A stretch of DNA of 39,079 nucleotides from positions 1-39,079 of the forward strand of contig CALXSJ010000028.1 of NCBI GenBank assembly GCA_944391115.1. Reading direction: 5' to 3'. A model generated the notes under the pieces. It did not search any database. It saw only the letters and a list, made by a program, of their open reading frames with translations, and had not been told where the DNA came from. The position numbers and the translations under genes are program-made. This stretch comes from an uncultured Victivallales bacterium (GTDB lineage: Bacteria; Verrucomicrobiota; Lentisphaeria; Victivallales; UBA1829). Positions 1 to 39,079 of the stretch are shown here, piece after piece. The stretch's first letter is position 1; the number at the start of each line of letters is the position of its first letter.

Positions 1-344
1 CTGACGAACTCGCTTTCCGCGAAGGATGCCGAGCTTGCGCGTCTGCGGAAGCAGCTTTCGGATGCGGAGACCGCAGGGAAGGCGCAGCTTGCGGATCTCA
101 GAAAGGCCGGAGAATCGAAGACGAAGGAGCTGACGAACTCGCTTTCCGCGAAGGATGCCGAGCTTGCACGTCTGCGGAAACAGCTTTCGGATGCGGAGAC
201 CGCAGGGAAGGCGCAGCTTGCGGATCTCAGGAAGGCCGGAGAATCGAAGACGAAGGAGCTGACGAACTCGCTCACTGCGAAGGATGCCGAGCTTGCGCGT
301 CTGCGGAAACAGCTTTCGGATGCGGAGACCGCAGGGAAGGCGCA
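1..344 (+). repeat. 129-bp in-frame tandem repeat, about 2.7 copies visible
   Basis: The same unit begins at positions 1, 130 and 259, each opening with CTGACGAACTCGCT. The copies differ at only a few bases (for example AGA/AGG, GCG/GCA, AAG/AAA, and Ser-to-Thr at the start of the third copy). The third copy breaks off near 344. Each unit encodes 43 residues of coiled coil. The left edge of the window cuts the array, so the total copy number is unknown. Confidence 0.95.
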
Positions 345-1737
345 GTCGCGGGAAATGGAGACGCTGAAACTTTCGCTGGATTCCATGAAAAAAGCGTCCT
401 CTGAAGCGAAAGGTCTGGACAAAGCCCGTCTGGAGTCCGCCATTGCTGCGCTGACCGGAAAACTGACGGTGACGGAACAGTCACTGAAGGAGGCGAATTC
501 CTCCCGCGCGGATCTGGAGAAGCGCCTCAAGTCCCTCCAGGAGAATTCCGCCGAAGCCGCCGCGGCCCTCCGGGACAATGCGGACTTGAAAGCCCGCGTG
601 ACGAATCTTTCCGGAAAACTGGCATCCGCGGAACAGTCGAAAACCGCGCTGGAGGCGATGCGGAAATCGCTTGAAACGGAAGTCGCCGCTCTCAAGGGGA
701 AACTTGCGGAGCGTGCGGCGCAGCCGGCGCCTTCTCCGGATGCGGCGAAAGCGGAACTGACCAAACTGACTGCCTCGCTGATTGAACTGCGGGAAGCGAA
801 TGCGCAATATGAAAACGCGGTCCGGAACCTGACCGCCTCCGGCAAAAAGCTCCAGGCGGAAAAGGAATCGCTTGCAAAAGAGCTTTCCGAAGCGAAGAAG
901 GTTCTTGCATCCCGGGATGCCGCTCCGAACAATTCGCTGATTGCCAGGGAGAACCTGGAGCTCAAGGAGAAGGCGGTCCGCAGCGAGAAACTCTATGCAG
1001 AGCTGAAAGCGGAGCGCGACGATCTGGCCGCACGGCGCATTGCCCTGGATAAAGAGGTCGTGAAGCTCCGGCAGGACAATGAAGCTCTGGTCAAGAGTGA
1101 AACGCTGCTGAAGGCGGATCTCAAACGCTGGTCCGAGGGGGCCGGCGGAGCCGCTTCCGACGCGATCGCCAAGAAAAATCAGGCGATTGATGAATTAATC
1201 AAGGAACTCGAGTCCGGGAAGAATGTGAAAAAGCAGCTGGAACTGCAGATTACCGATTTGCGCAATGAAGTCTCCCGTCTGAAGAACCGGTCGGACAAGG
1301 CCGTGGAAACGGCGAAGAAGGCGGTTGACGATGCACGGCGCTATCGCCGCGAGCTGACAACGCTCCGCGCCGATATTGAAGACGGCATGATCGCTTCGAA
1401 ATCTTCTTCCGCTCCGAAGGCTTCCGTCACGGTGACCGAAGCGAAAACGCCGGAAAAAACAGTTCCGGCGCAGGCAAAGAAGCAGTCTTATGACGAAAAG
1501 GCGTATCTGGAGGCGATGGCGAATGCCCGCGCCGCAGAGGCGAAAAAGGATCTGGGGACGGCACTCTGGCAGTACTGGCGCGCGGCTGATATTGCAGTGG
1601 AGAGACCGGAACCGTATCTGAATCTGGTTCGGATTCACCTCCTGCGCAAAGAGAAGGAATCTGCGGAAAAGGCATACCGCAAGGCGCTTCAGAACGGGGC
1701 GGAACGCGACATGTCGCTTGAGGATCAATTTAAATAA
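1..1737 (+). CDS. Long coiled-coil protein with C-terminal TPR-like segment (5' end outside window)
   Basis: The open frame runs in from the left edge in frame 1, so the start is not visible; 578 codons are seen. Nearly the whole visible part is Ala/Lys/Glu/Leu-rich heptad-like sequence, as in a long coiled coil. The first ~115 codons are an almost identical 43-residue repeat (see the repeat entry). After about codon 480 comes a Thr/Pro/Lys-rich linker. A helical-hairpin segment follows at about codons 497-562, with alternating Ala, Tyr and Leu (ALWQYWRAADIA, PYLNLVRIHLL, AEKAYRKAL), resembling one or two TPR units. No enzymatic motif is visible. The gene lies just upstream of ybaB-recR and its stop is 31 bases before the ybaB start, so cotranscription is likely. 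A structural or scaffold role is inference only. The product is unrecognised beyond its architecture. Confidence 0.8.
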   Translation: MTNSLSAKDAELARLRKQLSDAETAGKAQLADLRKAGESKTKELTNSLSAKDAELARLRKQLSDAETAGKAQLADLRKAGESKTKELTNSLTAKDAELARLRKQLSDAETAGKAQSREMETLKLSLDSMKKASSEAKGLDKARLESAIAALTGKLTVTEQSLKEANSSRADLEKRLKSLQENSAEAAAALRDNADLKARVTNLSGKLASAEQSKTALEAMRKSLETEVAALKGKLAERAAQPAPSPDAAKAELTKLTASLIELREANAQYENAVRNLTASGKKLQAEKESLAKELSEAKKVLASRDAAPNNSLIARENLELKEKAVRSEKLYAELKAERDDLAARRIALDKEVVKLRQDNEALVKSETLLKADLKRWSEGAGGAASDAIAKKNQAIDELIKELESGKNVKKQLELQITDLRNEVSRLKNRSDKAVETAKKAVDDARRYRRELTTLRADIEDGMIASKSSSAPKASVTVTEAKTPEKTVPAQAKKQSYDEKAYLEAMANARAAEAKKDLGTALWQYWRAADIAVERPEPYLNLVRIHLLRKEKESAEKAYRKALQNGAERDMSLEDQFK

Positions 1738-1768
1738 TTTTGGAAAAGTAACGACAGGAAGAAGAAAA

Positions 1769-2101
1769 ATGTCCATGTTCGGCAATTTCGGTGAAATGGC
1801 GGGTCTCATGAAGAAATTCGGCGAGATCCAGAAAAATATGAAAAAAATGAAGGAGGATCTGGCTGCCGTAGAAGTCGCGGGAAAAAACGCGACCGGTCAG
1901 GTTGAGGTGGTGGTTTCCGGCGATTTCCAGCTGAAGAAAGTTTTCATCGCATCCTCCCTCGTTGAAATGAAGGACGCCGCGGTTCTGGAATCCGCCGTCT
2001 TCGAAGCCGTGAACAATGCGCTTCTTCAGGCGAAAACGGAAAGTGTGAAGAAACTTTCCGAGGCGACCGGAGGGATCAGCATTCCCGGATTGACAGAGTA
2101 G
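1769..2101 (+). CDS. ybaB: YbaB/EbfC family nucleoid-associated protein
   Basis: This 110-residue protein matches the YbaB/EbfC family in length and pattern: a basic, Met-rich N-terminal helix (residues ~6-35), a central beta hairpin (about QVEVVVSGDFQLKKV), then a helix and a short Gly-rich tail (GGISIPG). The family forms dimers that bind DNA. I chose ATG at 1769 because GGAAG sits about 10 bases upstream and the length then fits the family. A TTG at 1718 in the same frame would overlap the upstream gene and add 17 atypical residues. It stops with TAG at 2099-2101, six bases before recR. The ybaB-recR pair is conserved in many bacteria, which supports both calls. Confidence 0.93.
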   Translation: MSMFGNFGEMAGLMKKFGEIQKNMKKMKEDLAAVEVAGKNATGQVEVVVSGDFQLKKVFIASSLVEMKDAAVLESAVFEAVNNALLQAKTESVKKLSEATGGISIPGLTE

Positions 2102-2107
2102 GAAGGC

Positions 2108-2725
2108 ATGACGGGAAAATATCCACAGGCGCTTGAGGAGCTCATGGAACTGCTCCGGAGTCTGCCCGGCGTCGGAAGGCGCAGTGCGGAACGCATGGCT
2201 TTCAGTCTTTATTCCTGGGACGGTGAGAAGCTTGAAGCGCTTTCCGCGAATCTGCATACGCTCAAGCAGCGTGTCGGAAAGTGTCCGCGCTGCGGCAATC
2301 TGTCCGGCGACGACCATGCAGATGGCCTTTGTCCGATCTGTGCCTCCCCGGTCCGTGACGCGTCGGTCGTCTGCGTGGTGGAGGAGGCAGCCCAGATCCG
2401 GAATATCGAGTCCAGCGGTGTGTTCAAAGGCGTTTATCATGTGCTCGGCGGCCGTATCGCTCCGCTGGAGGGCAGGGGGATTGACTCGATTGACGCGGAC
2501 GGGCTGGAAAAACGGATTTCCGGAGAGGACATCCGTGAAATCATTCTTGCGCTGAGCCCCGATGTGGAAGGGCAGGCGACCGCGATTTACCTGGCCCGGC
2601 GTCTGAAGGAACGGGGCGTGAAGATCAGCCGTCTGGCGCAGGGACTCCCCGCCGGATCGGATTTGAGTTATGCCGACCCGGCTACAATCGCAGCCGCGCT
2701 CAGCGGAAGAACCAGTTTTGAATGA
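2108..2725 (+). CDS. recR: Recombination protein RecR
   Basis: RecR works with RecO, and often RecF, to load RecA onto single-stranded gaps. The 205-residue length is normal. In order: a helix-hairpin-helix start with LPGVGRRSAERMA (residues ~19-31), a four-cysteine zinc site at C59, C62, C75 and C78, a Toprim domain from about residue 85 (VVCVVEE), and the C-terminal signature region around GLPAGSDLSYAD. GGAAGG directly precedes the ATG. The stop codon overlaps an ATG of the next frame (ATGA), so translational coupling to the amidase gene is possible. No oddities were seen. Confidence 0.97.
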   Translation: MTGKYPQALEELMELLRSLPGVGRRSAERMAFSLYSWDGEKLEALSANLHTLKQRVGKCPRCGNLSGDDHADGLCPICASPVRDASVVCVVEEAAQIRNIESSGVFKGVYHVLGGRIAPLEGRGIDSIDADGLEKRISGEDIREIILALSPDVEGQATAIYLARRLKERGVKISRLAQGLPAGSDLSYADPATIAAALSGRTSFE

Positions 2726-2742
2726 CGGAAGGATGGCAGAGC

Positions 2743-3615
2743 ATGATGGAACGCGAGATTGTGAAAATTGCACTGCTTCAGGACAAGGCGCGCGCATCCG
2801 TCGCCGAAGCGGCGGATGTGACGGAGTCACTGATTGCCGAAGCCGCCGCGAACGGAGCGAAAATCATCTGCACGCAGGAGCTTTTCCTGACGGAATATTT
2901 CTGCTGGAAGCAGGATCCGGCCTTTTTCGATCTGGCGCATCCGGTTCCGTCGGGGCTGACGGACCGTTTCCGCGGGATCGCTGCAAAACACGCTGTGGTG
3001 CTGATTCTCTCCCTTTTTGAATTCCGCGCTCCGGGCCTGTATCACAACACGGCGGCCGTGATCGACGCGGACGGCTCCTTTCTCGGAAAATACCGCAAGA
3101 TGCATATCCCGCAGGATCCCGGTTTTGAAGAAAAATTCTATTTTGCGCCGGGAGATCTCGGATTCCGCGCCTTCGATACAAAATACGGCAGGATCGGCGT
3201 GATCGTCTGCTGGGATCAGTGGTATCCGGAGTCGGCGCGTCTGACTGCGCTTCAGGGGGCGAAAATCATTTTCTGTCCGACGGCGATCGGCGGGATTGCC
3301 GGAGAAGGAGCCGAACTTGCCGCGCTTCAGCGCGACGCATGGCTGAACGTCCAGCGCGGACATGCGGTTGCAAACGGATGCTATTATGCGGCGGTGAACC
3401 GCGTCGGCATCGAGCATGGAACAAGATTCTGGGGCTCCTCGTTCGTCTGCGACTTCTACGGCAACCACATGACCCTGGGATCCGAAGAGGAGTGTGCCAT
3501 ACTGTATGCCGAATGCGACTTCCGCGCAATGGAGGAACACAGAAGAATGTGGCCCTTCTTCCGCGACCGCCGGATCGACGCATATGAAAACCTGACGAGG
3601 CGCTTCAATGATTGA
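2743..3615 (+). CDS. aguB: N-carbamoylputrescine amidase
   Basis: This nitrilase-superfamily enzyme hydrolyses N-carbamoylputrescine to putrescine, CO2 and ammonia. The catalytic triad is visible as E46 (TQEL), K119 (YRKMHIP) and C156 (IVCWDQW), in family-typical context. The length (290 residues) is normal. I chose ATG 2743 (followed directly by a second ATG) because GGAAGGA lies nine bases upstream and family members begin close to the VKIALLQ strand. ATG 2722 overlaps the recR stop and would add seven residues, and is a real alternative. The next gene, aguA, overlaps the 3' end by eight bases and supplies the substrate. The pair therefore encodes the agmatine route to putrescine, with no arginine decarboxylase in the window. 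Confidence 0.93.
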   Translation: MMEREIVKIALLQDKARASVAEAADVTESLIAEAAANGAKIICTQELFLTEYFCWKQDPAFFDLAHPVPSGLTDRFRGIAAKHAVVLILSLFEFRAPGLYHNTAAVIDADGSFLGKYRKMHIPQDPGFEEKFYFAPGDLGFRAFDTKYGRIGVIVCWDQWYPESARLTALQGAKIIFCPTAIGGIAGEGAELAALQRDAWLNVQRGHAVANGCYYAAVNRVGIEHGTRFWGSSFVCDFYGNHMTLGSEEECAILYAECDFRAMEEHRRMWPFFRDRRIDAYENLTRRFND

Positions 3616-4672
3616 TTCCTTTGCAAACGGTGAATCGCCGAAGGCTCTTGGCTTTGTCATGCCTCCGGAATGGAGTGCGCAGGAGGCTGTCTTTCTGAGC
3701 TGGCCGTCGAATCCGGAGACCTGGCCGGGCGTCTTCCGGCGCGTCGAAGAGGCGTATGCGGCTTTTGCTTCCGCGATTTCCCAGTATGAACGGGTCCGCA
3801 TTCTGTGCGCCGCGTCCGAATTCGACCGCGTCAATGACGCTCTGGCGGACGCCGATGCGCATTTCGGGCGGATTGAACTTCTGGACATTCCGACCAATGA
3901 CGCCTGGTGCCGGGATCACGGTCCGGTTTTCGTGAAAAATCCGCAGACCGGGGAACGGGCTGTTCTCGACTTCACATACAATGCATGGGGCGGGAAATTC
4001 CCGCCCTGGGACAGGGATGACGCCGTCCCCGTGCAGGTCGCCGAACTGCTTGGATTCCGCCGCTTCCGCATTCCCTTCGTCTGCGAAGGCGGCGCGCTGG
4101 AAGTGAACGGCGCGGGCGATCTCCTGACCACCCGTTCCGTGATCCTGAATCCGAACCGCAATCCGGAGATCGCCGAACCGGAGGCGGAACGGATTCTCCG
4201 TGAATCGCTCGGCGTCGAGCAGGTGCTGTGGCTGGACCGCGGACTGGCCGGAGACGATACGGACGGACACATCGACACTCTGGCGAGATTTGTTTCCGCG
4301 GATGTCGTTCTCGCTCCCTCCGCGCCGGCATGGAATCCGAATCATGACGTGCTGCGTGAAAACATCCGCGCACTCCGGAGAATGCGTACGGCGGACAGCG
4401 GTTCCCTGCTGGAAGTCATTCCTCTGAATTCGCCGCGTCCGATCCGCCCCGAAGGCTGGCGCGAGGAGATTCTTCCGGCAACCTATGCCAATTTCCTTCT
4501 CATCAATCAGGCGGTTCTGGTGCCGACCTACCGTCAGGATTTTGCCGATTCCGAGGCGCTTGCCGTCATTGCGCAGGCGTATCCGGACCGGACGGTGATT
4601 CCGATTGACTGCAGCGACATCATTCTGGAAGGAGGCGCGCTGCACTGCCTGAGCCAGCAGCAGCCGCTGTGA
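3608..4672 (+). CDS. aguA: Agmatine deiminase
   Basis: This enzyme converts agmatine to N-carbamoylputrescine and ammonia, feeding AguB encoded just upstream. The protein (354 residues) has the guanidino-group-modifying fold signatures: NDAWCRDHGP (residues 98-106), CEGGALE (159-165), a DGHID block containing H221, and the C-terminal nucleophile cysteine C347 in GGALHCLSQQ. The start codon lies inside the end of aguB (eight-base overlap), typical of coupled translation. After it come about 100 bases without a gene before the helicase. All expected catalytic residues are present, so I expect an active enzyme. Confidence 0.95.
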   Translation: MIDSFANGESPKALGFVMPPEWSAQEAVFLSWPSNPETWPGVFRRVEEAYAAFASAISQYERVRILCAASEFDRVNDALADADAHFGRIELLDIPTNDAWCRDHGPVFVKNPQTGERAVLDFTYNAWGGKFPPWDRDDAVPVQVAELLGFRRFRIPFVCEGGALEVNGAGDLLTTRSVILNPNRNPEIAEPEAERILRESLGVEQVLWLDRGLAGDDTDGHIDTLARFVSADVVLAPSAPAWNPNHDVLRENIRALRRMRTADSGSLLEVIPLNSPRPIRPEGWREEILPATYANFLLINQAVLVPTYRQDFADSEALAVIAQAYPDRTVIPIDCSDIILEGGALHCLSQQQPL

Positions 4673-4771
4673 CCTGAAAATCATGCGCCGCCTGTTTTTC
4701 CAACGCATTTGCCGCCGCTGCCGCGGACCGGTTGAGACTTTTCCCCCTTTCCGCAGGAGGCCGTTTCTCCG

Positions 4772-7120
4772 ATGAGCGAAGAACTCCGACTTGCCCTGAA
4801 GCGTTATTTCTCCTTCGATTCCTTTCTGGACCATCAGGAAGCGGTTGTCCGCGACATTCTGAACGGGGAGGACGTCTGCGTCATCATGCCGACCGGAGCG
4901 GGAAAGTCGCTCTGCTATCAGCTGCCGCTTCTGCTGCGGAACGGTTACAGCATCATTGTTTCCCCGCTGATCTCATTGATGAAGGATCAGGTGGACTCCC
5001 TGCGCGAGCGCGGCATTCCGGCCGCCTTCATCAATACGAGCCTTGCATTTCCGGAACAGAATATGATACTGAATGATATCATAAACTGTCGTATAAAGCT
5101 GTTATATGTCGCTCCGGAACGTTTTCAGTCGAACTCCTTCCGCGCATTTCTCGAGTCGAATCCTCCCGAGGCGCTTGTTGTTGACGAGGCGCACTGCATC
5201 AGTCAGTGGGGGCATGATTTCCGTCCTTCCTATCTGCGGCTCGGGGAAATGATCGAGGCATACCGGATTCCGCAGGTTTGCGCGTTTACCGCCACTGCGA
5301 CTCCGCAGGTGCGGGAGGACATTCTCCGCCAGCTCCGGCGTCCGGATATGATTCTCCACGCGGCGGGATTCCGGCGTCCGAATCTGGCGTTTTCCGTTGT
5401 GCATGCCGGCGGCGCGGAACAGAAAAACGCGCATCTTCGCAGAATCCTTTCCGGAAGGAAGCTTCCTTCCATCATCTACACGTCCACGCGCAAGGCCGTA
5501 GAGCAGCTGCGCGAGGAGTTCGCCTGCATCGCCTATCATGCCGGAATGTCCGATGCCGACCGGAGCGCGGCGCAGGAGCGTTTCATGAACGAGAAAACTC
5601 CGCTTCTCGTTGCAACCAACGCCTTCGGAATGGGAATCGACCGTCCGGATGTCCGGCGGGTGATCCACTACAACATTCCGGGATCGATTGAGGCTTATTA
5701 TCAGGAAGCCGGGCGCGCCGGACGCGACGGCGAAGCCGCCGAATGCATCCTTTTCTATTCCGCCGCGGATCGTTTCGTGCAGGAATTCCTGATCGATCTC
5801 AGCAATCCGCCGCAGGAGGTGGTGGAAGCCGTCTATGCGGCGCTTCTGGCGGAATCACGCAGATGCTCCTCCGTGACGCTGGAGCTGACCCATGCGCAGC
5901 TTCTGGAACGGATTCCGGAAGCCAGAGCCGAGGGACAGATCGGGACATCCCTGAACATTCTGGAGCAGAACGGCTATCTGGAGCGCGCGCTGAATGCGCA
6001 TGACCGCGTGACGCTGCGCATTACGGGGGATCCCGATGCATTGTTCCGCGAACATGAAGCGCAGAATACCCAGCGTTCGCGCTTCCTTTCCCGTTTTCTT
6101 GCCGCAAACGGGAGCCGCGCGCTTCTGGAGAAGGAATACGCCTATGAGGAACTTGCCGCCGTCAGCGGGCTCCGGACCGACCAGGTGAAACGCGTGCTTG
6201 CCAGTCTGAACGGTTCCGTTCTGCAGTACACGCTTCCGTTCCGCGGACGGGCCGTGACGCTGCTCCGTCCGGAGGAGGAGAAGGTTGCCGTCGATTTCGG
6301 AGAGCTGGATTACAAGCGGAATCTGGAGCTTGAGCGTCTGGAGGACATGATCCGCTATACGCGGCAGGGGACATGCCGTCAGGCGTATCTCATCTCCTAT
6401 TTCGGCGAGGAGGCCGGTTCCTGGAAATGCGGGAACTGCGACACCTGCACGGAATCCGCCGCCGCACGCGCCCGGACTCTTTCCGGGTCCGAACGAGATG
6501 CTGTTCTGACGGTTCTGCGGGCGGTCCGCTCGTTTGAAGGCCGGATCGGAAGCGGACGCCTGAGCCTGATTCTCGCCGGAGCGCGCCGTCCGGAGATCCT
6601 CCGGAGCGGATTTGTGCGGAGCCCGTTCTTCGGGATGCTGAAAGAGTGGGGCCAGAGCAGTCTTCTGCTCATTCTCAAATCCCTGGAGGCCGCCGGGTAT
6701 CTCGAACGTGTCGGAAATCCGGAATATCCCTGTCTCGGACTGAGCCCCGCGGGGCAGGGGGCGCTTCGCGATGGTGTGCTGTCGGAACTGGCCATGCCGG
6801 AGATGCGGAGCGCCGGTGTGCCGGAGCGGGTGAGGAAGGTGAAAAGGAGAGTCGCCGCCGTACGGGAAAAACAGGCGGAACGCGTGCTTTTCGGCAGTGA
6901 CGAGGAGCTTTTCGAACATCTGCGGAAGATCCGTGCCGGTCTTGCGGCGAAAAAAGGCGTTCCCCCTTACTGCATCCTGACGGATGCCGCATTGCGGGAG
7001 TTTGCCGCCCGGCGGCCGATTTCGATCCCGGAGGCCGCGGCGTTCCGCGGAGTCGGCGCATCGAAGATCCGCACGATTGTTCCTGTTTTTCTTGCGGCTG
7101 TGCAGGAGTGGAGCTCCTGA
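4772..7120 (+). CDS. recQ: RecQ family ATP-dependent DNA helicase
   Basis: This is a 3'-5' superfamily 2 DNA helicase for recombination and fork repair. In the 782 residues I see Walker A (PTGAGKS, 40-46), the DEAH box (138-141) followed by [11 protein letters not shown], the FTATATP motif, and the helicase C-terminal block with [13 protein letters not shown] and [10 protein letters not shown]. An RQC zinc region follows with C-x(n)-CGNCDTC near residues 535-560. The last ~75 residues look like an HRDC domain (helix pattern with FRGVGASKI). The protein is longer than the ~600-residue enterobacterial RecQ; the extra part lies between the zinc site and HRDC and looks like a winged-helix-type linker. 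GCAGGAGG precedes the ATG by about 11 bases. The gene stands alone between aguA and the fusion gene. Confidence 0.93.
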
Positions 7121-7175
7121 GACATGACATGGGGGATTGATGCCGCGGAGAAGCTGTCGCTGGAAATGCAAGGCT

Positions 7176-7210
7176 CCGGACGGAATCGCCGGCGCATCCG
7201 GTCTTTGTTT
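7176..7210 (+). terminator. Weak candidate terminator after recQ
   Basis: CCGGA (7176-7180) can pair with TCCGG (7197-7201), followed by TCTTTGTTT. The stem is short and the loop long, so this is only a possibility. Confidence 0.25.
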
Positions 7211-7239
7211 CTGACAGGGAAATTCAGAAGGAGGAACAT

Positions 7240-8094
7240 ATGAAGCCGAGCACCTGGACGATTTTTTCGCTGCGGGAAAATCCGCAGGAACTGCAATGCT
7301 TTGCCGACGCCTTTTCATCCGTCTGGAAACGGAAGGAGTTTTATGCAGACTGCATGAGAGCCTCCCTGGATTCCGCTTCTCCGCTGCCGCAGTGGTATCT
7401 GCTTCGGAATGCGGACGGGGATATTGCCGGGGGAGCGGGGCTGGTCACCAGTGATTTCACTTCGCGCGCCGATCTCCGGCCCTGGCTTTGCGCGCTTTTC
7501 GTCAGGGAGGAGTATCGCTCCCGCAGCTGCGGCGCACTTCTGATCGCCCATCTGAAGCGGGAAGCGGCGCGTCTTTCCTATCGTGAGATTTTTCTCTGCA
7601 CGGATCTCGTCGGATATTATGAAAAATACGGATTTGAATTTGCCGGCATGGCGCGGGATCTCTCCGGCGGGTCGTCGAGGATCTACCGCGCGGAAACACT
7701 GCCGGAGTGGGATTTCCTGACGCTTGCAGCAAAACAGAGACAGTTTCCGCGGAAACTCTCTCCATTCGTGGAAGCCGGCGGCGTTTCCGCCGCGTTTCTG
7801 ACGGACCGCGGAAACATCCACACCGGAGTGTGCATCGATACCGCCTGTTCCCTCGGAATGTGCGCGGAGCGCGCCGCCGCGGCATCCATGATCTCGGCGG
7901 GTGAATGCCACGCCGTGAAACTTGTGTGTCTGATGCCCTCCGGCGCGCCCGGACTTCCCTGCGGCGCATGCCGGGAATTCTTCATGCAGCTTGCGCCGGA
8001 AAACAGCGGAATGGAAATCCTCGTTTCCGGGTCCGGCGGCCTCCGGACGGTGCGCCTCGGCGATCTTCTGCCCTCCTGGTGGGGGGCGCGATAG
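7240..8094 (+). CDS. GNAT acetyltransferase-cytidine deaminase fusion protein
   Basis: The N-terminal half (about residues 1-155) reads as a GNAT acyl-CoA-dependent transferase. It has a beta strand LCALFV (83-88) leading into an acetyl-CoA loop-like REEYRSRSCGALLI, then the late motif GYYEKYGFEFAG (125-136). The C-terminal half (about 165-284) is a zinc deaminase of the cytidine deaminase type. It carries CAER with zinc ligand C208 and catalytic E210, and PCGACREF with ligands C241 and C244. The segment before CAER (TGVCIDTACSLGM) fits a subgroup whose substrate is not firmly known, so cytidine is not assured. The gene has AAGGAGG five bases before ATG and ends with TAG. It converges on the minus-strand operon ending at 8147. 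A single frame covers both domains without a break, so the fusion is real in this sequence. Confidence 0.85.
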   Translation: MKPSTWTIFSLRENPQELQCFADAFSSVWKRKEFYADCMRASLDSASPLPQWYLLRNADGDIAGGAGLVTSDFTSRADLRPWLCALFVREEYRSRSCGALLIAHLKREAARLSYREIFLCTDLVGYYEKYGFEFAGMARDLSGGSSRIYRAETLPEWDFLTLAAKQRQFPRKLSPFVEAGGVSAAFLTDRGNIHTGVCIDTACSLGMCAERAAAASMISAGECHAVKLVCLMPSGAPGLPCGACREFFMQLAPENSGMEILVSGSGGLRTVRLGDLLPSWWGAR

Positions 8095-8108
8095 GGAAAA
8101 ACGGAGCG

Positions 8109-8135
8109 TCCGGCGGGCGGACAACAGGCGCCGGA
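8109..8135. terminator. Weak inverted repeat between convergent genes
   Basis: TCCGGCG (8109-8115) pairs perfectly with CGCCGGA (8129-8135) in the 52-base gap between two converging genes. No clear T-tract follows on either strand, so a terminator role is only suggested by position. Confidence 0.35.
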
Positions 8136-8146
8136 GCGCGGGTTCT

Positions 8147-10303
8147 TCAGCTCTGTAGTTTTTGTGTGATGTGCACAAACGGCGCGTGATGGGGATACTG
8201 CGTGATGTCCGGTTCCTCAAGAAAATCCGGAGCGTAGTATTCCGCCAGATCCTCTTCCCTGCGCGCCGGACAGCATCCTTCCCGTCCGTTGCAGAAGAGC
8301 TTGCGTTTCTTCCCGGAGAGGTCTTCCTGCAGAACGGCGCACTCTTCCAGCATATGGAACTCCAGGCGGAGCGAGTCTCCGTCCCCGTGCACTTCATACA
8401 GCCTGTGGGCGTTGCAGCATGGCAGGATCAGCATCGAGTCGATCAGATATGCCGCTGTGAAGCCGGCCGGTTCCAGACGGTATTCCCGCGAGAGTTTTCC
8501 GCCGGCCCGGAACCGGAATCCGACGCTGCATTCCGTTTCCGTGTTCAGAAGATAGAAAATCCGGACCGGCACCCCGCTGATTTCCGTATGGTAGATCGCA
8601 TAGCGGATCTGCTCCGGACAGACGGCGTCGGGATCGGACATTTCGCCGGTGTTGAGGATCCGCAGGAGCGCTTCGGCAAAAGGAAAGGCGCCGCCGTCGC
8701 CGGGATACTCCCTGACGGCCACGGTCCAGACCATTCCCTTTTCGACGCGGTGCTCGATCAGGGCCGGTTCCGCCAGCAGATCCGAATCGTACTCCCGGAT
8801 ATGGTAGGAGAATCCCGCCAGAATCCGGGCGTTTTTTTCTGTGATTTCGATTTCCGCCGGCGTGATTTTGCCCATCCACCACGGATCGTGGCGGCTGCCC
8901 CAGTAGGGGATGGCGTCGCCGAGCAGAGAATCCGCCGACACGAATTTGAACCCGCGGACGTCCGTCGTTTTCCAGCCTTTGATGCGGAGTCCGCACAGCT
9001 CCGAAAGATCGCCGTCCCTGTACAGGCGCAGTTCCGTCCGCTTTCCCGAAACATTGCAGTGGGCCGGCCAGATCAGCAGATGTCCGCCGTTCCGGACGTA
9101 TTCGAGCAGTTTTGCGTATTGCATGTCGTTCATGTCGTTCCAGCCGACGAATGCGAGCGCCTTGTAGCGGGAAAGATCCTCCGCCGTTTCCAGCGGGACC
9201 ACGTCATACTGCCCTCCCGCCGGATTGCCGGAACGGTTGCAGTCCCCCATGACGGTTTCATGGAACACGTTCTCCTTGCGGAGCAGAGCCTGCGGAAGCT
9301 TCCATCCCTGTTCGGGCGGACCGGCCTCCCATTCCGTCCCGTTCTCATACTGCCCCCAGGCATACGGATTCCAGAGATTCGGAAAACCTTCGTTCCTCCC
9401 GAAAAGAATTCCGATGCGGGTTTCCGGGTCGGATGTCGGACGCTGGTGAATCATGCAGAAGCGGTAGAACTCCCGCAGAATCCGCCGGGAACGCAGCAGG
9501 TTCGGATGATCGCGGTCGAACATGTTCCAGCGCGTTTCCCCCCACTTGTCCACCTGGTAGGTGTAGTGTCCGCTCTCCGGATAAATGATGTCGGCGCCCT
9601 GCAGAAAGGCAAGATACAGGCACAGTTTCCAGCGTTTCATCCAGAGCTCGTCCATGCGGATTCCGCCGTACCAGCCGATGGCGATGTGGGTCCCCCATAT
9701 GGTATGGCAGGCGCGCGCCATTCCCCGGTAGGCGGGAAGCAGCTCGAGGGGATTGCCGGGACACATCTCATGAAGAAAGAAATCGGCTCCCGCCTCCTTC
9801 TGATACTGCAGAATCTGGGAGGATTCCACAATGCACAGGGGTGTTTCGGAGCCCATGATGGAACGCTGCAGCTCCACGAACTTCCGGAAATACTCTACCA
9901 GTTTCTTTCGCGCGTCTGCCGGAGAATCCGCTTTTTCCAGACTTTTCCAGGTTTTCGCCGCGCGGTTCATTGTATAGTATTTGGGCCAGTAGAGAATGCC
10001 GCCGCCTTCGCCGAGTCCGTAGACTCCCAGCAGCGCGTCGCCGGCCTCTTTCACGATCTCCTGAAAATCCTCCGGAGAGTAAACCGAGCTTTTCCGGAGT
10101 TCGCCGCGCGGAACGATTTCCCCGAGGAGAATCCGGATGCCGTTCTTCCGGCAGAAGCGGACCGCCGCCATCGCCTCCTCCTTGTTCTGCGGAAGCGTGC
10201 CGCGGACCAGCAGTCCGCCCTTGAGAGCCAGCATCTCGCGGAGTTTTTCCACTGTGACCGGATAGGAGTACCCGACAATCGGCCTGATGTCCCGTTTGTT
10301 CAT
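8147..10303 (-). CDS. Putative glycoside-hydrolase-like protein, unrecognised family
   Basis: The protein has 718 residues. I do not recognise the family with certainty. The first ~330 residues alternate strands and helices as in a TIM barrel (for example IRILLGEIVPRGE, ADFFLHEMCPG, GADIIYPESGHY). This is followed by a Rossmann-like stretch (ALAFVGWNDMNDMQY, GGHLLIWPAHCNVSG) that resembles the glutamine-amidotransferase-like domain found after the barrel in some beta-galactosidase-type enzymes. The end looks beta-rich. No signal peptide is visible, so it is probably cytoplasmic. AGGAG lies six bases before the ATG. It is the last gene of the minus-strand operon, 21 bases after the large secreted hydrolase-like protein, which suggests action on imported glycan fragments. 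The function is inference. Candidate acids such as the Glu in YPESGHY are untested. Confidence 0.7.
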   Translation of the reverse strand: MNKRDIRPIVGYSYPVTVEKLREMLALKGGLLVRGTLPQNKEEAMAAVRFCRKNGIRILLGEIVPRGELRKSSVYSPEDFQEIVKEAGDALLGVYGLGEGGGILYWPKYYTMNRAAKTWKSLEKADSPADARKKLVEYFRKFVELQRSIMGSETPLCIVESSQILQYQKEAGADFFLHEMCPGNPLELLPAYRGMARACHTIWGTHIAIGWYGGIRMDELWMKRWKLCLYLAFLQGADIIYPESGHYTYQVDKWGETRWNMFDRDHPNLLRSRRILREFYRFCMIHQRPTSDPETRIGILFGRNEGFPNLWNPYAWGQYENGTEWEAGPPEQGWKLPQALLRKENVFHETVMGDCNRSGNPAGGQYDVVPLETAEDLSRYKALAFVGWNDMNDMQYAKLLEYVRNGGHLLIWPAHCNVSGKRTELRLYRDGDLSELCGLRIKGWKTTDVRGFKFVSADSLLGDAIPYWGSRHDPWWMGKITPAEIEITEKNARILAGFSYHIREYDSDLLAEPALIEHRVEKGMVWTVAVREYPGDGGAFPFAEALLRILNTGEMSDPDAVCPEQIRYAIYHTEISGVPVRIFYLLNTETECSVGFRFRAGGKLSREYRLEPAGFTAAYLIDSMLILPCCNAHRLYEVHGDGDSLRLEFHMLEECAVLQEDLSGKKRKLFCNGREGCCPARREEDLAEYYAPDFLEEPDITQYPHHAPFVHITQKLQS

Positions 10304-10324
10304 GTTTTCTCCTCTCCTTCCATG

Positions 10325-13300
10325 TCACCGTTTTCCGCCGGGAAGAATCAGAATCACGGCGACCTCATTCCAGTCTTTGAGCTTCAGATCCACCACCCAG
10401 ACGTTACCCTCACGCGTGACGGGCGCATGGAATGCCTGTTTCCTGCGTCCGTTTTCATCCCCGCAGAGAACCTGCGGTTTTTCCGCCGAGCGGACCGTGA
10501 ACTTCCGCGAAACGCAGCTGATGATCCGTTCCTTTCCGATGATGAATCCTTCCCCCAGTTCCAGCGGCGTAATCGGATACATGTGGTCGGTGGCGAACGC
10601 TCCGCCGAATTCCGGATCGGGTTCCAGCCCGTAGCGCGCGTAGAGCACGCCGTGGCGGAGCCCGACGATGACCGCCCGGTTGTAATATTTCCCGCTGAGC
10701 TCCTTCGGGGTCCGTTCCTGATAGCCAAGCGTGAGCGGGCTGCCGGAGAGCTGGGCCAGCGCATGACAGCGCACGATGGCAGGCTTCGCCGTATGTTTGA
10801 CCTCCATTGCTGTGCCGGGGCCTCCGCTTTCGCAGAAGCTGTAGGAGGGCAGCCCGTTGGTTTCCATGGTGACGGGATGATTGTTGTTGTACATGAGTTT
10901 CCCCTTGGCGGCGACATGTTTCACGATCTTCGCCCGCGCGGAGCTTCCGGCGTTGATGTAGTCGTAGATTTTCCGCCAGATCGTGCCGTCCGGATTCAGG
11001 TCGACGGTGAGTTGATCCCATTTGTCGTAGCTGCAGCGTTTGTTGTTGTCGAGCTCCTGATCGCATCCCGGGACGAACTGATCCAGATAGACGCCGTCCA
11101 GCCCGACCACGTCGAGAACATAGTCGATCTGTTCCAGAACATGCTTGAGACGGTAATTGCCTTCCGCGAAATGCACGAGGAGATTCAGATCCCCCGGATG
11201 GGCGTAGCTGGTGTCCACCACGGCATGGCCTTCTGCATTGCGCATGAGGGAATCGGAAAAGGGGGAGTTCCGGAGAATGGCGTTCTGTTCATCGTTGAGC
11301 TCCAGTCCATAGACGCCGCCGCCTTTTCCGCGCCGCCCGTCAGGCAGCTTCTCCCCGCCTGGAACGGAACTGCGCTTGATGTTGAGAATGTTCGATTCCA
11401 GGCGCGCGAGACATTTCGCCCATGGAATCGCTTTTTTGATCCGCGCCATTTCGGCCTGCTTTTTGATCCGGTAGTCCTCCCGGTTTGTCCAGCGGGAATT
11501 GGCGTCCCATTCAAACCACTGGGAAAGCGCGTAGTGATCCACCGCGGGCATTTTGGAGGGGCGGGAGCCGAAGCCGAAATATCCGGTCATTGTCCGGTTC
11601 AGATTCAGGTCGCGCCGGACCTGATTGACGAAATCGAAATAGGTCGCGCCGGCTTTGGGATAGAAGCGGCGGACGAGAGTTTTCTTCGCGAGCGGGCCGG
11701 AGGCGGGAAATCCCAGATGCGGATTGTCCAGAATCAGATCCCGTCTTGTGCGGTGGAACCCGGACTGATTCCGCAGCAGGTCGTCGGCGACGTAAATGCC
11801 AAGGGATCCGCCCTTGAGAGGCTGGGTGAAGAAGCTCGGATTCTGACCGCTCATCCCGTCCTTGATGCTCTTTTCCAGGAGTCCTCCCAGAAAAGTCTGC
11901 GGAGCGTTCAGCGGATCTCTCGCAGTGGTGATGAAACGGGTGCGCATGCCCTGATCCGTCCCGGAAAGATTCGTGATTTCATCGGTCACATGGAACTGTT
12001 CCCCCAGAACTTCGACGGTGCGTTCCATGCGGAAGAAGGGATTGCTCTGACGAATGGTGACGCGTCCCCCGTTCCGCCTGATTTCCGGAGGCGTCTTTCC
12101 GTCCGCAAGATTCCACTCCGTGAAGTTCATTTTCCCCTTTCCGGGGAAGGAGAAGGCGTCCTGCACGTAATATTCCATGCCGTCGCAGCGGATGACGAAG
12201 CCGCCGTTCCGGTGGAAGTCCAGGAGATAGCCTCTGCCTTCGAGTGTGAAAAGACGGGTTCCGAAACTGCGGTTCGCCACGGAATCCGTTTCCGCGGGGC
12301 GCATTTTCTCAAGCTCCGCATCCGGAACGTATCCGATGAAGATATCCTGAAACACGGAGGAAGCTGTCGCAAGCGCGCCTTTTTTCCGTTCCGTGCTGTA
12401 GGAGGAGAGCAGAGTCAGGCGGTTTGTTTCCGCTTTTTCAATCCGGTTGTCGGCGCCGATTTCCACATAATGAACCCGGTCGGAAATGTCGAACAGGAAG
12501 TTGTATCCCTCTTCCGGGCCGTTTTTCAGACGCTTGTCCACATCGCGCCCGTTGCCGAAAAAGGTGACGAACTGTCCTTCGCGCCACCAGTCGCGTTTCG
12601 GATCTTTCGGGAGCGTGGTGTCCATGAACGCGCCGCGGCGCAGCAGACGGCTTTCCCCCTGCACGGTCATTTTGTCCAGTTTGCTTTCATTGAGCAGCAG
12701 CCCTGTGTGGTAGTTCCATCCGCCGGGAGCCGGAGTGGCAAGCCAGAAACGGCAGCCCAGCACGGGAGTGAATTCTTTTTTCCTCGGCATCGCGGGAAAT
12801 TCGACTGTGAACTGCTTGTCTTTCTCGTCCGGCGCGAATGTTCTGCCGGGATGGGAGTGGAACGGGATGAATGTTCCGCCGGTTTTCCAGCAGGGCGCCG
12901 CCGGTTCCTTTCGGGGTTCGGCGCTCCGCATGGCGTTGACCTCGATATCCTGCAGGAAGAGGATTGCAATGTCGGTCACATGCAGGGAGGCATCCCTGTG
13001 CGGGTCGTTGTCGCTCCTGAGCCTGAAGCTGTTGATGAATTTAAGCGTGTTTCCGCCCCGCCGGAGCAGATCCGTGATGTCCAGGTGATAGGTGTATCCC
13101 TCCTGGCGGGGAGCCAGAATGCGGTGGTCGAGATTTTCCGGATTGCCGTCTCCGAAAAACACCAGAAGTCCGCTTCCGCTCCACCATGCGCGGCGGGGAT
13201 TTTTCGTCCGGCTTTCCAGATGCATGCCGCGGCGCAGCAGCCGCTGCTCCCCGGTGTTTGTCCTTCCCGTCAGGCGGGTCCCGTTGAGCTCCAGTCTGAG

Positions 13301-13534
13301 GGTGTTGTTCCAGCCTCCGGAGGGATGCCCGATCCAGGCGTTGAACCGCAGTATGGCCCGTTTGTCCGCCGCGGGAAGCGGCAGGGAAAATTCAATTCCC
13401 TTCGCGTTTTCCTCCCCGGTCCGGGGGATTTCGAGGTTTTCCGGATGGCGGAAGACCGTTGTGCCTTCCAATCCGGATGCCGCGAGCATGCTTCCCGTCA
13501 GAATCGGAAGCAGAAATGTCTTCAGATGTTTCAT
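10325..13534 (-). CDS. Large secreted hydrolase-like protein with duplicated N-terminal beta domain
   Basis: The protein has 1069 residues with an N-terminal signal peptide (about residues 1-20, hydrophobic FLLPILTGSMLAA). Residues ~46-200 and ~244-402 are two copies of one beta-rich domain. They share GGWN, RLLRRG, a WW-x(2,3)-G...FFG-x-G block and EGY-x(4)-DI-x-D, which suggests carbohydrate binding. A galactose-mutarotase-like beta region follows (about 430-600). The C-terminal ~400 residues look like a TIM barrel with GLDGVYLDQFVPG (811-823) and YNNNHPVTMETNG (882-894). The aspartate in VYLDQF and the glutamates nearby are candidate catalytic acids. I cannot assign a GH family. It lies 34 bases after the esterase gene and 21 bases before the next gene in a tight operon. 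AAGGTG precedes the ATG. Confidence 0.75.
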   Translation of the reverse strand: MKHLKTFLLPILTGSMLAASGLEGTTVFRHPENLEIPRTGEENAKGIEFSLPLPAADKRAILRFNAWIGHPSGGWNNTLRLELNGTRLTGRTNTGEQRLLRRGMHLESRTKNPRRAWWSGSGLLVFFGDGNPENLDHRILAPRQEGYTYHLDITDLLRRGGNTLKFINSFRLRSDNDPHRDASLHVTDIAILFLQDIEVNAMRSAEPRKEPAAPCWKTGGTFIPFHSHPGRTFAPDEKDKQFTVEFPAMPRKKEFTPVLGCRFWLATPAPGGWNYHTGLLLNESKLDKMTVQGESRLLRRGAFMDTTLPKDPKRDWWREGQFVTFFGNGRDVDKRLKNGPEEGYNFLFDISDRVHYVEIGADNRIEKAETNRLTLLSSYSTERKKGALATASSVFQDIFIGYVPDAELEKMRPAETDSVANRSFGTRLFTLEGRGYLLDFHRNGGFVIRCDGMEYYVQDAFSFPGKGKMNFTEWNLADGKTPPEIRRNGGRVTIRQSNPFFRMERTVEVLGEQFHVTDEITNLSGTDQGMRTRFITTARDPLNAPQTFLGGLLEKSIKDGMSGQNPSFFTQPLKGGSLGIYVADDLLRNQSGFHRTRRDLILDNPHLGFPASGPLAKKTLVRRFYPKAGATYFDFVNQVRRDLNLNRTMTGYFGFGSRPSKMPAVDHYALSQWFEWDANSRWTNREDYRIKKQAEMARIKKAIPWAKCLARLESNILNIKRSSVPGGEKLPDGRRGKGGGVYGLELNDEQNAILRNSPFSDSLMRNAEGHAVVDTSYAHPGDLNLLVHFAEGNYRLKHVLEQIDYVLDVVGLDGVYLDQFVPGCDQELDNNKRCSYDKWDQLTVDLNPDGTIWRKIYDYINAGSSARAKIVKHVAAKGKLMYNNNHPVTMETNGLPSYSFCESGGPGTAMEVKHTAKPAIVRCHALAQLSGSPLTLGYQERTPKELSGKYYNRAVIVGLRHGVLYARYGLEPDPEFGGAFATDHMYPITPLELGEGFIIGKERIISCVSRKFTVRSAEKPQVLCGDENGRRKQAFHAPVTREGNVWVVDLKLKDWNEVAVILILPGGKR

Positions 13535-13568
13535 TCTTCACCTTTTTCTGAATATGTGAAATTGCGGA

Positions 13569-14843
13569 TTATTTTGTCAGCTGCTGCCGGATGAATTCCA
13601 GACGGAGCGATTCGAAATCTCTCATTTTCTCTCCCCATCCGTGTCCGGTGAAGGGGCCGTATAGCAGCCGTTTTTCCTGTCCGGGAATGCTGTTGAAAGC
13701 TGCAAGCACCGAACGCGGCGGACAGAGCGTGTCGATCATGCCGACTGCGACAATGACCGGAACGCGGATTTCCCGGCAGAAGAAAGCCGTATCATAATAT
13801 CCGGACATTTCCGCGGAGTTCCTGACTTTGGAAAGCAGACGGGGCCATCCCGGCTGCGGTCCGCGATGATCGCACAGTGCGGGAATTTCCGCGGCCGCGG
13901 CAGTGACTTTCGGATACAGCGCGGCCATCATCAGGGAAAACGCGCCGCCCTGGCTCTGTCCGTCCATGACCAGGTGCCTGCCGTCCCATTCCGGGCGGGC
14001 CGTAAGATAATCCAGAATCCGCTGAACCCCCAGAATCGATTTGTAATAGTAATATTTTTCACGGTCCGGCGCTCCCTGGAGAGAGTAGAGCAGGGGGGTG
14101 TTCAGAGCTTTGTATGCCTTCTGATCCTGTTTTCCGTCCGCCAGGCCCATGCGGCGATGATGCACATTGATCGTGGCCGTAATGGTGTTCGCCCGGTTGA
14201 AGGGACGCCATATGCCGGGGCCCGCCGGCGGAATTTTCACGAGAATCGGATATCTGTCCGGCTTCTCCGGAATGCTGATGTAACTGTAAGTTCTGGTCCC
14301 GTCGTAATTTGCGCATGTCGCCTCGTAATGACGGAAGGCGCCTGCCGTTTTCATGAATTTCATCTGGAAGTCCGCTGGAATTTCCCGGTCGAACTTCTCT
14401 TTTGCCGTTTTCCAGAATGTCAGGAAGCCGGCCTCCGGTTCCGCTCCCGGGCGGATTTTTTCCACATCGAATCCCGCCGCGGCAACCAGAGGCGGGAATG
14501 CGGGCTTTCCGTTTTTCTTCAGCAGGATCCGGCAGCGGAGAAAACCCGGTTCCTGAAGCGTGCCGGAGACGGAGACTTCCCGGTGTTCCGCAGGATTGCA
14601 GTCTTTCTGGAGGAGTTTCCTGTTCCTGTCGTCCAGCAGGGTGATCCGGAATGTCTTTTCCGCATCCGGAATTTCCGGCATCCGGATGCGGAATTCCGCC
14701 GTTTCACCGCAGCGGTAGAGGGGCGGCATTCCCGCGTTTCCGTTGAATGAGATTTTCGGAAGGTTTCCGTCTCCGGACGCAAGAGCCGCCGGCACAAGCG
14801 CCGCCGCAGACAGAAGAATCTTTTTCAATACGTTGCTGTTCAT
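13569..14843 (-). CDS. CE7-like acetyl xylan esterase / deacetylase, secreted
   Basis: This alpha/beta hydrolase resembles carbohydrate esterase family 7 (acetyl xylan esterase/cephalosporin-C deacetylase). It would remove acetyl groups from sugar chains. In 424 residues: a signal peptide (1-23, LLSAAALVPAALAS), a beta-rich N-terminal domain (~30-125), then the hydrolase domain with nucleophile S297 in GQSQGG, acid D371 in GMIDTLCPP and base H401 in FTGHGW. All three are in CE7-like context. I chose ATG at 14843 because AAAGGAG lies upstream at good spacing and a signal peptide follows. The open frame extends 84 codons further, but over the pseudopilin gene, in composition typical of a shadow frame. 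It starts 17 bases after the pseudopilin stop and precedes the large hydrolase gene. Confidence 0.88.
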   Translation of the reverse strand: MNSNVLKKILLSAAALVPAALASGDGNLPKISFNGNAGMPPLYRCGETAEFRIRMPEIPDAEKTFRITLLDDRNRKLLQKDCNPAEHREVSVSGTLQEPGFLRCRILLKKNGKPAFPPLVAAAGFDVEKIRPGAEPEAGFLTFWKTAKEKFDREIPADFQMKFMKTAGAFRHYEATCANYDGTRTYSYISIPEKPDRYPILVKIPPAGPGIWRPFNRANTITATINVHHRRMGLADGKQDQKAYKALNTPLLYSLQGAPDREKYYYYKSILGVQRILDYLTARPEWDGRHLVMDGQSQGGAFSLMMAALYPKVTAAAAEIPALCDHRGPQPGWPRLLSKVRNSAEMSGYYDTAFFCREIRVPVIVAVGMIDTLCPPRSVLAAFNSIPGQEKRLLYGPFTGHGWGEKMRDFESLRLEFIRQQLTK

Positions 14844-14860
14844 GCGGAAATATCTCCTTT

Positions 14861-15631
14861 TCATTCGCATTCCATGGGATGTCTGGTTCGTCCGCCGGTC
14901 CACTGCATGTATTTGGGCTTGGTGTTTCCGGTGGGAGCGGTTTTCAGTGTCAGGTAGGGATTGGCCCGGCTGGAAACCGCGGTCCCGCTGACGGAGGAAT
15001 CCCCTTTGAGAATATTGACCACGCCGTTGTGGCGGTAGGCGTCCGCCTGTCCGTTCCCTATATCGGTTGAAGTCGTTTCGCGCACCGCCTCGCATCCCCG
15101 GTTCTCGATCGCGTCCTTGCAGTCCATGACAATATAGACAATGGAGGGTTTGCGGAGTTCTTTCAAACGCGCGGGTCGGAAGGTGGAACTCAGGCTGACA
15201 TCCGTCTGAAAAAGCTGATTGCGCCCGATTCCGCGTCCGTTGTATCCGTATCCGGTATAGGGTGTCGGCAGTTTCCGGCGATAGGTCGTGTTCTCCTCCA
15301 CCTGAAGCTTGTCCGGCTCAATCAGCGCGTTGTCCTGGAAAATTCCGGCGGAGGCATATTTCAGCAGACAGAGACCTTTGTTCCACGAGCCACCTTCAAT
15401 ATATGCCTCCTGTTCTTCCCTGCTGCTCCAGCAGGGGTAAAAATCCCTGTAATCGTCGATATAGAAGGCGAAGGCGCTTCCCATCTGCTTGAGATTGCCG
15501 ACGCATTGAATGGCCTGCGCCTTTCCCTTCGCCTGCTGGAGAGCCGGCAGAAGCATGGATGCGAGAATGGCGATGATCGCAATCACGATTAAAAGCTCGA
15601 TCAATGTAAATGACGATTTTCCGGATTTCAT
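14861..15631 (-). CDS. Pseudopilin-like protein (prepilin-type N-terminal methylation domain)
   Basis: The 256-residue protein has the class III/type II-secretion style N-terminus [18 protein letters not shown] (residues 7-24), a single hydrophobic helix with the conserved Glu at +5 of the mature end. The residue before Phe is Ser, not the usual Gly. The globular part is rich in Tyr and Asn. Near the C-terminus a His is followed after nine residues by Asp ([14 protein letters not shown]), matching the H-x9-DG tail of Planctomycetes/Lentisphaerae pseudopilins except that Gly is Ser. ATG 15631 is chosen because the methylation motif must be near the start and a GGAGCGGGAGG stretch precedes it; upstream extension to 15682 enters the regulator gene. 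It sits between regulator and esterase, so it is probably expressed only with this glycan locus. Confidence 0.88.
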
Positions 15632-15656
15632 TCCCTCCCGCTCCTTTTTTGTTATA

Positions 15657-16748
15657 TTATATTTTATTGTTCCAGTCTGCAATCCCGTTTTCCTCTGCCG
15701 CGTGTTTCAGGCCGGTCACGGGACGGACCGACTGCCGGAAGACGCATTCCGCCGGCACGACACTGACCTCATGCCTGTGATAGTCCGGAGAAGACAGAAT
15801 CCGGAATGCCTCGCGGACGATTGCTTCGCAGTCATGCCGGACGGAGGTCAGTCCGCATTCCCGCGCCTCCGGAATGTCGTCGAATCCGGCCATGCAGAAG
15901 AGGTCAAGGAGATTGACACCGCAGTCGCCGGCGAGTTCCATCAGCTTCAGGGCGACCAGATCGAAGCTGAAACAGACCGCGGTATATCCGCCGGCCTTCA
16001 GCGCTTTGAGCAGTTCGATGCGGTTCGGAAAGTCAATGGTGTAGAGACGGTCTTTCCGTTCCGGAACCATCCCGTGGCGGATTTGCCATCGGGAAAAGGC
16101 CTTTTCCAGCTCGAATCGGTTGGCGAAAAAGGCTTCCTGCACCAGAGCGACATGTCTGTGGCCCAGTTCGTAAAGATGCTCGAGAAGAGTTTCCAGCGCC
16201 CTGCCTTCGTCGCTTCTGACGCATGGAAAGCATCCGCCGCCCTCCTGCCACCAGTCATTGAGGATCACGGTCCGCATGGCGCTTTTTTTCAATTGAGCGT
16301 ATACCTGCGATTCGAGTCTTGCCGGGCCGGGGAAACGCAGCATGGCGTCGCATCCGGCCGCCGCCGCCTTCCGGATGAAGGAAACCTCGTCTTCCGCCGG
16401 GGAACCGAACAGGAGGGGAATGTTCCTTGCCGCCGAGGCGTCCGCGATTGTTTCGTAAAAGCGGGCGAAAACGGGATTGCTGTTCAGACGGAACGGAACT
16501 GCCAGCTTGCGGATCTCGCGGCATTTCTCCTGTTTCCGGACAAACACGCCGACACCGTTCCGTCTCAGAAGAAAACCTTTCCGCTCCAGTTCCGCCAGGG
16601 CCTTCTGAACCGTGACATAAGAGAGGTGGTATTCTTCCGCCAGTTTCTGAATGGATGGCAGTCTGCCTTCCGGCGGGATTTCTCCGGAACGTATCCAGTT
16701 CAGAATGTCCTGTTTCAGCGATTTTGATTTTTCTTTGCCGATAGTCAT
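15657..16748 (-). CDS. GntR-type DNA-binding / LacI-type sensor transcriptional regulator
   Basis: The 363-residue protein begins with a winged helix-turn-helix of the GntR kind (residues ~8-72: [19 protein letters not shown], then [22 protein letters not shown]). Residues ~82-345 resemble the periplasmic-binding-protein-like ligand domain of LacI/GalR regulators ([45 protein letters not shown]). This architecture is known from AraR-like sugar-responsive regulators. The ligand is unknown, most likely a sugar from the locus it heads. The gene is first in the minus-strand operon, with the pseudopilin 25 bases downstream. A consensus promoter (16801-16828) and TATATAGC motifs lie upstream, suggesting autoregulation. 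Confidence 0.9.
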
Positions 16749-16768
16749 TGTTCTTTAACTATATATAT

Positions 16769-16917
16769 GCTATATACTCTAATTGCTCTTCCTGCAATTA
16801 ATTATAAGCGGAACTCCCGATTTGTCAAGATGCGGGGAGGGATATTTTTGTTTTTTTTTTACGAGGCGGGAGAGGGAAAGAATCTTTTATTTTATATAGC
16901 TATATTAAAGCTATATA
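16769..16917. promoter_or_regulatory. Candidate operators: repeated TATATAGC octamer
   Basis: GCTATATA occurs at 16769-16776 and 16910-16917, and its complement TATATAGC at 16893-16900. The last lies in the perfect 12-base palindrome ATATAGCTATAT (16894-16905). One site lies between the minus promoter and the regulator start codon, where binding would block transcription. The cluster at 16893-16917 lies upstream of the plus promoter. The operator role is inferred from position and symmetry. Confidence 0.5.
16801..16828 (-). promoter_or_regulatory. Sigma70-type promoter of the regulator operon
   Basis: Read on the minus strand, TTGACA (16828-16823) is followed after 16 bases by TATAAT (16806-16801), both perfect consensus boxes. 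It lies about 50 bases upstream of the regulator start codon. Confidence 0.8.
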
Positions 16918-16972
16918 TTATTTACAGAAAAAGGTCTCATCGCGAAAATCGTGTGAAAGCACTTCGGACGCC

Positions 16973-17000
16973 TTGAATTTCTGAATTTCATGTTTATAAT
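16973..17000 (+). promoter_or_regulatory. Sigma70-type promoter for the Gfo/Idh/MocA gene
   Basis: TTGAAT (16973-16978) and TATAAT (16995-17000) are separated by 16 bases. The gene starts at 17117, leaving an untranslated leader of roughly 110 bases. Confidence 0.7.
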
Positions 17001-17116
17001 TACCGGAGCGCGGGAGAATCCGGCAACGTTTTCTCTTCTAATAGTTTTCCGCCCCGGCGGAGAAGATGCGCCGTTCATGAAACATCCACAACAATACTGA
17101 TGCAAGGAGCAGGGAA

Positions 17117-18175
17117 ATGAGTGGAAAGATCAGAATCGGCATCATCGGCTGCGGAACCATCGGTTCCGTTCATGCCGATGCGTATGCCAAAGTCAAAAAC
17201 GCGGAACTTGTCGCATTGTGCGATATTCTGCCGGACCGCCTGAAGGAAAAGGCGGAACGTCACAAGGTTGCCCTCACTTATACGGATTACAGGGAACTGC
17301 TTGCCAATCCGGACATCGACGCGGTCAGCGTCTGCGTTCCCAACGACATGCATGCCCCGATCGCCATCGACGCGTTCAAGGCCGGCAAGCATGTCATGCT
17401 TGAAAAGCCCATGACGCTCAACGCCGGGCTCGGCAGGGAGATCCTCAAGGCGCGCGACGCTTCCGGAAAGCAGCTGCAGATGGGCATGGTCTGGCGTCAG
17501 ACGCCGCAGGCGGAAGTGGTCCGCGACGCCATTGCCAACGGACGCCTTGGCGAGGTTTATCAGATCCGCGTGAAGCTGATCCGCCGCCGCGGCATTCCCG
17601 GACTCGGCGGATGGTTCACCACGAAAGCCCGCTCCGGCGGAGGCGGCCTGATTGATATCGCAGTTCATTTCCTGGATCTGGTCATGTGGATCACCGGTTA
17701 CTGGAATCCGACCCGGGTCAGCGCCAGAACGTATGCGAAATTCGGCAGTCCCATGAAGGACTACCATTACGTCAGCATGTGGGCGGGACCCCCGAATTAT
17801 GAGGGAACGTTCGACGTGGACGATTACGCCGCCGGTTTTGTCCGCTTCGGCGAAAAGGCGACTCTCTCCTTTGAAGTTGCCTGGGCCTGCAACGCCGAGG
17901 ATGAAAGTTACGTGGAGCTCCTGGGCGACAAGGGCGGCGTCCGCGTCGGGGAAAGCAGGACCGTGCTGCATACCGAAGTGGACAACATGATCGCGGACAT
18001 TGATCTCAAGTTCCAGAATGACCGCGACCGTTTTGCCGCGGAAATGGAAAAGTTTGTCGATGCCGTTCAGGGCAGGGGCGAAGTCGCCGCCACCGGAGAG
18101 GAAGCTCTGGTCACCATGTCTCTGCTGGACGCCATCTACAAGTCCAGCGAGATGAATTGCGAGGTCGAAGTCTGA
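17117..18175 (+). CDS. Gfo/Idh/MocA family oxidoreductase
   Basis: This is an NAD(P)-dependent sugar or inositol dehydrogenase-like enzyme of 352 residues. The N-terminal Rossmann domain has GIIGCGTIG (residues 8-16) and Asp at the end of the second strand (CDIL, about 36). The family EKP motif is present (E96-K97-P98), where Lys is expected to take part in catalysis. The C-terminal alpha/beta domain includes GGGLIDIAVHFLDL, whose His is the usual second catalytic position. AAGGAG is well spaced before ATG. It has its own promoter and a strong terminator, so it is monocistronic, and it is divergent from the sugar-responsive-type regulator. A role in oxidising a sugar released by that locus is plausible. 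The substrate cannot be told. Confidence 0.92.
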   Translation: MSGKIRIGIIGCGTIGSVHADAYAKVKNAELVALCDILPDRLKEKAERHKVALTYTDYRELLANPDIDAVSVCVPNDMHAPIAIDAFKAGKHVMLEKPMTLNAGLGREILKARDASGKQLQMGMVWRQTPQAEVVRDAIANGRLGEVYQIRVKLIRRRGIPGLGGWFTTKARSGGGGLIDIAVHFLDLVMWITGYWNPTRVSARTYAKFGSPMKDYHYVSMWAGPPNYEGTFDVDDYAAGFVRFGEKATLSFEVAWACNAEDESYVELLGDKGGVRVGESRTVLHTEVDNMIADIDLKFQNDRDRFAAEMEKFVDAVQGRGEVAATGEEALVTMSLLDAIYKSSEMNCEVEV

Positions 18176-18212
18176 GATTCCGTTTCCAGTTCGGAAACTG
18201 TTTTACAGGAGT

Positions 18213-18249
18213 CGCCGGCAGGGTTGCCATGCCGGCGGTTCTTTTTTTT
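18213..18249 (+). terminator. Rho-independent terminator after the oxidoreductase gene
   Basis: CGCCGGCA (18213-18220) pairs perfectly with TGCCGGCG (18230-18237) around a nine-base loop, followed by eight T at 18242-18249. Confidence 0.92.
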
Positions 18250-18272
18250 ACAGGAAAGGCGTCTCCCCCGGC

Positions 18273-18300
18273 TTGACAAATCCGGCCGCGCATTTATATT
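18273..18300 (+). promoter_or_regulatory. Sigma70-type promoter of the DUF1549-DUF1501 operon
   Basis: TTGACA (18273-18278) and TATATT (18295-18300) are 16 bases apart, just downstream of a terminator. The first gene starts at 18480, so the leader is about 170 bases. I see no riboswitch signature in it. Confidence 0.75.
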
Positions 18301-18479
18301 TGCCTTCAGGTGGCTTTGCGGAGAGAGTGTAAGCGGAAAGAGATTTCTGGGGTATGTACGGCTTTTCACTCATTGTTCGCTTTTCCGGCGCGAAAAAACG
18401 CACCGCACTCCGTCCTGCCCGTCTTTCCTGTCGTTCCGGATTCCTTTTGTCTGCCAAGATCAACCGGAGGTGTTTCACC

Positions 18480-20069
18480 ATGCGTGCCGTCTCTCTTTTT
18501 TTCGGACTTCTGCTGCTTGCAAACCTGGAGGGAGCTTCCCCATACGAGGGCGGGCCGCGCCCGGATCCCGCCGGAAAGATCAATGTCATTCTCCGCGAGG
18601 GATGGAAAAAGGCGGAGCTCGCGCCGCCGGAAACCGCCTCGGACGCGGTGTTCCTGCGCCGCGTCTACCTGACCGTCGCCGGACGGATTCCCGGCATCGC
18701 CGAAGCGCGGCGTTTTCTCCGCGACAAGGCAAAAGACAAACGGGAAAGGCTGATCGACGCCCTGATTGATTCGGACGGCTACGGCGATCTTCTCGCCATG
18801 CGTTTTGCCGACATGCTCCGGATCAAATCCGAATTCCCGATCAATCTCTGGCCGAACGGCGTGCAGGCGTGGCACCGGCAGATCCGCGCCGAACTGCTTG
18901 CGGACCGTTCCTACCGCGACATGGCACGCGACATGCTGACCGCCTCGGGAAGCAATTTCCGCGTTCCGCATGCGAATTTCTTCCGCGCCTCCGCCGATCG
19001 TTCTCCGCTTGGACTGGGCAAGGCGGTTGCGCTGACTTTTCTCTGCATCCGCCTTGAAAATCTTCCTGAAGACGATCAGAAGGCCTTTGCGGAATTCTTC
19101 TCGCGCATCCGCTATAAAAGCACCTATGAATGGAAGGAGGAGATCGTCTATACCGACTATCATCCGGCGCGCGTCAAAGCCCGCGCACTCGACGGCGAAA
19201 CGTTCACGATCGACGCGCCTGATACAGATCCGCGGCGGGTGTTCGCCGACTGGCTTCTGCGGGAGGACAATCCCTATTTTGCGCGCGCGGCGGTCAACCG
19301 CGTCTGGCACTGGATTTTCGGGCGCGGCATCATGCCGGACACCGACAACCTCGCATTGCTTCCCACGTTCTGGGACCGCGTCCGGAACGTCTTCGGGGGA
19401 AGAGAGGAGAGCAACCCGCCCTTCAATCCGGAGCTTCTCGCTTATCTGGAGAATGAGTTCCGCTCCTCCAATTACAGCATCAAGCATCTCTACCGCACAA
19501 TCCTCAACTCCGAAGCCTTTCAGGCGAGTGCGATGAACTCCGACCCGAAGGCCGCGGCGCATTTCGCCTCGTATCCGGTCCGCCGCCTGGACTCCGAAAT
19601 CCTGATCGACGCGCTGGCCGATGCAAGCGGCGGCTATGACCGCTACATGAGCGTGATTCCCGAGCCGTTCACGTTTCTTCCGCCCGCGACGCGCGCCGTC
19701 ACGATCGCCGACGGCAGCATCTCTTCCGGCGTGCTGGACAGTTTCGGCCGTCCGCCGCGGGATTCCGGCCGTTACAGCGAGCGCAACGCGCTCAGCACGG
19801 AGTCCCAGCGTCTCTATCTTCTGAATTCCGGGATGCTCTACCGCCGTCTTTCGAGCCTTCCCGGGAAACTCTTCCGGCGGAAACGGATCAATGACCGCGA
19901 ACGCCTGAACCTCCTTTATCTGCGGATGCTCTCGCGCTATCCGACGAAGGAGGAGTTTCAGATTTTCGACCGTTACCGTAAATCATTCGCTCCCCGGCAG
20001 CGCTACCGCGTCTGGTCCGATGTCGCCTGGGTGCTGGCGAATTCCAAGGAATTTCTTTATTATCACTGA
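18480..20069 (+). CDS. DUF1549 and DUF1553 domain protein, secreted
   Basis: The 529-residue protein starts with a short signal peptide (residues 1-20, LFFGLLLLANLEGAS). The DUF1549 signature FLRRVYLTVAGRIPG lies at about 57-71, followed by the KRERLIDALIDSDGY block. The DUF1553 signature NPYFARAAVNRVWHWIFGRG is at about 263-282. Such proteins are abundant in Planctomycetes and relatives and are normally encoded beside DUF1501 proteins, as here. Their biochemical function is not established. No CxxCH haem motif is present, so the cytochrome domain that often precedes DUF1549 is missing. ATG 18480 is chosen because GGAGG lies upstream and a signal peptide follows; the frame extends to 18354 without support. 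It is the first gene of a four-gene operon, 11 bases before the next. Confidence 0.9.
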   Translation: MRAVSLFFGLLLLANLEGASPYEGGPRPDPAGKINVILREGWKKAELAPPETASDAVFLRRVYLTVAGRIPGIAEARRFLRDKAKDKRERLIDALIDSDGYGDLLAMRFADMLRIKSEFPINLWPNGVQAWHRQIRAELLADRSYRDMARDMLTASGSNFRVPHANFFRASADRSPLGLGKAVALTFLCIRLENLPEDDQKAFAEFFSRIRYKSTYEWKEEIVYTDYHPARVKARALDGETFTIDAPDTDPRRVFADWLLREDNPYFARAAVNRVWHWIFGRGIMPDTDNLALLPTFWDRVRNVFGGREESNPPFNPELLAYLENEFRSSNYSIKHLYRTILNSEAFQASAMNSDPKAAAHFASYPVRRLDSEILIDALADASGGYDRYMSVIPEPFTFLPPATRAVTIADGSISSGVLDSFGRPPRDSGRYSERNALSTESQRLYLLNSGMLYRRLSSLPGKLFRRKRINDRERLNLLYLRMLSRYPTKEEFQIFDRYRKSFAPRQRYRVWSDVAWVLANSKEFLYYH

Positions 20070-20080
20070 GAGGAGCGCAT

Positions 20081-21409
20081 ATGGACAGACGGGATTTTCT
20101 CAAAACAATGGCGCTGCTCGCCGCCTGCGGGGCGGCGGACAGACTTGCGGGAAACGCCTTCTGCGCGTCTCCCGTGCCGGGGGTGCGGAAATGTTCTCCG
20201 GGCGTGCGCTCCGTCATCGAACTCTGGATCTGGGGCGGGCCTTCCCATCTTGAGACGTTTGACCCGAAGCCGAATGCGGGGCATGCCTACAACGGCGGAT
20301 TCGGGGACATCCCGACGAACGTTCCCGGCATCCGGATCAGCGAATTTCTGCCGAAGCTCGCGCAGCAGATGGACAAATTCTCGATCATCCGCAGCATGGG
20401 CCACGGCACCAACGCCCACGAAACCGCCACCTATCTGATGCAGACCGGAAGGATGCCCGGCGACGGCATCACCTATCCGGCGATCGGCGCAGTGATCGCC
20501 ATGCTCAAAAGCAGGGATTACAAGGGAAAGCTCCCTCCCTATATCGCGCTGACCACGAACAAGGGCCGCTTCTCCGAAAACGGATTTCTCAGCGACAAAT
20601 ACAAACCCCTTGCGACAGGATCGAATCCGAATGCCGCGAAATTTCAGGTGGACGGCTTCGTCCCCCCCGGCAATGTGACTTCCGAGCAGATTCGGCGCCG
20701 TCTCCGCTTCGCCTCGGAGCTCGACACTTTCGGGCACGCGCTGAGCGGATGCCCCGAACTGCTCGCGTTTGAAAAATCAGGCGATCAGGCCCAGGCCGTC
20801 ATCAACGGCGACGACGCGAAGGCGTTCGATCTGAATCTTGAATCGAAGGAGATGCGCGACCGTTACGGACGCAACACCTTCGGGCAGTGCTGTCTTGCCG
20901 CGCGCCGTCTCGTCGAGGCGGGCGTGCCTTACATCACCATCAACGCGCAGGGCTGGGACACTCACAAAAAACATTTCGAGGCGATGAAACGGCTCGGTCC
21001 TGAAATGGATCAGGGCTTTTCCGCGCTGCTGTCCGATCTGAGCGAACGGAAGCTTCTCGATTCCACGCTGATCTGGTGCACCGGAGAATTCGGGCGCACG
21101 CCGCGCGTGGATTACGGGGAACCATGGAACGGAGGGCGCAATCATTTCTGCCACTGCTTCAGCACAGTCGTCGCGGGCGGCGGATTTGCCGGCGGCCGGG
21201 TTCTGGGTGCGTCCGATGAACGAGGGGAACGCCCCGTGGAGCGCCCGGTAAGCCCGGTCGATCTCCTCTGGAGCATCTACGAGCTCGCCGGAATCGATCC
21301 TGCCGGGAAACTGCCCAATCCGCGCGGACTGGATCTGACCATTCTTCCGCCCGACGGGGGAAAAAGCAGAATCAAAGAGCTTTACAAAAATCCGGAGGGG
21401 AAGGCATGA
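20081..21409 (+). CDS. DUF1501 domain protein with Tat signal
   Basis: The 442-residue protein has a twin-arginine start (MDRRDFLKT, then a hydrophobic Ala/Leu stretch), so it is probably exported folded. Recognisable DUF1501 blocks are WIWGGPSHLETFDPKP (about 49-64), GHGTNAHETATY (about 107-118), GWDTHKKHFE, and CTGEFGRTPRVD near the C-terminus. The family belongs to the alkaline phosphatase/sulfatase-like fold, and the His/Asp residues in these blocks are likely metal ligands. The substrate is unknown. GAGAGGAG precedes the ATG. The stop overlaps the next start (ATGA), so translation of the PPC-domain gene is probably coupled. It pairs with the DUF1549/1553 gene as in Planctomycetes. Confidence 0.92.
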   Translation: MDRRDFLKTMALLAACGAADRLAGNAFCASPVPGVRKCSPGVRSVIELWIWGGPSHLETFDPKPNAGHAYNGGFGDIPTNVPGIRISEFLPKLAQQMDKFSIIRSMGHGTNAHETATYLMQTGRMPGDGITYPAIGAVIAMLKSRDYKGKLPPYIALTTNKGRFSENGFLSDKYKPLATGSNPNAAKFQVDGFVPPGNVTSEQIRRRLRFASELDTFGHALSGCPELLAFEKSGDQAQAVINGDDAKAFDLNLESKEMRDRYGRNTFGQCCLAARRLVEAGVPYITINAQGWDTHKKHFEAMKRLGPEMDQGFSALLSDLSERKLLDSTLIWCTGEFGRTPRVDYGEPWNGGRNHFCHCFSTVVAGGGFAGGRVLGASDERGERPVERPVSPVDLLWSIYELAGIDPAGKLPNPRGLDLTILPPDGGKSRIKELYKNPEGKA

Positions 21410-23562
21410 AGACGCTTCTGACTGTTCTGATCTGCGCCGCGGCCCTCGGCGCGTCCGCAATTCATATCGGCTATCTGATGCCTTCCGGCGGGCAGCGCGG
21501 ACGGACCGTCGAACTGATTGTCGGCGGCCAGCAGTTCTGGGGCCTTTCCGGCGCGCTCGTTTCCGGCGGCGGCGTGACCGTCGAGTCCGTCGAATCCGTG
21601 CGGGGGTTTCCCTATCCGCCCTGGAAACAGCGCCGGTATCTCAAGAAATGGCTGGACGGCATCGAGAAGGGATGCAACGAAAAACCGCCGCTGCCGGACG
21701 ATACGGAAGGGTGGGTCACGCACTACTACTGGGAGCGTCTGGATGATCTGACAGAACTGGAGCGCGAGCTCACGCTCCGCTTTCTTTATGTGCCGCGCAA
21801 TCCCCTGCAGATGAGCCCCGCGATTGCGAGCTCCGCGATTGTCCGGCTCCGGATCGCGCCGGACGCGAAACCGGGGGAACGCGAGTTCCGGCTCATCGGG
21901 AACGGCAGGATCAGCAATCCGCTGCGCTTTTTTGTGGACACGCTGCCGGAATTCCGGGAACCGTTCTTTCCGCTTCCTCCGAAAAAAGCGGAACCGGGCG
22001 TCTTTTCCGTGCCGGGCGTTTTGAACGGACAGATCATGCCGGGCGAAACGGATTCTTATAAATTTTCCGCAAAGAAGGGCGAAACGATCACCTTCACGAT
22101 GATTGCGCGCTATCTGATGCCCTTTATCGGAGACGGGGTTCCCGGACATTTCCAGGCCGTGCTCGAGGCCGTCGATGCGAAAGGAAAAACGATCGCTTTC
22201 GCCGATGACCGCTATTTTGATCCCGATCCCGTCCTCTGCTTCCGGGCTCCCGCCGACGGGGAATACAAGCTTCTTGTCCGCGACGCCCTTTACCGGGGAC
22301 GTGAGGATTTTGTCTACCGCATCCGCGCCGTCCGGGGCGGGCCGGGGCTTTACGTGACGGAGCCGCCTCCCGTTTTTCCGGGCGTGAAAACAGTGCGGAG
22401 CGACATCCTGAAGAAAGATGCTCCTGTTGTCCGGCCTGTCATGATCCGGGGCGTCCTTGCTCCGGGGGCGAAGGATGATTTCCGTTTCGACGCGAAGAAG
22501 GGCGAGCGGATCATTCTGGAGATCTTCGCGCGCCGTCTGAAATCGCCGCTTGATTCGCTGCTTCAGGTGCTGGACGGCAGGGGAAACATCGTGGCCGTCA
22601 ACGATGACTGCGAACGTCTGAAGGCGGGACTCATCCTGCACGGGGCCGCGGATTCTTATCTGGATTTTACCGTTCCCGCGGACGGTTCTTATACTGTGCG
22701 TGTCTCGGATACCACCGGACTCGGCGGTCCGGATTACGTCTATTATCTCCGGATCGACCGTGCGCGTCCGCGTTTCACGGTCTATTCGGTCCCGTCCGCG
22801 CTGGAGGTTCCGATGATCGGCGCCGAGCCCCTGACGCTGGTGGTTGAACGGCAGGACGGCTTCACGGGAGAGATTGCGCTGGAGCTGAAGGACGCCGGCG
22901 ACTACGAACTGACCGGAATCCGGAGCATTCCCGCGAACTGCGACCGCGCATTTGTCACCATGAAGACGAAGCCGAACCGGAAAAACGAACCGCGTCCTCT
23001 GAAAATGGAGGCGTCCGGCGGCGGTTTCCGGACGGATGTGATTCCCGGCGACGAGGCGATGCAGGCATTCGCCTACACGCATATCGTTCCAGCGGAGCGG
23101 ATGCTTGCAACCAAACGCTGGAAATACGGAGGCGCGGAAAAATTCACCTGGGCCTCGAAGAATCCCGTTGCGAAGTTTGCGCTCCCGAAAGGGAAGGCGG
23201 CTTCCGGCGATGCGCGCGCGCTTCTGAAACTGACGCTCAACGTGAATCCATGGCGATTCCCGGCGGATGCAGAGGCAAGTCTGGAGATCGTCGATCCTCC
23301 GGAGTGGATCAAAGTCATGCAGGACAACGCTTCATCCGCGAAGCCGGGACAGATCGTGTCGCCGAAGAATCGCCGGAAAATGAAGCCTTATCCGCTTACG
23401 CTTACGCTCGCGCGCGAAAAGAACGGCAGAGGAAAAGTCGTCAATCAGCTTTTCAAAGTGGTTTACAAATACAACAGCAGACCCGACAGAGAGGGCAAAA
23501 TCAAACGCATTACTTCGGAGATCATTCTTCCCGCGGTAAGGCTGGAAGGAGGTTCGTTCTAA
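21406..23562 (+). CDS. Secreted protein with two pre-peptidase C-terminal (PPC) domains
   Basis: The 718-residue protein has a signal peptide (residues 1-18, LLTVLICAAALGASA). Two PPC-like beta-sandwich domains are visible. The first is at about 204-305 (start GVLNGQIMPGETDSYKFSAK, end with DGEYKLLVRD). The second is at about 346-450 (start IRGVLAPGAKDDFRFDAKKG, end DGSYTVRVSD). They share the pattern of a Gly-rich opening, D-x-(Y/F)-x-F, KKGE, and a closing DG-x-Y. No catalytic motif is seen, so a binding or scaffolding role at the cell surface is likely. Proteins of this kind commonly accompany DUF1549/DUF1501 genes. It starts inside the DUF1501 stop and its own TAA overlaps the ATG of the next gene. 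Confidence 0.85.
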   Translation: MKTLLTVLICAAALGASAIHIGYLMPSGGQRGRTVELIVGGQQFWGLSGALVSGGGVTVESVESVRGFPYPPWKQRRYLKKWLDGIEKGCNEKPPLPDDTEGWVTHYYWERLDDLTELERELTLRFLYVPRNPLQMSPAIASSAIVRLRIAPDAKPGEREFRLIGNGRISNPLRFFVDTLPEFREPFFPLPPKKAEPGVFSVPGVLNGQIMPGETDSYKFSAKKGETITFTMIARYLMPFIGDGVPGHFQAVLEAVDAKGKTIAFADDRYFDPDPVLCFRAPADGEYKLLVRDALYRGREDFVYRIRAVRGGPGLYVTEPPPVFPGVKTVRSDILKKDAPVVRPVMIRGVLAPGAKDDFRFDAKKGERIILEIFARRLKSPLDSLLQVLDGRGNIVAVNDDCERLKAGLILHGAADSYLDFTVPADGSYTVRVSDTTGLGGPDYVYYLRIDRARPRFTVYSVPSALEVPMIGAEPLTLVVERQDGFTGEIALELKDAGDYELTGIRSIPANCDRAFVTMKTKPNRKNEPRPLKMEASGGGFRTDVIPGDEAMQAFAYTHIVPAERMLATKRWKYGGAEKFTWASKNPVAKFALPKGKAASGDARALLKLTLNVNPWRFPADAEASLEIVDPPEWIKVMQDNASSAKPGQIVSPKNRRKMKPYPLTLTLAREKNGRGKVVNQLFKVVYKYNSRPDREGKIKRITSEIILPAVRLEGGSF

Positions 23563-24680
23563 TGTTCAGACACTCGGAATTTCATGCGGAAAAGGGCGGC
23601 ATTGCGGAACACTTCTTCGCGGGAGTCCCCGCGCCGGGGGACGATTTTACAGGAGAGGCCCGGGCGCTTCTCGCGGAATACCGTTCCGTCGCGGAGCGTC
23701 ATGCGTGCTCGCAGGAAAGCGAGATCCTTCTGCGTTTTCATCTGAGCGATGTGACAAATCAGGCGCCGTTTCTGCGCGAACTCATCAAAGATCGCTCCTC
23801 CTTTGTTTCCATTGCGGGACAGCCGCCCGCATGCGGATCCCGGATTGCCCTGGAAGCGTGGCACTGGTGCGGCGGCAAATGCAAGCAGTTGAAGGAGGGA
23901 TCGCTGGATTGCGTAACCCGGAATTACCGTGTTCTCTGGTTCCGGATGCAGGATTCCGCCGTTGCGGGAAGCGCGAAGCAGACAGCCGCGGAATTTGAGG
24001 CCCTCAAGCGCAGCCTGGCTTCCTGCCAGGCAACCGTCGAAGCCAATACCGTCCGCACATGGCTCTACTGCCGCGACGTGGACAACAATTACGGCGGACT
24101 GGTCGCCGCGCGCAACGAGTTCTTTGCCGCAAACGGCCTTTCCACCTCCACGCATTTCATTGCGAGCACGGGAATCGAGGGACAGATGGAAACCCCCTCC
24201 CGTCTGGTTCAGATGGACTCGGTCAACTGGATGAATCTCAGACAGGGACAGCAGATTTATCTCTCCGCGCCTGAGATGCTTTCCCCGACCGCGCTGTACG
24301 GCGTGAGTTTCGAGCGCGGGACGCGTCTGGTGCTCGGCGACCGCTCGCACTACTTCATTTCCGGCACGGCAAGCATCGATTCAAAAGGGCAGGTCGTGCA
24401 TCCGTTCCATGTGGAAAAACAGGCGGAACGGCTCGTCGACAACGTTTCCGCACTGCTGGAAAGTTCCGGCGGAACTCTTGGCGATTTGAAATGGGCGACC
24501 GTCTACCTGCGCGATCCGGCGGATGCTTCCTGCGTTCTTCGCGTTCTGGAAAAACGTCTGGATCCGGATCTGCCGCTTGTTGTCGTGCGCGCTCCGGTCT
24601 GCCGTCCGGCCTGGCTCGTGGAGATGGAGTGTGTCGCCGTGAATGCGAAGGGGGATTCCGCCTTCGCGCCTTTCTCCTGA
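23562..24680 (+). CDS. Rid/YjgF superfamily protein, chorismatase-like length
   Basis: The 372-residue protein contains an N-terminal region of unclear fold and a C-terminal Rid (YjgF/YER057c/UK114) domain at about 245-370 (YFISGTASIDSKGQVVHP, VDNVSALLESSGGTLGD, ATVYLRDPADA, VVVRAPVCRPAWLVEMECVA). The length and the VRTWLYCRDVDNNYGG and ARNEFFAANG segments recall the FkbO/Hyg5 chorismatase branch rather than small RidA proteins, but I cannot confirm chorismate as the substrate. There is no signal peptide, so it is cytoplasmic while its operon partners are exported. The start (TAATG overlap with GGAAGGAGG upstream) shows tight coupling. The open frame extends to 23250 in-frame, but that part overlaps the PPC gene. 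It is the last gene before a bidirectional terminator. Confidence 0.8.
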   Translation: MFRHSEFHAEKGGIAEHFFAGVPAPGDDFTGEARALLAEYRSVAERHACSQESEILLRFHLSDVTNQAPFLRELIKDRSSFVSIAGQPPACGSRIALEAWHWCGGKCKQLKEGSLDCVTRNYRVLWFRMQDSAVAGSAKQTAAEFEALKRSLASCQATVEANTVRTWLYCRDVDNNYGGLVAARNEFFAANGLSTSTHFIASTGIEGQMETPSRLVQMDSVNWMNLRQGQQIYLSAPEMLSPTALYGVSFERGTRLVLGDRSHYFISGTASIDSKGQVVHPFHVEKQAERLVDNVSALLESSGGTLGDLKWATVYLRDPADASCVLRVLEKRLDPDLPLVVVRAPVCRPAWLVEMECVAVNAKGDSAFAPFS

Positions 24681-24701
24681 ACGACTCCGGGGCCGGAATG
24701 G

Positions 24702-24747
24702 AAAAAGAAACGCCCAGCGCGGATCTGATCCGCACCGGGCTGTTTTT
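24702..24747. terminator. Bidirectional terminator between Rid-like gene and ackA
   Basis: A near-perfect stem is formed by GCGGAT/ATCCGC around CTG with outer GCCC/GGGC pairs (24712-24740). T-tract 24743-24747 follows on the plus strand and an A-rich stretch (24702-24710) serves the minus strand. It fits the convergent gene arrangement. Confidence 0.88.
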
Positions 24748-24767
24748 CGCATCGGATCCGCTTGTCT

Positions 24768-25976
24768 TTATTTCGCGGCGAGCACGCTCAGGACATGCCG
24801 CGCGATCATGAGCTCCTCATTGGTCGGCATGACGATCAGTTTCCATGCGCTGTCATCCGTTGAAATAATGCCTTTCTTTCCGAAGCACGCCTTGTTCTTT
24901 TCCGGATCGAGACGGACATTGAGAGCGGCGAGTCCGGCGACGATCTTCTCGCGGATCGGCAGGGAATATTCTCCGATTCCGCCGGTGAAGACAAGGGCGT
25001 CGACTCCACCGAGAAGCACGAAGTAAGCGCCGACATATTTTACGACGCGGCGCACAAACATTTTGATTGCGAGCTCCGCCTGCTGATTGCCTTCCGAGGC
25101 GGCGTTCAGCATGTCGCGCATGTCGCCGCTTCCGATTCCGCCGATGCCGAGCAGACCGGATTTCTTGTTGAGGATCGTGTCAACCTCGTCCGGCGTGTTG
25201 CCGATCTGGACCAGGCGTATGACTGCGGCGGGATCCATGTCCCCGCTTCGGGTTCCCATCATCAGTCCTTCCAGCGGAGTGAGTCCCATGGTCGTGTCAA
25301 TGACCTTGCCGTTCTTGACTGCCGCCATGCTGCATCCGTTTCCAAGATGACAGGTGATGATGGTGGTGTCTTCCATGCTTTTTCCCAGGAATTCCGCCGT
25401 CGCCTTGGTGACGAAATGGTGGCTGGTCCCGTGGAAGCCGTATTTGCGGATCCCGTATTTCTTATAGTAATCGTAAGGAATGGCGTAAAGATAGGCTTCC
25501 GGCGGCATTGTCTGATGGAACTGCGTGTCGAACACCGCGACATTCGGAACGCCGGGGAAGATTTCCTCACAGGCTTCGATGCCTGTAAGGTTTGCCGGAT
25601 TGTGAAGCGGTCCAAGCGGGAAGCATTCGAGAATGATGTCCTTGACTTCCTTCGTCACCAGAACCGGCATCGTGACTTTTTCTCCGCCGTGAAGGACGCG
25701 ATGGCCGATCGCGGAGACTTCAGAAAGACTTTTCAGCACGCCGTGCTCGGGATTGACCAGTTCTTCGCAGACCGCTTTCAGAGCGTCGGCGTGATTGGCA
25801 ACTTTCGGCGAAACTTCCAGCTTGAATCCGTCCGGGCGCTTGTAGATCAGGTTCGGTTTGTCGCTGCCGACGCGTTCCACCTGGCCCGATGCAATCATTT
25901 TCTCCTCTCCCGCCGCCATGGAGAAAAGCGTGAATTTCAGAGAAGAGCTTCCCGAATTGATTACCAGTACTTTCAT
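24768..25976 (-). CDS. ackA: Acetate kinase
   Basis: This enzyme interconverts acetate + ATP and acetyl phosphate + ADP in fermentation. The 402-residue length is standard. Family blocks in order: the N-terminal phosphate loop VINSGSSSLKF, GHRVLHGGE, FDTQFHQTMP, YGFHGTSH, HLGNGCSM, TPLEGLMMGTRSGDMDP and FTGGIGE, all intact. I chose ATG 25976 because the strand VLVINSG must lie at the very start and AGGAAAC precedes it; an upstream ATG at 26006 would add ten residues. No phosphotransacetylase gene lies beside it, which is somewhat unusual. It converges on the Rid-like gene and is divergent from the symporter. Confidence 0.97.
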   Translation of the reverse strand: MKVLVINSGSSSLKFTLFSMAAGEEKMIASGQVERVGSDKPNLIYKRPDGFKLEVSPKVANHADALKAVCEELVNPEHGVLKSLSEVSAIGHRVLHGGEKVTMPVLVTKEVKDIILECFPLGPLHNPANLTGIEACEEIFPGVPNVAVFDTQFHQTMPPEAYLYAIPYDYYKKYGIRKYGFHGTSHHFVTKATAEFLGKSMEDTTIITCHLGNGCSMAAVKNGKVIDTTMGLTPLEGLMMGTRSGDMDPAAVIRLVQIGNTPDEVDTILNKKSGLLGIGGIGSGDMRDMLNAASEGNQQAELAIKMFVRRVVKYVGAYFVLLGGVDALVFTGGIGEYSLPIREKIVAGLAALNVRLDPEKNKACFGKKGIISTDDSAWKLIVMPTNEELMIARHVLSVLAAK

Positions 25977-26430
25977 TTCTTGTTTCCTTCGGATTGTTCG
26001 TTGCATTTATTATCGTTGACATTGATAAAAGAATAAGCAAATATAGCACATTTTCCCGGAAAGGAAAATGTTTCATGCTTCTTTTCCCGAAAAAAAACTC
26101 TTTTTCCTGTTCATTTTCCGCGACCTTGTTCCGGATGCCCGGGAAAAGGCGGATGACGCGGAAACGGATTTTGTTCCATAAAAAAGGAATCTTTCCCCGT
26201 TTGATGCGTTGACTTTTTCACAGATTCTGCTTATATTGTCCAATTGGCTGTGAATGACTGTGTTTTTTGCAGGCCGTGCATGTCGTAATTATTTTCAAAT
26301 AAGAGGATTGTGAAAGAAACACGTGGTATGGAAAAGAATAATTTCACATAGGCGGTCCGGACGGTGGACAGGGCAGGGGGGGATTATCGTTTACAGGTCA
26401 GATTCGAAATATTGAATAAAAAGGTTGTTT
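25977..26430. promoter_or_regulatory. Intergenic region between ackA and symporter
   Basis: No credible gene lies in these 454 bases. The strong plus-strand promoter at 26209-26237 is the main feature. A second plus-strand candidate, TTGACA (26016-26021) with AAATAT 17 bases later (26039-26044), is weaker. I could not find a convincing minus-strand promoter for ackA. The long leader (about 185 bases) before the symporter shows no riboswitch I recognise. Confidence 0.5.
26209..26237 (+). promoter_or_regulatory. Sigma70-type promoter of the symporter gene
   Basis: TTGACT (26209-26214) and TATATT (26232-26237) are separated by exactly 17 bases, about 190 bases before the symporter ATG. Confidence 0.75.
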
Positions 26431-28749
26431 ATGTTTTGGCTGGATTGGATTATCGTCTTCATTCCGTTGCTGGTTGTTCTGGTGATCGGATTGAAATCGC
26501 AGAAATATGTCAAAAGCGTCGCGGATTTTCTCGCTGCCGGCCGAGTGGCGGGCCGTTATGTGATCTGTGTTGCCAGCGGGGAGGCGGGCATGGGGCTGAT
26601 CTCGCTCGTCGCCATGTGGGAAATGTATTACTCCTGCGGATTCGCGGTCAGCTTCTGGAGTGCGATTGCCGCGCCGCTCGGACTGATTTTCGGACTGACG
26701 GGATTCTGCACCTACCGCTTCCGCGAGACCAAGGCGATGACAATGGGGCAGTTCTTTGAAATGCGTTACAACCGCGCGTTCCGGATTTTCGCCGCGGTTC
26801 TGCAATCCATTTCCGGCGTGGTCAACTATGCGATTTTTCCGGCCGTGGGTGCGCGCTGCATGATGTATTTTCTCGATCTTCCCGTTCATTTCTACATCTG
26901 CGGATGGAAGTTTTCCACCTTCGGACTTCTGATGCTGCTTTTCCTCGGCATCGCCGTCTGGATCGTGACGATGGGCGGCCAGATCACCATCATGGTGACG
27001 GACTGCGTGCAGGGGCTGGTCTCCTATCCGCTGTATGCGATCATTGTCGCCTACATTTTCTACCGCTTTTCCTGGAACGGCGAGATGGTGCCCGCCCTGA
27101 TGGACCGCGCACCCGGCGAAAGCATGCTCAATCCCTATGACATCAAGAACATGCGAACCTTCAACCTCTTCTATGTGTTTGTCGGCATCTTCAGTTCGGT
27201 CTTCAATCGCATGGCGTGGAGCGGAACCCAGGGATACAATGCCGCGGCCGCCAATGCGCATGAACAGAAAATGGGCGGACTTCTGGGAACCTGGCGCGCC
27301 GGATTTTCCACGATGATGATCGTTCTTCTGGCTGTTGCCGGATACACCTATATGACACACGTTGACTTCAAGAAAGAGGCGGATTCCGTGCATCGCCAGC
27401 TCACCGCCAAGACCATGGCGGAGATGGCTCATGAAAAGCGTTTCGATGTCATCCGCAAAGATGTCGAAACCCTGACGAAAACCGGCGAGGTCACGCCGGC
27501 CATGAAGGAAATTCTGGCGAAGGATCCGAAATTCGATCTTTCCAAGCCGCTTGATCCGGGAAAATACAAGGAGGCCGCGCAGGCCGCGGTCGCCACTGTG
27601 GACAAGGGAACGGCGCAGACAATCGGAACGATCTATCATCAGATGCTGGTTCCCGTCGCGCTGCGTGAAATGCTGCCCATGGGAATCACGGGTGTCCTCT
27701 GCGCGCTTCTGATTTTCCTGATGATCTCCACGGACACGACCTACATGCATTCCTGGGGAAGCATCATTGTGCAGGATATCATTCTGCCCTTCCGCAAGAC
27801 GCCGTTCACTCCCAGGCAGTAGCTGAATCTTCTGCGCGGCATCATTGCCGGCGTGGCGGTGTTCGCTTTCCTCTTCTCGTTCTTTTTTGCGCAGATGGAC
27901 TACATTCTGATGTTTTTCGCCATCACCGGCGCCATCTGGCTCGGCGGAGCGGGACCGGTCATCGTCTTCGGGCTCTACTGGAGGCGCGGGACCTCCGCCG
28001 GTGCGTTTGCCGCGCTGGGTTCGGGTTCGTTCCTTGCCGTCGCGGGCATCCTCTGCCAGCAGACCTGGGCGAAATATATTTACCCCTTCCTGGACGATAT
28101 GAACCTGGTCAAGCCGGTTTCCTGGTTTTTCGAGACTGTCTCCGCTCCATTCAATCCCTATATCGTCTGGAAGGTTACGCCGGATCGTTTTCCGGTGAAT
28201 TCCCAGGAAATTTACTTTATTGCAATGGTGGTGGCAATCCTGCTTTACGTCGGACTGTCCCTTGCAACCTGCCGGAAGCCCTTCAATCTGGAACGCATGC
28301 TTCACCGCGGCGACTATGCCGAAGAGGGGAAGGCGCTTGAAAAGATTCCGTGGAACATCCATACCGTCTTTTCCAAGCTGATCGGCATTGACTCGAATTA
28401 TACGCGCGGGGACAAAATCCTTGCATGGAGCGTATTTCTCTGGTCTTTCGGCTGGGGATTCCTCCTCTGCTTTGTCGGGATTGTGATCTGGAATTCCATC
28501 TATCGGTGGCCGAATCACTGGTGGGCGATCAAATTCCATATCACCATGCTCCTGGTGCCGGGCATTGTGGCCGTGGTGTCCACGATCTGGTTCTCGATCG
28601 GCGGCACTGTCGATCTCTGCCGTCTTTTCCGGCGTCTCAAGGAGAAGGAAGAGGATTATCTGGATGACGGGCGCGTAGTCATAACGGTTTCCCCAGAGGA
28701 TCTGCTTCCGAATGTGAAAAATGCGGCGGAATCCGCCGAGCAGAAATAA
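26431..28749 (+). pseudogene. Sodium:solute symporter (SSS) family gene interrupted by an in-frame TAG
   Basis: One reading frame of 773 codons encodes a multi-pass transporter of the sodium:solute symporter family. Typical segments include the N-terminal helix WLDWIIVFIPLLVVLVIG, the GFAVSFWSAIAAPLG helix, and MAWSGTQGYNAAAANAHEQ. Codon 464 (27820-27822) is TAG. The same frame continues without further damage from 27823 to 28749, through about four more membrane helices (MAVFAFLFSFFF, MLLVPGIVAVVSTIWFSIGG) to a normal end. No ribosome binding site precedes the GTG at 27853, so the second part is unlikely to be made on its own. The ATG at 26431 has AAGG upstream; TTG 26425 is an alternative. 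A long hydrophilic loop (about residues 310-400) precedes the last helices of the first part. It may be a recent nonsense mutation or a readthrough case. The solute is unknown. Confidence 0.85.
27820..27822 (+). other. In-frame amber codon within the symporter frame
   Basis: The context is CGG-CAG shifted as AGG-CAG-TAG-CTG-AAT. A single C-to-T change from CAG (Gln) would create it. TAG is used as the normal stop in ybaB (2099-2101) and in the GNAT-deaminase gene (8092-8094), so general recoding of TAG is unlikely in this genome. Confidence 0.9.
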
Positions 28750-28794
28750 TCAGAATTGTTTTCTTCCCCGGATTGCCGGGGCATGGATACCGGT

Positions 28795-28828
28795 GCGGAA
28801 ACGCAGGAAATTGCGTTTCCGCTTTTTT
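28795..28828 (+). terminator. Rho-independent terminator after the symporter
   Basis: GCGGAAACGCA (28795-28805) pairs perfectly with TGCGTTTCCGC (28812-28822) around a six-base loop, followed by six T (28823-28828). Confidence 0.95.
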
Positions 28829-28919
28829 GTTCCCTTGGATAATAAGCCGGTAGCCTGAAAAGAACATCAGATCCAAGCTGGGAGCAATCATCAGACCTGT
28901 TTTAGAATTAGATTCATCT

Positions 28920-29276
28920 GGCGAATTCCACGCACGTCTTCAGCGAACGTGGGCATGCGGCAATTATTGCGGAAGCGGAGTTATATGCTGATTACATGCT
29001 CATGCGGATAAGCATTCCAGTGGATTTGAGTGTATCGCAGTTCGTTGTCCATTGGAAGGGGAAGCGTGTCCTGATACTCTTTGATCGTCCGCCGATCTGG
29101 AATACAAATATGGGAATCGTCTTTTCTGGTGTCATGCTTATTTCGTTGATACCGCAGGGAGAAATGAAAAAGGAATTGAGGAATACATTGAGCCCCAACT
29201 GCTGAAGGTTTTGACCGAAGACAGATTTTCCGGGGCGGAGTTGTCTGATCCTTTCTCGGGGGGAGGAGTATCGTAA
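28920..29276 (+). pseudogene. Relic of an IS200/IS605-type transposase (tnpA)
   Basis: Read in two frames, this stretch reconstructs the C-terminal two thirds of an IS200-like Y1 transposase. Frame 1 gives ISIPVDLSVSQFVVHWKGK then LILFDR, up to about 29085. After a one-base shift, the next frame gives LEYKYGNRLFWCHAYFVDTA, GRNEKGIEEYIEPQL and finally SDPFSGG before TAA at 29274. The usual metal-binding H-x-H near the ISIP segment has decayed to Tyr-containing sequence (YADYML), and there is no start upstream (TAG at about 28903). It is therefore inactive. It sits after the symporter terminator and before the second regulator. Confidence 0.8.
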
Positions 29277-29688
29277 ACGGAAAGCCGCAAAAGAGTGCTT
29301 GAGCAGTTGTCTGCTGCAAGGCATCGCGGTATCAGCCCAATTTTTTTTTTCCATAAAGATCGGGCTGATGACAGTATTCCCCGAACAATCCTGTTGTGGA
29401 AAGTTCGCCGCTGTCGATCAGAGCCGCGGCGTTTGCTGTGATCTTTGAATGCGTTTTGCGGTTCGGCGTATTCTGCGACCTGTCAGATTCAGAGGTGGAG
29501 ACATCTGAAACCACTCGCTTCTTTAAATCTGCTATAAATATATTATACAGTATTATAGTATCTCTCAATAAAAAGGCAATTGAAAACGAGGAGGGGAATT
29601 GCAGGAAAAAAGGAGAATAATAATTGAAAAAATCATAAATCTGAAGTATATTCTGACAATAGCAGATATTTCATCCTTGGAGTCGAAG
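29277..29688. other. Non-coding stretch after the IS200 relic, with hairpin and AT-rich leader
   Basis: ATCAGCCC (29331-29338) and GGGCTGAT (29362-29369) form a perfect inverted repeat around a run of twelve T. It could be the right-end hairpin of the IS200-type element. From 29371 to 29520 I see no gene or motif I can name. From about 29530 to 29590 the sequence is very AT-rich and lies upstream of the regulator, where a promoter or operator would be expected; no box pair is convincing. Confidence 0.45.
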
Positions 29689-30771
29689 ATGCGCAGGCAT
29701 TCAGAAAAAAGCCCCCTTTACCTGCTGCCGGAAAGGGTGGACCGCAGCAAAGCTCTCCCCGTCTATCAGCAGATTTGCGACCAGCTTCGCAAGGAACTGG
29801 TATTGAACGGATACCGGCGCGGAGAACGCTTTTATTCCTATCGCAAACTGGGAGAACTTTACAAGGTGGAACTTCGAACCGTCATGGCAGCGCTGGAACC
29901 GCTTCTGAAGGACGGACTTCTGATCAAACGCGCCGCCAGCGGCATTTACGTGGGGGACGCGATTGACAAGGACATTTCGCTGCGGGAGGTCGGGACTGTC
30001 TGGTATGCCGTGATCGGAGAGAAGTTTTCCCATCCATTTTATTTTAATGTTTTTGAAGGTGTGGAAGCCGAGGCGGAACGTTTCGGACTGCGGGTCATGG
30101 TCGGCTTGAAAAAGGATATCCGCAGCTTTGAACGCTGGTTCCGCCCGCAGCCCGGTGACGGACTGATCATTTCCGGCTGCTGCACGAGGGAATACCTGGA
30201 TGCCGTCGGAGCCAGATGCAATGATAACATCATCGTCGTCGGCAGTTACGATTTTTCCGGCAATTTCGGCTGTGTCACAAGTAATTATCATCGCGCGGTG
30301 CAGAAAGCCCTGGAAATGGCACTTGATGCCGGATGCCGCCGGATCGGAATCATCTCCGATTCAGTGAAACGCCTGATTTCCATGGAACTTTACGCTGCGG
30401 CGGATGTCTGCCGCCGTGCTCATGCGGGAGTGGTCGAGGATATCTGTCATGTGACCGATCCCGATGAAAACGGCTATGAGGCGATGAAACGCCTGAGCGA
30501 TTTCAAGCCGGATTGCGTCCTGCTGACGGAACCGGCATTTATCGGCGCCATGGAATATCTTCAGGCACACGGGCAGCGCTGCCCGGAAGACGTGTTTATC
30601 ATCCGCTACGGGAAGGAAGTCAATGACGAACGTTATCTGAATCTCGCCGCAGTGAATGTCGAGAGCGACAGTGAAATTCTCGGACGCAATGCATTGCGGA
30701 TGCTGATCGCCAACAGCAAAGACACCTTGCGCTTTGAAATGACGCTTTCCGTTCCATCCCGGAACAAATAA
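29689..30771 (+). CDS. GntR-type DNA-binding / LacI-type sensor transcriptional regulator (second locus)
   Basis: This 361-residue regulator has a GntR winged helix (about residues 20-88: ALPVYQQICDQLRKEL, YSYRKLGELYKVELRTV, LLKDGLLIKRAASGIYVG). A LacI/GalR-like sensing domain follows (about 100-355: FSHPFYFNVFEGVEAEAERF, GDGLIISGCC, GCRRIGIISDS, KPDCVLLTEPA). It is related in design, not closely in sequence, to the regulator at 15657-16748. I chose ATG 29689 because GGAG lies six bases upstream and family proteins have about this length. The frame is open back to a TTG at 29599, so a longer form cannot be excluded. A terminator follows, and the next operon has its own promoter, its probable target. 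Confidence 0.87.
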   Translation: MRRHSEKSPLYLLPERVDRSKALPVYQQICDQLRKELVLNGYRRGERFYSYRKLGELYKVELRTVMAALEPLLKDGLLIKRAASGIYVGDAIDKDISLREVGTVWYAVIGEKFSHPFYFNVFEGVEAEAERFGLRVMVGLKKDIRSFERWFRPQPGDGLIISGCCTREYLDAVGARCNDNIIVVGSYDFSGNFGCVTSNYHRAVQKALEMALDAGCRRIGIISDSVKRLISMELYAAADVCRRAHAGVVEDICHVTDPDENGYEAMKRLSDFKPDCVLLTEPAFIGAMEYLQAHGQRCPEDVFIIRYGKEVNDERYLNLAAVNVESDSEILGRNALRMLIANSKDTLRFEMTLSVPSRNK

Positions 30772-30826
30772 TCCTCCGCTTGTCCGGCGACGATGCATTC
30801 CTCTCCGGATCTTCTGATTTTCGCCT

Positions 30827-30871
30827 CCGGAAGTCCGCTGATTGTATGGCTCTTCCGGGAAAGATTTTTTT
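30827..30871 (+). terminator. Candidate terminator after the second regulator
   Basis: CCGGAAG (30827-30833) pairs perfectly with CTTCCGG (30852-30858), followed after six bases by seven T (30865-30871). The 18-base loop is long. Confidence 0.6.
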
Positions 30872-30881
30872 CTTTCCTTTC

Positions 30882-30909
30882 TTGACAAAAAAAGAAAATG
30901 TATTATAAT
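30882..30909 (+). promoter_or_regulatory. Perfect consensus sigma70-type promoter of the HAD-pseudopilin-DUF4091 operon
   Basis: TTGACA (30882-30887) and TATAAT (30904-30909) are exact consensus boxes 16 bases apart. Directly downstream lies an AT-rich stretch with ATAAATATA (30919-30927). The same nonamer occurs upstream of the regulator at 29534-29542, which makes it a weak operator candidate. Confidence 0.82.
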
Positions 30910-30964
30910 ATGTGTTATATAAATATACATCAGTTTATTGTAAAATGAAAAATGCAGCTCTCTG

Positions 30965-31660
30965 ATGAGGACAATGCGGATCAAAGTAATCTTAATGGAT
31001 GTCGACGGAACCATGACGAATCTCGGCGGGAAAAACCGGCTCATGGATCAAAGCCCTTTGGAACATCTTGTGCAATTTGTAATCATACGGCATGGCGTCT
31101 CTGCGGAGGAGGCGATGCGGAAAATCCTCGATTGCGGCAATCCGGATCTCATCTGTCTGTCTGAACTGCTCCCGAAACTCGACATCGATGAGGAGACCTA
31201 TTTCCAGGCACTGAAAAAAGATTTGGCAGAACACATTTCCATTCCGGACGACACCCTTGCCTTTCTCCGTGCGATGAAAGAAAAGGGTATTCCCGTCTGC
31301 GCGGCAACGACGAATTCGCGTTTCATGGTGCTTGCGAAACTGGCTGTCCGCGGAATTGCCGACCGGAACGGATGTGAATATTTAAGCGGCTTTCATTCCG
31401 GGAATGAATTTCAGGATCCGCGCGGGAAGTTTTCCGGGAATTACTTCCCGAACATCCTGAAGTATCACGGATATCCTCCCGACAGGACCATCATGATCGG
31501 TGATGAACCGGAGTACGACTTGTATCCCGCCCTGAAAGCCGGAATCCGGCATGCCGCGATCCTCCGCCGGGATCAGAAGGAAAGTCTGCTTCTGCATGAC
31601 GGCGGAATGTTTGTGAATTCCCTGGAAGTTCTTGCGGACGGAATGGAAAAAGCGGATTAA
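30965..31660 (+). CDS. HAD family phosphatase
   Basis: This 231-residue haloacid-dehalogenase-superfamily hydrolase is probably a sugar-phosphate or similar small-molecule phosphatase. Motif I is MDVDGTMTN, with nucleophile D12 and D14. Motif II is the Thr/Ser in CAATTNSR. Motifs III/IV are the Lys-containing [15 protein letters not shown] stretch and the acidic [17 protein letters not shown]. The cap between motif I and II is helical, as in subclass C1. Two ATGs (30965 and 30974) are possible; neither has a good ribosome binding site, and the second leaves the strand closer to the start. It is the first gene of the operon, 26 bases before the pseudopilin, and may process imported sugar phosphates from the same locus (inference). 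Confidence 0.88.
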
Positions 31661-31686
31661 GAAACATAGAACAAAAGGAGGCTGAG

Positions 31687-32412
31687 ATGTGGATTCGGAT
31701 AAAAAGCAGAAAGGATGGAATGGGATCTTTTACATTGATCGAGCTTCTCATCGTGATTGCGGTCATTGCAATTCTGGCCGGTCTGCTCCTTCCGGCATTG
31801 AGCAAGGCGAAAGACGCGGCTTTGAGAACATCCTGTGTGAGCAATATGCGGCAGTTGAATTTCGTCATAGAAAACTATACGATGGATTTTCATGACTATT
31901 ATTTCCCGCAGCGGGATGATGTGATGATTGGAAATTCAGATGCGGGAACAGGGAAAGTCTGGTATGAAAAGAACGGACCTGCATATCAATATATTAATAC
32001 GCCGAAGCTTGTTGTCTGCAAAGCCTTCAGGCCGGGCGACACAACCGTGGGAAATACCAGCAAGTACGGACATTATGCCGTAAACAGGGACTGTTTCATG
32101 GGATATGGATTCAACTGGACGCAATATCCGGGCGGCTTGAAAAAAACGCAGGTGAAAAACCCTTCCTGGAAACTCCTGATCGCCGAACATAAATATGCCC
32201 CGGACGGATTCAAGTATGATCAGCTGAGACTGGATCCTGGAGCCACGAGTTTCCGCTTTCCGCATCTTGCACGCATGAATATTCTCACTGCGGACGGCAG
32301 AGTGCTGTCCGCGAAAAAAAGTGAACTTCTGGATACGGAAAACAACCGGCTTTTTCTTGTTTTATCCAATCCATGGTCGCAGAATGCAAAGCCGGTACAG
32401 TTTCCATACTGA
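31687..32412 (+). CDS. Pseudopilin-like protein (prepilin-type N-terminal methylation domain), second locus
   Basis: The 241-residue protein has [19 protein letters not shown] at residues 14-32, preceded by a 13-residue basic leader, with Ser rather than Gly before Phe. The conserved Glu at +5 is present. The C-terminal half carries the complete H-x9-DG tail ([15 protein letters not shown]), typical of Planctomycetes/Lentisphaerae pseudopilins. AAGGAGG is well placed before ATG. It lies between the HAD phosphatase and the secreted CBM9/DUF4091 protein, whose start is 41 bases downstream. This mirrors the pseudopilin position in the 8-17 kb locus. No pilus assembly genes are nearby, so it depends on machinery encoded elsewhere. 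Confidence 0.9.
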
Positions 32413-32453
32413 ATCATGTTCCGTCAAAAAGGTTGAGAGAAAGGAGCATCTCC

Positions 32454-35400
32454 ATGAAGAAAGCGCTGCGGAATGTTTTGCTCGGAGTTTCTATTGCCGC
32501 AATTGCGGCGGAGGCGGAGGCGCAGAGCCATAATTTTGTAATCCCCCGGGTGGAGACCGCTTCAAGCGGTTATGAACTGGATGGAAAATTAACGGACAAG
32601 GTATGGGAAAAGGCAGCCTTGATCTCGGATTTTGTCCCTGCCGGTTTCAGCGGGAAAACGCCGCCGGCATCCCCGGTGAAAAACAGGACATCCGTCAAGG
32701 TCTTTTATGATGTGGACGCCATCTATCTGGGATTTACATGCTTTGACCGGAACATCGGAAAAATAATTCCCGGACTGCCTGCCGGCCAGACGGTCGATGT
32801 GCCGATCGCGGGGAATGACGATTGCCTGGAAATTCTGCTTTTCCAGCCGGGGTCGGACAAGAAATATTATCATCTGCGGATTGTTCCCTCCGGAGCGAAA
32901 GAGGATGCCCTAAATCTTCTTCTGGAACCCGGGAAATTTCAAAGGGACAATACCTGGAACGGCAATTGGCAGGTAAGAACCTCAAAGGATGACAAAGCCT
33001 GGTATGCGGAAGTAAAGATCCCATTCGAAATGTTTGCACAATCTGAAGAGGGTTTTCTGAGCGCGACTCCCGTAAAAGGCGATCGAATGAAGATGAATCT
33101 GGGACGGGTGTGTTCCACATCCGCGGAAGTGACGACCTGGATCCCCGGCCCCCATGGCTTTCACAGTAAATTTGCTTCCTGTGAATTTGCCGGAATGCCT
33201 TATGGAGATATCCGCGTGGAGCAGGAAAAAGTGCAGCGGCTTAAAAACGGAAGAAACATTTATCGTTTTTCTGTGGAAAATACCGCGTCCCGTCCGGCAA
33301 GACTCCGCATTACGGCGAATCTTACGGAAGATGAGCTCGATCCGGAAAAACGCAGGGAAATGCTGCGGAAACGCTCCTGGCAGCGACCTGTTCGGACAAC
33401 AAAAGTTCTGGACCGGATTTTTGATGCGGGAGCAGGCGCAAAAATTCCCGTGACACTGGAATTCGATCTCCTTCAGGGCGGGAAAAAAACTCTGGATATC
33501 AATATCGACTGGCTGAGGATGAAGCACAATATCTGCCGCGCTTATGCGGTCAGTACGATTTATGACATCCGGGAAGGTTTGAAAAAGAATACAGAAAAAA
33601 TGACGAGTCTGGAAGCTGTCCTGAAGGACGCCTCCAGCAAACATTTAAAAATTGACACCGACGTGGCGAAACAGCTTTTGGAAGCAGGGAATCTTCTAAA
33701 AAGAGCTTCCAGAGCCAACGAATCACCTGAGAGTGCCGTCGAAGCTCTCAGGCGGGCGGAAGCGCTGCTGAAGGCAATTGATTTTCAGATTTCGACACGC
33801 GTCCGCCCGGGGCTGTGGAATCTGGCACAGGGCAGGGGAAATGCCTTATTTGCCATTGGCACGGCGGATGCGGGGGAGAAGGTATTCCGCGATCTGCCTT
33901 TCAAGGGGAAATTCACGGACGGCGTTTCCCTGAATCTGGCAGGGAATGAGTATGAATCCGCACAATTTGTAATCTTTTACCTGCAAGGGAAAAAGGAGAA
34001 GATCAAAGTCTCCTGTTCCGTGTTGAAGAATGACTCCGGAGCAGTCATCCGCAGGGATCAGATCACGTTCAATCCGGTCGGTTACGTCAATATCGGAGAC
34101 AGCGGGCATCATGCGCATATCGGCTACTGGCCGGATGTGCTTTACCAGGGAAATGAAATTTCTCCGCCTCAGAAAGGGAACGTTCAGCCTCTCATGCTGA
34201 CCGTAAAAACGGACTCCGGACAGGCGCCCGGACTTTATCAGGGGAAAGTGCTCTTCGACAATGGACGCGATGTGTATGAGATGAAACTGAACGTCCGCGT
34301 CTATCCATTTTCCCTTCCGGATGCCAAAAGCCTCGGGATGAACATCTGGTTCCACGGAACCCGCATTCAGACTTTCTACGGTGATTTCACTCCCGCACGC
34401 TTTGGGCAGATCATGAGTGTCATGGGACGTTATCACATTGCAGCCGGGATCCGGGACAATCGATTCCGTGCCCTGCTGCGGGTTCGGAAAAAAAACGGTT
34501 GCTATGAATTTGATTTTTCGCGAATGACCCCTTATTATGACGCCGCAGTAAAAAACCATGCGAATGTATTGAATCTTGAATATCTGGATCCGGAATATTT
34601 CAGAACGCCACGAAAAATCCTCATTGACCAAAACGGCAAATTGACGGATTTTCTTCCGGAGGATCCGCTTTCCGCGGCAAATCAGCTGTTCCGGCAGACA
34701 ATCGCATATTTCAAGGAAAAAGGATATTATAAATATGCTGTTCTGCAGGTGAGTGATGAACCGTGGAGCAGGGAAAAGCAGGAATATATCCGCAATACGG
34801 TAAGCAGATTCCGGAAACTGGAGAAAGAACTGCCTCCGATCATTTCCGCGGGCGCTGTCCGGAATCGTTCCAATCTGAACGGTTATATTACTGCGTGGTG
34901 CCCGCAGTTTCCGCAGTTCAATCCATCGGATTACAGGGATATGCCAAAAAACGAATCGCTCTATTTCTATCAGTGTCTCTACAAACCGGATTTCCCGATG
35001 TTCATGATAGACCGTCCGGGAATCGAGCCGCGGATTGCCAGTCTGATCTGCTGGAAATATCAGGCCAGAGGTTTTCTCTACTGGGCATCCGAGCAATGGA
35101 TCGCCGGACCCCCGTCCACTCCGGAAAACCGGAAAAAACTGGCAAATCGCTGGATTCACGAAGAATGGGGCTTCCCGTTTCAAAATGCCCCCGGGGACGC
35201 CTGTTTCATCTATCCGCAAAAAGAGGGAGTCATCGCTTCATTGCGAGCGCAATATATCCGGGACGGAGTGGAGGATTACGAATATCTCTGTATCCTGAAA
35301 CAATACAGGGATCTTGCTCTGCGAAAAGGTGTCATGAATCAGGAGCTCCGGCGGAATGTCGAAGCTCTTCTGAAAGTGCCTGACCATATCGTTCAGGCGA

Positions 35401-35504
35401 CCAATGTCTGGACGCATTCTCTTTCCGAACTGGAGAATTTCCGCAGTCAGGTCGCAGAGCAAATCATGAAACTGAAAGAACTGACTGAAGATTCTCCACA
35501 ATAA
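32454..35504 (+). CDS. Secreted CBM9-like plus DUF4091 (GH123-like) protein
   Basis: The 1016-residue protein has a signal peptide (1-24, VLLGVSIAAIAAEAEAQ). Residues ~30-240 look like a family 9 carbohydrate-binding beta sandwich (ELDGKLTDKVWEKA, VFYDVDAIYLGFTCFD, WYAEVKIPFEMF). A helical hairpin follows (about 378-447), then a beta domain. From about residue 600 comes a TIM-barrel-like DUF4091 region related to glycoside hydrolase family 123, with VSDEPW near residue 766, where the DE pair is the likely active-site acid site. The closing family signature is RDGVEDYEYLCIL at about 935. It would act outside the cytoplasm on a glycan, perhaps one containing N-acetylated sugars as in GH123, but the substrate is uncertain. 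AAAGGAG is eight bases before ATG; the frame opens earlier at 32373, inside the pseudopilin gene. Confidence 0.85.
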   Translation: MKKALRNVLLGVSIAAIAAEAEAQSHNFVIPRVETASSGYELDGKLTDKVWEKAALISDFVPAGFSGKTPPASPVKNRTSVKVFYDVDAIYLGFTCFDRNIGKIIPGLPAGQTVDVPIAGNDDCLEILLFQPGSDKKYYHLRIVPSGAKEDALNLLLEPGKFQRDNTWNGNWQVRTSKDDKAWYAEVKIPFEMFAQSEEGFLSATPVKGDRMKMNLGRVCSTSAEVTTWIPGPHGFHSKFASCEFAGMPYGDIRVEQEKVQRLKNGRNIYRFSVENTASRPARLRITANLTEDELDPEKRREMLRKRSWQRPVRTTKVLDRIFDAGAGAKIPVTLEFDLLQGGKKTLDINIDWLRMKHNICRAYAVSTIYDIREGLKKNTEKMTSLEAVLKDASSKHLKIDTDVAKQLLEAGNLLKRASRANESPESAVEALRRAEALLKAIDFQISTRVRPGLWNLAQGRGNALFAIGTADAGEKVFRDLPFKGKFTDGVSLNLAGNEYESAQFVIFYLQGKKEKIKVSCSVLKNDSGAVIRRDQITFNPVGYVNIGDSGHHAHIGYWPDVLYQGNEISPPQKGNVQPLMLTVKTDSGQAPGLYQGKVLFDNGRDVYEMKLNVRVYPFSLPDAKSLGMNIWFHGTRIQTFYGDFTPARFGQIMSVMGRYHIAAGIRDNRFRALLRVRKKNGCYEFDFSRMTPYYDAAVKNHANVLNLEYLDPEYFRTPRKILIDQNGKLTDFLPEDPLSAANQLFRQTIAYFKEKGYYKYAVLQVSDEPWSREKQEYIRNTVSRFRKLEKELPPIISAGAVRNRSNLNGYITAWCPQFPQFNPSDYRDMPKNESLYFYQCLYKPDFPMFMIDRPGIEPRIASLICWKYQARGFLYWASEQWIAGPPSTPENRKKLANRWIHEEWGFPFQNAPGDACFIYPQKEGVIASLRAQYIRDGVEDYEYLCILKQYRDLALRKGVMNQELRRNVEALLKVPDHIVQATNVWTHSLSELENFRSQVAEQIMKLKELTEDSPQ

Positions 35505-35601
35505 GCCATGCGGATTGTTCAGCCTTCCTCTCTGAAGACAAAGGTCTGGCTGCCATTGTCGGAACCTGATAAACGGGGATCCGGTTCTGACAATAAAACG
35601 C

Positions 35602-35626
35602 GGAAGAAATCACTCTTCCTGCAGTT
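35602..35626 (+). terminator. Weak candidate terminator after the DUF4091 gene
   Basis: GGAAGA (35602-35607) pairs with TCTTCC (35614-35619) over a six-base loop, with TTTT a few bases later. The stem is short and lies about 100 bases after the stop codon. Confidence 0.35.
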
Positions 35627-35628
35627 TT

Positions 35629-36562
35629 AAAGTAAGGTGGCGAGCTTGCGCTTCGAGACATTGTATGCTTGAACAGATCGAATTCGAAGAATCGAGTGGA
35701 TTCGAAAATCGAACCTCGAGTTGTAAAAATTGCGTTGGATAATCCAGCCTGGGGACACAGAGGTTTTCCAACGAATTGCGTAAGGAAGGCTTGTTTATTT
35801 CTCCAGAAGACGTCAGGAGCGTTTGGCAGCGGCACGATCTTGAGACCATACAAAAGTGCTTGAATCCCTTGGAAACCAAGGTGCGCAGGAAGGGATCATT
35901 CTAACGGAGTCTCAGCTCCAAGCCCTGGAAAAAGCAAAAGAAGAAAAGCAGGCCGCAGGAGAGATTGAAACAGAACATCCAGATTATCTAATTGCTCAAG
36001 ATACTTTCTATGTCGGTAACATGAAGGGAGTTGGACGGATCTACCAGCAGATTGTGATTGACACCTATTCCAAAGTGGCATTTGCCAAATTGTATGACCG
36101 GAAAAACGCACTGGTTGCCGCCGATATGCTCAATGATCGCGTTATTCCCTTCTTTGACAGCAAAGAGATTCCTATTTTGCGTGCTTTAACAGATCGCGGA
36201 TCGGAATATTGCGGCAACCGGGAACATCATGAATATGAGCTTTATCTCGACCTGGAGGACATAGACCATACAAAAAAACGAAAACAAAATCGCCTCTAAC
36301 GAATGGAAGCTGCGAGAGATTTCATAAAACAATTCTCTCGGAATTCTATCAAATTGCTTTTCGGAAAAAGATCTACGAATCTATTGAGATGCTGCAGAAC
36401 GATCTGGATGAATGGCTGCGGGAATACAATGAATCACGTCCGCACAGCGGGAAGTATTGCTATGGGAAAACACCGATGCAGACATTCCTGGATTCCTTGC
36501 CACTTGCAAAAGAGAAAATGTTGCAGTATAGTAACAACATTTCAAACCAAAAGGAAATATAA
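35629..36562 (+). pseudogene. Degenerate IS481-like (DDE integrase-type) transposase
   Basis: The sequence encodes most of a DDE transposase but in several frames. At 35640-35750 I read ALRDI and IEPRVVKIALDNPAWG. After a shift comes FSNELRKEGLFISPEDVRSV to about 35865. After another shift comes EGIILTESQLQALEKAKEE, then the catalytic core AQDTFYVGNMKG...IDTYSKVAFAKLYDRK...LTDRGSEYCG. A run of seven A at 36272-36278 breaks the frame again. The remainder reads SPLTNGSCERFHKT, IAFRKKIYESIEMLQNDLDE and GKTPMQTF, to TAA at 36560-36562. The usual N-terminal helix-turn-helix part is missing. With at least three frame breaks it cannot be active. Confidence 0.88.
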
Positions 36563-36593
36563 CAGATCGTCAGATGATGTCATAACTTCTACA
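35640..36593 (+). mobile_element. Relic of an IS481-like insertion sequence, right end preserved
   Basis: The right terminus appears to be at 36593, ending in CATAACTTCTACA, because an ExbB-type coding sequence begins exactly after it (36594) on the other strand. On the minus strand the end reads TGTAGAAGTTATGACATC. No matching left inverted repeat or remaining part of the exbB gene is found to the left, so the left end was probably deleted together with flanking DNA. The 35640 limit is only where transposase similarity becomes visible. Confidence 0.7.
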
Positions 36594-36971
36594 GCCAAGT
36601 ATAGGCGCAATATTCGCACACATGGAGAGACTGTTGAACAAGCGGAGAATCGTCTTGACATGGCGGTCAAGCATTTCAGAAACTAGCTCTTGTCGTTCCT
36701 TTTCGCCCTTCTCGTGAGCAATCAGAAGAACTTTATTGACGATTTTTGCCGTCAGTGTCGAATGAGCTTCGCAGTAATCAAACGCCCCCTGCCAATCGCC
36801 CTGTTTCAACAAAGGAATCAGCTTCTCCTTGAATGCGGCTGTTGCATACAAACTCTTCCGCAACGACCACGCGCAACGAATGGCGATTGCCAATGCCGCC
36901 GTGCTGACAGCAAAGAGTAACAACCAGATCAAAAAGCCGATCACACCGCTATTGAAGATTACCTGATGCAA
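36594..36971 (-). pseudogene. ExbB/TolQ/MotA-type proton channel gene, truncated by the insertion sequence
   Basis: The visible 126 residues match the N-terminal part of ExbB/TolQ-family proteins. There is a first membrane helix (about 9-31, GFLIWLLLFAVSTAALAIAI), a long helical cytoplasmic segment (KEKLIPLLKQGDWQGAFDYCE, then the EKERQELVSEMLDRHV block), and the beginning of the second conserved segment, ANIAPILG. There the family normally continues LLGTV, but the sequence runs into the insertion sequence and ends after seven unrelated codons at 36570. The last two membrane helices and their proton path are lost. AAGGAG lies nine bases before the ATG. The gene lies 43 bases downstream of the secreted AT-rich protein gene. 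Nothing resembling the missing part exists left of the insertion sequence. Confidence 0.85.
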
Positions 36972-37014
36972 TTTATCTCCTTGTTACTCATGATTCTATC
37001 CTTAAATACCATAA

Positions 37015-37998
37015 TCATAGAGAATTAAGATTTATGTCTCCCGGTTTTTGATTGAAAAAAATCTCAACTAATAAACTATACTCATGGCTAAAAGCGCCGT
37101 TCCTTGCTCCAATGTTCTTTATTACCCCCTTTCCGTAAAATTTTCCACATTTAATATAAAAGTAATATCTTTTATCAAGATTATAAGGAATTATAAGCTT
37201 TTTTGTTGCGTAATTTTTTAATGGAGCATCGGTCAAAAAAGATAAATCCTTTACTGGCATTTTCTCATCAATAAGGATGAAACCATCTAATGGATCAGAA
37301 GAAACAAAACTGAGTAAATAGGTTTTGGGGGCAGGTGCATGAATGCCTCGACCGTTATCTTTTTCATAAATGATTTCCCCTTGCTTATTACGGTCGAAGT
37401 CTAAATAGAGATATTTTTTTAAGGTAATTGGATTTCCCAAGTTAATGACTTCCTTACCCAATTTTCCATCTGCAAGTTTTGAGAGATTACATATAGACTG
37501 GCTATGGTCTTTGATATTATATTCAATTCGCTCATCAAACTTAATTAACTTTGCCAATACTCCAATTTTACGAAGCTTTATATGGTATTGGGTTTGTCTT
37601 GCGGAATCTGGTTCATCTGTTTTTTTTCCGGTATAAAATGTGATATTTTGAGATCTATATCCGTCTTTAATAAAGGTTATAGATACAGCTGTATAATTTT
37701 TCTTTTGAATTAAAAATTTGCCGTTGACTTTCTGTGTATCACACAACCTTTCAGATTCTGTAGCCCATACGTCCTTAGGACGAATAAATTCAATTTCCAA
37801 AGAGACATTCTCAAGTTCGTTATTGTCAATATCAGTTATCTTGCCAACGATGTGTATATCTGCATCATTCAAACGGTTCTCATATGTTTTCTTCAATATC
37901 TCATATCTAGTCTCTCCAGCATTGGCTAATGGAGCAAGCGACAGACTTAGAAATACAAGATTGAAAATAAAACAATGCAATGTAAATATCTTCTTCAT
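37015..37998 (-). CDS. Secreted protein of unknown function, AT-rich
   Basis: The 327-residue protein has a clear signal peptide (FTLHCFIFNLVFLSLSLAPLA, cleavage likely after ANA). Residues ~48-130 resemble a carboxypeptidase-regulatory-like beta sandwich: IVGKITDIDNNELENVSLEI opens it and FIKDGYRSQNITF closes it. The remainder is beta-rich with many Lys and Tyr, and I recognise no catalytic motif. I chose ATG 37998 (MKKIFTLH), with GAGG six bases upstream, over the in-frame ATG at 38010. The gene is much richer in A+T than the genes left of 35 kb, which suggests horizontal origin. It precedes the truncated exbB gene by 43 bases and may have formed a unit with it. Confidence 0.75.
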   Translation of the reverse strand: MKKIFTLHCFIFNLVFLSLSLAPLANAGETRYEILKKTYENRLNDADIHIVGKITDIDNNELENVSLEIEFIRPKDVWATESERLCDTQKVNGKFLIQKKNYTAVSITFIKDGYRSQNITFYTGKKTDEPDSARQTQYHIKLRKIGVLAKLIKFDERIEYNIKDHSQSICNLSKLADGKLGKEVINLGNPITLKKYLYLDFDRNKQGEIIYEKDNGRGIHAPAPKTYLLSFVSSDPLDGFILIDEKMPVKDLSFLTDAPLKNYATKKLIIPYNLDKRYYFYIKCGKFYGKGVIKNIGARNGAFSHEYSLLVEIFFNQKPGDINLNSL

Positions 37999-38225
37999 AA
38001 GTGGCCTCATTTAATAATTTGTGTTTTGTTTTTGAATATTTCCTTAAACCAAGAATGAATTAAATAGAATTCTCTATTTTTCATATCACTGTGTTCTGTA
38101 TTTCTCCAGCCTAGTGCATTCGCATTACAATTGTCAGCTCCTAAAGCATTTGTTTGTCATGTGCAAGAATAAATGGTTCTGCTTTTCAGTAAAAAACAGG
38201 TAACACTTTTCTCCATGTTAATAAG

Positions 38226-38267
38226 TTGACAGTCAATATGATGCGACAATGTATCATATTCTGTCAA
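38226..38267. repeat. 42-base interrupted palindrome
   Basis: TTGACAG (38226-38232) matches CTGTCAA (38261-38267), and inside it ATATGAT (38236-38242) matches ATCATAT (38253-38259), around a ten-base centre. Both arm pairs are perfect. The site lies about 230 bases upstream of the secreted protein gene on the minus strand, so an operator or mobile-element end is possible. Confidence 0.75.
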
Positions 38268-38701
38268 ATGAGAATAAAATAGCATGAAGAAATCTGATTG
38301 CAAATCAAAAATATTTGAATGATGAATGAGAAGTGAGCGATACTGGTGGATCGGGTTTCTGGGAAAGGCGATCCGGAAGTGCCGTAACCATCCGAAGAAC
38401 GGAGTGAACGTTGAAGAAATGGAGCAAAATCTTTCCTTTCAAAGATTTGATCCTTTTTTTGAGTAAAGGTCGTTTGTTCTGAAAAAACGAATTTCGCAAA
38501 ACTCGAAAAATTCTCTGAATCAAAAAGACTTTTGTTATGAATTGGGCGAATAGAGTACCGACCTCTGGATTTTTCGAACACATGTCCTTTGCTAGCATAT
38601 TTTTGCTTTATTCGTTGATTACCAGTATGTTACTTTAATAAGAGATTACAAAATGAATGTATGGCAGAGAAAAATTGACGATCAAAGGTCGGTTTTTCAA
38701 C

Positions 38702-38790
38702 GTGTGCTTCCTCCAAAAAATGCTCTCCAGACCAAAAGACCGGTCTTTTACTCCCCCGGAGAATTTACCGGGAGAGGGTCTGAAGCACAC
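38702..38790. repeat. Nested inverted repeats around a 16-base perfect palindrome
   Basis: GTGTGCTTC (38702-38710) pairs with GAAGCACAC (38782-38790). Inside, CTCTCC (38723-38728) pairs with GGAGAG (38771-38776), and AAAAGACCGGTCTTTT (38734-38749) is a perfect palindrome. CTCCC (38751-38755) can pair with GGGAG (38770-38774). Confidence 0.75.
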
Positions 38791-38833
38791 CTTCATAAGA
38801 GAAAAGTGGAGATTCTCTGCTGTCGGGGGAAAC

Positions 38834-38891
38834 GGGGGTTTGAGCTCAAATTTACCCCCAAAACGAAAAAACCGACCAGAAGACCGGTCGG
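38834..38891. repeat. Two further hairpins, one with the GACCGGTC core
   Basis: GGGGG (38834-38838) and CCCCC (38855-38859) flank the perfect 12-base palindrome TTTGAGCTCAAA (38839-38850). CCGACC (38872-38877) pairs with GGTCGG (38886-38891) over an eight-base loop containing AGAAGACC, repeating the GACC-x4-GACCGGTC layout of the palindrome near 38740. Confidence 0.7.
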
Positions 38892-38908
38892 CGGAGAATC
38901 GAAAAAAT

Positions 38909-38986
38909 GGTGGAGCATTTTTTTATTTTTTAGAAAAATTCTCTCCACCTCAAACTGGCGAATTTTTCGAGTCTCAAAAGGTGGAG
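38909..38986. repeat. Alternating GGTGGAG / CTCCACC inverted repeats
   Basis: GGTGGAG (38909-38915), CTCCACCT (38943-38950) and AGGTGGAG (38979-38986) lie in alternating orientation, so the middle copy can pair with either neighbour. This would permit two mutually exclusive stems. The last copy is followed by CTTTTT. Confidence 0.7.
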
Positions 38987-39079
38987 CTTTTTCACTTCTC
39001 GGAAAATTCTCCGTGAGAAACTGGAACTTCATTCTACCTCAAAAAAGAGTTTGAACATCGCGAAAATGGTAGAAAAGAG

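Follow-up and report, generated by a model that had tools for sequence, protein, structure and literature searches.

A pilin-like protein between a sugar-sensing regulator and glycan-active enzymes: a predicted operon type of Lentisphaerota

The five-gene operon and its flanks

We analyzed a stretch of 39,079 nucleotides (the window) from the genome of an uncultured Victivallales bacterium. The tight five-gene operon that the first-pass annotation had placed on the minus strand is real, and with the called starts the gaps are exactly 25, 17, 34 and 21 bases (Table 1). It begins with a regulator that is, from its domain matches, a GntR-type DNA-binding domain joined to a LacI-type sugar-sensor domain, and continues with a pilin-like protein, a carbohydrate esterase and two larger proteins. 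By eye, signal peptides are present at the start of the esterase and the 1069-aa protein and absent from the 718-aa protein, so that the product of the last gene is probably cytoplasmic. Neither of these two larger proteins matched a solved structure at the E-values used. The 1069-aa protein is nevertheless probably a glycosidase of an undescribed family: D818, W839 and D840 are invariant among 10 aligned members, three of the 10 members carry a CBM9, and the one structure match obtained with a profile of ten members was discarded as chance-level. A plus-strand ORF opposite the operon (8162-13594, 1810 aa) was taken to be a coding-bias shadow, and no Rfam element reached the gathering threshold in the window.

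Both hexamers of the promoter before the regulator are identical in a genome of the same genus (G001). Two nearby elements may serve as operators, namely TATATAGCATATATATAG and an imperfect inverted repeat whose halves, ATATATAG and GCTATATA, are conserved in G001. The 25-bp spacing, the single perfect promoter and the lack of a convincing internal promoter in the five-gene operon suggest that the genes are co-transcribed.

The window also holds a second regulator-pilin-glycosidase set, entirely on the plus strand, which the first-pass annotation of this operon does not mention. When its pilin-like product was scanned as a protein, PF07963 scored 20.5 bits, just below the cut-off of 21.2.

Table 1. 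Features of the window, with position, strand and match or remark
Feature	Position	Strand	Match or remark
GH42-like protein, 718 aa, without signal peptide	8147..10303	-	only sub-threshold GLMA_2nd and Glyco_hydro_42M matches
1069-aa protein with signal peptide	10325..13534	-	no Pfam or NCBIfam match
CE7/AXE1-like carbohydrate esterase, 424 aa, signal peptide	13569..14843	-	AXE1 PF05448, 81.6 bits (cut-off 21), 5.9e-23, scanned on the longer ORF 13569-15095
Pilin-like protein, 256 aa	14861..15631	-	N_methyl PF07963, 29.7 bits (cut-off 21.2)
Regulator, 363 aa	15657..16748	-	GntR PF00392, 61.2 bits; Peripla_BP_3 PF13377, 44.2 bits; both above cut-offs
Candidate operator TATATAGCATATATATAG	16759..16776	-	between promoter and regulator start; identical in G001, flanks differ
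Sigma-70 promoter TTGACA-16-TATAAT before regulator and operon	16801..16828	-	consensus match 12/12
Candidate second operator, imperfect inverted repeat	16893..16917	.	12 nt, 92% complementary
GFO/IDH/MocA oxidoreductase, divergent, sharing the intergenic region with the operon	17117..18175	+	PF01408, 1.9e-29
Second-set regulator, GntR + Peripla_BP_3	29689..30771	+	
Second-set pilin-like protein, 241 aa	31687..32412	+	PF07963, 23.1 bits in the genome search, above cut-off
GH123-type glycosidase, 1016 aa	32454..35504	+	PF13320, 1.1e-20, on the longer ORF 32373-35504

The pilin-like proteins

The predicted mature start of the window pilin is Phe8 (SS/FTLIELL, the slash marking the cut; FTLIE occupies residues 8-12). 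The mature helix has Phe at +1 and Glu at +5, and position -1 holds Ser instead of the Gly or Ala of a type IV pilin or class III signal peptide. The same departure runs through the host genome, where just 10 of 113 pilins carry Gly or Ala at -1 and 103 lack it, while Phe1 and Glu5 are kept (113 of the 115 pilins were used, two very short ones being omitted). When loci in other genomes were sorted by record title, Gly or Ala was found in 7 of 35 Lentisphaerota motifs, in 61 of 62 from Verrucomicrobia and others, and in 6 of 6 from Planctomycetes; a sample from Victivallis vadensis gave Gly in 1 of 20 and Ala in none of the 20. This loss and the contrast with non-Lentisphaerota loci are new here.

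Well-studied prepilin peptidases require Gly(-1). Since this residue is mostly absent, prepilin processing is uncertain, which counts against the reading that we prefer below. The counts at -1 would suit a protein that is never cleaved and no longer a pilus subunit, serving as an inner-membrane-anchored, periplasm-facing binder of oligosaccharides or enzymes, and PF07596 has been described as a solute-binding family in the available part of PMC2754498. However, 114 of the 115 host-genome proteins match the pilin motif, all 114 have Phe1, and the information rises from 0.54 bits at -1 to 4.32 bits at +1, a jump that is partly built in, because Leu3 and Glu5 are required by the search motif, which also restricts positions 1, 2 and 4. 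Without cleavage and assembly, the fixation of Phe1 and this jump would be difficult to account for, and we regard an uncleaved anchor as improbable.

The AlphaFold model of the window pilin (pLDDT 71, pTM 0.73, with a head partly of low confidence) consists of a 51-residue first helix plus strands. VIA-align placed Thermus PilA4 first (Z 6.8, which is under 8; rmsd 3.1 over 119 aligned residues), and all nine entries listed were type IV pilins; Foldseek and a viral-structure search with the model gave nothing at E 0.001 or better. Mean pairwise identity among the pilins is 0.76 in residues 1-30 and 0.18 past residue 55. Aromatic residues make up 13.4% of the heads as compared with 8.6% in control genes, a content that may commonly be equally high in ordinary pilin heads. 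No carbohydrate-binding family was listed in an NCBIfam scan of 113 host-genome pilins; the Pfam scan covered the window's two pilins.

Placement of pilin genes in the host genome and in relatives

The host genome contains 115 or more genes for N_methyl (pilin-type) proteins, a lower bound because 150 of the 155 candidates were scored. Gene calls were made by a custom script, and 19 of the 115 were re-placed by HMM position. For 69 of them, a regulator of GntR, LacI or AraC type stands no more than 2 kb upstream, whereas the regulator matches within 2 kb downstream are two AraC only. Such a regulator is the next gene upstream for 57 of the 115. Of 51 upstream genes, 50 were used in set A3. For the remaining 46 no GntR, PBP3 or AraC regulator was detected within 2 kb upstream, which counts against our main reading. 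Pairs of PBP3 and pilin within 700 bp number 36, compared with a random-placement mean of 0.9 and a maximum of 4, each contig's extent being approximated in the null by the largest coordinate seen. In V. vadensis there are 53 such pairs against a null mean of 1.9 and a maximum of 8, computed from the 150 pilins and 150 PBP3 domains that were scored; these counts are lower bounds, with 150 of 308 N_methyl and 150 of 196 PBP3 matches scored. Random placement of pilin genes, which the first-pass annotation had named as the outcome that would speak against its proposal, is excluded by these numbers.

A same-strand gene begins within 300 bp 3' of 103 of the 115 pilin genes. DUF4838 occurs in 25 of these 103, and the other families found there include GH67N, CBM9, laminin-G, heparinase, GH123, GH16, GH5, PL8 and AXE1 (the tallies list 25 of 43 and 25 of 38 families). 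The 103 control genes, which a script sampled from the 194 complete genes of pilin-free stretches at hand-chosen round coordinates, carry 212 families, and none of those just named is in the 25 commonest; one DUF4838 match crosses the edge of a control stretch, and its gene is outside the complete genes. A crude signal peptide rule was satisfied by 75 of the 103 post-pilin genes versus 37 of the 194 control genes. Some post-pilin genes encode transporters or oxidoreductases, which counts against the main reading.

A survey of named loci in other genomes covered the best 80 of 444 relatives; of 71 named-locus pilins, 62 were used together with the window's two (A8). In related genomes, a same-strand pilin lies upstream of homologues of the 1069-aa protein at 23 of 24 testable loci, directly so at 20, and this order is kept across genera at about 20-30% enzyme identity. 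The exception, L274, is a 205-aa fragment, and it counts against the main reading. Regulators vary among these loci while the pilin stays; the regulator models used for named loci were built from the host genome and may miss distant regulators. The post-pilin ORF was defined as the longest one whose start is no more than 400 bases away (350 in V. vadensis), and some of these ORFs are therefore spurious. Twenty such ORFs of V. vadensis gave matches to GH5, GH39, GH42, GH2, heparinase, beta-helix and CBM9. The non-Lentisphaerota loci are different, with Gly/Ala kept at -1 and no glycan-degrading family among 25 of the 53 families listed for their 39 post-pilin ORFs. These results support the pilin-like gene as a regular component of glycan-degradation operons in the host genome and in other Lentisphaerota-titled genomes, the group in which the first-pass annotation had proposed a survey.

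Numerous pilin genes might simply be carried along with regulators and enzymes when whole operons are duplicated, with no special role. The paralogue families are indeed large, and distances between pilins did not correlate overall with those between enzymes (Mantel r 0.007, p 0.47, n=37), a result that also counts against the main reading; nor did they correlate with those between regulators (r 0.012, p 0.45, n=33). We discarded global co-evolution of the pilin with either partner. Such hitchhiking is nevertheless very unlikely, given the strongly non-random placement in both genomes and the conservation of gene order between distant enzymes. In addition, heads that have diverged to a mean identity of 0.18 still lie in open genes, which suggests selection for keeping them.

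The first-pass annotation saw no secretion or pilus machinery nearby, and we likewise found no T2SSE, secretin or A24 peptidase match on the window's contig (C28), so that we rejected a local secretion locus. Elsewhere the host genome has 12 T2SSE, 9 secretin and 3 A24 matches; one A24 match is, by eye, a canonical PilD, the PilD-type gene lying on contig C9, and contig C1 carries secretin and T2SSE together. A shared fibre that captures glycan or docks enzymes, functions that are themselves inferred, has as its main rival a dedicated secretion adaptor, in which the pilin would join a T2SS pseudopilus and recognise and push out the enzymes of its own operon, for export and not for glycan capture. 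The machinery on C1, the crude signal peptides of most post-pilin genes and a pilin-enzyme adjacency that outlasts regulator change would all fit such an adaptor. Locally, too, pilins share nearest neighbours with DUF4838 enzymes (7 of 37; null 1.03, p 0.0006) and not with regulators (1 of 33). On the other hand, known type II systems move many substrates with a single small set of common pseudopilins, overall pilin-enzyme co-variation is lacking, and the window pilin falls far below the NCBIfam equivalog cut-offs for T2SS pseudopilins (GspG, 31.5 against 88.85 bits; GspH, 26.3 against 80; GspI, 16.4 against 44.35). We consider the adaptor unlikely. The TonB beta-barrel PF00593 gave no match in the whole host genome, in a search that gives matches in 3 of 14 control genomes; a SusC-type receptor was thus not found.

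Proposed role and comparison with known systems

Our preferred reading, with a probability of about 0.42, is that the operon represents a type recurring in Lentisphaerota, in which a sensor, a dedicated pilin and enzymes are combined, the pilin using a shared pilus or T2SS apparatus and exposing its head as a substrate-specific surface part. When the sugar is present, the regulator would free the shared promoter, and pilin and enzymes would be made together. The pilin-like protein would enter the inner membrane via its near-invariant first helix, and the host's PilD-type peptidase would probably cut just before Phe1 despite the absent Gly(-1). It would then join a single shared apparatus, for type IV pili or type II secretion, whose genes lie elsewhere, and there its variable, aromatic-rich head could hold the glycan, the secreted enzymes or both. 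One common fibre or pseudopilus, with its subunits swapped, might serve more than 100 substrates. The first-pass interpretation, a pseudopilin made only during use of the substrate and acting as tip or dock in place of SusC/SusD, is as a whole partly supported. A wider version seems doubtful to us: a swappable-subunit pilus as the Lentisphaerota answer to SusC/SusD, in which 100-300 polysaccharide operons each supply their own head on a near-identical helix to a single shared fibre that catches glycan and enzymes, and the prepilin peptidase no longer follows the Gly(-1) rule.

The pattern suggests a possible, so far unstudied mode of capturing complex sugars. If true, type IV filament subunits would have a new role, with one common fibre and more than 100 inducible heads, and there would be a prepilin-processing route without need for Gly at -1. 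The pilin may also mark unknown families of glycan-active enzymes, such as that of the 1069-aa protein. How glycan-eating PVC bacteria without SusC/SusD capture polysaccharides is an open matter in print, as far as the available text of PMC8857213 goes. One pilin per enzyme set, in a genome without a TonB-barrel match, provides concrete genes for this question, including those of the cultured Victivallis vadensis DSM 14823.

The first-pass annotation knew of no firm experimental description. This should be put less strongly, since pilus-type proteins or fibres tied to polysaccharide binding are known elsewhere (PMC5394234, PMC4704652 and PMC11131199); for the operon-by-operon pairing, the regulator-pilin-enzyme pattern, no prior description was found in the literature searched. 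The planctomycete whose pili-like surface fibres bind dextran (PMC5394234, Nat Commun 2017) is likewise a PVC bacterium, but the available text never uses the word "pilin" and has no operon-specific pilins. Type IV pilin-like structures have also been tied to polysaccharide adhesion in Ruminococcus albus (Pegden 1998) and Fibrobacter succinogenes (Qi 2007), as cited in PMC4704652, and to chitin in Fimbriiglobus ruber, as cited in PMC11131199. Unlike here, there are 2-6 PilA-type genes per genome (PMC4704652, Table 4), and regulator-pilin-enzyme operons are absent from the available portions of both accounts. The PUL-like loci of Verrucomicrobiota without SusCD (PMC8857213, ISME J) are also polysaccharide loci of PVC bacteria; pilins have 0 occurrences in the available text, which names outer-membrane uptake as further work. 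For the Lentisphaerae strains WC36 and zth2, laminarin transcriptomes are reported to show a rise of secretion-system-related genes on this glycan (PMC11361711).

The DUF1559/SBP_bac_10 (PF07596) and H-X9-DG (TIGR04294) proteins of Planctomycetes and relatives are similar in their N-terminal helix, in a His and an Asp spaced by ten residues close to the end (H201 and D211, near invariant) and in large paralogue numbers, with 74 in Rhodopirellula baltica (PMC2754498, available part). The window pilin differs in scoring below the DUF1559 cut-off (21.0 against 23.3 bits) and in having no TIGR04294 match at E 0.01 or better, although 14 of 113 host-genome pilins do match TIGR04294.

Polysaccharide utilisation loci of Bacteroidota combine SusC/SusD with a sensor and CAZymes. 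The operon type described here differs from them in its pilin-like envelope protein, in its one-component GntR/LacI or AraC sensors and in the missing TonB beta-barrel match of its host. The sensor regulator and glycan-active enzymes of a Sus-type locus are both present, in the operon (GntR/PBP regulator, AXE1 esterase) and genome-wide. With a one-component sugar sensor, then a pilin-like protein and then glycan-active enzymes, the operon type resembles a polysaccharide utilisation locus, and in both kinds of loci each operon unites a regulator that acts as sensor, a protein of the cell envelope and glycan-active enzymes, in many copies per genome.

Operon structure and control region

The first-pass annotation described a pseudopilin built into a minus-strand glycan-degradation operon at 8147-16748, and open reading frames and gene calls both bear this out, giving five minus-strand genes separated by gaps of 25, 17, 34 and 21 bases. 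The 1069-aa protein matched neither Pfam nor NCBIfam. A promoter scan gave six sites in the stretch covered, against 3.0 expected; the one immediately 5' of the regulator matched the sigma-70 consensus fully, and the other two minus-strand promoter-like sites matched at 9 of 12 positions each. G001, a genome of the same genus, shares both hexamers of the promoter without a change and also keeps unaltered an AT-rich near-palindrome between the promoter and the regulator (16759-16776). Based on this layout of promoter and repeats and its conservation in G001, we suggest that the regulator may control its own expression.

Features of the operon, its control region and other gene sets in the window
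Feature	Coordinates	Strand	Remarks
718-aa protein	8147-10303	-	weak GH42-type Pfam matches only
1069-aa protein	10325-13534	-	without Pfam family
Esterase	13569-14843	-	AXE1 (Pfam)
Pilin-like gene	14861-15631	-	N_methyl (Pfam)
Regulator	15657-16748	-	GntR and LacI-type sensor (Pfam)
Sigma-70 consensus promoter	16828-16801	-	immediately 5' of regulator; 12/12 positions
Second repeat	16893-16917		control region of operon
DUF1549/DUF1553 gene	18480-20069		first of three-gene set
DUF1501 gene	20081-21409		second of three-gene set
PPC-domain gene	21406-23562		third of three-gene set
Second regulator-pilin-GH123 set	29689-30771, 31687-32412, 32454-35504	+	same window

In the second set, a HAD-type gene lies between regulator and pilin. 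The three-gene set adjoins a divergent MocA oxidoreductase. The gene at 7240-8094 encodes a GNAT acetyltransferase; Pfam called the GNAT part only, and the C-terminal part of the product resembles a cytidine deaminase by eye (CSLGMCAE...PCGAC). A gene of the peptidyl-arginine deiminase family at 3608-4672 (PF04371, 6e-112) possibly encodes an agmatine deiminase.

Pilin-like genes beside regulators and enzymes

The genome that holds the window (3.66 Mb, 95% complete) contains at least 115 matches to the pilin-type N-terminus N_methyl. Of these 115 genes, 69 have a GntR, Peripla_BP_3 (LacI-type sugar sensor) or AraC domain in the 2 kb upstream, and within 2 kb downstream there was no GntR or Peripla_BP_3 match and only two AraC matches. 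In 45 cases the adjoining upstream gene was a regulator of one of these types read in the same direction, and in 12 it was one in divergent orientation. In 36 cases a Peripla_BP_3 domain on the pilin's own strand ended no more than 700 bases upstream of the pilin-like gene; 300 random placements gave 0.9 such cases on average and 4 at most. The cultured strain Victivallis vadensis DSM 14823 has at least 150 matches each to N_methyl and Peripla_BP_3; with 150 of each scored, 53 pairs lay within 700 bases (null mean 1.9, maximum 8). Random placement, the outcome that would have told against the first-pass annotation, is excluded by both genomes. The V. vadensis genome gave 308 first-look N_methyl candidates, so that the true number may be well above 150.

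A same-strand gene began less than 300 bases after 103 of the 115 pilin-like genes, and less than 100 bases after 83 of those 103. DUF4838 was present in 25 of the 103; the other families, whose tallies overlap, include GH67N, CBM9, laminin-G, heparinase, GH123, GH16, GH5, PL8, GDSL lipase and AXE1, and transporters and oxidoreductases also occur. In 103 control genes with 212 families, none of the families named was among the 25 commonest. The downstream products had a median length of 775 aa (controls, 318 aa), and by a crude rule 75 of 103 carried a signal peptide, against 37 of 194 control genes. DUF4838 (PF16126) is expanded in this genome, with 57 matches, 46 of which have a same-strand pilin-like gene within 8 kb upstream.

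The survey proposed in the first-pass annotation showed that the regulator-pilin-hydrolase order recurs in other Lentisphaerota. Among 80 named pilin loci, the best of 444 relatives in a scan of the genome collection, a regulator lay within 2 kb on either strand in 11 of 22 Lentisphaerota-titled loci with at least 1.5 kb upstream, against 1 of 47 others. The 22 Lentisphaerota-titled ORFs 3' of the pilin gave matches to GH42 (3), pectate-lyase-like proteins (2), a further pilin (3) and, in a single case for each, sulfatase, GH123, GH39, heparinase, CBM9 and laminin-G, among others; for 39 non-Lentisphaerota downstream ORFs, no glycan-degrading family appeared among the 25 of 53 families listed. 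In V. vadensis, the ORFs after 20 pilins, taken systematically from the 150 listed, gave matches to GH5, GH39, GH42, GH2, heparinase, beta-helix, CBM9 and the like. In the loci sampled, the pattern is restricted to one lineage.

Twelve of 40 relatives, related genera among them, carry homologues of the 1069-aa protein; most are only about 20-30% identical, some across part of the protein. Asp818, Trp839 and Asp840 are invariant, CBM9 occurs in 3 of 10 members, and the family is a candidate new glycosidase family. Of 26 loci outside the window's own genome, two run off the contig. In the remaining 24, a same-strand pilin-like gene was the immediate upstream neighbour in 20, and in 3 it lay some 1.2 kb upstream, leaving room for one gene; the last, a 205-aa fragment, had none within 2.5 kb upstream. 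The regulator varies between these loci (GntR and/or Peripla_BP_3, divergent AraC, or none detected), and the pilin-enzyme link is therefore the steadier one.

Pilin sequence and cleavage site

The first helix hardly varies across 113 pilins of this genome (mean pairwise identity 0.76 over residues 1-30), and the heads, the parts beyond it, are divergent (0.18 past residue 55). Close to the end of the sequence, a near-invariant His and Asp are spaced ten positions apart. The heads are rich in aromatic residues (13.4%, against 8.6% in control proteins) and in Tyr (6.9% against 2.9%). In the AlphaFold model of the operon's pilin (pLDDT 71, pTM 0.73), the first helix spans 51 residues and parts of the head are uncertain. 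The nine entries that VIA-align listed for this model were type IV pilins, a likeness that is suggestive only (top match Thermus PilA4, Z 6.8, rmsd 3.1, 119 aligned); Foldseek gave no match to the model at E 0.001 or better.

Classical prepilin peptidases require Gly, less often Ala, before Phe1. This Gly has been lost in most of the 113 pilins, with Gly at -1 in 8 and Ala in 2. Gly or Ala stood at -1 in 7 of 35 motifs from Lentisphaerota-titled loci, in 61 of 62 from Verrucomicrobia and other loci, and in 6 of 6 from Planctomycete-titled loci; of the 20 sampled V. vadensis pilins, one had Gly there and none had Ala. A rival explanation is that the pilin-like proteins remain uncleaved. Phe1 was used in all 114 motif-bearing pilins, although the search motif only limits residue 1, and information content, 0.54 bits at -1, reaches 4.32 bits at +1, a jump affected by the motif, which demands Leu3 and Glu5 and limits residues 1, 2 and 4. 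We infer that the pilins are processed at the normal position by a less exacting peptidase. A PilD-type gene on another contig, C9, has two CxxC pairs and GWGDVK by eye, and two further A24 genes lie elsewhere in the genome.

Possible function and comparison with known pili

We propose that a sugar would induce the operon, that pilin and enzymes would be co-transcribed, and that the pilin would be processed and then assembled by shared machinery, to act in surface capture or docking. T2SSE (12 matches) and secretin (9) all lie on contigs other than that of the window, and TonB-receptor barrels had no match in this genome and matches in 3 of 14 control genomes. The clearest hint that pilin and enzyme are functionally coupled is that their neighbourhood is kept across genera (23/24) and that pilin and DUF4838 enzyme share nearest neighbours in 7 of 37 cases (null 1.03, p 0.0006). 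However, pilin-enzyme distances showed no overall correlation, which counts against such coupling. A pilin that served as a secretion adaptor, instead of bearing a glycan-binding head, would account for these observations nearly as well.

Verrucomicrobiota polysaccharide loci without SusCD, with uptake left open, appear in PMC8857213, and PMC11361711 reports that laminarin raises secretion-system-related genes. PMC2754498 gives 74 DUF1559 genes for Rhodopirellula baltica, and term counts in PMC10880615 and PMC6388578 gave no pilin. As far as the titles and abstract starts listed in our searches of open-licence literature reach, operon-specific pilins have not been described; polysaccharide binding by pili is already known, with examples in dextran on pili-like fibres (PMC5394234), citations of Fimbriiglobus ruber pili and chitin (PMC11131199), and citations of pilin-type polysaccharide adhesion in Ruminococcus albus and Fibrobacter succinogenes (PMC4704652).
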